From: Chaetoceros tenuissimus
Lineage: Eukaryota > Bacillariophyta > Thalassiosirophyceae > Chaetocerotales > Chaetocerotaceae
Length of the DNA stretch: 64,000 bases
NCBI GenBank assembly: GCA_021927905.1
Contig: BLLK01000074.1
Location: 620,001 to 684,000, forward strand
Reading direction: 5' to 3'
Part shown: piece after piece, positions 1 to 64,000 of the stretch
How the letters are laid out: every line of letters starts with the position of its first letter
Position numbering within the stretch: the stretch's first letter is position 1
Program-made: the position numbers and the translations under genes
Notes under the pieces: model-generated
Database searches by the model: none
The model's input: only the letters and a program-made list of their open reading frames with translations
What the model was told of the DNA's origin: nothing

Positions 1-143
1 CATTGACAGACACAATGAGGAAAGATCCAAGAACACAAACGAAGCGAGAGAGAGACAAGAGAAAACGCAACACTCACTTGAAGCAAAGCTTTCATCTCAT
101 AATCTAATAGAATTCAACTACAACGAACCTAAAAAGAGAAATC

Positions 144-2265
144 ATGGAAAATCAAAATGAAATATCAGAAGACGAATACGAATTCGTATATTCATCCGAA
201 GAAGAAGAAGACGACGAAAAAACACATGCAGATATCAAGTCCACCAGTGATGGGATTGGACTGACAAAATTGAATGCTGAAATCACAACGACAGGAATTC
301 AAATGATTGCCGCTCAAGATTTGTTTCCAATCATGCTGCAAAAACTTCAGGATGTGAGTGAAGTCCTCGGTTTGAATATATCACTCGTCTATCCCCTTTT
401 ACAAATGTACAGATGGAACAAGGAACTTTTATTGCTTTCATTCATGGAAGATCCTGAAGCTGTCACGAAAAAAGTTGGAGTGTATCATAGAAATCAAGAT
501 ACTGGGAAACGAAAGCTAAGTGAAGGCTCTTTGACGTGTCCGATTTGTTTTGATATTTTCAATTCGGAGGAAATGATTGCTATGCCTTGTTCGCATTCCT
601 TTTGTAAAGATTGCTGGAGAGGTTATTTAACGTCTAAAATTGGTGATGGGCCAAGTTGTACTGGAAGTTCATGTCCAGCTGTAGGTTGTCATGAACTCGT
701 GACGGAGGTAGAAGTGCAATCTGCCGTGCCTGATTTATTAGAAAAGTATAGATCGTATCAATTGCGGAATTTTGTGGACATGGATAGATGCTCGCGATGG
801 TGTGTTGGTACGGACTGTGAGCAGATTGCTGTCGTACAGAATCATGCGGATATAGATGAAAAACTCGTAGCGATTTGCGAACCGTGTGATATTTCCTTTT
901 GTATGAAATGTGGTGAGGAGCCACATGCGCCAATCAATTGTTGTGCTTTGCAAGATTGGAATGCTTTGTGTAAATCAGAGTCGGCAAATGTTCAATGGAT
1001 TATTTCGAAAACCAAGCCTTGTCCCAAATGTGGTTCTAGAATTGAAAAGAATCAGGGATGCAATCACATGAGATGTTTGAAATGTCAACATGGATTTTGC
1101 TGGGTCTGTAAGTATTCTTTTTCGGAAATTATAATGATGACTTTTGTAGTGTAAATTACTTGCTAAAAACTTGTTTCGTTATTACACCTCTAGGCGGCGA
1201 GGAAGTCGAGCATAGTGCCATTTTCCAACATTCTTGCAATAAGTTCCGAGACGATGGGGAGTCAAAGTCACAGAGCAAGAGAGATGCTGATAGATATGTT
1301 CATTGCTACGTTCGTTTTGAAGCGCATGGTAACGCACAGAACTTTGCGAAAGATAATGTGAAGAGAGATGAGAAGAGATTGAAAGATCTTGAGAAAGGGA
1401 TATGGAAGAAAAGGGCAAATGATGAGAAGGATCGTTTAGAAACTATACTTTCTGCAAATAAGGAGTTGATTGAGTGTCGTAGAATGCTCAAATTCACCTA
1501 TCCGTTTCGCTACTTTCTAAAGGTAAAGGCTAAAGATTCAGATGGCCATACAGTAGAAGATCCAAACTCTGTGCCGCGTGAGAAACTGGAAGAAATTCGT
1601 AAAAGTACAAAGATGCAACCATCGGGTATGTACGGTAGTCATAGGAAAGACTGGCATAAAACATCTCACTTTGGCGCTCGGAAGCTTGTAATTGATACAA
1701 TGTAAGTAGAAGCGTTATGTTCATTGTTGTAGAAACGACAGCTAAATATCCTCATCCAAATAGATCCGAGCTACTGTTGAATCAGAGACCTGACGCAACC
1801 CCTCAGTTGATTGGCAGATTAGCATATGCAGTATTTGAACTCGAGGCAGATCTCTATAAAACAGCGTCGTCTTTGGAAGAGTACGAGAATTATGACACAT
1901 TCAAAACTCGTCTTCAAGAATCAGGCAAACGATTACTCCATAATCTTGAAGAGAGAAATCAAGATAATCTCTGTTCCGAATTAGACAAAGAATGGATTCA
2001 AATAAGCTCGGTCCCTCTAAAAGTAGAAAGCAAGAATTCACAACAGATGCAAATCGAACGTTTTGAATATCACCAAGAGATGTTGGAGCGAATTACGGAG
2101 GAACTGAATAGCCTAGTAGAGAAACCAATCTATACGATTGACATTGAAAATATCAAGAGTCGAATGCAGGCATTGGAAGTGTTTATGAATAATATCTTGG
2201 AGTATGTCGAAGAGGAATGCTTCTGGGAAGGAGGAAGATACACTTTCTTTGTTCAAGATAATTAG
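144..2265 (+). CDS. RBR-type (Ariadne-like) E3 ubiquitin ligase, three exons
   Basis: RBR ligases take ubiquitin from an E2 onto a catalytic cysteine in RING2 and pass it to a substrate. Exon 1 (144-1107) has an acidic N-terminus, RING1 from CPIC at residue 132, an in-between-RING domain at about 205-270, and RING2 from CPKC at 293 with the catalytic-type cysteine in NQGCNHM (about 306). Intron 1 is 1108-1193 (GTAAGT...TAG) and restores the CWVC motif in frame. Exon 2 starts at 1194 and encodes the Ariadne helical region with the RRMLKFTYPF signature. The second intron is ambiguous: 1702-1763 (GTAAGT donor) and 1626-1732 (GTATGT donor) both keep frame. Exon 3 ends at 2265. The family call is firm; the last junction is not. 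Confidence 0.87.
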
Positions 2266-2448
2266 ATGAAATGATGTACTAACAACGAATAGAAATTCAT
2301 TTGTATGTACAATAGATCAAATCGTCAGAATCATTTGTTTACCTTAAATTTCTTCTAACTTAAAATACACGAAGGGATATCGACATAGGAACCATGCAGC
2401 GACAGAAGTTTTAGTCGATTTGTTTTAAACCATTTTTGAACCAGTCCT

Positions 2449-3094
2449 CTATACTCCTTGAACATCATTCTCAATAGCATTTCTCTTCTTCTCTTTCACA
2501 ATATTCTGAAGCAAGGATTCAATCTCATTCGCCAAAGTCGAAATACTTTCCAATGTATCTTTATCCGTTGAATCAATCTGGACTTTATGAACATCACTCA
2601 AAGATCTATGAAGGTAATCACGTGGATTGAGATCAAGTGCATTATTAGTCAAATGGCATGTCCTTACATGAGCACTTCTTGAAAGATCAAGAGCAATGTT
2701 TTGGACTAAAGTCTTTTTGCTCTTTTCTTGATTTTTCTCATTTCTTTTATCATAGACAACTTTCATAATAGTCAAAGTAATGATTAAAATCATTTCCAAG
2801 AGGCATGGCACTATGGTATAAAACAATATAAGAGTTTAGAAATGAATCACCTCAATATGTGTCATTTGGCAACTTACCATATACTGCCCAATATCCAAAG
2901 TAGATGGCATATGTATTGACAAGAGCTGTACCAAAGATATAGATTGCTTGATAGAAGAATGAAATATCTGTCGTACATTGAGTTTTGTAGGTTAGGATGA
3001 CTTGAGGTACCAGGGATAAGGAAATAGCAGATCCACCAATCACACCAATTAGATTTAAAAGATCATCTTGATTCCTCTTCCAAGAAGTCATCAT
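2449..3094 (-). CDS. Single PQ-loop (SemiSWEET-like) membrane protein, two exons
   Basis: Exon 1 is 3094-2878 and exon 2 is 2810-2449; the intron (2877-2811, GTAAGT...ATAG) preserves frame, giving about 192 residues. Three membrane helices are visible: LLNLIGVIGG..., ISFFYQAIYI... and a third that spans the splice junction. The PQ motif lies in SLVPQVILTY at the end of helix 1. This is the triple-helix bundle of SemiSWEET/MtN3 sugar transporters and PQ-loop proteins. The remaining 100 residues form a charged, soluble tail with no domain I recognise. Such half-size proteins would have to dimerise to make a transport path. Sugar transport is an inference; lysosomal PQ-loop relatives carry amino acids. 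It converges on the RBR ligase gene. Confidence 0.72.
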
Positions 3095-3475
3095 GTTTAG
3101 CTTTTTCTACAATAAATAGGAAAAGCAAAAAAATGTATTGAAATAGATAACCCCTTATTTGGGCTTGTCGTCAAAAGGAGTAAAATGCACTTGGTGAGAG
3201 TAGCACCACTATCGGCGGCGGTGACACTTATATCTTTCAATGTGTCAGCACTTCAAGTCGTTGTCTTTGATGTCTTTTCATTGTTTCATGAGTAGGGACA
3301 CCCTAATCATTAATTTTCAATAACAGGTATCTAACCCAATCTTTAATCCCTATATACTTGGTGTTTACTCACTCGCCAGTGCAAAAACACAAACGCAAAA
3401 CGAAAAGCCAACCACAACAGCCAACAACGCTATCTTTCTATCTCTAGTTGTACTACTAGTCAATAGCAAATCAAG
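3095..3475. promoter_or_regulatory. Shared upstream region of the PQ-loop and ATP synthase b genes
   Basis: The two flanking genes point away from each other, so these 381 bases must hold both promoters and 5' leaders. A pyrimidine-rich, CAA-rich leader precedes the subunit b start codon at 3476. I see no ORF, RNA gene or repeat here. Confidence 0.5.
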
Positions 3476-4577
3476 ATGTTGAGAGCTGCTACTACTGTTG
3501 CAAGACGAACTGCACTTTCCTCTAGAGGGTGAGTATCGAGTGTGCTGGATCCGGAGTTGACTGGCTTTGAAACGAGTCGAATTCTGAAATGTTTCAATTG
3601 AATAAGAAATGGCCTTGAGCCTCCAATGGAACTAAAGATGTTGCCATCTAGATACCTTCACCTGCTAGTATTGCATCTCTAAATCAAATAATTTTTTCAA
3701 ATTTCATTAACTTACAAATCATTCTATTTCCATTTCAAATAGAGTTGCTGCTCCTAGAGCAATGGCATTCCATGCATCTGCTCCAAGAGATGAAGAAGCA
3801 AAGGAAACCGCACCGGCACCATCCAAGGGAGGACTCTTCGGAACCGGTCTCTCGGAATACTTTGCCATCCCAATCGGTATGACTGCAGCAGTACCACTCC
3901 TTAAACTCGACCTGTACGTAGTAAACGAGGAGACCCAGCTCGCAGCTGTATTCGTAGCATTCTGCGTCGCTCTCTGGTCTCAAGGCGGAGAGGCAATCTA
4001 CAACTCCCTCGATGAAAAGGCAAAGGCACTCCTCAAGGAACACAATGAGGCAGAATACAAGGTCATCTCCGCATTAGAGCAAAAACTTGATTTCCTCAAG
4101 GCGAACCAAAACATGGTGAATGACTTTGAAGCAATCAACTCGATTAGAGAAGACTCTTATGCAAAGTTGAATGCTGCGGGAGTCATCAAGCCAAAGCATG
4201 ACTTCAAGGTACAAGTTGAGAGAATTCTCAACATGATTGCACAAGAGGAGGCTAATGTTACCGAAAAGACCAAGATTGCAATCATGCAGGAGGCGACTGC
4301 TACCGTTACTGAGGCGTTTGCTACCGATAAGAAATTGAAAAAGGCAGCGCTTGATGCTGCTATTGCACAAATTAAGGGAGGTGCTGCTGGAACTGATCCT
4401 GTTGCTGCGGAATTCTCTAGATTCCTCAAGGCAAAGGCTGAAGCTGCAAGCAAGGTTGATGCTGGTGCAGAAGAGGCGGAACAGCGTGCTGCTCTTTTGG
4501 CGAAAATGTCTGCTGTTGCAAAGTCTGAAAACATGATGTTTGACATTGATGCTTCTGGAAAGTTCATCATGAAGTAA
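3476..4577 (+). CDS. Mitochondrial F1Fo ATP synthase subunit b, two exons
   Basis: Exon 1 (3476-3528) encodes a mitochondrial presequence rich in Arg and Ala (MLRAATTVARRTALSSRG). The intron is 3529-3742 (GTGAGT...AAATAG) and exon 2 runs 3743-4577, giving about 295 residues in frame. After the presequence come a membrane segment (residues roughly 55-95) and a long charged helix, as in the peripheral-stalk subunit b that holds the F1 head against rotation. The start is fixed by the presequence: the longest uninterrupted reading frame begins only within exon 2. Coding sequence here uses more GC-rich codons than the neighbours, fitting high expression. The family call rests on layout and the GLSEYFAIPIGM region. 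Confidence 0.8.
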
Positions 4578-4917
4578 GTTATAAGAGAGAAAGGAAATAG
4601 ACTCGACTCTGGAAATATAAAGGATGGATAGGAGTTTCTAGTTTAGATTTTAATACTAGTAGATTCAACTTTGGAATCTTTAGAGTAGCCTTTTGAAGAG
4701 AAGTAAGGAATCGAAAATTTGAGAACAAAGGGAATTATTAGAGAAAACAGAGACAGATTTGTGAAATCTTACAGTGTCGTGCTTCAATATATTACTCCAG
4801 CACTTTTGACTTCAATAATAAAAACATAAAAACAAAAGAAGTGATGTATTCCTCAATTCTTCTTATTTTCATGACAGTTCTCTCACGGGATCATTGAAAG
4901 AACTACACAACTTTGAA
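4578..4917. other. Intergenic region between convergent genes
   Basis: 3' flank of the ATP synthase b gene meeting the 3' end of the AhpD-like gene. It is AT-rich with A-runs near 4819-4836. I see no further gene or structured element. Confidence 0.5.
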
Positions 4918-5581
4918 TCAACTGGCAATGAAGCATACAATTCCCATAGGCGCAACGAAAAGAGTTACTGGAAACCAAAGGAATACACCGAGTGCTGCAG
5001 ACACTTTTGGACTCACTTCAAGTACTTTCAGAAGAACAAGTTCAATATTCCATATGACCAAAAACAATGGTCCATACCATACAAGTAGAATTATATCCAA
5101 TAGATTCACTCTCGCGCATGATTGATTGAATTTCCAGTCGTTTTTCCCATTGTAATGCCCAGTACAAACGATGAACGGAATGCCATTGCAGTTGAGTTTA
5201 TTTCTTCACCAAGAGTCTTGAGTGCATCATCTACTTCCTCTCCTTTTCCGGCATTCAGCCAGTGCAAAGGTTTTACTGAAGGCCACGTAAGGATTAGATG
5301 GATCTTGAAAAGCATCCATTGAGAGACCAGCCATACGTGCAAGTTGCCCGTGCAATCCCTCACAATATGGACAGGACGACACCGAATTATTCATTGTGAG
5401 CAATACAGTTTCAATATCTTTTGGTTGGATAGCGCGACGTGGAATAACATATACACTTAAATATCCAGGCAACATTACAAGGTAACGTGTATGGTTTTGA
5501 ACATAAGTTTCCCATGTATAGACAACTTTATCTGGCTTGCAAACCAAAGGAGTCTCTTCGTCTGTGATTGAAGTCGCTCAT
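4918..5581 (-). pseudogene. AhpD/carboxymuconolactone decarboxylase-like gene with frame breaks
   Basis: The middle part contains the AhpD-type CPYCEGLHG motif (a CxxC pair followed by His) that acts in peroxide reduction in that family. It is followed by a helix-rich part and a C-terminal region with two hydrophobic segments. The reading frame changes near 5265-5275 and returns to the first frame near 5105, so two compensating shifts lie about 165 bp apart. The only nearby ATG (5581-5579) is in a third relation to the CxxC frame, and no in-frame ATG precedes the motif. No intron of normal size explains this. Either the gene is decaying or the assembly has small indels. The last part is intact to the stop at 4918. 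Confidence 0.55.
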
Positions 5582-6252
5582 GTGCGTTTGTTTCTTTGTC
5601 TTTTATGTTGTATGATATTGATATGAAGAATGAGATATGAGATATGAGATATGACACTATGATCCTTTCATACCAACTGAGAAGAAAGAAGATTGATTTT
5701 TCATTTACAAATTATAATTGCAGAGTTAAAGATATAGTTGTTACTTATCAAAATAGTATTCATGTTGTTAGTGTGAAAAAAGATATTCAATAGTGTTCGG
5801 GTTCTCAAATTCTACTACTACCAATCTAAAAGTGAGATTTCTCAGTTGAGCAGGTGTTTTCCTTGAATCTGTTGCAATTTTCCCTTTGAATATAGAGAGC
5901 AGGATGGAGCAGAACTTTAATTGTTTTGTAAAACAAATACAGTTTATTGATAAAAAGAATTGATGAAAAAAAGAACAATTTGAGCTTCTCATTCCTATTT
6001 TATAACCATGACGTCATTCAAAGGTTCATGTTCTCATGACGTGTACTCCCGTTTCCCAATAGTAATTGTATCGGAGTAATGTACTTACTGTCTGATCATG
6101 ACTAGGTAGCTTACAATTTCCTGCATGCAGCTTTCACATTTTCATCGAGGAGGAGTGGGAAGTGGGAAGTGGCGAGAGATGCACCGAGGAAGTCTGTGCA
6201 TGCATACACCTTTTCCTGTTTGTTACTCTTTGCAGTTATAAGATATCACAGC
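5582..6252. promoter_or_regulatory. Upstream region of receptor copy 1, start of duplicated block
   Basis: A short tandem run of GAGATAT units lies at about 5630-5655. From 5939 onward the sequence is repeated nearly exactly at 8765 onward (offset 2826). Just before the receptor ATG is a pyrimidine tract ending in TTTGCAG (about 6215-6235), which looks like a splice acceptor and hints at a 5' leader exon further upstream. An out-of-frame ATG at 6178 opens a short upstream ORF. Confidence 0.5.
6009..6042. promoter_or_regulatory. cAMP response element (CRE) pair, copy 1
   Basis: A perfect CRE palindrome TGACGTCA is at 6009-6016, with a half site TGACGT at 6037-6042, about 210-245 bp upstream of the receptor ATG. 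In diatoms TGACGT-type elements are known from CO2/cAMP-responsive promoters. Function at this gene is inferred. Confidence 0.45.
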
Positions 6253-7464
6253 ATGGACTTGACTACAATGTGGAAAATAGGCACTAGCCTACAGATCTTA
6301 ATGGCATCTGGATCATTCGTGGCCTCACTTGGACTAGCAATCATGATTGTACGAACAAATGGGACGCGTAAGAAGAACAAAACACGTGAAGAAAATCAAC
6401 CCGATGATCAACAAGGACAAAGTAGTAGTAGTAGTGTGCTTCCATGGAAAATAGTGAGAAAGCATCGTCGACCAGAAGAGAAAGAAGGAAATCTTTTATC
6501 TCGCATTATGTTTTGCATAGCTATTTCAGATGTGCTCCAGAGTCTAGGAATTCTTTTAGGTCCTTTCCTTGTCGAAAAAGAAAAGGCAGAAATTGCTTTG
6601 TGGGCAGTTGGAAATCGTGCTTCTTGTGTTTTTGATGGTATCATCTTTCTCGCTGGGGCATGTTGGGTACCTCTCTTCACAGCTTCCCTTGCCCTTTATT
6701 ACTATTGCAAAATGTCCAAGAGAATGAGTAATGAGCAATTTGTTATTCGAGTTGGAGAATGGCTCATCATTTTCAACCTTTTCTTCGTGTTGACTATCTT
6801 ATTTGTTGTGGTTTCAACAGGAGCATTGCAAACTATAGAGACGGGGGTTCTTTGTATGATCAAACCATCGCATATGATTGATAGTGATAATATATACAAA
6901 GGTACAATGGCCGTTTTGAAAGCATTATCATTCATTGCAATTCCGGTTGCTTCCATGGGAGTCATTCTTATTTCTCTTTCGCTTTTACTGCGTGAAATAT
7001 ATGTCAAGGAACAAATCTTTTCTTCATCTAAAGAAGAAGAACAGCAACAAGAGCAAGAGCAACATTTTGAAGATGATGCATCCCGGATACGTCAATCACT
7101 TGCAAAATCATACAAGCAAGAAATGACAAGTCAAGTGATTCTTTATAGCGCTGCATTCATACTATGCTATCTTCCTTGGATAGCTTCAAATTTCATGTAT
7201 GTCTTGAAGAAAACTCCTCCAAATATGCTTCTATTCCTTCTCCAAGCAATTTTTCCAAGTGGAGGCATGTTCAATATCTTAATTTTTACTAGACCTGCGA
7301 CCAAGGTAGTTAGGACCAAGAGTAATTTTCAAATATCAAGGTTCAAAGCCTTTTGGATTGTGTTTTGTAACGGAGGTGTAGTGCCAGATCAAGACTTTAG
7401 AAGTGATCACGACAATGTCGAAAGAAATGATGAAGGCTTTGAAAATGAGCTTGAATCTGAATAG
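6253..7464 (+). CDS. Seven-transmembrane receptor (GPCR-like), copy 1
   Basis: The first in-frame ATG is at 6253, giving 403 residues. Seven hydrophobic helices are clear, beginning WKIGTSLQILMASG, with loops containing Ser/Arg-rich stretches and a helix 7 ending in FPSGGMFNILIFTRPA, a form I associate with family-2/cAMP-receptor-like GPCRs of diatoms. A long basic first loop and a Glu/Gln-rich third loop are present. The C-tail differs from copy 2: a 14-nt loss near 7446 shifts the frame and ends the protein at ELESE. The older tail is still readable downstream in another frame to about 7548. Ligand unknown. Confidence 0.72.
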   Translation: MDLTTMWKIGTSLQILMASGSFVASLGLAIMIVRTNGTRKKNKTREENQPDDQQGQSSSSSVLPWKIVRKHRRPEEKEGNLLSRIMFCIAISDVLQSLGILLGPFLVEKEKAEIALWAVGNRASCVFDGIIFLAGACWVPLFTASLALYYYCKMSKRMSNEQFVIRVGEWLIIFNLFFVLTILFVVVSTGALQTIETGVLCMIKPSHMIDSDNIYKGTMAVLKALSFIAIPVASMGVILISLSLLLREIYVKEQIFSSSKEEEQQQEQEQHFEDDASRIRQSLAKSYKQEMTSQVILYSAAFILCYLPWIASNFMYVLKKTPPNMLLFLLQAIFPSGGMFNILIFTRPATKVVRTKSNFQISRFKAFWIVFCNGGVVPDQDFRSDHDNVERNDEGFENELESE

Positions 7465-7650
7465 TCGTGCTTTTTATGACAATGAATACATGGATGAAGA
7501 CATTGATCGTAGTCTTGATGTTGAGGAAGTGAAAGTATCTGGATTCTGAAGTCAATATATTCAACGGCTTGAAAAGAAATAAAATCCAATTTATAAGCAT
7601 TTTTTAGTATTCTCCAAAAGTTAAGATTCAACTATCCGATAGTATTGAAA

Positions 7651-8759
7651 CTAGCATGTTATTGCTTGCATTGCCAAATTCGTCCTACTTTCTATGGACT
7701 CAAGTCTATTCATCGCACTTGCAACTTTGGCTCTTTCATTGTCTAGTAATGATTGGCTATAAAAACCAGTGGCATTTCTATCCAACTTTACTAGTCCGAT
7801 GCTTGCCTTTGCTAACCGTACCTCAGAGAAAGCCAAATTCAATTGTCTTGAGTTATTAGTCAGGTCCTTTCTAAAAGTTGAAGACATATCCGACAATGGA
7901 GGTAATTGAGAAACTTTGTCCGATAGTGTCTTTGCTTTCCACACAGATGCATCTGATAGAGCATCGCGCAAAGCTGGTCGGAAAATTTCCTTTGACTTTG
8001 TAGTAATACTATTTTCAAGAGTCTTGATCTTTTCCTCAGCTTCGGTCAACTTTGTATCATTTTCAACAGCGGTACTCAAGTATTCTTCAATCTTCTTGCC
8101 TCGAGCAACAAAATTCAAATCCTCGCCTCCGAGTGTTTGGCTTCGTTCTGACGCAGCTTCCACCACACTAATCCATGCGTCTAAAGATTCAGGAGATAGC
8201 CAGTTGAAGTCATTCTTATCGGAGCCTTGTGCTCTCAAGAAAGTAGAAAGTTTCGTCAAAGATGAAGCCATGAATGTTGTCTTGTCATTGAGAGAAGAAA
8301 TGTTGATGGATGAGATTTTGTCTTGACTAGTTACGAAAGCATCTGCTTCTTTGAAAACGACCGATGACGCCTCGGATAAGTGGGAAGACAACGATTCTAA
8401 ACTCGCCAATGCTTTCTTATCAAAGAGGTCAATTGATGATAGGCTATTGATGCTTGTACTGATGATTTCTGTCAAGAAGGCTTCCAATTTCTTTACAAGT
8501 CCTTCAAGGAGCGCAGCTGCACTATGCAATTGGTCGGTTTCGTCCATTATCAAACTCGAAAGAATAGCAATTGTACCATGTACATTGAATTTACACATAG
8601 ATAGCGACTTTGAAATACTCAAGCCTGGTGCTTCCCATCCATTTGGAATCAAACCAGATTCCTGTATGGAATCTTTGACGGTTGTCAAAGCTTGCAAGAC
8701 ATCATTCAAATTTGATTGATGAGGCGATAGGGCACCCTCTACCTTTAGTAAAAGTAGTT
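7651..8759 (-). pseudogene. Truncated 3' copy of the dynactin p150Glued-like gene
   Basis: This is a second copy of the C-terminal part of the dynactin-like gene at 10507-14721. The open frame covers about 352 residues (7651-8709) but has no ATG at its start and is cut off at 8759 by the tandem-duplication junction. Relative to the full gene it lacks about 348 bp in frame: KSKEI joins directly to FRPAL, removing about 116 residues including a Ser-rich linker. It cannot encode the CAP-Gly or main coiled-coil regions, so it is most likely a relic, although the frame is still open. Confidence 0.8.
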
Positions 8760-8764
8760 TTTTT

Positions 8765-9078
8765 ACAGTTTATTGATAAAAAGAATTGATGAAAAAAAGA
8801 ACAATTTGAGCTTCTCATTCCTATTTTATAACCATGACGTCATTCAAAGGTTCATGTTCTCATGACGTGTACTCCCGTTTCCCAATAGTAATTGTATCGG
8901 AGTAATGTACTTACTGTCTGATCATGACTAGGTAGCTTACAATTTCCTGCATGCAGCTTTCACATTTTCATCGAGGAGGAGTGGGAAGTGGGAAGTGGCG
9001 AGAGATGCACCGAGGAAGTCTGTGCATGCATACACCTTTTCCTGTTTGTTACTCTTTGCAGTTATAAGATATCACAGC
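8765..9078. promoter_or_regulatory. Upstream region of receptor copy 2 with CRE sites
   Basis: This is the duplicate of 5939-6252, nearly identical. The CRE palindrome TGACGTCA recurs at 8835-8842 and the half site at 8863-8868. The junction with the previous unit lies at 8759-8765 with a short T-run filler. Confidence 0.6.
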
Positions 9079-10320
9079 ATGGACTTGACTACAATGTGGA
9101 AAATAGGCACTAGCCTACAGATCTTAATGGCATCTGGATCATTCGTGGCCTCACTTGGACTAGCAATCATGATTGTACGAACAAATGGGACGCGTAAGAA
9201 GAACAAAACACGTGAAGAAAATCAACCCGATGATCAACAAGGACAAAGTAGTAGTAGTAGTGTGCTTCCATGGAAAATAGTGAGAAAGCATCGTCGACCA
9301 GAAGAGAAAGAAGGAAATCTTTTATCTCGCATTATGTTTTGCATAGCTATTTCAGATGTGCTCCAGAGTCTAGGAATTCTTTTAGGTCCTTTCCTTGTCG
9401 AAAAAGAAAAGGCAGAAATTGCTTTGTGGGCAGTTGGAAATCGTGCTTCTTGTGTTTTTGATGGTATCATCTTTCTCGCTGGGGCATGTTGGGTACCTCT
9501 CTTCACAGCTTCCCTTGCCCTTTATTACTATTGCAAAATGTCCAAGAGAATGAGTAATGAGCAATTTGTTATTCGAGTTGGAGAATGGCTCATCATTTTC
9601 AACCTTTTCTTCGTGTTGACTATCTTATTTGTTGTGGTTTCAACAGGAGCATTGCAAACTATAGAGACGGGGGTTCTTTGTATGATCAAACCATCGCATA
9701 TGATTGATAGTGATAATATATACAAAGGTACAATGGCTGTTTTGAAAGCATTATCATTCATTGCAATTCCGGTTGCTTCCATGGGAGTCATTCTTATTTC
9801 TCTTTCGCTTTTACTGCGTGAAATATATGTCAAGGAACAAATGTTTTCTTCATCTAAAGAAGAAGAACAGAAACAAGAGCAAGAGCAACATTTTGAAGAT
9901 GATGCATCCCGGATACGTCAATCACTTGCAAAATCATACAAGCAAGAAATGACAAGTCAAGTGATCCTTTATAGCGCTGCATTCATACTATGCTATCTTC
10001 CTTGGATAGCTTCAAATTTCATGTATGTCTTGAAGAAAACTCCTCCAAACATGCTTCTATTCCTTCTCCAAGCAATTTTTCCAAGTGGAGGCATGTTCAA
10101 TATCTTAATTTTTACTCGACCTGCGACCAAGGTAGTTAGGACCAAGAGTAATTTCCAAATATCAAGGTTCAAAGCATTTTGGATTGTGTTTTGTAACGGA
10201 GGTGTAGTGCCAGATCAAGACTTTAGAAGTGATGATGACAATGTCCAAAAAAATGATGAAGGCTCTGAAAATGAACACATACAGGGGAGCTTGAATCTGA
10301 ATAATCTTGACTGTCATTAG
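9079..10320 (+). CDS. Seven-transmembrane receptor (GPCR-like), copy 2
   Basis: The ATG at 9079 corresponds to 6253 of copy 1 and gives 413 residues. The seven helices and loops are those of copy 1 with two substitutions before the tail. Here the frame is not shifted, but it stops at TAG 10318-10320 after NLNNLDCH. Beyond that TAG the same frame stays open for about 33 codons (YMDEDFDLSLDVEEV... to a stop near 10422), and the same peptide is recognisable behind copy 1. The original receptor probably had this acidic tail, so copy 2 looks shortened by one nonsense change unless the stop is read through. Confidence 0.72.
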   Translation: MDLTTMWKIGTSLQILMASGSFVASLGLAIMIVRTNGTRKKNKTREENQPDDQQGQSSSSSVLPWKIVRKHRRPEEKEGNLLSRIMFCIAISDVLQSLGILLGPFLVEKEKAEIALWAVGNRASCVFDGIIFLAGACWVPLFTASLALYYYCKMSKRMSNEQFVIRVGEWLIIFNLFFVLTILFVVVSTGALQTIETGVLCMIKPSHMIDSDNIYKGTMAVLKALSFIAIPVASMGVILISLSLLLREIYVKEQMFSSSKEEEQKQEQEQHFEDDASRIRQSLAKSYKQEMTSQVILYSAAFILCYLPWIASNFMYVLKKTPPNMLLFLLQAIFPSGGMFNILIFTRPATKVVRTKSNFQISRFKAFWIVFCNGGVVPDQDFRSDDDNVQKNDEGSENEHIQGSLNLNNLDCH

Positions 10321-10506
10321 AATCAATACATGGATGAAGACTTTGATCTTAGTCTTGATGTTGAGGAAGTGAAAGTATCTGGATTCTTAAGTCAATATAT
10401 TCAACGGCTTGAAAAGAAATAAAATTTAATTTATAAGCACTTGTTTGAGGGAGGGATTCTTCCAAAGTTAAGATTCAAGTATGGATAACACTATACAGTA
10501 TTCAAA

Positions 10507-13500
10507 CTAGCATGTTATTGCTTGCATTGCCAAATTCGTCCTGCATTCTATAGACTCAAGTCTATTCATTGCACTTGCAACTTTGGCCCTTTCATTGTCT
10601 AGTAATGATTGGCTATAAAAACCAGTGGCATTTCTATCTAACTTTACTAGTCCGATGCTTGCCTTTGCTAACCGTACCTCAGAGAAAGCCAAATTCAATT
10701 GTCTTGAGTTATTAGTCAGGTCCTTTCTAAAAGTTGAAGATATATCCGACAATGGAGGTAATTGAGAAACTTTGTCCGATAGTGTCTTTGCTTTCCACAC
10801 AGATGCATCTGATAGAGCATCGCGCAAAGCTGGTCGGAAGAAGGCTGACTCAAGGGACAAGGACGTAGCAGTAGCTTCTTGACGAGACTTGGATGGACTG
10901 CTAATACCGAGACTTGCCAATGAAAAGTCAGTATCCAAACTGATTCTTCTATTTGAACGACTGCTTCCTCCTCGAGTTTTCTGTTCTTTCAATGATCTAA
11001 TTTCACGTTCATACTCGTCTATCTGACTTTGAGTAGCTTCTAGTGCCTGATTGAGAACATCAATCTCCTGGCGCAGAGTACGGACTTCTTCAGGTGCTTT
11101 CACTGGTGAAGCAGATTTTACAACTGCCAGATCACCAGATTGGGCCAAAAGTGATTCAAGTTCTTCCAAACGAGAATTTTGAATTGCAATTTCCTTTGAC
11201 TTTGTAGTAATACTATTTATAAGAGTCTTGATCTTTTCCTCAGCTTCGGTCAACTTTGTATCATTTTCAACAGCGGTACTCAAGTATTCTTCAATCTTCT
11301 TGCCTCGAGCAACAAAATTCAAATCCTCGCCTCCGAGTGTTTGGCTTCGTTCTGATGCAGCTTCCACCACACTAATCCATGCGTCTGAAGATTCAGGAGA
11401 TAGCCAGTTGAACTCATTCTTATCGGATCCTTGTGATCTCAAGAAAGTAGAAAGTTTCGTCAAAGATGAAGCCATGGTTGTTGTTTTGTCATTGAGGGAA
11501 GAAATGTTGATGGATGAGATTTTGTCTTGACTAGTCATGAGAGCATCTGCTTCTTTGGAAATAATCGATGACGCCTCGCATAAGCGGGAAGACAACGATT
11601 CTAAACTCGCCAATGCTTTCTCATCAAAGAGGTCAATTGATGATAGGCTATTGATGCTTGTGCTGATTTCTGTCAAGAAGACTTCCAATTTCTTTACAAG
11701 TCCTTCAAGGAGCGCAGCTGCACTATGCAATTGGTCGGTTTCGTCCATGATCAAACTCGAAAGAATAGCAATTATACCATGTACATTGAATTTACACATA
11801 GATAGCGACTTTGAAATACTCAAGCCTGGTGCTTCCCATCCTTTTGGAATGAAACCAGATTCCTGTATGGAATCTTTGACGGTGGTCAAAGCCTGCAAGA
11901 CATCATTCAAATTTGATTGATGAGGAGATAGAGCACCCTCTACCTTTAGTAAAAGTAGTTGTTCACTCAGAGCGGAGTCCAAAGCTTGTACACTATGTGC
12001 TGCAAATGTACCAAGCTCATGAGATTGCTCTATAGTCAGAAGTTCTGGCCACTGACCAGCAGACAGAATGTTCATACAACTACAGGATATTTCAATGGCA
12101 AGATTGCTAAACTTTGTCTGATGTAAAGTAATTGCGACCTTTTGTGAGACTGAATTACTTATGGAAATACAATCCGTAGATGCAATGGTCGATCCCAACT
12201 CTTCCAAACAGTTCATGGCTTCTTTTGTAGACGTAGCAAAAATTTCAGAAATACTTTGAAGACTGATGGAAGCTTTCATTGCGATTTTTGATAGAAGAAG
12301 TTCTCCCTTGACAGCAGAGATTTCAGCAGACGCCACTTCTTGAGGTAAGAATTCCTCCAGTCGTTCAGCAAGATGACTCTTTACTTGTGCGTCAATGAGT
12401 TGGAAAGATGTATTTGCTTCCTTTTTCCGAGCAAGTGCTGCATCTGCAACAGATTGAGCCGCCTGTGTCAAGGCTTTTTGTGAAGCAAGAAGCGCACCTT
12501 CCTCGGCACCTTCACGGCCGCCAATTTCCAAGAGTAATGCTTCCTTCTCCCGCTGAAGGGTTTCAATTGTGCTTCTGTAGTTTCCTACTGTGCGCTGAAA
12601 GTCAAGTTCTCTTCTTCTTTGCCTGTTGCGAGTAAGTACAATGATTTGAATTAGATGCACGATGAGGACTAAGAACACCTCTCCAGAAATGCATGATACT
12701 TACATCTTGATGGCTTCTTCCAAGTTCAATACAACAGTTTCTCTATTCTGAAGTTCACTCATGAGGATCTTAATTTCCTCCGCTTGTGCTTCTTCCATTT
12801 CGGCATTGAGTTCACTTGCTTCTTCCAGTTCACGAATGGTAGTTTGCAAACTAATGTTGTTATCTTCCACGGCCAACACTCGCTCACTCAAGTCTTCCAC
12901 CATTTGTTCAAATGCAGAACCTTGATCCACCATTTCCTTGAGATCCTTGACTTCCTGCTTCATTTTCGCTTCATTCTCGGTAAATTTCGCAATTTCCTCC
13001 TTCATGGAAGCAATCATTTGTGCATCCTTTTCAAAAGCATGAATCTGCTTGGTCAATTCCATTTTCTCAACCGAAGTCTGTTCTCTCAAACGTAAAATCG
13101 CTTCCCGCAATCTAGAATTCTGTATACTCAATGCTTGCGTCACCTCTTCCACATTTTGACCCTCATTCTCCTCTCCAGTGGTTACATTCCCTACAGCCAC
13201 TGCAGCTTCTGCCTTTTCAGCACGTTCTTTATAATCCTCCAACTCCATCTTTGCTTCTTCCAATTCAATTTGAGCAGATTCATAATCAATTTTATGTTCC
13301 TCAAAAGTATTCCATAAGTCTTCATATTTTTCTTCCAATTGTTCCTTTTCCAACGATAAATCTTCAAACAAGTGTTCTTGATTAATCTTTTCTTGTTCCA
13401 ATTCTTGAATCTGTCGTTGATATTTCAACACAGTAGCTTGTTGTTTGGCCTGTTCCTTGAAGTTATTCGATGTGTCCATTGGTCGTAGTGACAGTTTTTC

Positions 13501-14721
13501 CTTGAGTTCCGCTATTTCATTCTTGTATATAGATAGATCCGCTTTGCATTGTATATTCTCTTCTTCAAGAGTTGCAATTGCCGTATTTGCTTTATTCAAA
13601 TCAACTTCATGATTGGATTTCAATGTGGTGTACTTTTCAGTAAGAGAATTACATTCAATCTTTAAATTTTCCTTTTCGTGAGATAGAATTTGATTGGATG
13701 CTTTCAATTCTGACAATTGCGATTGCAAAGTGGTCAATTGCTCATTTGTAGATTCTGTACGATTTGAATCTACATCCTTTTCTTTCAATGTTGTATATTC
13801 CTGCGACAAGTCCTTGTATTTCTCTTGTAAATGTTTCAAATCCTTTTCCAAAGATTTCTTTTCCTGTAAATGTTTATCCAAATTTTCTTGCATTTCCTTG
13901 GCCTGTTGACTCAATTGAGTTTCCAAAATATTTATTTTTTCCTTTAAATGAGTGACTTGTGTCAAACTCAATGGTTTTTGAATCGAATCAGAGCTGGTAC
14001 TTTTGATACTAGTACTACTAGGTGTCCTTGGTTTACGAACAAGAGGAGTACGAGTAGGTGTCTCTTCAGGTTTCTTTTTGATGCTTGTCGATCTTGGAGT
14101 CGATGGTCGTTTTGCAGGCGTTCTACTGGGAGTACCAACTGTTTTACTAGGAGTACTAGTACTACTAACACTGGCAGTACTAGTCATAGCAGCATTACTA
14201 CTAGTACTAACACCAGCAACAGGAGAAGGAGAAGCAATTTTATTTTTGACTTTGAGTTCCATTCTCTTTTTCCTCAACTCTTCAATTCGATTTCTGTTAC
14301 TAGCACTCGTACCAGTCGACCTCATACTCGTCACAGAGACATCATCATCTTCCATACTACTACTGGCTCTAACAAGTCTTCTATTACTGTCATCGGGAAG
14401 ATTCAAAGGAGCGCCTTTTAATTCTCGTTTCAATTTGATTCCCTCCAATCTTGTCAATTGTCTCTTTTCTACAAAATTAGATTTGATAAACATTCCACAA
14501 TTGGGAGGAGCATCAAAATATTTCTTTGATTGAACAGTTCCATCATTCTTTCCCTTGTTGATGGAGGAGCCTGTGAGACGGATGCCGATCCAATCAGATG
14601 AGGAATTGAATTCTACTGGTCCAATGTAGGAAATGACTCCTTCCAATGTTTCATCGTTTTTAGTAATGGAGACTGGATCTCCTACTGTTAGAGATGATGA
14701 TGGTGATGGTGATTCTGACAT
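10507..14721 (-). CDS. Dynactin p150Glued-like CAP-Gly protein, two exons
   Basis: Dynactin subunit 1 links dynein to microtubules and cargo. Exon 1 (14721-12704) starts with a CAP-Gly domain (about residues 10-85) with the GKNDG microtubule/EEY-binding signature, then a Ser/Thr/Pro-rich basic linker (about 110-255) and a long coiled coil. The intron is 12703-12623 (GTAAGT...CAACAG) and exon 2 (12622-10507) continues the coiled coil in frame, ending in a Ser-rich linker and a helical C-terminus. Total length is about 1377 residues, close to p150Glued (about 1280). The CAP-Gly call is certain; dynactin rather than a CLIP-170-like protein is inferred from length and layout. Its 3' end is part of the tandem duplication. 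Confidence 0.75.
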
Positions 14722-15505
14722 GTTCTTATTTGTTTGAATAGATTGTATACAATAGTAGTTGAATTAGATGTTGTTGTCAACAAGGAAGTTTTGAAGTTTT
14801 GTTGTTGTTGTTTCGCATTGCCACATAGGCGATTTGAATTATTTGGCTATCTTGCAAATGAATGAAACGTGAAAAGATTCTGTCTTTACTTTTTGAGCAT
14901 AAAGTCAATCATTTTTCATTTCATCAAGCTAATAGCAGATATCCGAACAAAAATAATGTATGTTTGTTGTCTCTGGTCGTCGAGTGGCACAATGACGGGG
15001 GACAGGAATAGAATAGCTAGGCACAATGCTGCATAGTAGCAGCACGATAAGAGGTATTTGAACAGAGAGAAAAAAGCAACACACAACGGTTCAAATACAG
15101 CATCTCATTTTCTAGATAGGTCTAGGTAAAGGCTTGTGACTAGATATTAACATAGATAAAAAGGAAAATAAATGTCCTACTTGGTAGAAATGTGAGAAAA
15201 TTATGAACCGTTATTATGACATTCTAACGGCCCTAAAATTGCTCACAAACTAAGATCAACCCCGAAACACGAACAAACACAATACAGATAGCAACTGCTA
15301 TGATGACTCCTTCTACTATGACATATATTTGTACTAAGCTAATCCATCTTCTAATCTTCCAAACATCATAAAATGCCAACGAAAATGTACTTCATATAAT
15401 ATGCAGAATAAATAAAAAACGTTCGTAGCATAGAAGGATTATGAAAATGTAGGTGTTTCTTCCAAATGTTCCTCACGACCTCGTCAGTTGCCACGCCATC
15501 GTCCT
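14722..15505. other. Gene-free flank upstream of the dynactin gene
   Basis: 5' flank of the dynactin-like gene followed by AT-rich sequence. I see no supported ORF, RNA gene or clear repeat in it. Confidence 0.45.
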
Positions 15506-16034
15506 CATCCAAAGTGGGTCCAGCGCCAAGTGTACCCTGGAGCGCCATTATTTACTTAACGTTCCAGCGCCATTCTAGTGTTTTTAGCTTAGTTGGTTAA
15601 TATCCCTAGGTAGGACTTTTGTACCAGCAGCGCCATCAAAATAACCAGCTCCATTTTCATGGCGCTGAGCTTTTGCACATAATGGCGCTGGATCTGACAT
15701 ATTTCACACGATTCGACCAAATTAGCTAATCTCAAATTCGTTGTTTAAACACGAATGAAGGCTGAACGGACGAGTAAAAAAGTTCAAATATCAATCAAAT
15801 CCTATTTTTTATTTTAGATTTATTTTTCGCTACATTTTACATATTATGCTTGATATAATCTAAAGTTAATCATTTCAAAATAGATTTTCAGTTCCCTCAT
15901 CTCTTTGTATAAGTGTACTTTATCGATCAACGCGTTAACCGTACGAAGTAATTCTAGATTTTGAAGTCTCAACATCAACTGAATATTGCTCCTAGCTGCA
16001 CAGTCTCTTTGACTTCCATTACTCTATAATATGA

Positions 16035-16526
16035 CCTGTAAAAGAGGAAATGTGTATAAGTTCTATGATAGATCATTTTATAGATTGACAACGAAAAGAA
16101 AAGGGGAAAAGATGTGCAACTTACATCTAGGAAGACTTCTTCTTGGTTGGAAACAATAGGAAAGCACAATCATTCAATCTAGTTCCCTTTCGCTCATCGA
16201 ATTTATTTCTATGAAGTTTAAAGACAGAAGATATGTAAGAAGAAGGAAGATTGAAACTTGACACGCAACGAAAAAGAAATGTGTTCTTACTTTTGACGAG
16301 TCTGCTTCTTTACCGAGTAATTCTCCTTCAATCGGCCTCCTTAGAATTGAGTGAAATAGAAACGGTTCCTATAAATTAAAATAGAAAAGGTGTATTGTAT
16401 GTGTAAAAAGAGGGAAGATTCTGGAAACATAACACAAAAACAAACAACATGTTCTTACCTTTTTACAGCGCTGCTTCCTTACTGTGTAATTCTCCCCCTA
16501 TCGCCACTTTTGAGGATCGGATGCAT
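16035..16526 (-). other. Row of small exon-like segments with intron signals (decayed or non-coding)
   Basis: On the minus strand four segments are separated by intron-like sequence: 16526-16459 (68 nt), 16368-16291 (78 nt), 16208-16125 (84 nt), and one starting at 16035. The intervening 82-90 nt begin with GTAAGAAC or GTAAGTTG and end in TATAG, CATAG or TACAG after pyrimidine tracts. The first two segments are homologous to each other (both contain a GGAGAATTAC core and a GAAGCAG block). The 78-nt segment is open in one frame, but the others contain stops. This could be a spliced non-coding transcript or the remains of a multi-exon gene. Confidence 0.35.
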
Positions 16527-16667
16527 CTGTAATAGCTGATACTTACCCACTCATGAAATATTCATATTTGTTCAAGATGAGAATGGAATGAATTGCAATA
16601 GTGTGTTGTATTTTATGATTTCGTGTTGGTTGTTCGTTGTTCTCCTTCCTCTTCTCAAATTTTCAAA

Positions 16668-18695
16668 ATTTGAGCCGTTTTATGCATTGACACTCGTTCA
16701 AACTTTAGTGTACGTACTTACAGTGGTAAGTAAGAATATTGACATTATCATTATAACGTCAATCTACCTGCCCATTTTATCTTCACATTTTATACATTTT
16801 ATAAAAATATTTTTAGTTTAGAAGCTTAATACACCCTAGATACATTCTATGATGAGATACAGATAAGTCGATCTTGTAAATATATATATATGAAAACTTA
16901 TTGCAAGTCGAATTCATAGGTATACCACGCATTTATCATATAAGGCAAAATTGACTCAACTGTCATTGGTAATTAATACCTTTATCGTTTCTTTGGCTCC
17001 TCCACATTTGTATAGAGCCAAAAATCGATTATAGGACAACGTAACATCTACCTGGGAATCATTAAAGTTGATTTTTAACGAGAGAAGTAAAGTAGAGGAG
17101 GGTCATTCATAACTTTAAGATTCGCTAAGTTAAAGATAACGTACCTCGACCATTTCTCAAGGTATTTATATGCCAAAGCAGTGGATGTTGGCTTGTTTAA
17201 CTTCATTTACCATGCACATTTCGAAAGTGTATATATGCTAAGCCTTTTTATATCCGAGCTATGTTGTTTGGAGAACCTTTACATACTTTTTCGAAGTTAG
17301 TTTATCTTTCGAATTAAGTTTGAAATTGAGGCAACATTGGCTATCGGCATTCGAATCTTCATTAGTCGAATCGATGAAGCCATAAAACATAACAATTCCA
17401 AACCACCATCACGAATACATACTTCGACACAGTTTTGGATCCTCTGAGGGCACTACAGATCAAATCATACGAAAAAAACATTTTGGAATATCGCAAAAAT
17501 AGACTTGACATAGCGTTTTACAGCTATGCTATGTGAAGATAAGCTTCAATTTGTTCCTAAAACTCAAGATACTCATTATTTATATAGAAAAAGCGATTGC
17601 TGATCAGCCATGTTCAGCTGTCTATTTAGATTATACTTCAATTGCACACAATTGTATTTTTGGGGGAAGGAAATTGACTACCTTATTTGAGATTGCTCAA
17701 GTAATATTGATTCTAGAAAAGAAGTAAAGCTGGAATGCTTTAATTTAAACTACGTTGCGAAGGTGGTTTGCACTCGTGAACTCTAATTACAATGCAAAAG
17801 GTCTCAACGGATTGCATATCGATTAAAATTTAGGTTGTTCTTTTTTCCAAGCAATTTTTTCACCAGGTGACTAGACCTTCTTCTTGTATAGTAAAGTCCG
17901 CTTGCTATATGCACCAACCATTTTCATTACCTAGACTGAAGTTTCTAGCTATTCAGCATCGAATTCGGTTGAGTAGAAGTTGAGATAGTGAGGAGAGAAG
18001 TAATGGAAGCTTGAAATTTGCAGTCAATTTTTACCTAAAATGAGATTTTTTATGATCCATGAGTCCCGAGCTTGTAGGAGAAGTAATGGCACGTCTTGTT
18101 TGTGTTATATGTGAAAGGCTTTGCTACCAGACAGTAGGTATAGTGAACATATTGCATATGCAATCGTACCATTTCTTAGCGAGCAAGAAGAAGGTTTTCC
18201 TCGAGGTTATGTCATGTACGTTGGACCCTCGGGAGTTGATTGTTATGTATTCCAATATATGAGGGTTGTGACGCATTTCCATATATCTGAACTTGAAGAT
18301 CCGACCATTTGGTGAAGTTTCTCACGCCTCAATTCATCGCTTTGGCAATTTATATTCCACTGTCGACCTCAGTCAATGAAATTTGATGATGCTTACGACT
18401 CTCAACCTCGCTTTAAAATGCAGAATTCTGTAATCCGAAGCCACAGTGAGTTGCCTATACATATCTTATCGAAAATTCTGCCCTGTTGTATCTTTCACCA
18501 CTCTCCAAAACTCATTCATCACGAAAACACTGCAATTTCTGGTGACATACAAAAAGTCGACATCAAATTAGAATTATATCGTCTAGCTCCTTCATAAAGG
18601 TCAAACTCCAAAATCGCCACTCGCTCAAGGCTCAAGTAGAAATATATATCATTGATGTTTATGGTACATATTCGAATTTATTATTTCAATTTGCT
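16668..18695 (+). repeat. Diverged non-coding module, copy A
   Basis: This stretch aligns by eye along most of its length with the reverse complement of 34848-36460. Well-matched anchors include the block at about 17010-17140 (tataggac...catctacct and cgagagaagtaaagt), a block at about 17340-17540, and one at about 18360-18640 (ctgtcgacctc, atccgaagccac). I estimate roughly 70 percent identity with many indels. No long ORF is shared. Copy A has about 360 bp (17985-18345) absent from copy B. Confidence 0.7.
17985..18345 (+). other. Insertion within module A with a coding-like fragment
   Basis: This part is absent from module B. It contains two overlapping short open stretches, one reading ...HIAYAIVPFLSEQEEGF..., that look more protein-like than their surroundings. 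Its core resembles the 84-nt segment at 16125-16208: both have a CAAGAAGAAG block followed by a TTTTCCT/CTTCCT block. I do not recognise the protein. Confidence 0.3.
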
Positions 18696-19260
18696 GAAAT
18701 GGAGTCGTCAAACAGAAGAAGATAGGTGATTTTCACTTAAAGCGATGTGGTGTGCTGAGAAAAAATAGAAAAGTGAAATAAGACATTCAACGGATGAGAT
18801 CCCCAAAATATATGTAATTTATACTTGAGTCTTGTGAATTTGGGTTAGAAAGAAGATAGAAAGAGGAAAGAAGGGAGGAGGTTAGAGATTATATTCCTCC
18901 AGCGCCATTTTTATGATCCTCCAGGACCATGTAGGATACGCGCAGGTAGATGTTTTTTTTATACCTATTGACACGTGTCAATGCTCCGAGAAGACAAAAA
19001 TATGGCGCTGTTGACATGAAAATGCAGCCACAGGGTACACATGGCGCTGGACCACATTTGGATGCTGCTTATTCTAATCTTAAAAATCTATTCTTCTTTG
19101 CCTTCTTGCCTTGTTTCATTAATTTTCGATAAACATTAATTAAAAAGGAGTAAGTCAATCCATTCTTGATAGAGAATTGATAATTGATTGTATACTCACC
19201 CATCCTCTTCGGTTACTTGCCTATTATTATTTACAGATTATATCTGATCATAATTCAACG
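18696..19260. promoter_or_regulatory. Right end of the TIR block and upstream region of the beta-helix gene
   Basis: Contains three TGGCGCTG-type octamers (18900, 19003, 19042), the right inverted repeat (19031-19064), and then about 200 bp of AT-rich sequence before the ATG at 19261. No gene seen. Confidence 0.4.
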
Positions 19261-21389
19261 ATGAAACTAATTAGCTTCCTCCTCTTTACATACTCCATTG
19301 ACAAATCATTTACCAATGCTCGTAGACTACAGAGCAACGGTAACAATAATGGAAATGGTAAAAATGTGTTTAAGGAAGAAATGTCCACCGTCGAAGGAGA
19401 AGATGTCACTTGTCTTTTCAATGGTGAGAGAACAAACAAAATTGATATTTTCTAATCTTTCATTCTTCGTTTTCATGATGAGCTCACACATGTCATTGCA
19501 ATCAAAGAGGACTTTGAATTGGGCACACTCATCATTGATGAGCCTGGAAAGTACAAACTCTGTGAAGACATTGTATTCGACCCTATTCAAGACAAAGCTT
19601 TACCAGTTACTGAAATGTACTTGCCTGATTTCAATGTATACAATGAAAACGCCTATGGAATGGGATTTTTCGCAGCGATTGCCATCTCTGCCTCTAATGT
19701 TGAGATTTATCTCAACAATCATTCCATTGAACAGTCGGCAAGTCATGCCTTGATGCAACGATTCTTTGCCATTATCGAGTTGGCGAATTCACCTTTTCTA
19801 CAGAGTGTCGGACCAGCTCAATTTGTAGGAGAAAATGGGTTTCAAGCTGCTTCCAATATTTTGATTCAGGGACCTGGTAAAATTGGAAGGTCTGCGCATC
19901 ATGGTGTACATGGAAATGAAAATCAAAATATTACTATCCGAGATGTCACATTTCAAGACTTTGAGGTTGCAGCTGTTGGTATGTCTTGGTTGAGCTCTTA
20001 TCTTTCTTGTATGTATTTTTATTTTTACACTCATATACCTTTTCTTGAATCATAGCTCTGAATAATGTGGATAATGCAATCATTGAACACAATACAATTC
20101 TAAATAACCGACATGATGTGCCCGTCATTGGGTCATTCTCTGCTGCAGCTCAGATCAGCCATTACGGAAAGGCTTTGAAAGCTATGAACTTTGGTATGAA
20201 CCTGAAAGGAGTCTTTACCACTGCCGAAGAGGTTTACAATAGCCTCTTGGCCATGATTGAAAATACCTACTTTGTCGTATCTCGAAACAAAGATTCAACA
20301 TTTTTTGAAAAAAAGTTTCCAGAGGAATACTTTTTGTTTCACAACAAGAATCAGGTTGTAGATGGTCCATGTTATGCATTTGTCATTCATGGAAAAGGGC
20401 CAGCTGTCGGTGGATTTGGTTTTGAACTTGCAGAAAGTACCAAAATGTCCAGTAATATTCAAATATCTGATAATACCATTGATAATATCAAATGCTGGGA
20501 AAATGAGGTGCCGGCATTAATTGTAGATGGAGTTGTACAAAATGATGCAAGAGGCGCAATGCTGCAACTCATCAAGTCTACTTCGGAAGATAAATTCTTA
20601 GCTATCAATGATGATGGTACATACAAACGTAATCCAGTCGCAGACATGCAAATCATGACTGCAGCAGCTATTCAACAAGGTCTCTTAGTGGACGATCCGT
20701 TACTTCAAACCGTTGTCAATACCATCAGTCCATCGATAGTTGAGTGGGCAAGCAGTTCCAACAACATTCTCACTCCTCACTATCGATGCAATGGTGACAG
20801 CATGCACCACACAATCAAGGGTATGAATATCATTCGCGTAGAGGACTGCGAGGGTTTTACAATTTCTGGTAATTCCATAAACAATATTCAAAATTTGAGC
20901 GATGAGCCATTTGATAACTGTTCTTCTTACCACTTGGGTGCAAGTATCGAGGATACAAGTACTCAAGTGGGAAGTGTACGAGTTATTTCTCTTGCTGCAG
21001 TTACTGGATACGTGACAGGCTCTCAGGCAAAATCTCAGATTGCTCAAAATGATTTGAGTAATATAACTGGTCAAATCATTATCGGAATAGATATCCAAGG
21101 CAAAAGTGATTCATGTTTCATTGATTCCAATGTATTTGATGAGTCTTTCCTCCCAAGAGATAATGTTGAGAAAAGCATTGCTATTCGTCTTCGCGAATTT
21201 GTAGATAGTTCAGTGGATGGATCCCAAGCTATTGAGATCGGACCTAATAACAATATTGATGAAACTCAAATTGAAATGTTCAATGGTTCTACTGATTCGG
21301 AGCACATGAGAAAGTTGGCCGAGTTACATAAGAAAATGAACATTGGTATTGAGTGGAAGTTGGGAGCTTGTCCTTTTGGAAGAAGATGA
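19261..21389 (+). CDS. Secreted right-handed beta-helix (pectin-lyase-fold) protein, three exons
   Basis: Exon 1 (19261-19423) begins with a signal peptide (MKLISFLLFTYSIDKSFTNA) and an Asn/Gly-rich linker. The first intron starts at 19424 (GTGAGA); the acceptor giving a continuous frame is near 19507, although a better pyrimidine tract precedes AG at 19482, so this junction is uncertain. Exon 2 ends at 19978, intron 2 is 19979-20055 (GTATGT...CATAG), and exon 3 is 20056-21389. The body has irregular repeats of the type NIxIxDNTI, NxTIRDVTF and FTISGNSINNI, the turns of a parallel beta helix. Such proteins bind or cleave polysaccharide; no catalytic motif is recognisable, so enzyme activity is not claimed. 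Confidence 0.72.
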
Positions 21390-21463
21390 ATAAGTACAGA
21401 TATTCAAAACTTTGTTCGAAATAAAAATATAAAGAGTTTACATGTTTACAAAGAGTACAGATT

Positions 21464-21965
21464 CTAAAACTGATTCATCATATCCAAAAGATCGAATGCA
21501 TCATCACTACCATCTTTTTGTTGCTTCTTCTTGGAAACCTTAGAAGTAGATTTTGTGATATCTGAGAACCGAATCTGTTTCCCCGCTTCCCAATCCTCTC
21601 GGGTGATGGCTGTTTTCCTCTTTGACTTTGACGATACTTTCCGAGATGACTTCTTGCGCTTTTTGCCTTTTGAAACTGCTGCTTTATCTTTTCCTCTATT
21701 ACTGGTAGGAAGAGTGTCAGCTCTAGATAGTTGTCCCCTGTGCACATTTGTAGTAACGGTAGAAGGCTGTTTTTCAACTGAGCCAGTCTTCTTTTCTTTC
21801 TCTGATTGAGGAGAATCTATTGTTGTACCTGTAGTATTTACTGCCACATGTTTTGATTTCTGGTTCCTTTCTTTCTGTGAAAAGCAATACTGGGCTCTCG
21901 CTAGGCTTGAGGAGGCAAAATAACGAGAAACTATGGAGAAGCAGTTTGGAGATTTGATAATGCTT
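21464..21965 (-). CDS. Small basic protein with no visible ATG
   Basis: The C-terminal part is Lys/Ser-rich and ends in a short conserved-looking acidic tail (DDAFDLLDMMNQF); a segment reading TREDWEAGKQIRFSDI precedes it. The frame is open back to about 21965 and the N-terminal part (SRYFASSSLARAQ) resembles a mitochondrial presequence, yet there is no ATG in frame. The first possible starts are GTG at 21847 or a near-cognate codon. Only about 70 bp separate it from the 3' end of the next gene, which leaves little room for an upstream exon. I do not recognise the family. Confidence 0.45.
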
Positions 21966-22038
21966 TAGAAATTATAAAAAACTCCTTTGTTTATTAACCT
22001 ATGTTTCAACCTATATTTCTTAAACGTACTATGCAATA

Positions 22039-23643
22039 TTACTCAACTTCTTTTATATTGGTCCCTTCTCCCAAACATTGCTCTCTAAAGTCATTCATGT
22101 ATGTTTCTGCAACCTTTGTCCTTGGTAAATTAGGATCTATACCGAATTCATCCGCTCTTTTCTGAAGCCAATCGACAGAGGCATGAGAAATATGAATCGC
22201 GCGTTTATGATGTACAGCATTGCAATCCACGTTTTGTTTTTCGCCTTTTATATACGATACACGACCAAGAATGGAGCGACCAGAATCTAAATTCACATCA
22301 TTGGAAGGATCTCGTCCTACCTCTCGAAGTAGCAACATGTCACTCTTGAGCCATGAATCTGATTTAGATATTTGTTCCGTCAAGAGTTGAGCAACTCGTT
22401 GCCATTCTTCTTTTGATGCTGATATGAGAGATGGGACATGTCTCTCGTAAGATGTAAACTTTCCATCATTGACGAGGGTATTTGCTTCTTCCGTAGATAA
22501 ATAGAGAGGCATGGTATCGTAATCACTCATGATTCCTCCAACATTTGCAATAGCGAGGTATCTATATAAACAATAAGCATTGTAAATATCTGCCGAAAAG
22601 ACTTTTTCAACTTCTTCCTTCATTGTATCAAAATAAGGATTCTTCATTGCATCTTCAATGGTGAGTATTCTTGGTTCGAATCCAGCCATTTCCCATTCCT
22701 TCTTCCACACATCAATCATATCATCATGTTGGTCCTCTTTGTGAAGTGGAGAAAAGAATGTGTAGCTGATAGGACGAGATGGTTTGATTTCGAAGCGATG
22801 TCCAATGCCCACGTTAACACAGTAGCTATTGATTTTCTTAAAAGATAATGCAGCATCGAGTTCCTGTCTAGGAAGAATGTTGATGGCATCTGCAATCTTT
22901 TCAAACTTGTCATCTCGCAGTAGCATTATGCGTGAATTATCAAGGAATGGGCGAATTTCGCGGCCTTGGTTCGTTTGAAAGACGTAATTGTTCAGATTTG
23001 GTAAGCTATTATCGCTTTCAAGAGAACAGTCAAATCTTATAACATCCCAGTCATCTGGAACAAGATTCGCTGCTAACCTCAATTTGTGCATATCTGTAAT
23101 TTCTACATCATCTTGTAAATTAAGAGATGTGCCTCTTGTGTTGTATTCATTGGACTGCATAAGATGCAATAGAGTATCGACCTTGCCAGATTCTCTGATA
23201 CACTTCTCTTCATCTTCAAAATCACAGACATATGGAAGTCCCTTCATCAAAGGTAATCTATAAAACGGAATACCTCGATTAGGTAGAAACCAAGAAAGCC
23301 AGTCTTCCATCTTCTTGCTCTTTTCGATGTCTTCATCGAGGTTCATGTAAAACATTTGGTCAATTGAGATACGAGTAGCTTCTTCGTCAAAATCTTCATT
23401 GTCAGTTTCTCCTTTGCTCTCTTTTACTTTACTCAAAAGTTCTTCATCTGTCGGGACATCAGAGTGAATTAATGGAAATGTATCAATTTGAAACTCTGAA
23501 AGGTCGACTTGGTTTGATGTGAGATATCTTGAAACTTGTGTTGGCTGCAAAAAATCAAAGTAGACAAAGATTGCACATGTAAAAATTAAAGAAGTGACCA
23601 TCTTCTTTCTAGAAGATACTTTGCCTCGTGTTGGAAGATGCAT
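22039..23643 (-). CDS. Type II membrane glycosyltransferase, two GT-like modules (paralogue 1)
   Basis: 534 residues from an ATG at 23643. A basic N-terminus is followed by one hydrophobic anchor (about 16-33), as in Golgi type II transferases. The first module has a start like DQMFYMNLDED and a later LQDDVEI segment, recalling GT25 enzymes; the second contains GGIMSDYDTMPL, a DxD metal/nucleotide-sugar site of the GT32 / alpha-1,4 transferase kind. Sugar donor and acceptor are unknown. It lies head-to-head with a close paralogue at 24408, and both genes share the 764-bp spacer. Confidence 0.65.
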   Translation of the reverse strand: MHLPTRGKVSSRKKMVTSLIFTCAIFVYFDFLQPTQVSRYLTSNQVDLSEFQIDTFPLIHSDVPTDEELLSKVKESKGETDNEDFDEEATRISIDQMFYMNLDEDIEKSKKMEDWLSWFLPNRGIPFYRLPLMKGLPYVCDFEDEEKCIRESGKVDTLLHLMQSNEYNTRGTSLNLQDDVEITDMHKLRLAANLVPDDWDVIRFDCSLESDNSLPNLNNYVFQTNQGREIRPFLDNSRIMLLRDDKFEKIADAINILPRQELDAALSFKKINSYCVNVGIGHRFEIKPSRPISYTFFSPLHKEDQHDDMIDVWKKEWEMAGFEPRILTIEDAMKNPYFDTMKEEVEKVFSADIYNAYCLYRYLAIANVGGIMSDYDTMPLYLSTEEANTLVNDGKFTSYERHVPSLISASKEEWQRVAQLLTEQISKSDSWLKSDMLLLREVGRDPSNDVNLDSGRSILGRVSYIKGEKQNVDCNAVHHKRAIHISHASVDWLQKRADEFGIDPNLPRTKVAETYMNDFREQCLGEGTNIKEVE

Positions 23644-24407
23644 TATGATTTAGAATCTGTCTCCTGTACTTTTCAAAAGCTCGTATTTTATAAATATCTT
23701 CTATCTTTTCTCTCTCTCTCATCTCTTAATAAATTATAAAAGAGGTCACGACGGAATTTCTTTTTATCATATTCCATTCACTTTTACTTAGAAATGTGAG
23801 TGGTTTATCATTTGAATGACTTACGGGTAAATGACAAATTTCGTGGTCATCATCGAACATTGGATATGTACAAACACTAAAGTCCGTGATAAATTCACCT
23901 CGTGAATAATTTTGTCATTTTTTGAAATGTATTGATTCAAACGGTGCAGATACAAAAAGTATGCATACTCTATATATGCAAACACATTACATAAACCTTT
24001 CATTTTTAAATTTATGAGCTAGTATTGAAAATCATTGTATTTTCATTATCGATGCTGTTTTCCATACGAGACGGAGTATTGACCGTTTTATGAACGAACA
24101 TTCGATGTTATTTTTTTCTCCATGACCTTTTACGTACGTGTTGTTTTGGTAATTTATGATAATTCCTACACGAAATCCGGAGAAAATACTTTGTTTGTGA
24201 CTTGTAACGTACGTACTAGTTTGGTAATTAATTGGAAACTTTTTGTCACTCTTTATATACGAGTCATTTTCGTCTTACTTACCACATAATTCTTGTGTTT
24301 TGAGGTTTTGAGGAGTGCAAACAACAGGAATGTTTGGTCATTTTATAATTTCGCAAACGAACAAAGTGAATTTATAAAAAATTTCTCTAACCAGATCAAT
24401 ACAATAC
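23644..24407. promoter_or_regulatory. Bidirectional promoter of the glycosyltransferase pair
   Basis: AT-rich spacer between divergent paralogues. A motif CGTACGT followed by TTTGGTAATT occurs twice about 75 bp apart (near 24133 and 24208), nearer to the plus-strand gene. No ORF or RNA gene seen. Confidence 0.45.
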
Positions 24408-26030
24408 ATGATGAATCTTCCAAGACGAGGCAAAGCATCTTCGAAGAAGAAGGCGGCTACTTCTTTCATGTTGAGTGCATGTGCGGTCTACCTTCTTGGG
24501 CTCCAGCCAGCGCAAATGACCAGATATCTCTCATCGAACCAAGTCGACCTTTCCGAGTTTCAAATTGATACTTATCCGCTCATCGATGCTGATATCCCGA
24601 GAGAAGAAGTGATTCAAAAAGTAAAAGAGATCAAAGGAGAACTTGAGAATGAAGATTTTGACGAAGAAGCTGCTCGTATCCCAATTGACCAAATGTTTTA
24701 CATGAATTATGAAGAAGACATCGAAAAGAGCAAAAAGATGGAAGACTGGCTATCATGGTTCCTTCCACACAGAAACATTCCTTTTTATAGATTACCTTTG
24801 ATGAAGGGACTTCCATATGTTTGTGCATTTGAAGATGAAGAAAAGTGCATCAAGGAATCTGGCAAGGTCGATACTCTATTGCATCTTATGCAGTCCAACG
24901 AATACAATACACGTGGTACATCTCTTATTTTACAAGATGATGTAGAAATTACAGATATGCATAGATTGAGACTGGCTGCAAATCTTGTTCCAGATGACTG
25001 GGATGTTATAAGATTTGACTGTCCTCTTGAGAAGGATACCTCTTTGCCAAACTTGAATAATTACGTCTTTCAAACAAATCAGGGTCGTGCTTTCTATCCT
25101 TTTCTTGATAACTCACGTGCAATGTTGTTACGTGATGACAAGTTTGAAAAGATTGCAGATGCCATCAACATTCTTCCTAGACAGGAACTCGATGCTGCAT
25201 TATCTTTTAAGAAAATCAATAGCTACTGCGTAAACGTTGGTGCAGGAAATCGCTTTGAAATCATCAAGCCTCGTCCTGTCATCTACACATTCTTTTCTCC
25301 ACTTCATGAAAACTCTAAACACGACGAATTGATTGATGTTTGGAAGAAGGAATGGGAATCGTTTGGATTTGAACCTAGAATTCTTACCATTGAAGATGCA
25401 ATGAGCCATCCTCATTTCGAGACAATGAAGGCAGAAGTTGAAAAGTTTTTCCCCACTGATGTCTACAATGCTTACTGCATCTACAGATATCTCGCGATGG
25501 CTAACGTCGGAGGAATCATGACGGATTACGATTCCATGCCTCTATACTTTCCTATCGAGGAAGCCATGGGCGAGACTCTTGTAAATGATGGAAAGTTCAC
25601 ATCCTATGAGCTTCATGTTCCATCCCTCATTTCTGCATCGAAAGAAGAATGGTTCAAAGTTGCTCAACTCTTGACAGAAGAACTTCCAAAAACTGACATT
25701 CCTCACAAGAGTGACATGTTACTCCTTGTAGAACTCGGACAAGATCCATCCAATGATATAGATTTTAGCCTTGCTGGTCCACGTCCTCTTAGTGTCGTTG
25801 GTGAGATGCCATACATTGAAGGCGAGGTGCAAAAAGTGAATTGCGATTATCTCAAGAACAAGCGTGTTATTCACATGTCTCACGCTCTTACTCATTACAC
25901 CAAAGAAGCAGCTGATAAGATAGGTTTTAAACCAGATGAGAATAGAGCCAAGTTTGTGGAAACATTCATGAATGACTTTCGAGTACAATGTTTGCTCATG
26001 GATGATGAGCATTTGGTGGAAGCTCAATAA
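24408..26030 (+). CDS. Type II membrane glycosyltransferase (paralogue 2)
   Basis: 540 residues with the same plan as its neighbour: basic N-terminus, single anchor, DQMFYMNYEED...LQDDVEITD module, then GGIMTDYDSMPLY with the DxD site. Most of the length aligns without gaps to paralogue 1. Two adjacent ATGs (24408, 24411) could start it. A Golgi lumenal glycan-modifying role is inferred from topology and family; the substrate is not known. Confidence 0.65.
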   Translation: MMNLPRRGKASSKKKAATSFMLSACAVYLLGLQPAQMTRYLSSNQVDLSEFQIDTYPLIDADIPREEVIQKVKEIKGELENEDFDEEAARIPIDQMFYMNYEEDIEKSKKMEDWLSWFLPHRNIPFYRLPLMKGLPYVCAFEDEEKCIKESGKVDTLLHLMQSNEYNTRGTSLILQDDVEITDMHRLRLAANLVPDDWDVIRFDCPLEKDTSLPNLNNYVFQTNQGRAFYPFLDNSRAMLLRDDKFEKIADAINILPRQELDAALSFKKINSYCVNVGAGNRFEIIKPRPVIYTFFSPLHENSKHDELIDVWKKEWESFGFEPRILTIEDAMSHPHFETMKAEVEKFFPTDVYNAYCIYRYLAMANVGGIMTDYDSMPLYFPIEEAMGETLVNDGKFTSYELHVPSLISASKEEWFKVAQLLTEELPKTDIPHKSDMLLLVELGQDPSNDIDFSLAGPRPLSVVGEMPYIEGEVQKVNCDYLKNKRVIHMSHALTHYTKEAADKIGFKPDENRAKFVETFMNDFRVQCLLMDDEHLVEAQ

Positions 26031-26472
26031 ATATCCTTAGCATTTTTTCCCTAATTTATATTTCAATTAATAATTTATAAGACATGAATAAACACAAAGA
26101 ATATTACGTTATAAGGTCTACTCATTCCTCTTGAATAAATAGGGTACAAGCATTTTAACCAAAGTATCCATCGCTTGATAGCATTGTGAAAACTGTTGAA
26201 CAAACTTATCCAAAATCCTTATTCTGGTAGAGAATAATAAAATGTTGCTGTCGCGTCCTACTTTTAAGGTTAATCGTCTTGCACGACTAGATCATGAGCT
26301 CTGTTTTTTGAAGACAGACTTTGAGGTTTCCGTTAAGTAGCTTTTGTTTTGAGCGAGTATTTATCACATGATGACCCATGAAAACGTTGAATGTGATTAA
26401 GAATATTTGGACGATAAAGATTTTGAATAGGCTGCATATATCAAGGGAAACACCTTTTTGAGTAAATAAAGC
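26031..26472. other. Intergenic region
   Basis: 3' flank of the glycosyltransferase gene and upstream region of the small ORF at 26473. AT-rich, nothing further recognised. Confidence 0.4.
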
Positions 26473-26838
26473 ATGATTGTTACTGCAACTGCTGCGAAAA
26501 GGTATCTCATATCTTTGGCAGCCATCGTGATCGGTGTGATAATGAGAAAGTACATTTACGAATTTGAAGATGATTCTGCTATATTACAAAAGGGAAAATA
26601 TATTTCAGAAGGGTATGATATTAATACTAGACATTCTATAGACGAGTCGTTTCTAAAAGAAAGATTGCAAAATTCTTTATCTGCAGACGAAGACCACCAT
26701 GATCATTACTATTATGCACAAGATGACGATGATATTATATTCGATATTGATACGGGTGAATTCATAGGAGATGATGACTATGTTAGAGAAAACCTAGACA
26801 GGCAAATGGAATTGAAATTGAGAGGAAATTGGATATAA
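26473..26838 (+). CDS. Small single-pass membrane protein, acidic
   Basis: 121 residues from an ATG. An N-terminal hydrophobic segment (about 11-24, LISLAAIVIGVIM) acts as anchor or signal; the rest is acidic with runs of Asp and a His/Tyr cluster (DHHDHYYY). I do not recognise the family. Support is only ORF length, a standard start and composition unlike random AT-rich sequence. Confidence 0.45.
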   Translation: MIVTATAAKRYLISLAAIVIGVIMRKYIYEFEDDSAILQKGKYISEGYDINTRHSIDESFLKERLQNSLSADEDHHDHYYYAQDDDDIIFDIDTGEFIGDDDYVRENLDRQMELKLRGNWI

Positions 26839-26979
26839 AAGGCAACTTGCTGCTTTCAACTTTTATGACTTCAAGATGAGACATTGTTAATGTAAAGTAC
26901 TGAGACTATACACCTATAGCCAATGATTTTAGAATACAAGCAATATTATAAAATGTTTATTATAGAATGAAAATAATTA

Positions 26980-28365
26980 TTAATCAACCTTCTTGACAAC
27001 AACTTTTTTCGTTTCTGAAACAAATTCATGTTCGCCAGATTTGTCATATTTGACTCTATTGGCATGTTTTCTCTCTCGACTTTCCTTTTGTATTTGAGCA
27101 ACTGCAGTTTGCTTCTTGATCAATTTAGGAAGCTTTCTAGACTTGTGAATCTTTGCAACATCAGGAAGATGTTCATATTTCTTGATGAGTGCTTGACGAT
27201 ATTGAACAGCCTTTTCTTCCCGAGCAGTCATTTGTCCAATCTTTTCACTGGCATTTGATTTCCATAAACGCAAGTTGAAATCATCACTACCCGATACAAT
27301 ATACTTATTATCAGCTGTAAAGTTGAGAGTAAAAATCTTTTGCATACGTTTGGTATGATAAACTTCTCTAGCTGTAGATTTGCGATGATTGAAGATACGA
27401 ATCGTCTTGTCATATCCACCAGTTGCAAATTCTCTTCCTGTAGGCGACCAAGTAATACAAAGAATAGTACCAACGTGTCCTTTATGAATGGTAGTTGGTC
27501 TATCCAATCGTCGCATATCAAAAGAGTATGCATTGTAATCTTCATTTCCAACAACGAAATTCATAGGTTCCATAGGATTCCATTCAAGACAATTGGACCT
27601 CATTTTCAAAACAGTCTTTTGAAGCGCCGATCCTGATCTTGTATCAAATAGTCCAATACCACGGTCCATACTACACTGTCCCAATAAATTACGTTCTGCA
27701 GGATTGTATCGAACAACAGTCGAAGTGTCAACATTATTGCCCCATAAATTATCAAACGTTACAAGTGGAGAATTACGTTCTGGATCCCAGATATCTACAG
27801 AATTATCAGAAGCAGTAGCAAATTGTGCCATGGATCTATGATAATCAATATTCTTGAAAGATCCAACATTATTCGATCGATACGTCATGACAGGTCCATG
27901 CAAAGTAGCCCATTCTTGAGCTTCCATGTTGGATGCATCAGGATATACATTCCAAGATTTGATCAAACCATCATCGGAGCATGAATAAAATGTCTGTCCA
28001 TCATTGGCAAATACTAACCCCGTCACCATTCGACTGTGTGCTCCTGGTAAATCTTGGACGAGAGTCCGACCTGCCAAATCCCAAATACGAATTTCACCAT
28101 CACCCGCTCCCGATACAAATGGCACTAAAGCATTACGTGACATACATGATGCAGTGACTCCATCTCTATGACCACCTTTTAGATCTCCTACAAATGGTTT
28201 GGCAAACATACGGTCAATCTTTGCAGATGTGACTGCTCGAGTATATTCTCTTGCTCGTTGATGAGGGTGATAGGTTGGATCGAGGTTACGATGTTGTCTT
28301 CGGAGATCTCCTTGAGTCTCTCGTGTTGTCGACGCCTTGGATCTTGATAAGGCCTTTATTTTCAT
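26980..28365 (-). CDS. DCAF13: DCAF13/Sof1 WD40 protein, rRNA processing factor
   Basis: 461 residues, single exon, close to the family length (about 445). The N-terminus (HRNLDPTYHPHQRAREYTRA) is the Sof1 signature, followed by about seven WD40 repeats (for example SGAGDGEIRIWDLAG, ATGGYDKTIRIFN, VSGSDDFNLRLWK) and a basic C-terminal Sof1 domain (KLPKLIKKQ...RERKHANRVKYD). Sof1 is part of the U3 snoRNP small-subunit processome in the nucleolus; DCAF13 also serves as a CUL4-DDB1 adaptor in animals. It is divergent from the GDNP/GPP gene at 33016, from which it is now separated by the MULE insertion. Confidence 0.92.
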   Translation of the reverse strand: MKIKALSRSKASTTRETQGDLRRQHRNLDPTYHPHQRAREYTRAVTSAKIDRMFAKPFVGDLKGGHRDGVTASCMSRNALVPFVSGAGDGEIRIWDLAGRTLVQDLPGAHSRMVTGLVFANDGQTFYSCSDDGLIKSWNVYPDASNMEAQEWATLHGPVMTYRSNNVGSFKNIDYHRSMAQFATASDNSVDIWDPERNSPLVTFDNLWGNNVDTSTVVRYNPAERNLLGQCSMDRGIGLFDTRSGSALQKTVLKMRSNCLEWNPMEPMNFVVGNEDYNAYSFDMRRLDRPTTIHKGHVGTILCITWSPTGREFATGGYDKTIRIFNHRKSTAREVYHTKRMQKIFTLNFTADNKYIVSGSDDFNLRLWKSNASEKIGQMTAREEKAVQYRQALIKKYEHLPDVAKIHKSRKLPKLIKKQTAVAQIQKESRERKHANRVKYDKSGEHEFVSETKKVVVKKVD

Positions 28366-28600
28366 GATGACTTTTATGTAAATGGAATTCGAGTAGAAGA
28401 ATTGGTATATGTATATTTTTCAACAGAGGTACAAGGTATTGAATACGAGTAAAAGTATTATTATTCAATCATCTTTCATCATCTTTCATCTCGCTCTTTA
28501 TTTCCTTTTTCTTGAAAATGAATGGCTCAGAAGTGCATTTCTAAAATAGTATAAACATATGAGAAGTCAGGCCATTTACTGCCATCATGTGACATCATGT
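28366..28600. promoter_or_regulatory. Promoter segment of DCAF13, duplicated at 38690
   Basis: From about 28415 to 28600 this sequence is repeated in the same orientation at about 38690-38872, upstream of another gene-family member. It includes the pyrimidine-rich TTTCTTGAAA...ATGGCTCAG block and the doubled CATCATGT that became the MULE target. The original spacer probably served DCAF13 and the gene at 33016 together. Confidence 0.7.
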
Positions 28601-28670
28601 GAGGTGGTCTGGGGTGAGTGGGTCGACGGTGAGTGGGTTGGTGAGTGGGCTACTTGGACGCATAACCTGT

Positions 28671-29372
28671 GATTTATATGGTAATACACAACAAACAAGA
28701 GTGAGTCAGTCATGTTAAATTTAAATTTCGTAAGACTGGAGCCCGCCAAACTTCTGCTGCACTTCCAGCACTTCCACTCACTTTTCGCATTAGTTATGTG
28801 TTTCATAAATTCTCATCAAAGCACAAACGAAGTTGAGCACCAAATAAACGAAGTCGAACACCGCCCGATATAGGTAAATAATCAAAATATGTATGTAGTG
28901 CATGTATCTATATAATTGGGATTGTTATTGAACCACCTTTCATGAGTACCTAGCGGCCTGCTGCACCATATGATGAGAGTGAATAGCTTCCAGTCTGTAC
29001 TGAACGTGTAACAGGGAGAACTGTTATTTTGTCACGGAGAGTCAGTCAGTATCTGATATGGTGTAGTAGGATGCAGGTTTACTTCTACTGTGAAAGGGTG
29101 TCTATTGTTTACAATATATATCTGTATGTGTGTACATATGCGATGCTGAAAAGAGTTTATTGTTTCATTTTCTTCAACCCTCAAAAATTTGTATTTCATT
29201 GTCATTGGGAAATAGTTAGCATTGTCTATGATGGTAGGTTGCGGCGTGGTTTACTCTATGCCGTCGCGAACTTTACCTAGACAAAAATATGCTCTTCCCA
29301 CCCATCCGTATGGCTAATGAATTCAATACACAAGGGATACAAACATATATCTTTATATTATATTTACTTCTT
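28671..29372. other. Subterminal region of the MULE
   Basis: About 700 bp between the left TIR and the transposase stop. A plus-strand open stretch at 29029-29280 has no support beyond length. No second gene recognised. Confidence 0.4.
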
Positions 29373-32300
29373 CTACATTTTAAATTCTGTCGTCTGCTCT
29401 TCTTCTGTTACATCATGTTGAAATTGCTGGGATAATGGCAGATAATGTTGAGATGGCTGTGTAAAATATATAGGCTGCATAGGCATAGGATATTGCGGTT
29501 GTGAGAGATGTCCTAATTGTGGACCAAATACTTGTGGTTGAAGGATGAAGTTTTGGGATAAGCTTTGCGATAAGTTTTGCTGTATCTGACGATTCGGCGG
29601 GGCCTTAAATGCAGTACCATCATATATAAATGATATGACCTTTCTTCCACATGATTGCGAAATAAATGTATTCATTGACTCACCAGCTATTAGCATCCTC
29701 TCCTTTGTGCTTATTTCCTCTTGTTTACTTCCGATAGCCAAAAAACTCACTTCTATCGCCAGATCAGACAGGGAGCTATATCCAACAAGAGGATGCTGGC
29801 AATTTTGTAAATACAGATTATGAATGAAGACTCCTCTGGACTTATTAGATACATTTCTTGCAATGGTGCCATGTTGTTTTTCATCGTAGTATTGTAGAAT
29901 GGCATTATATTCCAATCTGTTACGAAGTCGTGATGCATCATTCTTGGTTTCTTCAAGAGACACAATATATTCAGCTCCTTTTGCGGCAAGTTCCTTTCTG
30001 ATATCGCAATTTGTATATCTGTGCCCTTTTCCAGAACAATATCCACAACTTGATTCCTCTTTCGTGTTCACCACAACTTGATGTGACACTATTTTCTTTG
30101 ACGATCGCTTGATATGCTCTCTTCTTGACATGAGTCTCTTCTTTGATTGCTTTCGGATCATGAGTTCACTAGGCATGTCTGGTCTTGTGAACATATTAGT
30201 CTTTGTGAACTTGTGCTGCCCATGACTTTGGACTATAGAAGTGAGATATTGAAGAACATTATCATCGTGAACATGTGCAGAAGAATCAAATAGAGTAGAT
30301 TGACCATCTGTCTTTAGCAACTTTTCCATGCATAACACAAGTGCGCCAACCATATATTTTGTATCATCACTGCAGTGCTCATATCGATGCGGTACCTCTT
30401 TCATAATGTCAGTAATATCTTTTTTGGGTAGGGGTGCAGTTGCTTTTGTTTCACATGTATTAGTTACTTCCTCTTCTTCCCAGTGCTCAATCTCTGTCCC
30501 GACAACACTATCCATATCTATATCATCCCCATTTGCACTATCCACATCTATATTGGCTGCGTATGCACTCGAATCATCAGTAACAATTTTTGTCCCTTTT
30601 ACAGTGTCCCTTCGGAAGTGCCATTGTGCAAATAGAGTGGGTAGAAAAGTCATACTGTTAGCTAGAAGCTCATGTTCGCACATTTCCTCATATGAAATTG
30701 ACGCCTCGCAACTCCTGCACCTGTAGATTCCATCTGTGTGACCCCTATGTAACAAGCGAGCTGGAGCAGTTACAAATTTTTTGCTAAAAACTTTTGCTGT
30801 ATCATCCTCCAAAAACTCACAACAATACTCATTCAATCTTCCAACTCTCATTTTGAAACGCTGATATGATTTCAGACTTAAACTTCCTGCTGCATCGATA
30901 AGACATTGCTCACTATTTTCATTTCTCAATATATGTAATTCTGTCTCCAACTTCACCTTCTCACCATATAATACCGAATTGAATTTATTTACAAGAAATT
31001 GCTCACGTAAAAAAAGATCTTTTACAAGTGTCATAGGCTCCTCACAGTAGTTGTTCTTGTACTTGTCGCCATCGTTCAAGTGTATCAGAACACTAGAATG
31101 ATTTGATTCTGATAGGGACGACCCATGTTTCCCACGAGTTCCTCTTGTTTTTGAAAGTATGTAAGAAGAATATGACTCTTTCTTTGATTTGAAATCAATC
31201 AGTGTGTCTACGTGTTGTTGATTGAAAGATGCTGTTGCTGTTAATATTTCCATGGCGGTGGTGTAAGCATGCTCAAATTTTTCACTACTTGTTGCAGTGA
31301 CCATCTCACGTACTTTGGAAGAAATAAGGGTATAGCTTGGACCAAAAAGCTTTGGTAGAGATTCAAATAAGTGATGCCAATCTGCCATAAAATGACAATT
31401 GGGGAGGGAGAAATCATTGGAGACTACATCCTGCGTAATGATACCATCTGCTGTCAAAACATAGATATCTTCCCGAGATCTACCAGGAGAATTGTCCAAG
31501 CAAAAATTGATAACTGATTCATATGCTTCAATTCTTTCAGTGCAAATAATTGACTCACAGCCGACACACACCATGTCAAGCTCATTGTACATTGTAATGG
31601 CAATGTATGGCCATAGCCATTTATTTATTCCTCTTTTCATGGCGTCAACAGAAATGAAACTTCCATATCTCTCAAAATTAGCTCGCATAGTAGCAGTCTG
31701 CCATACACAGCCAGTTATTACACCATTTGAATCAGACAGAAGTTCATACTTAAAATTTCCATCAGCCTTTTGGACCATGAGGTCCATATACTCTTTGAAA
31801 GTCACTATGGATTCTTCATCTGTCCTTTCAGACATAATTTGTAACCATAATTCTTTTGCTATTTCTGTGCTTTCGTGCTCATTTAATGGTACATCATCTA
31901 AACCACTATGTAGCTTGTTTACTTTGGCATATTGCTGAAATGCCTCAAAATTGTCTAGATGATCCATGTGAGGGATAATCCTTTTGATTTTCCTACGCAA
32001 GTTGTATATATCTCCTTTGGAAATATTTTTATTTGATGGCCAAAATGGTGTAATGATAGACTTTATGGAAGATGTCTTCAATCTTCCTTCTCCATTCTTG
32101 GACATTGTGCATAATTGATATAGTGCTAAATCATTGATAGATTTTACATATTTGCCACTACGTGCTCGAGCGACAAGTTGTTGTTGTGGGCTTGGGTTAC
32201 AACTTCCACCATGTGAAAGAATAACTTTTGATATAATGATTGGGACTCCAGCATCAAATACAGGTTTGGATTTATCTTTGCTTCGTTCATTTTTGGTAGA

Positions 32301-32624
32301 TCTAATTGCAATTAGGAAGGTGCAGCCTTTATGTAGAGAGCCACCATCAACCTGGCGTGGGGTTTGGTGATCACGATACTTGTCTTTATGTCCTGGCTTT
32401 CTGAAACAGTTGCATCGAAAGTGAGTTGGAGTAGGATTGCAAACAGACCATCCTGTAGCTGAGGCATAAAATTCAAGTGCAGACTTTAAATGAGCTTTAT
32501 CAACCCATTTCTGCTCAACTTTAAAAATGTTAGATGCTGGAATAGCATCAGATCCAACAAGCTTAATAGTGGTACTTAAACCAGCAACACAGCCATCATT
32601 ATTCAATTGTAAGTGGGAGCTCAT
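29373..32624 (-). CDS. MULE transposase with zinc knuckle
   Basis: About 1083 residues from the ATG at 32624; the frame is open further upstream, and a short first exon ending near 32695 is possible. The N-terminal part has a Cys/His-containing DNA-binding region (HFRCNCFRKPGHKDKYRDH). The core shows the MULE DDE pattern: ISVDAMKRG (first Asp), VLTADGIITQ (second Asp) followed by a CHFMADWHH block. A CCHC zinc knuckle (CGYCSGKGHRYTNC) lies near the C-terminus, and a Gln/Pro-rich tail ends the protein. Cut-and-paste transposition of its own element is the expected role. Confidence 0.85.
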   Translation of the reverse strand: MSSHLQLNNDGCVAGLSTTIKLVGSDAIPASNIFKVEQKWVDKAHLKSALEFYASATGWSVCNPTPTHFRCNCFRKPGHKDKYRDHQTPRQVDGGSLHKGCTFLIAIRSTKNERSKDKSKPVFDAGVPIIISKVILSHGGSCNPSPQQQLVARARSGKYVKSINDLALYQLCTMSKNGEGRLKTSSIKSIITPFWPSNKNISKGDIYNLRRKIKRIIPHMDHLDNFEAFQQYAKVNKLHSGLDDVPLNEHESTEIAKELWLQIMSERTDEESIVTFKEYMDLMVQKADGNFKYELLSDSNGVITGCVWQTATMRANFERYGSFISVDAMKRGINKWLWPYIAITMYNELDMVCVGCESIICTERIEAYESVINFCLDNSPGRSREDIYVLTADGIITQDVVSNDFSLPNCHFMADWHHLFESLPKLFGPSYTLISSKVREMVTATSSEKFEHAYTTAMEILTATASFNQQHVDTLIDFKSKKESYSSYILSKTRGTRGKHGSSLSESNHSSVLIHLNDGDKYKNNYCEEPMTLVKDLFLREQFLVNKFNSVLYGEKVKLETELHILRNENSEQCLIDAAGSLSLKSYQRFKMRVGRLNEYCCEFLEDDTAKVFSKKFVTAPARLLHRGHTDGIYRCRSCEASISYEEMCEHELLANSMTFLPTLFAQWHFRRDTVKGTKIVTDDSSAYAANIDVDSANGDDIDMDSVVGTEIEHWEEEEVTNTCETKATAPLPKKDITDIMKEVPHRYEHCSDDTKYMVGALVLCMEKLLKTDGQSTLFDSSAHVHDDNVLQYLTSIVQSHGQHKFTKTNMFTRPDMPSELMIRKQSKKRLMSRREHIKRSSKKIVSHQVVVNTKEESSCGYCSGKGHRYTNCDIRKELAAKGAEYIVSLEETKNDASRLRNRLEYNAILQYYDEKQHGTIARNVSNKSRGVFIHNLYLQNCQHPLVGYSSLSDLAIEVSFLAIGSKQEEISTKERMLIAGESMNTFISQSCGRKVISFIYDGTAFKAPPNRQIQQNLSQSLSQNFILQPQVFGPQLGHLSQPQYPMPMQPIYFTQPSQHYLPLSQQFQHDVTEEEQTTEFKM

Positions 32625-33015
32625 TTTCACTGGTATCCAATCACCGTTTCTGAATGAATATAATATTAATATGTTTAAGAACAGACACAAAAAAAGCACC
32701 GTTTCATATTACAAATAAATCTCTATTCAAATTTTTATTCTTGTTAAAACCGTAAATTGAAATTGGAAGAAGAATATTATTACCTTCTTATATTATTACA
32801 GGTTATGCGTCCAAGTAGCCCACTCACCAACCCACTCACCGTCGACCCACTCACCCCAGACCACCTCCATCATGTGACTTTTCACCCTTCTCATTCCTCT
32901 CAGGAAACTTTACAAAGTATTCTATTTGCCCGACACGATCCAAACTATGTTCAATGTGTTCTTCCAAACTCTGCAGTTGTATAAATAATACTATTGACTT
33001 GAAATAGAATTAAAT

Positions 33016-34210
33016 ATGGTGCAAGCAGATGATACAGCCTCTACAACAAGTTGCAACTCTTGTGCTCAACAAACGATACATACCCTAACTGAAGAGGCTT
33101 CTCGAAGGAAGAAACGTTTGTCAGATTTACTGCTACTAGACAAACCTCTTCATCGAAAAATAGTTTTGGAAAAAGAGAAAACACATGATGTGAATCCAAA
33201 GAGTATCATGGTTGTGAAGACACAGGCGGATAGTTTACATACTAAGGGCTTACGTAGAGTCAAGTTAAATCAGATTAGAAGGAGGCGTATGCATTTACAG
33301 AATCAGTTATCAAAGGATACAGCTTCGTGTTCGTGTTCTGTAGCTGCAGGAGGGACAGGATCTGGGAAAGATGATGAGTCAGCAATATTTTCTGTCGGTA
33401 GCAGTTCCTTATCTGTGCCTGTCGTAGATCAGTTACCAATGGAAGAAAATTCTGTATCTCTCCAACAAAAGAGTGCTATAGACTTTTCAATCACAACGAT
33501 ACGTGAGCACGTTTATATACCTGGAGATAATCCTGCAGTTATGGATGGACCACCATTGTCAATTAGTTGGAATCATCACTCGGAAATTAATTTGTCGGTT
33601 GATGAATTCGAACAAGCAAAAATATATGATGAAGTAAAGACTCAGGGAGAGCTTCGAATGCCTGCCTCTAGACGATCGCAAAGTAAGTATATTCTTACAC
33701 TATAGAAAATTGAGTCATAGTTTGGTCATGTTCTAATTGTCGTATCATCAATTATTAGTATTAAGAAAAACTGGGTATAGCTTTACTGATATTCAAAAAT
33801 CTATCAAGAGTGCTGCCCACGCTCGTAGGCAAAGGAATGAAACAATTGAATCACTATCTCACCAAAGATTTGATGAAGCTATGGAAAGTATTGGACGAAA
33901 AGTGAACAAATTATTGAGAAGGAATAAGAAGAAAAAGAACAAACGCAACAAGAATAAGAAGCAAGCAAGAAATGACATAGATAAAAAGTCGGATGTGCTT
34001 GACGATGATTTATTCAATAGTAGAGGATTTCCAAAAAGTGTCGGCTTCATCCGCAAAACTTCTACAAAGCAAAAGAATCATTCTTTTCTTGATAATGATG
34101 AAAATAAAGTTACACAGAGTAGAAATTTGAGCAATGTGCAACAAAAGAGCAAAGACCTGGATTTTCCTTTGCATAGAAGGGATAGTGCTCAGTTTCAGGA
34201 TGAATTGTAG
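33016..34210 (+). CDS. GDNP/GPP-family protein, member P1, two exons
   Basis: Exon 1 (33016-33682) and exon 2 (33759-34210) are joined across a 76-nt intron (GTAAGT...TTATTAG) in frame, about 372 residues. The core HVYIPGDNPAVMDGPPLSIS matches a pattern I remember from many uncharacterised diatom proteins (GDNP, then GPP, then I-S/G-W). After the intron comes LRKTGYSFTDIQKS, a helical segment also typical of that family, then a very basic Lys/Asn-rich tail that may be a nuclear signal. Function unknown. The MULE sits 148 bp upstream of its ATG. Confidence 0.7.
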
Positions 34211-34422
34211 GTAAAACAAGATTTTGAAGTCGATGTCTTTGATTTGCATATGCATACATACGTACAGCCATCGTCTGCGTGACATCTGGATTCGAAAAGA
34301 TTCAGTGGTGAAGTCAAGTCTCAACTCTCACTCACCTCACATAGTAATTATTATGCATTATGCGCGACACCAAAGCCCTTGCAAGTTGACATTTACAGTC
34401 TCTATATAAATAATACCATCGC

Positions 34423-34465
34423 ATGATGATCAAGGAAAGGAGATGCAATAGAGAGCGATCTTCAT
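34423..34465 (+). pseudogene. 5' fragment of GDNP/GPP member P2
   Basis: The first codons (MMIKERRCNRERSS) match the start of the intact member P4 at 40456. The gene is cut at 34465 by the TIR element that follows; its continuation lies at 38246. Confidence 0.75.
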
Positions 34466-34847
34466 CGTCAGAAAAAGCGCATTATCCAACTGCACTTTTA
34501 TCATTCAATCATAACATGGAAAATATACATTGACTTGACAATAATATCATAGATAGATCATATTATTCATAATAGCTCATGTGTGCAGTGCAGATGACTT
34601 ATGTTTTCATCGCGAATGACTCTTTCTTATTGAAATGACTTATATTATACTAAATGAATGAAATGAGGACAATATTACCGTGACTGACCTAAACAAAGCT
34701 AAATGATACTTTTCTGCGATCCCATTATGTGTTTTTAGCCAAACTCGTATTTGTCGAGCGTTGAATGAAGAATCATCTTGACATCATCAACCGCACAACA
34801 CTTTTATTTCACATCTTTTCCTTCACAACGTTTCACCTACAGCAAGA

Positions 34848-36460
34848 AATAATTGCAAATTTGAGTACCCAATATATATATATCAACGTATATGCACCTA
34901 ATTGATCCTTGGGCGAGTGAGAGTTTTGGAGATTTACTTTTATCGATGAGCTAGACGATAGATTACAGGACTTGACGAGCGAAAAAGGAGGCCGAGAAAT
35001 GAAGTGTTTTCATGTTGAATGAGTATTTGAGAGTGTTAGAATGCTGATAAAGGGCAATTTTTCGATATCATAGGTATAGTCAACTCACGGTGGCTTCGGA
35101 TAACGAACTGGTGCATTTTCAAGCAAGATTTGGAGTCGGATCGACCTTCAAATTTGAATATTTGAGGTCGACAGTTGAATACATAGTGCAAAAATCAACT
35201 TTTACTCAACAGAATTCGATGCTGTATAGCTCAAAACGTTGTTCTAGGTAATGAAGAAGAACGGTGTATATAGTAAGCGGACCTTTTTACATTGATATGA
35301 TTTCCAAGTGACTGGTGAAAAAAATTACTCAAAGATTTGAACCACCTCATTTCCAATCGATGTGCAAACTTTTGGGACCTGTCTTGATGTAATTACGGAT
35401 CACGAGTATAAACCATCTTCGCTCAATACTTTGAATTAAAACATTCAAGTTTTACTTCTCTTCTAGAGTCCATGGTACTTGAGTAAATCTAAATAATGTA
35501 GTCAATTTCCTTGCTCAAAAATTAAATATGCATGCAATTTAAGTATAATCTAAATACACAGCCGTGCATGGCTAATTAGTAATCGCTTTTACTGTATAAA
35601 TAATGAAGATCTCAAGCTTGGGAAACATCTCAAGCTTATCTTTATAGAGTATGGCAGTAAAACGTTATTTCAAGTTTATTTTTACGATATTTCAACATTG
35701 TTTTTTCGTATGGTTTCTTCTGTAGTGGCCTCAGAAGCTCCAAAACTTCGTCATAGTATCTATTTGTAATGGTGGTTTGGAATTTTTACGAATTATAGCT
35801 CCATCTATTCGAATAATAAAAATACAAGTACCGATAGCCTATTTTGGCTAAATTTCAAACTCAAATCGAAAGAAAGAATAGCTTGAGAAAAGTTTGTAGA
35901 CGTTCTCAAAATGATATAGGTAGGATATAAAAGGCTTAACATATGTATGGGTTAGGAGTATAAATGCTCAAAAAACTTCAACTGTCCAAAATGCTCCGCT
36001 TGAGTACAATATTACCTCGACAAATATGCGAGGTACGTTATCTTTAACTCAGCGACTCTTAAAGTTATGAATACGCCTCCTCCACTTTACTTCTCTCGTT
36101 AAAAATCAACTTTAATGGTTCTTAGGTAGATGTTATGCTGTCCTATAATCGAGTTTTGGCTCGATACAAGTTTGGAGGAGCGAAAGAAAGGATTTAAGTA
36201 TAAATACCAATGACGGTCGAGTCATATGTGAAATACATAAGTATCAATAAAATGAAACTTATGACGAATTAGAAGATATATAACATAATATTAATAAAAA
36301 GCTATACTTGTATGAATGTACTTTTCGATGCTGAACTACTTGTTTCTATTATATTATTTTTCTAATATGTGAGTATAAATTTAACAGGTATTCAGACGTT
36401 GCGAATACGTCATACTACGAAGACATATACGTACACAAGATTTGAATTAGTGTCAACACG
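34848..36460 (-). repeat. Diverged non-coding module, copy B (inverted relative to A)
   Basis: The reverse complement aligns with 16668-18695. Strong anchors are 36030-36170 (tataactttaag/cgagagaagtaaag blocks), 35560-35800 and 34900-35180. Homology weakens above about 36235 but reappears around 36380-36460, and again beyond the MITE around 37220-37300. No shared ORF is visible. Confidence 0.7.
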
Positions 36461-36480
36461 GAGAAACGGTCATTCTGATT

Positions 36481-37215
36481 CTACCTGCCGCTACTTTTCA
36501 GTCGTGTTTGGAGGGCTTAAGTAAATACCAAAACGAAGTTGGTGCGACAAAGTGAAAATTTTCTACCATTTCCTTTAGGGATAACAAAACCTATGTTTAA
36601 TACGTACGGATGTCGTATGAAAAATCCAATGACTGTATGAAAAATACAAAATCTTGAATTACAGATGGTACACAAAATATTTTTTTCCCTTCTGCTCGGG
36701 AATCTATTCTTTACCATCTCTTTTGTTTGTCAGAAGGCAGAAGGGAAAAATTCCCTTGAAAATTGCATTAGATATATACCACTACATTTGACCTATAGAT
36801 TTTTGCTTATAAAAATCATAGATCAACAAAATTCAATATTTAACACTTCAATGATCCTCTTATATATATAAAATATCGATTTATCTATAGGAATATGATT
36901 TTCATGAAAAAAAAACAAAAAATAATGATCACTTGAGTTTTACATTTTTTTTGCGTCAAGTTGAGACCCGCGAAGTTGGTACTCAGTTGAGCTGAAAAAT
37001 CTTATAAAAAAATACCTTTGAAATTTCCATACTTCTTTTTCAATACATGAAGATATATGAAAAACAGATCATTGAATGTAGCAGGTTCTATTATCATAGT
37101 TCATTAGGAATACAATGTATTTCAATGCTAACCAACTTCGTTTTGAAGAAAATGTCGCAGAAAGTGCTCTTTACTTAAGCCCCTTTTAGTCCCACAAAAA
37201 TCTAGCGGTAGGTAG
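36481..37215. mobile_element. Foldback MITE-like element
   Basis: About 735 bp whose ends are imperfect inverted repeats: CTACCTGCCGCTA...GGCTTAAGTAAA...AAAACGAAGTTGGT on the left (36481-36543) and its inverted relative on the right (about 37127-37215). ATT flanks both sides (36478-36480 and 37216-37218), a possible 3-bp target duplication. The related module A lacks it, in line with an insertion. No protein is encoded. Confidence 0.6.
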
Positions 37216-38245
37216 ATTCAAAAAAGCGCAGCGAGCAGAAGCAGCAGCACAGCAAACGACACATAAATCAAATCATTCAACACACCTCCACTTCACAGCA
37301 TGATATGATCAAAAGCAATACACGCTAATACATAAGAGATACAGAAATGTATTTTTATTATGTATAGAAAAGAAGGACGAGGATAGCTACTGTTGCATCT
37401 AGTTTCTTGGTGAGTAACAGTGACGATGGAAGATTTGTTTCTTGTCTCTTGTTCTTCTTTTCCCTCATCCTCCTCTTTTGTTCTAGTACTTGCCCACTTT
37501 GTGCTATCGATATACACGTTCTTTCCTTTGTGTATAGAATCATTCTACGGCAAAGATGGAATTACTCCACAGATGAATCAAAGAATAAGGTGAGTTCAAC
37601 GATTATGAACACGACATCTCCTTTCTTTCACTCATCAACATCGACTAACACTTTTCATATATCAGTAGCTAGTGTAATGCTATGTGACTATCAATACTAG
37701 GCAGCAGCAAAGGAAAAAAATTTCCGGAAATGGCAAAAAAGACTCGATGGCACATATCTTTTAGTTTTGTTTCATATACGATCATCTTCAAGGCGGCTGG
37801 TTGGTACTTAACTGGAACGAATGAATGAGGGCGATGTATTGCTTTGAATAGGATCTCTAAGTTAGGAAAATCAAATAAGTGTTGAGAACCAGCCTAAATG
37901 TTTTACATAGAATAATATTGATAAGAACAAATGCATCTATTTTCAAAAGCTTTGAATGATATATAATGAAATTCGACGACTCATTTCTACATTAGATTAC
38001 ATTTTATGAGACATTTCCTTTGATTATCATAGTCAAGTCTTTTACTTGTATGAGTTGTTTTGGATTGAAAATATGAGTCAATTTCAAAACTGAAATGATT
38101 CAATTTTTGTCGCATTTGAGCCAATTGCGATGATTGATCTGGCGCCAAAAGTGCACTTTGTAGATGATGATATGAGTCAATATTTAGCTGATATGAGTCA
38201 ATACTGTTGAAATGATTGCATATGGATAATGTGCTTTTTCTGACG
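37216..38245 (+). other. Right part of the TIR element with exon-like segments
   Basis: Around 37540-37589 a segment ends at GTGAGT and a TATCAG acceptor follows at 37665. The segment resembles the exon-like pieces at 16291-16526 (a GGAATTACTC core). The sequence next to 37220-37300 resembles 16590-16665 in inverted orientation, so homology with block A continues here. No open frame of useful length. Confidence 0.35.
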
Positions 38246-38687
38246 TCATCGCATTCTGCTTATACAACATGCTCTGAGAGTACTACTGGATTGATTGGAG
38301 GAGCAGGAGTACCTCGTTCTGCTGCGACCAAAGATATATTTCCTACATCTACAATGATTATAAAAACACAAGAACAAAGTCTGCAATGTAAAGGCATTTA
38401 CAAGAGGCAGAGGCGCAGACAGCCATTGATAGATAGATCTGACCATGATGTGGTCACGTCGAGAGGAAATGTAGACTTTTCCCATGCAACGGTTCGGCTT
38501 CATTCTATGATTCTTGGAGATAATTCCCGTGTACAGATGGACCTCCAATCACCATATCGTGGCATCACAATATAGAATTTACCTACACTATACCTCATGA
38601 CGAGGGTAAATGCCAAAAAGACATGGTCAAAGTTCCTGACGATTTGCAATTGACCTCTGAAGAGAGAGTTAATATATTACAAAATCA
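38246..38687 (+). pseudogene. 3' fragment of GDNP/GPP member P2
   Basis: Continues the gene begun at 34423 (HSAYTTCSESTTGLIGG...). It aligns with P4 at 40496 onward through VDFSHATVRL and MILGDN. One base is missing within the GDNP/GPP core, shifting the frame, and the homology stops abruptly at 38687 where the copied promoter block of the next gene begins. It is non-functional by insertion, frameshift and truncation. Confidence 0.8.
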
Positions 38688-39017
38688 AACATTTTCAACA
38701 GAGGTACAAGGTATTGAGTCCGAGTAAGTTTATTCAATCATCTTTCATCTCGCTCTTTTATTTCTTATTTCCTTTTTCTTGAAAGAATGGCTCAGAAGTG
38801 CATTTCTAAAATAGTATAAACATATGAGAAGTCAGGCCATTTACTGCCATCATGTGACATCATGTGACTTTTCACCCTTCTCATTCCTCTCCGGAAACTT
38901 TACGAAGTATTCTATTTGCCCGACACGATCCAAACTATGTTCAATGTGTTCTTCCAAACTCTGCAGTTGTATAAATAATACTATTGACTTGAAATAGAAT
39001 TAAAATGGTGCAAGCAG
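38688..39017 (+). promoter_or_regulatory. Copied promoter block, empty site for the MULE
   Basis: Matches 28415-28600 joined to 32876-33015 without the MULE. The doubled CATCATGTGA followed by CTTTTCACCC shows the pre-insertion sequence. It supplies the upstream region of member P3. Confidence 0.85.
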
Positions 39018-40147
39018 ATGATACAGCCTCTACAACAAGTTGCAACTCTTGTGCTCAACAAACGATACAAGGAAGAGGCTGCTCGAAGGAAGAAACGATT
39101 GTCAGATTTACTAGACAAACCTCTTCATCGAAAAATAGTTTTGGAAAAAGAGAAAACACTTGCTATTTATCCAAAGAGTATCATGGTTGTTAAAACACAG
39201 GCGGATAGTTTACATACTCAGGGCTTACGAAGAGTCAAGTTAAATCAGATTAGAAGGAGACGTAAGCATTTGCAAAATCAATTATCAAAGGATACTGCTT
39301 CGTGTTCGTGTTCTGTAGCTGCAGGAGGAACAGGATCTGGGAAAGATGATGAGTCAGCAATCTTTTCGATTGGTAGTAGTTCCTTATCTGTGCCTGTCGT
39401 GGACCATTTACCAATGGAAGAAAATTCAGTATCTCCCCAACAAAAGAGTGCAATAGACTTTTCAATCACAACGATACGTGAGCACGTTTATATACCTGGA
39501 GATAATCCTGCAGTTATGGATGGACCACCGCTGTCCATTAGCTGGAATCATCACTCTGAAGTTCATTTGTCGGTTGATGAATTCGAACAAGCAAAAATAT
39601 ATAATGAAGTAAAGACTCAGGGGGAACTTAAAATGCCGGCCTCTAGACGATCTCAAAGTAAGTATATGGAATATGTATCATGAATATTGCTAGATTTCTA
39701 TATGATTGTCTGATTCTCATATCATTATCAGTACTAAGGAAAACAGGATATAGCTTTACTGATATTCAGAAATCTATCAAGAATGCTACCTACATTCGAA
39801 AGCAGAGGTACGAAACCATTGAGTCATTATCCCACCAAAGGTTTGATGAAGCGATGGAAAGTATTGGACGAAAAGTAAACAAATTGTTGAGAAGGAATAA
39901 GAAGAAAACGAACAAACGCAAGAACAATAAGAAACAGGCAAAACATGATGACAAAGATAAAACGTCGGAGTTGCTCGACAATGATTTATTATACAGTAGA
40001 GGCTTTCCAAAAAGTGTTGACTTTGTTCGTAAAACTTCGAAAGAGCAAAAAGTTCATTCTTCTTTCAAAATGAAACGAACAAGCAAAGATATCTTGGATT
40101 TTCCTTTACATAGAAGGGATAGTACTCCGTTTCAGGATGATTTGTAA
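39018..40147 (+). CDS. GDNP/GPP-family protein, member P3, two exons
   Basis: Close paralogue of P1: exon 1 39018-39657, intron 39658-39731, exon 2 39732-40147, about 351 residues in frame. Relative to P1 a small loss near 39068 removes the HTLTE codons and shifts the frame, so the P1-like ATG at 39005 leads quickly out of frame. The ATG at 39018, 13 nt downstream, lies in the main frame and gives a new N-terminus (MIQPLQQVATLVLN). The core HVYIPGDNPAVMDGPP and the basic tail are conserved. Function unknown. Confidence 0.68.
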
Positions 40148-40455
40148 GGAAGGTAATAAAAGATTTGGATGCTGAAATTATTTCAAGATGACATGTAAGG
40201 AAGCCAAGAACCTAAAACAAGATTTCAAGGGCGCGATGTACGTACATTCTATACCATACGTGTGACATTTGGATAGATGGATTCAAGAAGATTCAAAAGT
40301 GTCACACTGAACTCGACTCTCACTCATCACTCACCTCACAGATTTATTTACGCCAGTGATAAGGTATGCATGACATCAAATGACTTCTTATCACCATATC
40401 ACCATATCACCACATCGATATTTTACAATCTCTAGACACCACGATAAACAATACA
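40148..40455. promoter_or_regulatory. Spacer between members P3 and P4
   Basis: Related to 34211-34422, the spacer after P1, through shared blocks such as gtgacatttgg and actctcactca. It contains a short CACCATAT tandem run at about 40393-40413. Presumably the P4 promoter. Confidence 0.5.
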
Positions 40456-41094
40456 ATGAATAGCAAGGAACAAAGACGATACAATAGAGAGAGATCCTCC
40501 TCACATTCTGCCTATACAACATGCTCTGAGAGTACTACTGGATTTATAGGAGGAGTACAAGTTCAATCTTTCCAATCAAAAATGATTGTCAAGACACAAG
40601 AGCAAAGCCTACAGTGCAACGGTCTTGTCAAGAGGAATAGACGGCCAATGATAAGTGGATCTATCAACCAAGAGGACCCTTCTAGAAAAAAGAAGGACTA
40701 CAGCTCTAGCAGTGTAGACTTCTCCCATGCAACGGTTCGGCTTTATTCTATGATTCTTGGAGATAACCCAGCGTGTAGAGATGGACCTCCAATCACCATA
40801 TCGTGGCATTACAGTAAAGAATTTATCTACACTATACCTCATGACAAGGAGGATAAATGTCAAAAAGATATTGGAAAACTGCCTGACGATTTGCAATTAA
40901 CCTCTGAAGAGAGAATTACCATCTTACAAAATCAAGGTTTTACCTTTGGCGAAATACAACGATGTACTCTAAAAACCAATTGCGCAAGAGCTGAACGAAT
41001 AGAGACATTGAAACGACTTCAACAACAAAATATTTTGTTTAGAGTCAAAAACTTTTTGGTTCCAAAAAGAGAGAAGAATAAGTTAATCAGATAG
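40456..41094 (+). CDS. GDNP/GPP-family protein, member P4
   Basis: 212 residues, single exon. An N-terminal Ser/Thr-rich part (SHSAYTTCSESTTG) is followed by the MILGDNPACRDGPPITISWH core and a helical segment ILQNQGFTFGEIQRC equivalent to the post-intron part of P1/P3, but without their long basic tail. It is the intact counterpart of the broken P2. Function unknown. Confidence 0.65.
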   Translation: MNSKEQRRYNRERSSSHSAYTTCSESTTGFIGGVQVQSFQSKMIVKTQEQSLQCNGLVKRNRRPMISGSINQEDPSRKKKDYSSSSVDFSHATVRLYSMILGDNPACRDGPPITISWHYSKEFIYTIPHDKEDKCQKDIGKLPDDLQLTSEERITILQNQGFTFGEIQRCTLKTNCARAERIETLKRLQQQNILFRVKNFLVPKREKNKLIR

Positions 41095-41181
41095 CTATAG
41101 AACACCAAATTATTGTTTCAACGTAAATTAGTTCTATAGTAAGTCTCACTTCTCTTCATAGATTTAGACACAAAGCAATGT

Positions 41182-43217
41182 CTATGCTTCAACACCACTT
41201 TCGTCCTTAATTTCATTCTTGGCAGTTTCCTCAACCTTTTCCTGAGAACCTTGAGGTTGCTCTACTACCTGGGTTTTCTCTGTCTTCTTCTGCTCTTCCT
41301 CTTTAATGATGGTAGGATCCTCAAGACCAAAGATTTTGTTAAGAAGCACAGCAATTGCTTTGATGACTAACCAGATACCAATTCCAGCAATCCTAACGAG
41401 CAGTAATGAAATTTATTCGTTAGAAGGGATGATGAACAAAAAAGCAACTAAAGCAAGTGTACTTACAAACCGTAAGCAATACTGTATGTAAGAGGCATCA
41501 TGATAACAGTAACAAATGCAACTACTGCATGGACAGGATTATTCCAATGAATATCTTCCAGAGATCTACACATCAAAGCTCCTACAATGATCAAACTTCC
41601 ACCCGTTGCCCACGGAGGGATCGATGAAAAAATCGGTGCAAAGAAAATGGATAGAAAGAAAAAGAATGCGATGAAAACTGCAGTCAATCCTGTGCGAGCT
41701 CCTGCCTCAACTCCAGCTGCACTTTCAATGTAGGAAGTCATTGGACTCATACCAAATAGACTACCAAACATGGTTCCTATGTTGAAATAAATGAGAATAC
41801 GTCTGATTGAGAGCAGATAACATTATGACTCAGATCACTTACCAATGGCATCAGTAGAAAATGCAGCTCTGCTTCTTGGAAAGTCTCCATTTTCGTCCAT
41901 CATTTTCATAGATCGAACAACAGCCAAAAAAGTTCCTGAAGCTCCTAGAAAGTCAACATACAAAAGAGTAATTACTGCAACCACATAGTCTGAACCTTTT
42001 GCCTCTGAGAAATCATATTTTACCATCACTTTGTCTAATCCATCCAAATCTACAACCTTTTTAAAGTATTCAAAGTTTGCGTTGCCCATATCATCATTTG
42101 TAAAGTAACTAACAGCAGTACCTCTAAACCAGGAAATGATAGTCACAATTCCAATTCCGATAATAAAGCTTGACTTGACGTTGTATGCCAATAGTACTAC
42201 CATGAGAATAGTTCCAGCTAGACCTAACCAAAGTGTTGGATTTTCCATCTCCCCAGTTACACATGCTACATAAAAGTATTAGATATTTGTTATTGAAGAA
42301 TAATTGTAGAGATGTACGTTCAATCTCACCGTAAGTGTCTCCTAGGATACAGTCTTGAGTATTCGCTTGGCAAAAATCGTCAAACAATGCAAATTTCACT
42401 CTATTCTCGTTAGTACAACCTCCAAGAGTGACAGCAGTAGCAATATCACCAACAACAACACCAAGAGTTTGAAGACCAAGATGAGTTAGGAAAGCCCCAA
42501 TTGCTGCTGGCAACGCATCTTTGATAGGATCTGGAATAAAAGTTTTGATAAGCCAACCTCTTGCGCCAGTAATAGATAGGACAAAGAAACAAATTCCCTC
42601 AATCAAAACTGCTGTCAAAGCAGCACCATAGGTCATCTTTCCATATCCGTGAAAGCCCACAAGATCATAAGCAAAGTAAGCGTTCACCCCCATACCCTAT
42701 GAGATATAGATAGAGGGATGATGAGTGAACTACAAAGAATAGTGTATATATATTGTCTCAGCGAAAGGATATTACTTACGACACTGATTGCAATTGGGAG
42801 ATTTGCCCAAAGTCCCATGATAAGACAGCCAACCATACTAGTCAAAGCAGTAGCTACCACCATCTGTCCTATGAAATTATCTAGTGAGTTATACCTAAGG
42901 AACTTGGAAGAAAACCCAAAGCATAATTCACTTACTTCTAGTTTCTTCGATGCATGTGTTGTAAGCATCCTCATCATCGCCCATCACACAAGCTCCACCA
43001 CTATCAGCCAAAATGTAAGGATTGACAGCTAGGATATAGCTTAAGGTTAGGAATGTAGCAACAGCTCCTTTGAACTCAGTGAAAACCTATGATATGTTCA
43101 GCTATTAGTAAAAATCTAGAAATCATACATGCATGTCAAACTAGTACTCTTGGTACTCACAGTAGTTCCTCTTGCTGTCAGTTCAAAAAAGTTATCAAGT
43201 TTCTCGTAGAGAGTCAT
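41182..43217 (-). CDS. AzgA-like purine (adenine/guanine/hypoxanthine) permease, seven exons
   Basis: NCS2/AzgA permeases import purine bases with protons. Exons on the minus strand: 43217-43161, 43086-42936, 42868-42780, 42696-42330, 42265-41843, 41776-41467, 41392-41182. All junctions are GT-AG and in frame, about 535 residues. Diagnostic parts are the start ...[20 protein letters not shown]..., [32 protein letters not shown] and [20 protein letters not shown], which fit AzgA rather than UraA. About 12-14 membrane helices; the tail is acidic and Gln/Lys-rich. An extracellular insert between helices holds several Cys. Plasma-membrane location is inferred. Confidence 0.88.
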
Positions 43218-43480
43218 CTTAGTTAAAGATTCTACAATAGTTGGAACAAACAAGTATTATACGCAGCTATGTAAAAAGCGAGTTGTAGAAATTGCGATTG
43301 AAAAAGTATCTTTGATATCTTTTGATGCAACAATCAAAGTGGAACTCGCATGTCTTTTGGTCTGCATGCTTCAATTTTGACTTGAATTGATGAATTGACA
43401 CTGTCAACCTTGCTTCTCCCCCTTTCGCATAAAGGGGGTTTGTATTTGCCTATTTGTCAGTTCGGAGTAACTTTTCAAGT

Positions 43481-43819
43481 TCAAGCCATACATACCTCTT
43501 TCCCGTGATAGAGTCTTTTGTAGAAACTACTTCCATTTCTCACCATAAAATATCCTACATACTCCTAAAGATTACAAGTTATGACATGCTTCGGAGTAAC
43601 TTGATATGCTTCGGAGTAACTTACCTGTAATAATACGTCATTGTAGCCACCGGAAAAACGTAAGAAACCGAAAATTGGAAAATACTTTGGTTCCTGGGGA
43701 TTGTGAGGCCATTTAGACGAATGCAGTCCTTTGAAGCCATCTGCTTCCTCCTTTCGTGCTGAATACTTATGTAGTGTTGCGAGAATAAAGAACCATTTGT
43801 CAAATAAGGTTCCCTTCAT
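43481..43819 (-). CDS. Small two-exon protein
   Basis: Exon 1 (43819-43625) starts with ATG and encodes 65 residues (MKGTLFDKWFFILATLH...). A 60-nt intron (43624-43565, GTAAGT...TTTAG) joins it in phase 0 to exon 2 (43564-43481), which reads EYVGYFMVRNGSSFYKRLYH and stops, 92 residues in all. Both splice sites are good and exon 2 is open, but the protein is unrecognised. It could be part of a decayed larger gene, since the region next to it is degraded. Confidence 0.42.
43580..43622. repeat. Short tandem repeat within the small intron
   Basis: ATGCTTCGGAGTAACTTG is repeated in tandem here, and CGGAGTAACTT recurs once more at about 43463. It lies inside the 60-nt intron of the small gene. Confidence 0.6.
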
Positions 43820-43845
43820 TATAAAATCTACTAGGTGGTTTCAAA

Positions 43846-45157
43846 ATGCTTCAAAAAGGTACTCTTGACGGGTTAATTTTCTTTCAAGAAGATAAGAACG
43901 AACGAGACACTCAAGGAGCCGAGATAGAACCAGAAAACGAGAAATTTTACCTCCTCGCGGACAACATGACAAGTGGTGGGCATTCTGCCACGCCATCCAC
44001 AGATGTGAAAATGATGATGAACTTTTGCAAAAATATCTTGGAGATGCCATCTGGGAGGATCAAGACGATCCTGTGAAGAATGATGAAACAGTTGATCCCC
44101 CCTGCTTGTTTCAAAGAGCAGACCCAAATCATGAGCGATCTACTGCTACGAGAAAAAGACTTTGCTAATTCCAACAGCATCAAAAGAACTTCTACCTCGA
44201 ATTCCCATACGGCGCCATCTTTCCTGCAAGAAACAAACAAAAAAAGAAAGAAAAAAGGAGAGATGAGATTTCATCTTGCGTCAACACTTAATTTCCCGTA
44301 TAAAGAAGGACTTTCTTCGCCTTCAAGTGTAAAGGAGGGAATATGGAAGGGTCAAGGCGAGCAAGCAGACATGCTTGAGAAGCATTTCAATTCCGCATGG
44401 CAATGCAAATTCATGATGGATTTTTATGGCATAGGGGGGTCATGTCATCCTCATGATGAAGTCGCTGCTGGTGAGCAATGGAACTTAAGAGAGGGTGAAG
44501 AGAAAACTAGTAAAAAAGAAAGCACTGCCATACTTTTTAACAGAGATCTGTCGAAAGATACTACTTTGAACAGCAAAATGGTATTTCCATCTTTTGAGGA
44601 CAAAGGCATTTTGGTGCATTCTTGTCGTGAAAAGAGGAGTGATGATACTAGCAAAGAATATATCTATACAGAAGAGGATTTGAAAAGCGCTAGTGTAAAG
44701 TTAATGGATGCTATGGATTTGACAGATGACAGTAGAACGAAAGTATTTAGAATTGAGGAGAGCATGAATATCAATAGAACGAAATATCTCCATGATATTT
44801 GTATGATGAAATAAGTTTCAACGTTCATACCGCGCGCTACTAGTAAGTAGGTATCATTCAAAGTTATTGAAGTAAAATTAATGCACTTTTTAATTCTAAA
44901 AAAATAATTACAATAATGCCTCACTTTAAAATCAGTTAAAACATAATCTTTAGTAAAAAATTGGTAAACGAATTTTTCGCAATACAATTTATGATTCAAA
45001 GGAGGTGGATTATATTTTACCAGCTGATACCACAAAGACAGGTCGAACAAGAGATAGGATGAAATCACATGGGGAAATTTTGTGGGGTACAGTAATTAGA
45101 TATTATGAGGAGAGGAATCCGGTTGGTAGAGGGAAGAAGAGGAAGAAGAATGAATAA
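43846..45157 (+). pseudogene. Decayed or unresolved gene
   Basis: Protein-like stretches occur in different frames: 43846-44076 (MLQKGTLDGLIFF...), 43896-44168 in another frame (PPRGQHDKWWAFCHAIHRCE...LGDAIWEDQDD), 44080-44814 (Lys/Ser-rich, EEDLKSASVKLMDAMDL near the end), and 45008-45157 (YILPADTTKTGRTRDRM..., very basic C-terminus) preceded by an AG after a pyrimidine-poor stretch. Overlapping frames at 43896-44076 cannot all be coding in one intact gene. I read this as one host gene broken by indels, possibly with a real final exon at 45008. Family unknown. Confidence 0.35.
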
Positions 45158-46039
45158 TCTATAATCTATATTTGAAAAACCACCAAAATATTTACTATTT
45201 CAATATGTGTAGAGAAATTAACATATGTTGTGTCATCATCTAGGTTGCCGTTCTGAACTCTGTTCTCTATCCATAACCAATGAATTTGATTACAGCAAAA
45301 AGAACTAGGTACTATGGAGGACTAGATAGTTATACTTTTTTCGCTTGTGTTTGTATTTCAATTGTATGTGGAGAAATAAGCAAGAGAAGACGGTGGAAAG
45401 ATGCATTTAGGTGTAACATCAAAAAGGAGGAGAGACGATGAAAATAGAGCTAGAAAATGGAGCTGTTTTCGAGCCATCATCGTCTTGGTATATATAGTAT
45501 GTACGGAGCACAAACCTGTATCTAGCTTGTTTCAGATGTGAGGATGGAACAACAGCTCAAAAAAGGTGCTATTTTCGAGCAGGCCATTACTTCACTACGT
45601 ACATACTTACCATATGTACTTCTTATTTGAAAATTCCCTTTTTTGTCTTCTGTGTACGTACTGCAGCAAGTATAACATGGGCTTGGCTGAAATAAGAGGC
45701 AAGGCTCAGCGATGAGCCTAAAAACCCGTTTGAAACTCATCTTACCCAATGATTTACAGTATGCAATTTTCTAATACACGGCAGCAGTCCCGCAATGGTT
45801 CTCGTTTTCTGTATTCTGTATGTACGTATTCGTACCAAGGAAAAAAGAAAACAATTTCAACTTTGTGTAAACTAGTGTACGATTAATACAAACTGATCTC
45901 TAGAATTTACATGTTTCCTTCATTGCTCCCCATTGACAATTTCCCAACATACCCATTTGATATATTTTCATTCACAGCAGCAAAAACAAGTCTACTTCTT
46001 GACTAACCCTAACCCTAAGCTATGTCGACGTTTTGAGCC
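45158..46039. other. Intergenic region
   Basis: AT-rich, with no supported gene. A short telomere-like run (CCCTAACCCTAA) lies at about 46006-46017, just past the 3' end of the BRCT gene. Confidence 0.45.
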
Positions 46040-48763
46040 TTAGTCTCTAATCTTGATTTTTCTAGCGTCAATTGCTGCTTGAACCTCAGTTGAATAAGTA
46101 ATAAACACCTTGTATTGACCACGTACGATTGAAGAACGCTGTCCTGCTCCAGCAACTCGCCAACATCTTACTCTCCCCAATGGTAAGTTCTGGTATTTGA
46201 GATGAAATAACTTTTCAAATAATGCAGCATTATCGAAGCATATACTTTCATATACCCACATCACTTTGAATCCATAGTCCCTCTCTGCTGCAGTCTTTCC
46301 AATCCCTGTTCCATCTGCGTTTACCAGGGTAGGATTCGAATTAGAAGAATTAAAGTAAGTCCATCTAAAGGCTTCATTATCTGCTCTCTTCTCTGCATCA
46401 GTGTTGATCTGTCCTGTTATTCCACCGTAAAGAGTTAGTGTTAGAGTCTTCACAGCTTCATCAAATGTCATTCCAAATTCTTCAATGCGACGGTTGATGA
46501 ATTCTTCAACTATCGACATCATTTCTTTCTCAGACTTTCGTTCATCAAACAATTCAAGGTCACACTCTTTGAGATATGCATTCAAAGCTTCTTGGTCTTC
46601 TTTTCTTTGCTCCTCCCGTTTTGCGACACACAAAGGTCCACAATATGTATTTGGCTTCCCACACAACGATCTCGCCCAACTTAGTCTTCTTGAGATGTAT
46701 TCATCTAGATCAAAACCTTTCATTTTAAAGCCAACTTTCTCGGCAATGAGCAGCATTTCCTTTAATAGCGCATCCTTTAGAGCCCCCAGACATGGTCTGT
46801 GCACACCATATTTCATGACAAATTTCAAAGCTAAAACTTTATGTTCTAGAGGCACTGCATTTGAACGAGTAAGATCCAAGTTGACTCCATTGGAACGGCA
46901 TCTCTCGATCAACTGCTCCAGAGAATCATCATCATCACTGTCTGACTCATTCTCTTTCCTAAAAGACAGACGTAAAATGTAAGTTTCGCATGAGTACTCT
47001 TGGTATAAGGAAAGATAGAAACATACTTACAAATCAGCTTTGTCATTTGTTTCTTTTTCTTCTTCAGCCGCTCTACGAAAACGACCAATGGCGTTTTCTA
47101 AACTTGACTTTTTATACTTTTGTCCAATACTTGGATACTTCTCAACAACAGAAGCAAAACTTGGGTACTCTCCTCCTCTCACCATGGAAGTGACAATATT
47201 CTTGACTTGAGCATGTCCTTGAGGATCTGCTTTATTGGTACATGGAATAAGTTTGGTACTTCCTGAGCTGATGGTAACAGCACCACCCAAGACTGATACA
47301 GATCCTGATGCCAAAGATACAGCTCCTCCGTTCTTGTCTGCAATTGATCCTGACAACAATGCAATGGATCCTCCATTGCCTGATGCATTCGAGTCACCAC
47401 TACTCACGCTCACAGATTCTCCATCGCCAGATCCAGTTGCACCTCTGTCAATAACTACTGATTTGCCCACTACTGAAGACAAGCTTCCACTGCCACTGCT
47501 ACTAGCTTCCAAAGTTGTTTCACCAAACATCAAACGACAAAGCTCTCTCAAATCAAGCATAGGAAGCCCTTTTACCTTTGCTTGATTGTACTTCGAAGGT
47601 CCCGGTTCCTTCCCTACAACTAGATAATTCGTTTTTCCAGAAATACAAGATCTGACTACACCTCCGAAACTCTCAATCACTTTAGGTAAAAAGCAAGAAC
47701 AAGTCAGAAAATATACAATTTACAAATCGTTGGTCAGACTATGATCTCTTTGATACCAAGCGTTAATACTTACTAGTAATACACTCGTTCTTTCCTCGAG
47801 TCAAGCCTGCACCTCCACGTAACTCAGGGAATACTCCAGTGAGAACAAAGATCTTTCCATTGAGGGCGTTTGGAATAGCGCCTTCCTTCCCAGGTACTGG
47901 AATTTCAAATGTCTTCTTTTTCTCCTTTGGAAGAGTAATTGCAGAGGCAGAGGTAGCTTCCACTAGAGCATCTGTTTTCTGCTGGTTTGCTCCTTCACTC
48001 GATGAAGAAGATACCGAAAGCTTTCTTGGTGGTGAAGGCTTTTCATCAGAGAAATCAAATAGTTTGAGATCAATCTCTTCTTTCTTGCTAGATTTGGCAT
48101 TTTTGTTTTCCCTGTGAGAAAGATGATTAATGTAAGAATTGCCTATTTTGAAACGAGGAAGAGTTATAAAAGAACTTACAATTGAGGTAAGCTTGCTACA
48201 TTGAAGTCTGATTTAACAGAATGCTTTGCCTTTGATCTTGAAGGCTTCCTGTGGACTAGAGAATAATAGGAGGAATCCGTGTCTGAATCACTGGAAGGCT
48301 TCTGACGGACAAGAGAATAGTAAGAAGATTCGGAGCTGGAAGAGTACTCGCTTGAAGACGACTCGTTAGAGGAGTGATACGAGGAACGCTTGCTTGTAGA
48401 TGTGTAAATGAGATTGCCATTTCTCTTGGACCTCTTATGCTTGCGACGACGACGACGACGACCAGAGCGTGAAGTGTACTCATTCGAATCAGTGTCGACG
48501 TCCGAATCAAAATTACGAGAGTCTGAATCATTTGAATTATCGAAGGAATCACCATTGGAATGAAGCGTTGCCTTTGACTTTGGCTTGGAGTTCAATGAAG
48601 TTGTTGGAGAGGTGCGCCAAGCTGAGTCTTGAGAGATCCCAACAGACGATTGACTGCAGTCAATCGACAAATCTTTACTTTGACCTCCATCACTCGTCAC
48701 AGTCTTTGTTCTCTTTCTACTTTCGAATGGTAAATTGGAAATGTCTCTTGGTACACGACTCAT
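46040..48763 (-). CDS. BRCT-domain protein with Gly/Ser repeats, four exons
   Basis: Exon 1 (48763-48180) encodes a Ser-rich, Arg-rich N-terminus. Exon 2 (48111-47774) and exon 3 (from 47679) together make one BRCT domain: LNGKIFVLTGVF, then ESFGGVV, then TNYLVVGKEPGPSK, the form seen in RFC1/PARP-type BRCTs that bind DNA ends or phosphopeptides. Exon 3 (to 47031) then carries a glycine/serine stretch with repeated GGxxxLxSGS units. Exon 4 ends at 46040 and holds a helical C-terminal domain I do not recognise. The exon 4 start is unclear: AG at 46960 opens an acidic frame (ENESDSDDDD) that must shift by one base to reach the main frame, whereas an AG at 46953 is in frame. About 827 residues. 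Confidence 0.7.
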
Positions 48764-49122
48764 GATTACGAATGAAGTGAATTGAATAGACTGATACTTT
48801 GAAAGTTGGAAAATGATTTGATTCTGATGCTGCGTCTTTGAAACAGAAAGATTTCCGCTGCTAACACTTGGTGGCAAAAAATTGCTACTACGTAGCTATG
48901 TACCATACTGAATTAAGATTGACAGAAGCAAAGAAGATTTTAGCTAAATTTAGACAAATATTGACACATGTCGATTTGATTACTTTTCTTCTCTTTTCTT
49001 CCTCATTTCCTTTACCAAAAATTGCTGCGGAACTGCAATTGGAAACAAATTCAACTGGGAATTTTTCTTCCGTGATCAGCAGTCTACGCAAGCATATTTA
49101 GGTATTGTTTGTTTTACCTTTA
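48764..49122. other. Spacer between the BRCT gene and the helicase-like gene
   Basis: Short open stretches exist on both strands (48868-49101 plus; 48888-49091 minus). The minus one could be a last exon of the helicase-like gene through an intron of about 43 nt, but the residues do not match the expected SF1 C-terminus. Left unassigned. Confidence 0.35.
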
Positions 49123-50904
49123 TCACATTGCCTTGTATAACAAAGACTGACGAACCTGTGCTTCTTTCCCAATAATATCTGCATCATTTTCTTTTCGATC
49201 CAAACCTACCCCAATGACTCCCATAAATTCAAGTCCTTGAAGATTCTCCACTGTATCGACTACAATACGCACTGTGTTCTGTAAAGTAGTCAAACCAATC
49301 GTATTCAAAGCTCTTGTAAATCTTATTTTCTTTCCTGACAATCGGCAATTATCTTCAAATTTATATTCCACGACACTGTCCTGCAACCCATTGGAAAGAA
49401 GCATGGTACGAAAACTTTCATCAGGTACAGCAATAGCTATATAAGAATCTAAATCTAATTCGGATTCAAAGCTATCCAACATATCTATTATAGCTTCCGT
49501 AGTTTTCCAAACGTACATTTGCTCAATGGTGGAAAGAAACAAGATTTTCGCAAATGCATCCCATCGATGTGGTTTCTCGAATAGATATGTCTGAATGTTT
49601 GGATGTGATTCTTCCTGTTGTACATTGTCATTCTCATGTTGCTCATTAGAACCAACCGACTCAACACGTTTGAGCATACAATTACAAAAATCAGTTCCCA
49701 AACTTGCACTATCAGGCAAATGAGTCTCATCGGTCAATACCTTGACATCAAACTCAAAAGAAAGTTTTGGCATCAATTGCAACTCTTTCAAACAAGTCAC
49801 ATCTCCATTCAATTGATTACAATCCATCAAAGCAAGTATTCCACAATTCCCATTCGAAACAGCAACCTCATTTATAAACTCTAAAACCAATAAAGCAAAC
49901 ATGTGTCGATTCTTATTTTTCAAATGCTGCGAATGACAAAGTATACAATGAAACTCATCGACAATCACCAATTGAAATTTATCGAGTAATTCTTGTGTAA
50001 TGGATTGACAATGTGTAGTTCCAAACACATGTGTATGAGCTTTGACATGTATTTGAAACACTTGCAATGAAGATCGTCCACATGAACACATATCCCAAAA
50101 CGACGATTCCAAAGAAGGACAGCTAAAGTACAACCTGTCTGCAATAATACGTGAAACTGATTGACTCGAATGTAATTTTGCAGTCATGCGTGTATATATC
50201 CATTTAAAAGCTGAATGACAGAGTGCATTCGTAGGAGCAATGTATAAAACTTTTTTCGAAGATTCATCCAACAATAAACTTAAAGCAGAGTGCAATGCCA
50301 TTAATGTTTTTCCTGTGGCAGGTTTACCCGATAAAAGTACTTTGGATGATTTATCAAAGTACCATTGTTTGAAAATGGAAATTTGTTGTTTGTTCATGAC
50401 TGTATTTTCATCGATGGAGAGTGCATGTTGTACTATGGAATCTGTGAAGCTTGTCGTGTTGAGCCATTCTTGACAAGAGACTGAATAATCAAGATTAGGG
50501 TCTTTTGTTGTATGAGTAGTGTCTTCTTCTTCTTCTTGTTGTTGCTGTTCTGGTATACTTTCTAGACTCACATCATCATCAAGTATTTGGTCTCCCTCTT
50601 CTGCAAACGAAATATCATCGTCTAATTTGAGACTGTGAAGAAATGATTCCTTCATGTTTGATGACTTGACTTTATCTTCTTTCATATTTTGAATCTGCTG
50701 TTGCTGTGATTCTGTATCAATATTGTCATCAGCTTCTGATTCTACTAGATCCTTGTCGTCTAGTTGTTCTTCGTTGAAGATACAATCATCATGTTTTTCT
50801 TTTCCGTCTTGTACTTCTTCCTCAAGAAAAGTCTCTTTTAGATCCATACTGCTATTAATTAGACTCTCTTCGTCATCTAATTCACTTTGAGGATTAGAAT
50901 TCAT
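49123..50904 (-). CDS. Superfamily 1 helicase-like ATPase
   Basis: The first ATG in frame is at 50904 (MNSNPQSELDDEE), giving 593 residues; the longer frame upstream starts only at GTG. The first 170 residues are acidic and Gln-rich. Walker A is SGKPATGKT (about 193), followed by a Walker B-type LVIVDEFHC (about 312), a motif III-like ALMDCNQL, and a C-terminal VENLQGLEFMGVIGVGL resembling motif V. The protein ends at QSLLYKAM, where motif VI of SF1 enzymes (YVALTRA) should begin, so the C-terminus may be truncated or lie in an unseen exon. DNA/RNA unwinding is an inference. Confidence 0.6.
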   Translation of the reverse strand: MNSNPQSELDDEESLINSSMDLKETFLEEEVQDGKEKHDDCIFNEEQLDDKDLVESEADDNIDTESQQQQIQNMKEDKVKSSNMKESFLHSLKLDDDISFAEEGDQILDDDVSLESIPEQQQQEEEEDTTHTTKDPNLDYSVSCQEWLNTTSFTDSIVQHALSIDENTVMNKQQISIFKQWYFDKSSKVLLSGKPATGKTLMALHSALSLLLDESSKKVLYIAPTNALCHSAFKWIYTRMTAKLHSSQSVSRIIADRLYFSCPSLESSFWDMCSCGRSSLQVFQIHVKAHTHVFGTTHCQSITQELLDKFQLVIVDEFHCILCHSQHLKNKNRHMFALLVLEFINEVAVSNGNCGILALMDCNQLNGDVTCLKELQLMPKLSFEFDVKVLTDETHLPDSASLGTDFCNCMLKRVESVGSNEQHENDNVQQEESHPNIQTYLFEKPHRWDAFAKILFLSTIEQMYVWKTTEAIIDMLDSFESELDLDSYIAIAVPDESFRTMLLSNGLQDSVVEYKFEDNCRLSGKKIRFTRALNTIGLTTLQNTVRIVVDTVENLQGLEFMGVIGVGLDRKENDADIIGKEAQVRQSLLYKAM

Positions 50905-51305
50905 TTGTTGAAAAATATATGTAAGTAATGAAGCGCTCAGCAGTGTGCAATACAAAAAGTGTTCGCATGTTATTAGTTTCACAGAACAATTTCAACAACG
51001 GCAGTTGAAGTATCTATTTATCTTTTGACAGTCGGTTCCAGACACTATTCATCAACAAGTACACTCTAATTTTAAATTCCGCGAACCATTTACTACACAA
51101 TAGCCAAATAAGCCATCTTCCTCTTTCTTTAGAGCCACACAGTCATTCCAAGTGGCAAGTGGATCTTTGCCGAAAGTGACGCAAAAGATAGATGAGCGAG
51201 AGAAGAAAGAAAAGCACTCTGTCACCATCAATAGAGTTGATTAGAAAGTCTATCGTATCTAGTAGATAGTATTCATACACTCACCAATATATATAATATA
51301 TAAAA
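50905..51305. promoter_or_regulatory. Divergent promoter region of the helicase-like and ClpR-like genes
   Basis: About 400 bp between two genes that point away from each other. A TATATATAATATATAAAA stretch lies immediately before the ClpR-like ATG at 51306. No further gene seen. Confidence 0.45.
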
Positions 51306-52327
51306 ATGGTATCCTTCAAGAAAAGCCTAACCATCTTGTTGACAGTCGTTTCATCTTCCTCTGCATTCTCACCATCTTCAAGACCAAATGCAGTCAAGCC
51401 AAACAATCCTTCGAATCCTGCATTCAAGAAAGTAGAGGCTGCAAGGGCAAAGGTTGAATCCATGTTTGGAAGTGATTACAAGAATACTTTGGAACAAATG
51501 AATATGGTTGCTGGTGGAGCTCAAGCTGAAGAATATTACGAGGGTGAGTAGAGATAGAAGGGGGCAGTACTAGAATGTATTTTATTTGTACATGGTTATT
51601 ACGGATGTGATGTGTCGACACAAACAAGAAATTTGAAATACCTGTTTCTTATTTTCAAAATATTTCTAACTCTTTTTTACCTCTATTTACAATCTCATCA
51701 CAATCAGGAGTCCGCATCGGACCTCCACCAGATCTTCCATCTCTTCTTCTCCACAACCGCATCGTATACATTGGAATGCCACTCGTACCAGCAGTCACAG
51801 AACTCATCATCGCCGAACTCTTGTATTTAAACTACGAATCTACAACCGAGCCAATCACAATGTACATCAACTCATCTGGTACCACCACAGCAACAGGACA
51901 ACAAGTTGGTTTCGAAACGGAAGCATTTGCCATTGCAGACGTTATGAAATACGTTAGACCACCGGTACATACCGTAGCACTCGGTCAGGCATTCGGAGCA
52001 GCTGCCATGCTACTCAGTCAGGGAAAAAGAGGTAAACGCTCCTCATTGCCAAATGCAACCATTATGTTGAATCAACCTAGATCTCAATCTCAAGGACAAG
52101 CATCCGATATTGCCATTAAAGCACGTGAAGTTGTCAATAATCGTAAAACCATGTGTCAATTGATTGCATCGGGGTGTCAAAAGCCATTGGATGTTGTGAC
52201 TAAGGATTGTCAGAGAGTCAAGTATTTGCAACCGCATGAGGCTGTAGAGTATGGGTTGATTGATCGGGTTTTGATGAGTGAGAGTAGTCTTCCTATCAAA
52301 CCTAGCTTTATTGAGCAGTTGAATTAA
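51306..52327 (+). CDS. Plastid ClpR-like (inactive ClpP) subunit, two exons
   Basis: Exon 1 (51306-51543), intron 51544-51707 (GTGAGT...AATCAG), exon 2 (51708-52327), about 285 residues. The N-terminus is a diatom bipartite plastid signal: a hydrophobic signal peptide followed by SSSAFSPSS with Phe at the predicted cleavage site. The body is the ClpP fold. In ClpP the active Ser is in GQAASMGAFLL and the His in IHQP; here they read GQAFGAAAMLL and LNQP, so both are replaced. That defines a ClpR-type subunit, which in plastids forms mixed rings with active ClpP and the ClpC chaperone. Confidence 0.85.
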
Positions 52328-52617
52328 GAAATAAGGAGTTTGAGTTGAGTCAGATGATTAGTAGATTTCAAGAGTTGGGAACAATGGAGTTACTTTTAGC
52401 GGAGTCATATTTGATATTATTTTGAATCGTTGAATCATGGTTTTAGGAAATAGTAGAAATATGGAAGAAGAGAAAAGAGACTGAGAGATTTTCTTCACTG
52501 AATTCACTTTACTTGATAAAATACATTGGTATAACATACGCAATATATAAATATGGTACTCTTGATTATGATTACTTGCTTCTTATGTATTACTTATATT
52601 GTACATGTACATGCAAC

Positions 52618-53385
52618 CTATACGATTTCACCCATATTCTCAAGAAGAATTCTCTTCACGAGCTTCATTTCATCGACATCAGCATAAGGGTTGGCTGCCA
52701 AGTATTCGGATGGAGTGATTCCTACACTATTCTTTTGGACCAATGCATGAAGTCCTCCTTGTTCACAAATCATTTGATAGATTTCATCTTCGGATGGGTC
52801 CATCGAAGAGCAAAGACGATACAGTCTGTATAAATCATTGTCATTGATAGATTTGACCCATGCATTCTCATCGCCAATACGCTTTCGCCACAAAGGCGTA
52901 CAGAAAAAAACTTCTATACCAAGCTCAGTGTGTGGAGGAACAACTAAGATGATCAATTTTGTAAAGTGAAAGACCCAACTACTAATCTCTCTACATGATG
53001 GAGGAATGAACATTGAAGTCAGCGATTCACAGTATTGAAATGCCCTCTCTCCAATGTATTCGAGATTTCTTGAAAGCTTTACAAACGCTAGATTCTTGCA
53101 AAAACGGAAAGCATCAAATTCAATTCTCTTCACAGAATTATCCGCTATGATGACCATCTTCACATTAGCAAGGTACTCGAAATTACATGAAGGAATCACT
53201 TTTACTCCGGGAAGTACAATGATGACCTCCCATGATTGCTGCTCTTTATAATCATAAATAAGAGGACAACGACCAATAATTATATTTTCCGAAAGTTTCT
53301 CTCCATTATAAAAGAGAGTTTTCTTTCCTTTGTACATTCGAACACCAGGAATGAATCTCCGCCATTCTTCTGTCTGAATCCTCAT
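52618..53385 (-). CDS. BspA-type leucine-rich-repeat protein, copy 1
   Basis: 255 residues from the ATG at 53385 (MRIQTEEWRRFIPGVRMYKG). It has LRR_5/BspA repeats: VKRIEFDAFRFCKNLAFVKLS, then YIGERAFQYCESLTSMFIPP, then REISSWVFHF. A conserved C-terminal part follows (WVKSIN...SSMDPSEDEIYQMICEQGGLHAL...NPYADVDEMKLV). Such proteins are numerous in Chaetoceros genomes; binding partner unknown, probably protein-protein interaction. No signal peptide. It is divergent from copy 2. Confidence 0.75.
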   Translation of the reverse strand: MRIQTEEWRRFIPGVRMYKGKKTLFYNGEKLSENIIIGRCPLIYDYKEQQSWEVIIVLPGVKVIPSCNFEYLANVKMVIIADNSVKRIEFDAFRFCKNLAFVKLSRNLEYIGERAFQYCESLTSMFIPPSCREISSWVFHFTKLIILVVPPHTELGIEVFFCTPLWRKRIGDENAWVKSINDNDLYRLYRLCSSMDPSEDEIYQMICEQGGLHALVQKNSVGITPSEYLAANPYADVDEMKLVKRILLENMGEIV

Positions 53386-53691
53386 GCTATCTATTCTTCC
53401 AATGTCATTCAATAATAAAGATGAGTTCTTATGGAAATAGAGAAGAATATCTTCACAAGGTTCACGTTTTCAACGGCGTGCCAAATCATTTTCTTTGATA
53501 GCATTGTCGATATAAATCATCAGTCCCATCTTATCAATAGACCTAGCTACAAAATATAAATACACTAGCTGCATATTTTTTCACAATGACGTCGTCTTCT
53601 AAGCAAGATCGCAAGTCGCAAGATAAAAAGATCTAGCAGATCTCAAAACATAGTATAAAATACTTCTTGCTCTGTTACATTTAGTTTGAAG
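53386..53691. promoter_or_regulatory. Bidirectional spacer between LRR copies 1 and 2
   Basis: Resembles 60768-61139, the spacer between LRR copies 3 and 4 (shared TCATCAGTCCCAT, GCTACAAAATAT, ACTAGCTG and AATGACGTC blocks). The AATGACGTC at about 53584 is a CRE-like core. Confidence 0.55.
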
Positions 53692-56600
53692 ATGAGGCTT
53701 CAGAGGAAATTGACGAATGAAGAATGGAAGGAAGTTGTAGCATTGGGACCTGGTGTCCACATGTTTCGTGGCAAGAAAACTCTAATTTACAATGGAGAGA
53801 AACTGAGGGGAGAAAGATGGGAGGATCATTTCATCTACAGAAAAGAAGAGAGAGAGTCTTGGGAAGCCATCATCACATTGCCTGGAGTGGAAGTGATTCC
53901 ATATAATACTTTTGCTGGGTGTGAAAAAATTGAGACTGTCATCATGAGTGATACCGTTAGAAGAGTTGAAGAGGGTGCATTCTATTATTGCCAGAGTCTC
54001 TCGTATGTTCGACTCTCAAAAATTCTGGAATATATTAAAGAGGGTGCATTCACTCGCTGTTCTTTGACTTCAATCTTCATTCTGCCATCCTGTAGAGAGA
54101 TTTGCGATTGGGCATTTCACAGGTGTCATTTCTTGAGTATCCTTTGCCTAAGATATCTAAGTGGGTAAGTTAATTGTGATTAGATTAGTTACTTAAAAAG
54201 AGGTCGTTGGCTTCTCGACAGAGAGCACAACGCTTCTCCGTATCTTTTGCTTCAACAAGACTCTATCGCCGAAGGGGCTATTGTATCATAAGAATATAGC
54301 CTAGATCGTGACACGATCAGGTCATTTAGCCGATTATAAATATCCATATCAGAGTATCTCCGGCAGGGTCCTCCACAATCTGTGCAGTGACCTAGAATAA
54401 AATAAAAATGAATTGTCTATTCATTAAATGGTTCAATACGTCTGATTGATAATCTGTCTTGAGTAACACCTTTCTGGATTGTCACTGTACCGTTGGTATG
54501 AATGGCGATGATCTGGTATGGATCACTCTTCTTCTTAGAAAACTTCCTAAGGATACGATTGGTCGTTTTAAGAACTCTGTCTCCGACTTTATATTGATGG
54601 GAGATGCGTGCAGCATTCTCTCTTTCATTATCGCGAGCAATCTGCTTGCGTTTTCTTTCGGTAATCGCTTTCCAGTCGATTGCCTTGGATAAATTAAACA
54701 TCATATCCCTTCCGAATACAAGTTGTGCAGGCGTCGCTTGCAATGTTGAGTGGTACGAAGCTCGTACTGCCCAACCAACTGAACTTAAGATAGGTCCCCA
54801 AGGATCTATGTAATCAAATTCATAGCTATCTAGCTGTTTTGTCTTTATCATATTTTGTACTACTTGATGAACTCTTTCAACAGGTGAGTTACCCTGCGGG
54901 TTCTCCGCTTTGGTAGGTCTTGGCTTTATGTCAAAATCTTTGAGCAAAGTCATGAAATGTAATTTAAATTCAGAGCCGTTGTCACAAACGACTTCTTCTG
55001 GTCGAGGATATCTACTCAGCCATGTTTGTTCGAATATCAAGCTAATTCTAGCTGATGTTTTGTCAATAAAGTCATCTTTATCTTCTTTGACTTCGTCAAT
55101 ACTATAATATGGTACTTGTGCGATCTCGAACCATCCGGTTGCGGGATCTAACATCGTCATACAAGTGAGCTTCAGCTCTACTTCTTTGATTTCACCGCCA
55201 GGCTGTATCTACTTAGCTGTTACTGAATATGGACCGATCAGGTCGACATGTACCGTCCTCCATGGTACTAATTCCTTTATTGTTTTCGCAGGTATAATCC
55301 CACATCTGCGCTTCTTTTTATATTGTTGACAGACTTCCCAAGTCTTTACGGAATCTTTAGCTTGATTGGAAAGTCCTTTCCAATAGCATGTTTCTTTTAT
55401 CATATTACCTAGACGATCTCCTCCAGGGTGATTTAAGTAATGATGATACCAATGGAGAGTGTTCTCTCTTAAGGTTTCTGGAACATATACTTTGTCCTTG
55501 TACATTATGAGCTCGAATCCATCGAGTTCTTTGATTTTGTATTCAGAATCCTTTTGATCTAAAAGTTTCTTTATTTTGGAATTTCTTTTCTTCAATTCCT
55601 TTTGTTGTTCTTCACGGAGTAACTTCTTCTCCAATGGGAAATCAGCTTGAATACTTCGTACTCGTCTGTTTGCAAATAATTCTTGTATTTTAGTGTCGGT
55701 GGACTCAATCTCGTCCTCCTCAACATTGTTGCTTCTCAAGCGACTAAGTGTGTCAGCTACGATGTTGTCAACACCGGCAATATGTATAATATTAGGTCCA
55801 AACTCTTCGAGTAGGAGTCTCCAGCGCATAACTCTTTGAGATTCACTCAAGGTTGCTTCATAAACTAAATTTTTGTGATCTGAGTAGACATTGATCTCAT
55901 ATCCAAACAGAATATTTCGAAATTGTTTCAAACATTCAACAATAGAGAGAAGTTCTTTCTCAGTTGTGGTATAATTTCTTTGCGATTTCGATAGTCGTCG
56001 ACTAAAGAATGCAATAGGCTTTCCATTTTGGCTTATTACAGCACCGAGCTGTTTATCAGATGCGTCTGTATGTATATCAAATGGTTTACTCCAGTCGGGG
56101 TAGGTTAAGAAGACTTCTTCAGTTACCATTTGTTTAAGTTGGATGAAGGCATCATCCATTTCTTCTGTCCAAGTAATTTTCATTTTACCTTTCTTACCAG
56201 CTGCAGCATCGATGAGTGGTGATAGGATATGAGAGCGTCGTCTCCACATATCTCTGTAAAATTGTATCATACCGATAAGAGATTTCATCTTTTTCGCTGT
56301 TTGAGGTTTATGAAGATCAACGATCCCCTGTACTTTCTTTGGGTCTGGTCTCAGTCCCTCTTTTGAAATGATGTAACCTAGATAAGGAATCTCCTGTAAT
56401 CCAAAGCTGCATTTGGAAGCATTGACTTTCAGTCCTGCATTTTCAAATCGCTGAAAGATCTCTTCCAGTTGTGATAAGTGTTCATCGAAAGTGCCTGTTC
56501 CAATGCAAAAAATGTCATCAATGTAAGTGCGTACACCTTCAATGTCGCCAATTAAGTCATAAATCTTTGACTGAAATACGTCACCTGAGACAACCATTCC

Positions 56601-59600
56601 CATAGGTAGACAAGTGTATCTGAATTTACCAAATTCAGTAACAATGGTAGTAACATCTTTACTACATTCTGCAAGTGGGATTGTATAGTATCCCATATTG
56701 AGATCCAATGCTGTCACAAAAGTGAATCCCTCTAATTGTTGTAAGGTATCCGCAATTCTTGGGATTGGAAAAGGCTTTCGAACTACTAGTCCATTAACCT
56801 TCCGGAAATCTGTCACAAATCTGACAGTTCCTTCCTTCTTTGGAATAATAAATACGGGAGTCCCCCATTCTGATTCATGTACTACTTCTAGTACTCCTAT
56901 TTTTACAAGCCGTTCTAGCTCTTTCTTAAAGGTTTCTTTATTGATTTTTGGAACTGGGTACCATCTGGAATTAACCGATTTTGCTCCTTCTTTTAATTGT
57001 ATTTTTACTGGATCCGTTTTCCAACGTCCAAGTGTTCCATCGAACAATGACTCAAATTTCTTTAAGGTTTTGAGAAGCTTCCGCTTCTGTTCTCTATTTA
57101 AAGATGTAGCACTTGCTACAACTTCTTCTAGGTTTGCTTTTTCATAATTTGTGTCCAAAATCTTTGTGACGCGTTCTGTTTCTTCTTGTGTAGCCTTCGG
57201 CTCTACTGATCTGAGAAATGTAGCTCGCATTTCTTGTCTGGTTGGATGTTTGGCTTCCCAGATGTCACTGAAGCTTTTCATAGGAACTAATACATCGTTC
57301 CATTTGATTGTTTTATCGCTATGTCTTAAGTCAATTTTGAGTTTATTTAGCAGGTCTCTGCCAATGATCATATCATATCCTATCCCTTCTGGGTTAGGAT
57401 CGACATCAAATTCATGATGAATTCTTGTTGCACCACCGAATTCATCGAAGGTTACTTGAAGTGATATTCTTTTATTGCATGCTAGAGATCCTGCTCCAGT
57501 CATGTATTCAACATTTTGTTCGATCCCGAAATCTTCCAGGAAATCTTGTACGATCTCTTCTTTGATCATCGATCCAGATGCGCCTTCATCAAATAGAATC
57601 AACATATTTGACTTTACTTCTTCATGTTTGTCATTTGGGTTATAGACAGTCGCTAACGAGACTGCTGTAGCATCTCTTGGAGCTTCCAAGGGATTATATT
57701 TTGTTAGTTTACGTTTATTTAAACGTCTAGAAATCTTTCTATCGAATTTACTAGAAAAGGAAAACTTCTTTAAACTTTTCTTTATTTTAGTTATTCTACT
57801 TTTACCGACCTTTCTGGCTGGAAGGACATGGTCCGGTATTGACTTCGATTCGGATTGGTGTAATCAATCAGATCCGTTATCGTCGTCAGCACTGTCAATT
57901 TTCTTGATGAGCTTGTCAAGAAGTGCAGTTTGTTTCTCTTGGGTCGCCGCTAAGGACTCAATGGTGTGGAGTTCCTTCTGGTTCCCCAACTTTCCTTGTT
58001 TCTCCCATTTGTCTTTCATGGTACAATCATCACTATTATGATTGTCGAAGAACTTGCTCTTGGCTTTCTTGCACCACTTACAGAATTTCTTTCCGTCGTT
58101 ATGTTTTCCACGCTTTCCTCCACCTTGCTGGTTAGAGTTGCCTCTTTTCTTGTTGATTTGTTTGTTCTTATCAGCTTCTGCTTTCTTATCCTCTTGCTCA
58201 GCTCTGTCTTCAAGCTCGCAATCCGCCATTGCAGATACAAATGTGGCCTCATCCATCTGGCCCCAATCTTGTTCGTAGTTACTACGCAAATTCTTTTGGT
58301 AATTTTTAGGCAATCCTTGGAAGATTGCTCTACGGATGCATCTTTCATCCACTTCTTTTTCCTGGATCGTCCAGTCTGCTTCTGCATAAGTCTTACACTT
58401 TTTAAAGCTTGGAGGCTGCATCAGCTTAAGCCTCTCTGCGTACATCTTCATCGTATAATCATATTCTTCCACCGACATTGCGTACAGCTTCACGATTTGA
58501 TGCATGAAATAGTAAAAATGGTTCTCGTAGGCTTCGCCGTGGTCCTTCCATAGAACCTTTCCGATGTTCCACATGATGGCGCGTTCATACTCGAGGAACG
58601 CTTGTACTCTTGCAGCTTCTACTGCATTTGCGTTTGCTATGTCAGCTACTTCAAGCCATGCCCCATCCACCAAGGTGTTAGGGCGCTTAAGCCATGTCTC
58701 AAAGGCTTGCTCATTGGTTTTATGGATGTTGGCATTGGGTAGTGAAGTATCTACTCCACAATGATTTAAGAACTCGGTTCTCGCGTCCTTTAACTCCTTG
58801 TGTAGAGTCTTACTCGCCATCCCTTTCAGGAATTTAGCAATATGCTCCAATCTTTGGCGCAGTGATTGATAGTTGACCCAGTCTTTGGATTTGAAGATCT
58901 TGTTTCTCAAAGAGATGAGATTGTCAAGGAACTGCTCTCCTTGCCCGTGGAGGTTGGTCATTACTGTGACCTTTAACTTGAGCTCGTTGGCTCCCTCAAC
59001 ACGGTCGTTGTCATCAATAGCTACGCTAATGGTTTCGGTTTCTGGTTCCTTTTCATCGTCCTTAGACTTGAGGGGAACAAACCTCATTTGCACGGTGATA
59101 CCAGTTTCCTTCTCGCCAGTATGCTTCTTAAGGTGCTTTGCGGCCTTCGCTAGCTTCATTGTAGTTGTAGTTGTAGTTGTAGTTGTAGTTGGATTCTATC
59201 CACTGGCTGTTATATAACACTGCCTAAGATATCTAAGTGGGTAAGTTAATTGTGATTAGATTAGTTACTTAAAAAGAAGTCGTTGGCTTCTCGACAGAGA
59301 GCACAACGCTTCTCCGTATCTTTTGCTTCAACAAGACTCTATCGCCGAAGGGGCTATTGTATCATAAGAATATAGCCTAGATCGTGACACGATCAGGTCA
59401 TTTAGCCGATTATAAATATCCATATCAGAGTATCTACGGCATCCTTCATGTTCCTCATCATACTCAACTTGGAATTCAAGTGATTGCTGAGACGACAGTT
59501 CTAAAAAGTTCACCTTTTGAAGTAGATGTAGATGGTGTATATAATGATTTAAATAGATGGATCAAAAATATCAATCAAGGCAGTGAGGAATTCGCTCTCC

Positions 59601-59803
59601 ATCGTGAATGTGCTTCCTATTATCCATCAGAAGACGTCATCTACGAAATGTTACAGCGTCAAGGTCTTAGATCTTTTCTCCATGCAGAAAATGAGATTGG
59701 AGTCACAGCATCTCGATATTTACAAGAGAATCCTTTCTCTGAAATAGACGAACATAAATTGATCAATAGATATGTGCTCGATCTGATGGGAGAAATCGTT
59801 TAA
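53692..59803 (+). pseudogene. BspA-type LRR gene copy 2, split by an LTR element
   Basis: The 5' part (53692-54144) starts with ATG and encodes MRLQRKLTNEEWKEV... and the first LRR repeats. It is interrupted at 54144 by the LTR element. The 3' part (59447-59803) holds the C-terminal portion (WIKNINQGSEEFALHRECASYYPSE... to LMGEIV). Its nearest relative is copy 4. Both parts look otherwise well preserved, so loss of function is recent and caused by the insertion. Confidence 0.82.
54145..59441 (-). mobile_element. Ty3/gypsy LTR retrotransposon, young, nearly whole
   Basis: Long terminal repeats of 221 bp (54145-54365 and 59221-59441) begin TGCC and end GGCA and differ at about two positions, so the insertion is recent. 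A 5-bp target duplication TCCTT flanks it (54140-54144 and 59442-59446). Internal parts on the minus strand are a gag region with a Cys/His knuckle (57864-59159) and a pol region (54417-57689) with protease, reverse transcriptase (YIDD), RNase H and integrase (zinc-binding HHCC) in Ty3/gypsy order. It looks nearly whole with about one break in pol. It sits in LRR copy 2. Confidence 0.92.
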
Positions 59804-59981
59804 TATAAATAAGTGAGACATTATTACTTGAACTTTATTTGTTTTACTACGATACGGTTCTACTTTAGCTGATCAGCTCATCTTTCAAAGCATAAGTGTG
59901 AGTGCTTTTCTTCCTCAAGGAATTCATTTTCTTGGAAAATAATTTCAATACATTAGTTCTTCCTCGAATTGAATAAGAATC

Positions 59982-60767
59982 CTAAGCAATTATATTCTTG
60001 AGAGCAAATCTTTTGATGAGCTTCATTTCATCGACATCAGCATAAGGATTGGATGCCAAGTACTCGGACGGAGAGATTCCAATACAATTCTTCTTAGCCA
60101 TTGCATGAAGCCCACCCTTTTCACAAATCATTTGATAGATTTCATCTTCGGATGGATCCATTGAAGAACATAGACGATGCAGTCCATATTCGTCATCATT
60201 GTTGATAGATTTTACCCAAGGAATACTACGGATATCACCTGTTATTCTGTATTCTTCGTCACTAGCTGAGTTTGTAACCAATGATGTATCTACGAGAGCC
60301 CATATACGAAGTGATGTGTGTTGATGTAGATTGAAGATAAGCAAGTTAAAACATCTTTTAAATGCACAATCACCAATCTCTCTACATGACGGTGGAACAA
60401 AAAATGATTTCAATGATAAACATCCACGAAATGCACTTGATCCTATATAGTCTATATTTCGCGAAAGTTTCACAAATACAAGTTTCTTGAATTCATAAAA
60501 AGAGCCCTGTTCAATTCTTGTGACAGTATCAGCCATGATGACTGTCTCGATCCTTTCCTTGCAACAATCAAAAGCATTTGTTGAAATTATTTCGACTCCT
60601 GGTAAAACAATGATATCCTTTATTGCTTGAAACTTTTCACGGACAAGAGGCTTCGACCAATCATTAGGATCCCAGAGTATCTCTCCGTTATAAAATAAAG
60701 TCTTCTTTCCTTTGTACATCCGTATTCCTGGAATGAATTTACGCCATTCTTCTGTTTGAATCCTCAT
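59982..60767 (-). CDS. BspA-type leucine-rich-repeat protein, copy 3
   Basis: 261 residues from the ATG at 60767 (MRIQTEEWRKFIPGIRMYKG), a paralogue of copy 1 with the same N-terminal block, LRR_5 repeats (RIEQGSFYEFKKLVFVKLS, YIGSSAFRGCLSLKSFFVPP, EIGDCAFKRCFNL) and C-terminal block (SSMDPSEDEIYQMICEKGGLHA). The final residues differ from copy 1 (LKNIIA). Divergent from copy 4. Confidence 0.75.
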   Translation of the reverse strand: MRIQTEEWRKFIPGIRMYKGKKTLFYNGEILWDPNDWSKPLVREKFQAIKDIIVLPGVEIISTNAFDCCKERIETVIMADTVTRIEQGSFYEFKKLVFVKLSRNIDYIGSSAFRGCLSLKSFFVPPSCREIGDCAFKRCFNLLIFNLHQHTSLRIWALVDTSLVTNSASDEEYRITGDIRSIPWVKSINNDDEYGLHRLCSSMDPSEDEIYQMICEKGGLHAMAKKNCIGISPSEYLASNPYADVDEMKLIKRFALKNIIA

Positions 60768-61139
60768 GGCTTTCTATTCTTCCAATTCAAAATGTGTCTT
60801 ATAAAGTTCTTTTTATGAGTATAAATTAAGATGAGTAGTGATGGAAATAGAGTTCAAGTGTTTCATTGTGGTTCTTTTCAAATCATTTTCTTCGATAGCA
60901 TTGTCGGTATCAATCATCAGTCCCATTTTTCAACAGAACAACTACTCATAGCTACAAAATATTATTACACTAGCTGAATAGGGTGCTTGTCAATCCAATG
61001 ACGTCTTCTTTCTTAGGAAGACATGTTCTTTCCTACGATTATTGCTCTTCTTGGTTTTGCATAAAAACATAAAAAATCAATACTCATATGCAATATAGCT
61101 TTACATTAAAATTAGTTCTCCTCCACATCAGCTTTGAAG
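60768..61139. promoter_or_regulatory. Bidirectional spacer between LRR copies 3 and 4
   Basis: Counterpart of 53386-53691 with shared blocks, including AATGACGTC at about 60998. Supports duplication of a divergent gene pair as a unit. Confidence 0.55.
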
Positions 61140-61892
61140 ATGAAGCTTCAGAGAAAATTAACAAATAAAGAATGGGAGAAAGTTGAAGCTTTGGGACCTG
61201 GTGTTCATACTTTCAGGGGCAAGAAGACTCTCTTTTACAATGGAGCCAAACTTTGGGAAGGAGATGAGTATAATAGGCTTGTTCCCCTCATCTACAATTA
61301 TGAAGAGCGACAATCATGGCAAATAGTCATTGTTCTACCCGGAGTTGAAATCATTCCTGAGTTTACTTTCAGTAGATGGTGTACAAATGTCATGACAGTC
61401 ATTATGGCTGATACAGTCAAGAGAATTGAATGGAAGGCTTTCAGTAATTGCAAGAAACTTTTATTTGTAAGACTTTCTAAAAATCTTGAATGCATTGGAG
61501 GAAGTGCATTCTGTCTCTGTGAATCTCTGACTTCAATCTTCATTCCACCATCGTGTCGAGAGATTGATAGTCATGCATTTCAAGATTGTAGAAAGTGTAC
61601 AATCTTGCATATACCACAGGATACTCAACTTAATTATTTCATTATTGGGAGCACGGCACTTATGAAAGCTTCACCTTTTGAAACAACTCCAAATGGTTGG
61701 TACGAAAAAGCAGTAAACAACGATATGAATAAATGGATCAAAAATATCAATCGAGGCAGTGAGGAATTCGCTCTCCATCGTGAATGTGCTTCCTTTTGTC
61801 CATCCGAAGACGGCATCTATGAAATGCTCAAACCTCAAGGCCTACAATCTTTTCTCACTACAGAAAATGAGATTGGAGTCACAGCTTCTTGA
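61140..61892 (+). CDS. BspA-type LRR protein, copy 4, shortened by a stop
   Basis: ATG at 61140 (MKLQRKLTNKEWEKV), 250 residues. LRR repeats match copy 2 (RIEWKAFSNCKKLLFVRLS, CIGGSAFCLCESLTSIFIPP, EIDSHAFQDCRKC). The frame stops at 61890-61892 where copy 2 has CGA; after this TGA the same frame continues with YLQENPFSKIDEWKL to a stop at 61979, matching the copy 2 C-terminus. So about 29 residues are lost by one nonsense change. The rest is intact, so it may still be functional. Confidence 0.7.
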   Translation: MKLQRKLTNKEWEKVEALGPGVHTFRGKKTLFYNGAKLWEGDEYNRLVPLIYNYEERQSWQIVIVLPGVEIIPEFTFSRWCTNVMTVIMADTVKRIEWKAFSNCKKLLFVRLSKNLECIGGSAFCLCESLTSIFIPPSCREIDSHAFQDCRKCTILHIPQDTQLNYFIIGSTALMKASPFETTPNGWYEKAVNNDMNKWIKNINRGSEEFALHRECASFCPSEDGIYEMLKPQGLQSFLTTENEIGVTAS

Positions 61893-62191
61893 TATTTACA
61901 AGAGAATCCTTTCTCTAAAATAGACGAGTGGAAATTGATCAACAGATGTGTGCTTGAAATGATGGGAATCAATGCCTAAAAGTAGATCATAATGAACTTT
62001 AGCTCATAAACGCATCTTTGAATGGGTGCTTTTCTTCGCATCTTATTTTACTTGGTAACATATATTCATCAAGTCCGACCTTCGGAAATTTTAGGTAAAG
62101 TAAAGAATTCAACATATTCATATGTTTTAACATAGATATTGGTTTACAAATTCATCAAACATTTATTCACATTCTAATACACCTGATCATA

Positions 62192-63980
62192 TTATCTTCT
62201 ACCCCCAAAGTATTCGAAATAATTTTGTCTGGATCTTGTTTCCGTATGTTCGATGACCTTTGATATATTCTTCCCTTTTTCATTCTGTAGTAACTGCGCA
62301 TGATACTGGCCCGTATACAACGAAGTTTGACTTGAAACGAATTCCTTCGCAACTGTTTTACTCCCTCCATCTCCGATATTGTGTTTTGAAACAGGTTGCA
62401 TCATTTTCTCTTGTTGACCACTAGCGCTCCTTACTTGCACATTTTCAATTAGATCAGAAATATCCGTCTGCTTCGAATAACTGGTGGCTTTTTCCGATGT
62501 TGCACTTTCTTCACTTTTCCTACTGCTTTTTACACCATTGATAAGATGAGCAATTTTCGAACGGATCGCTTTCGTTCGATTCTGGCCATTGTCTTGATCT
62601 TTGGAATCATCATTGACCTCGTCGTAATGGCTAGATGGATGATCTATGAACTGCTCTACTTCAGGTTCTTGTGGGCTTTCGTCAGCTTGCGAACTACTTG
62701 AGATATTTGCAGCTGAGGTACTCTTTTCGTTATTTTTCTGAGATTCTTCTAGCCTGTATTCATTCTGCGAACTACTTCCACTAAGTGTAAGAGAGGTATG
62801 CATAGTTTCATTAGTGCCCTCTGGGAAATCTTCCAAACTTTGCTCAGTTTGTAGAGTGCTTGAGCTATTTGTAGGAGAGGTATCCATAGTAACGCTGCTA
62901 AATGCTCTAGACCTAGAGGCTGCATCTGAGCTGGTGTTATCCTCTGCATTAGCTGAATTGAATCGAAGTCCCAAAGAAGTGAGCTTGTTTGTAGCAATAA
63001 GCTATGAACGAAATAGTGGACGTTAGCTAGTGAAAGAATCGTAAATACTTTACTGTCAACAATATTCAACTTACCGAAAATACAGCCTGCCGAAGTTTTC
63101 TCTTTGCATTGAAAAGCTTGAGTTTCTGCAAGGATGCAGCCAAATCCGTAAAGGTGTCAGGTTCCATTGTCATCCAAGGATGGCGCAATGCTTGACTCGT
63201 ATCAAAACGTTCCTTTGGGTCGCTTACTAGAAGTGATGAAATGAATTGTTTTGCTTCGGATGTGATTGCTTCCCAATACCTCTCGGAGAAGGTAAATTTT
63301 CCTCTCTTGATCACTCGAAACAAGTTTTTGCTATTCTCTCCAACGAAGGGAGGATAACCACATAGCAAAATGTAACTCATAACACCAATGCTCCACAAGT
63401 CTGTTTTGGTTCCATAAGGAATACCGTGCAAGATCTCAGGGCTTACATAGAGAGGTGATCCACATTGGGTAACAAGACAACTTTCATTTTTCGCCTTTAT
63501 GGCAAACCCAAAATCGGCTAGTTTGACTATTTCCTTATTTTGGAAAACATCCTGTACTATCAATAAATTCTCAGGTTTGATATCACGATGGGCGATTCTT
63601 CTTTCATGACAATGATGAATTGCGCTAAGTAGGGAAAGAACAGAATTCCTTGCATCAAGTTCACTGTACGAAGTCCTGTTCATCAACCTATCAAAGACAT
63701 CACCTCCTGTAGCAAGGTCCATAACAAAGCCACATATTTCAGTTTCATTAAAAACGTCATGCAATGCAATGATGTTTTCATGTTGTAATTCTCGCATAAA
63801 GAGTATTTCTCTCTGTAGCTCAATGTCTTCCTTCTTTGTCATTCTAGCTCTAGCATAAATCTTTGCTGCAAATGAGGCATTTGTTGCTCTTAGAGTCACC
63901 TTTCGTATACCAACAAACTCATCTCCTCCAATCTTGAAACAATTGTGAGTGAACAGAAAGCGATGAACGTACTTTGTCAT
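62192..63980 (-). CDS. CAMK-like Ser/Thr protein kinase, two exons, 5' end uncertain
   Basis: Exon 1 (63980-63075) holds the kinase domain: Lys40 in AAKIYARAR, HRDIKPENLL at 131-140, DFG at 156, SPEI in place of APE at about 180, and a C-lobe with DLWSIGVMSYILLCGYPPF, typical of CaMK/DCLK-type enzymes. The glycine-rich loop is weak (GGDEFVG). The intron is 63074-63002 (GTAAGT...CATAG) and exon 2 (63001-62192) encodes a Ser/Glu-rich, probably disordered tail ending EYFGGRR. About 570 residues. No EF-hands are seen here. The ATG is 20 bp from the window edge, so an upstream exon is possible. Confidence 0.8.
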
Positions 63981-64000
63981 CCAAGCTTGTGTTGTACTTA

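Follow-up and report, generated by a model that had tools for sequence, protein, structure and literature searches.

Two TIR elements with unrelated ends and a common non-coding interior in a 64-kb window of diatom-like DNA

Pack-type elements are TIR elements that lack a transposase and contain foreign internal sequence; they are defined by captured gene fragments. LARDs are non-autonomous retrotransposon derivatives with LTRs and a long non-coding internal domain. A third kind of arrangement is provided by the CMITEs of Acropora corals, described as non-coding TIR families with different TIRs and a common, better-conserved interior of unknown origin (Wang et al. 2010, PMC2872659). These are about 100 bp long, with a 75-base common interior, TTAA duplications and a CC[C/T]T tip in common, and their authors also weigh transduplication and a role in transposition (PMC2872659). 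A conserved non-coding domain that occurs in different kinds of mobile element has also been described: the V domain (HCD) of V-SINEs is present in MER6, a MITE, as well (Luchetti et al. 2019, PMC6887750).

The window analysed here, that is, the whole 64-kb stretch of DNA, is eukaryotic nuclear DNA containing Sof1-like, CAP-Gly, IBR, Clp and kinase genes. Its LRR_5 gene and a putatively Gypsy-like polyprotein with reverse transcriptase, RNase H and integrase fit a diatom such as Chaetoceros tenuissimus, the genome of which is reported to contain an ortholog group of 385 paralogs, 376 of which have the leucine rich repeat 5 domain, and to be richer in Gypsy/DIRS1 than the species it was compared with (PMC8613185). 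Two TIR-bounded elements in this window, hereafter block 1 and block 2, contain a common interior, hereafter the core. The blocks resemble Pack-type elements in having TIRs and no transposase and differ from them in that the core has no known gene source. They resemble LARDs in their long non-coding interior, but no LTRs were found among the repeats listed, which covered 20 of the 25 direct families and 25 of the 55 inverted pairs in 15000-19500 and, in 34000-38000, all 19 direct families and 25 of the 45 inverted pairs. The longest direct repeats listed were 45 and 37 nt, respectively, and none of them flanks a core. As in CMITEs, a common interior is combined with dissimilar TIRs in both blocks; unlike CMITEs, the blocks measure 3559 and 3780 bp, the core is about 2 kb, the target duplication is TCAT or absent and the tips are CATCC and CGTCAG (PMC2872659). 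The blocks are thus analogous to CMITEs and not members of that group. The likeness to the V domain lies in a conserved non-coding domain present in different mobile elements, but that is a SINE domain on a Mariner-linked MITE (PMC6887750), whereas here a core of about 2 kb sits in two TIR elements. An earlier reading of these letters alone (the sequence-only reading) knew of no named element that would fit; this is correct for the sequence itself and not for the phenomenon, which had already been described for the coral CMITEs (PMC2872659). Within the literature searched, which was covered in part, we found no report of an interior-conserved, end-divergent case on this scale.

The common interior and its two carriers

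The sequence-only reading had proposed that 16668-18695 aligns in inverted orientation with 34848-36460 and that neither module holds a long ORF. BLASTN bore out the alignment, matching 16952-17983 to the reverse complement of 35195-36224 (77% over 1037 columns, 773 bits) and 18341-18662 to 34876-35193, also inverted (72% over 325 columns, 150 bits). The local score of the inverted pair was 3283, which none of 100 shuffles reached (maximum 669), and the match is not explained as shuffled-sequence noise; the direct orientation scored 559, the noise level. There is indeed no ORF of 150 aa in either module, and the longest ORFs that overlap the tracts, with the nested element described below included, encode 77 aa in block 1 and 74 aa in block 2. 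The homologous tract proved longer than first proposed; it spans a nested 733-bp element in block 2, beyond which homology resumes up to about 37330. The approximate outer limits of the whole tract are included in the following features.

16545-18700, minus strand (same sense as copy 2 on plus): non-coding core, copy 1, from the alignments; outer limits approximate
34840-36481, plus strand: non-coding core, copy 2, main part, from the alignments; outer limit approximate
37220-37330, plus strand: non-coding core, copy 2, continuation past the nested element, from a joint test with 36440-36481
17984-18340, unstranded: stretch of 357 bp in copy 1 only, from the alignment
17049-17158, unstranded: most conserved part of the core in copy 1, including an identical run of 34 columns (p=0.025)
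36482-37214, unstranded: nested TIR element of 733 bp in core copy 2, with GATTC duplications on both sides (inverted repeats I6 and I10)

When 37220-37330 and 36440-36481 were tested jointly the score was 184, against a null mean of 90 and maximum of 139 (0/300 shuffles), and with harder gaps the continuation still scored 111 against a null maximum of 88. The 357-bp stretch of block 1 has no counterpart in block 2, and 16700-16955 is weakly alignable, its score being reached by 0/300 shuffles under one scoring and by 13/300 under another. Self-comparison of the 64-kb window revealed no copies of the core beyond these two. Exact patterns gave no hits in a collection of viral contigs (two patterns) or in one of genome contigs (one pattern), but a diatom genome is not expected in either, and this result has no bearing on copy number.

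Copy 1 lies within block 1, the features of which are as follows.

15506-19064, unstranded: block 1, TIR-bounded element of 3559 bp, from its 44-nt TIRs and end-region score
15506-15549, plus strand: left TIR of block 1, CATCCAAAGTGGGTCCAGCGCCAAGTGTACCCTG... (inverted repeat I1)
19021-19064, minus strand: right TIR of block 1 (inverted repeat I1)
15521-15690, unstranded: subterminal CAGCGCCAT boxes at the left end of block 1, 7 matches at no more than one mismatch
18900-19049, unstranded: subterminal CAGCGCCAT boxes at the right end of block 1, 3 exact

The two 44-nt TIRs, with the sequence CATCCAAA...GTGTACCCTG, are 82% complementary, and the end regions scored 211 against a maximum of 144 in 500 shuffles. 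The CAGGGTACAC that had been taken for the terminal repeat is not the tip, as it lies inside the 44-nt TIR (15506-15549/19021-19064). Matches to CAGCGCCAT number 17 across the window, against 5.6 expected, and 10 of these fall in the two ends of block 1. No common word of at least 4 bp was present between 15480-15512 and 19058-19090, and the target duplication may have decayed. A six-frame Pfam search for a transposase gave no match in block 1 at E up to 1.

Copy 2 lies within block 2.

34466-38245, unstranded: block 2, a 3780-bp element bounded by TIRs and inserted into sequence with homology to the ORF 40456-41094
34466-34478, plus strand: left tip of the block 2 TIR, CGTCAGAAAAAGC; the two ends agree at 22 of their first 23 bases
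38233-38245, minus strand: right TIR tip of block 2, pairing with the left tip
34462-34465, plus strand: left copy of the target duplication TCAT; neighbouring bases permit other parsings
38246-38249, plus strand: right copy of the target duplication TCAT, from flank comparison

Block 2 is a genuine insertion, as judged from its TIRs, the likely TCAT duplication and an empty site in a paralog. The tips match at 13 of 13 positions and the end regions scored 181 (maximum of 500 shuffles, 150); CGTCAGAAAAAGC, the terminal repeat named for this block by the sequence-only reading, is the tip of 34466-38245. When the flanks are joined they align without gaps to the paralog within 40478-40520, with 34 of 39 bases alike (counted by eye). 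The six-frame Pfam search for a transposase in block 2 gave two matches only (E 0.15 and 0.19), neither of them to a transposase and both far below their cut-offs. In the surrounding 32868-41094, two paralogous gene pairs stand in tandem, and block 2 interrupts the second gene of the first one; Pfam scans of the ORFs 33016-33705 and 40456-41094 gave no match with E of 0.01 or less. Three ATGAGTCAAT repeats, possibly transposase or bZIP sites, were seen by eye close to the right end of block 2, at 38068-38210.

The terminal repeats of the two blocks had been called unrelated, and the comparisons agree with this: in four comparisons of the terminal regions the observed score was reached by 67, 142, 116 and 109 of 200 shuffles, and the tips differ (CATCC in block 1, CGTCAG in block 2), with no common tip found. 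Two blocks with unrelated ends carry a common stretch of about 2 kb without sign of protein coding, a hint that the interior of a transposon may survive longer than its termini.

Between core and ends lie a short and a long arm. The arms proper showed no significant similarity, scores being reached for the long arm by 57/300 shuffles with soft gaps and 216/300 with hard gaps (37/300 and 199/300 for a second cut of it), and for the short arm by 73/300 and 198/300. A first comparison of the long arms that included core edges had been significant (473, 0/200 shuffles), but this was lost once the comparison was limited to the arms proper, and the unrelated region 2300-3250 outscored the supposed partner against the long arm (411 vs 343). 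The arms are similar in order and length (short, about 365 vs 375 bp; long, about 1040 vs 915 bp), a layout that, judged from approximate limits, would favour common descent. Toward the short arm, identity per 100 columns decreases stepwise to 0.73, 0.60 and 0.51, as would suit a periphery without constraint better than a sharp junction; on the long-arm side there is an abrupt drop from 0.85 to 0.42, followed by a return to 0.59 and 0.55, a pattern open to recombination, insertion or loss of constraint. Inspection by eye also showed splice-like GTAAG/AG signals in the long arms, and in that of block 1 a diverged tandem repeat (16200-16535, spacing 168-169 bp) has a splice-donor-like GTAAGAA on the minus strand, the splice reading again being by eye.

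Coding potential, constraint and folding of the core

The core looks non-coding. Its mismatches are spread over the three codon positions without bias (171/168/155), none of 21 windows of 150 columns showed codon periodicity at p<0.05 (smallest value 0.092), and translated comparisons scored about equally in all frames, whereas a coding control pair stood out in one frame.

The sequence-only reading had also described the conservation as patchy, with indels, and unlike drift. Heterogeneity is significant: identity is uneven along the core at windows of 25, 50 and 100 columns (p=0.045, 0.0044 and 0.0004), the between-window variance at 100 columns being 3.4 times that of shuffled columns (p=0.0004), and the identical run of 34 columns is the longest in the core. 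Column shuffles disregard mutational clustering and gene conversion, so that uneven identity is not proof of selection. The indels, on the other hand, are few. In the main block there were 4 indel events to 238 substitutions with MAFFT and 9 to 225 with a pairwise aligner, counts that leave out the 357-bp difference and the core edges. With the pairwise aligner, six control pairs of the window gave 10/89 when summed (Fisher p=0.036 against the core at 9/225); one of them, the LRR pair, gave 0/36 and is partly coding, 180 of its 255 bases in one copy overlapping the ORF 61134-61892, and without it the value was p=0.0018. Against the coding control pair the core gave p=0.075, and the counts for that pair shift from 6/367 under MAFFT to 26/308 under pairwise alignment, which makes the indel measure aligner-dependent. 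A narrower Fisher test gave p=0.0007 (MAFFT; two core parts, 6/338, against three control pairs, 6/36) but left out other controls, among them the gene1-gene2 spacer at 8/85. Simulations at five settings, with 60 runs for each, put the true ratio behind 9 events near 0.03 at the divergence of the core. Taken as suggestive only, these results are consistent with possible constraint on the core.

The proposal of a non-coding RNA gene family fared poorly. The whole window gave no Rfam match at gathering scores. Local folds were found in copy 2 at 35516 (z -4.2) and 37316 (z -5.3), with no counterpart below -2.5 in copy 1, and 150-nt windows at homologous places, 16931 on the minus strand and 36116 on the plus strand, fold with z of about -3. 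This hint of a fold common to both copies did not persist: the refolded homologous segment had z -2.7 in copy 1 and -0.7 in copy 2, where the refolded limits (36100-36245) were not identical to those of the first window. In the two sequences of one 251-column segment, just 1 of 45 consensus pairs had a two-sided change. Mean fold z lay between -0.1 and -0.5 for the blocks and between -0.2 and +0.2 for controls, and conserved dyads were not enriched, the observed numbers being reached by 66, 29 and 200 of 200 shuffles at stems of 5, 6 and 7.

Origin of the common interior

The reading we prefer, tentatively and at somewhat less than an even chance, is that the blocks are two transposase-less TIR transposons with a common ancestral interior and different ends; among the options first proposed for the locus, a shared internal cargo fits best. 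Both would be non-autonomous cut-and-paste (class II) transposons, with TIRs and no transposase, and would probably depend for movement on enzymes supplied in trans from other loci. Their interiors, of about 1.7-2.1 kb and without coding signal, would go back to a single ancestral region; after divergence the ends would have been replaced or have diverged beyond recognition while the core stayed recognisable, and different transposases would now serve each block. The core may have been kept for a benefit to the element, as a cis signal for expression or transposition. Core homology, unrelated ends, the lack of coding signal and the insertion of block 2 are direct results of the comparisons; since the arms do not align, common descent of the whole element is what we infer. 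Points that weigh against this reading are that just two copies were seen, that block 1 has no target duplication, and that the abrupt drop of identity on the long-arm side could equally come from recombination or capture.

The main rival, which we consider rather unlikely, is independent capture, in which two unrelated TIR families each took paralogous copies of a host non-coding sequence (transduplication, as known from Pack-type elements). It agrees with arms and ends that are unrelated between the blocks and with an identity that falls off abruptly on one side of the main block, and the coral paper mentions that CMITE interiors could have come from captured host sequence (PMC2872659). A functionless captured piece, however, should decay evenly, and the identity of the core is uneven inside; moreover, identity declines stepwise toward the short arm, weak homology persists past the abrupt fall, and no host parent copy lies within the 64-kb window. 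Because homology ends less gradually on the long-arm side, that side gives more weight to capture and less to a common ancestral interior. It seems improbable that the core is a third mobile element in its own right, whole or fragmentary, which became nested in each of the blocks: it is the only part common to both, and nesting does occur here, as the 733-bp element inside copy 2 illustrates, but among the repeats listed none joins the two ends of a core and there is no credible Pfam match, so that the nested unknown element first suggested gained no positive support.

It appears very unlikely that the elements carry, as their core, a functional gene for a non-coding RNA or a functional regulatory region. 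The uneven conservation with its 34-column identical run, the somewhat low number of indels, the stable local folds of copy 2 and the windows of z about -3 at homologous places would agree with it, but there is no Rfam match, the refold of copy 2 reached only z -0.7, two-sided changes number 1 in 45, copy 1 has nothing below -2.5 to match the folds at 35516 and 37316, mean z is near that of controls and dyads are not enriched. We give the smallest chance of all, a very slim one, to the copies being decayed remains of one coding sequence, for example a transposase; both do sit within TIR elements, the place expected for one, but codon-position bias is absent overall and by window, the frame pairs differ little in score, which is not the case for the coding control pair, and no Pfam match is credible. 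A more far-reaching reading, which we regard as distinctly doubtful, would make the core a non-coding module of constrained length, selfish or useful to the host, that moves between unrelated transposon families by swapping ends. If this were true, the interior and not the termini would define the lineage. Transposon families are classed by ends and transposases, and a 2-kb interior that persists through turnover of the ends would show that interiors can form the stable part of a non-autonomous lineage; the case would then be a second, much larger one beside the coral CMITEs.

Other elements and duplications in the window

A further TIR element, of 4.27 kb, was delimited by eye at 28601-32867, with GAGGTGGTCTGGGG... 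tips and one ORF of 1108 aa. The paralogous 38835-38885 represents an empty site and suggests a target duplication CATCATGT of 8 bp, or up to 10 bp by another parsing. The sole Pfam hint in this element was a weak ZSWIM RNaseH-like match (E 0.026, below the cut-off), from which it may carry a divergent Mutator-like transposase. An inverted paralogous gene pair, encoding 534 and 540 aa and 78% identical in DNA, occupies 22039-26030 and had no Pfam match. At 5938-12678 there is a recent tandem duplication, about 96% identical, of a borderline 7tm_1 gene (30.4 bits, cut-off 30.5) together with a long neighbouring ORF.
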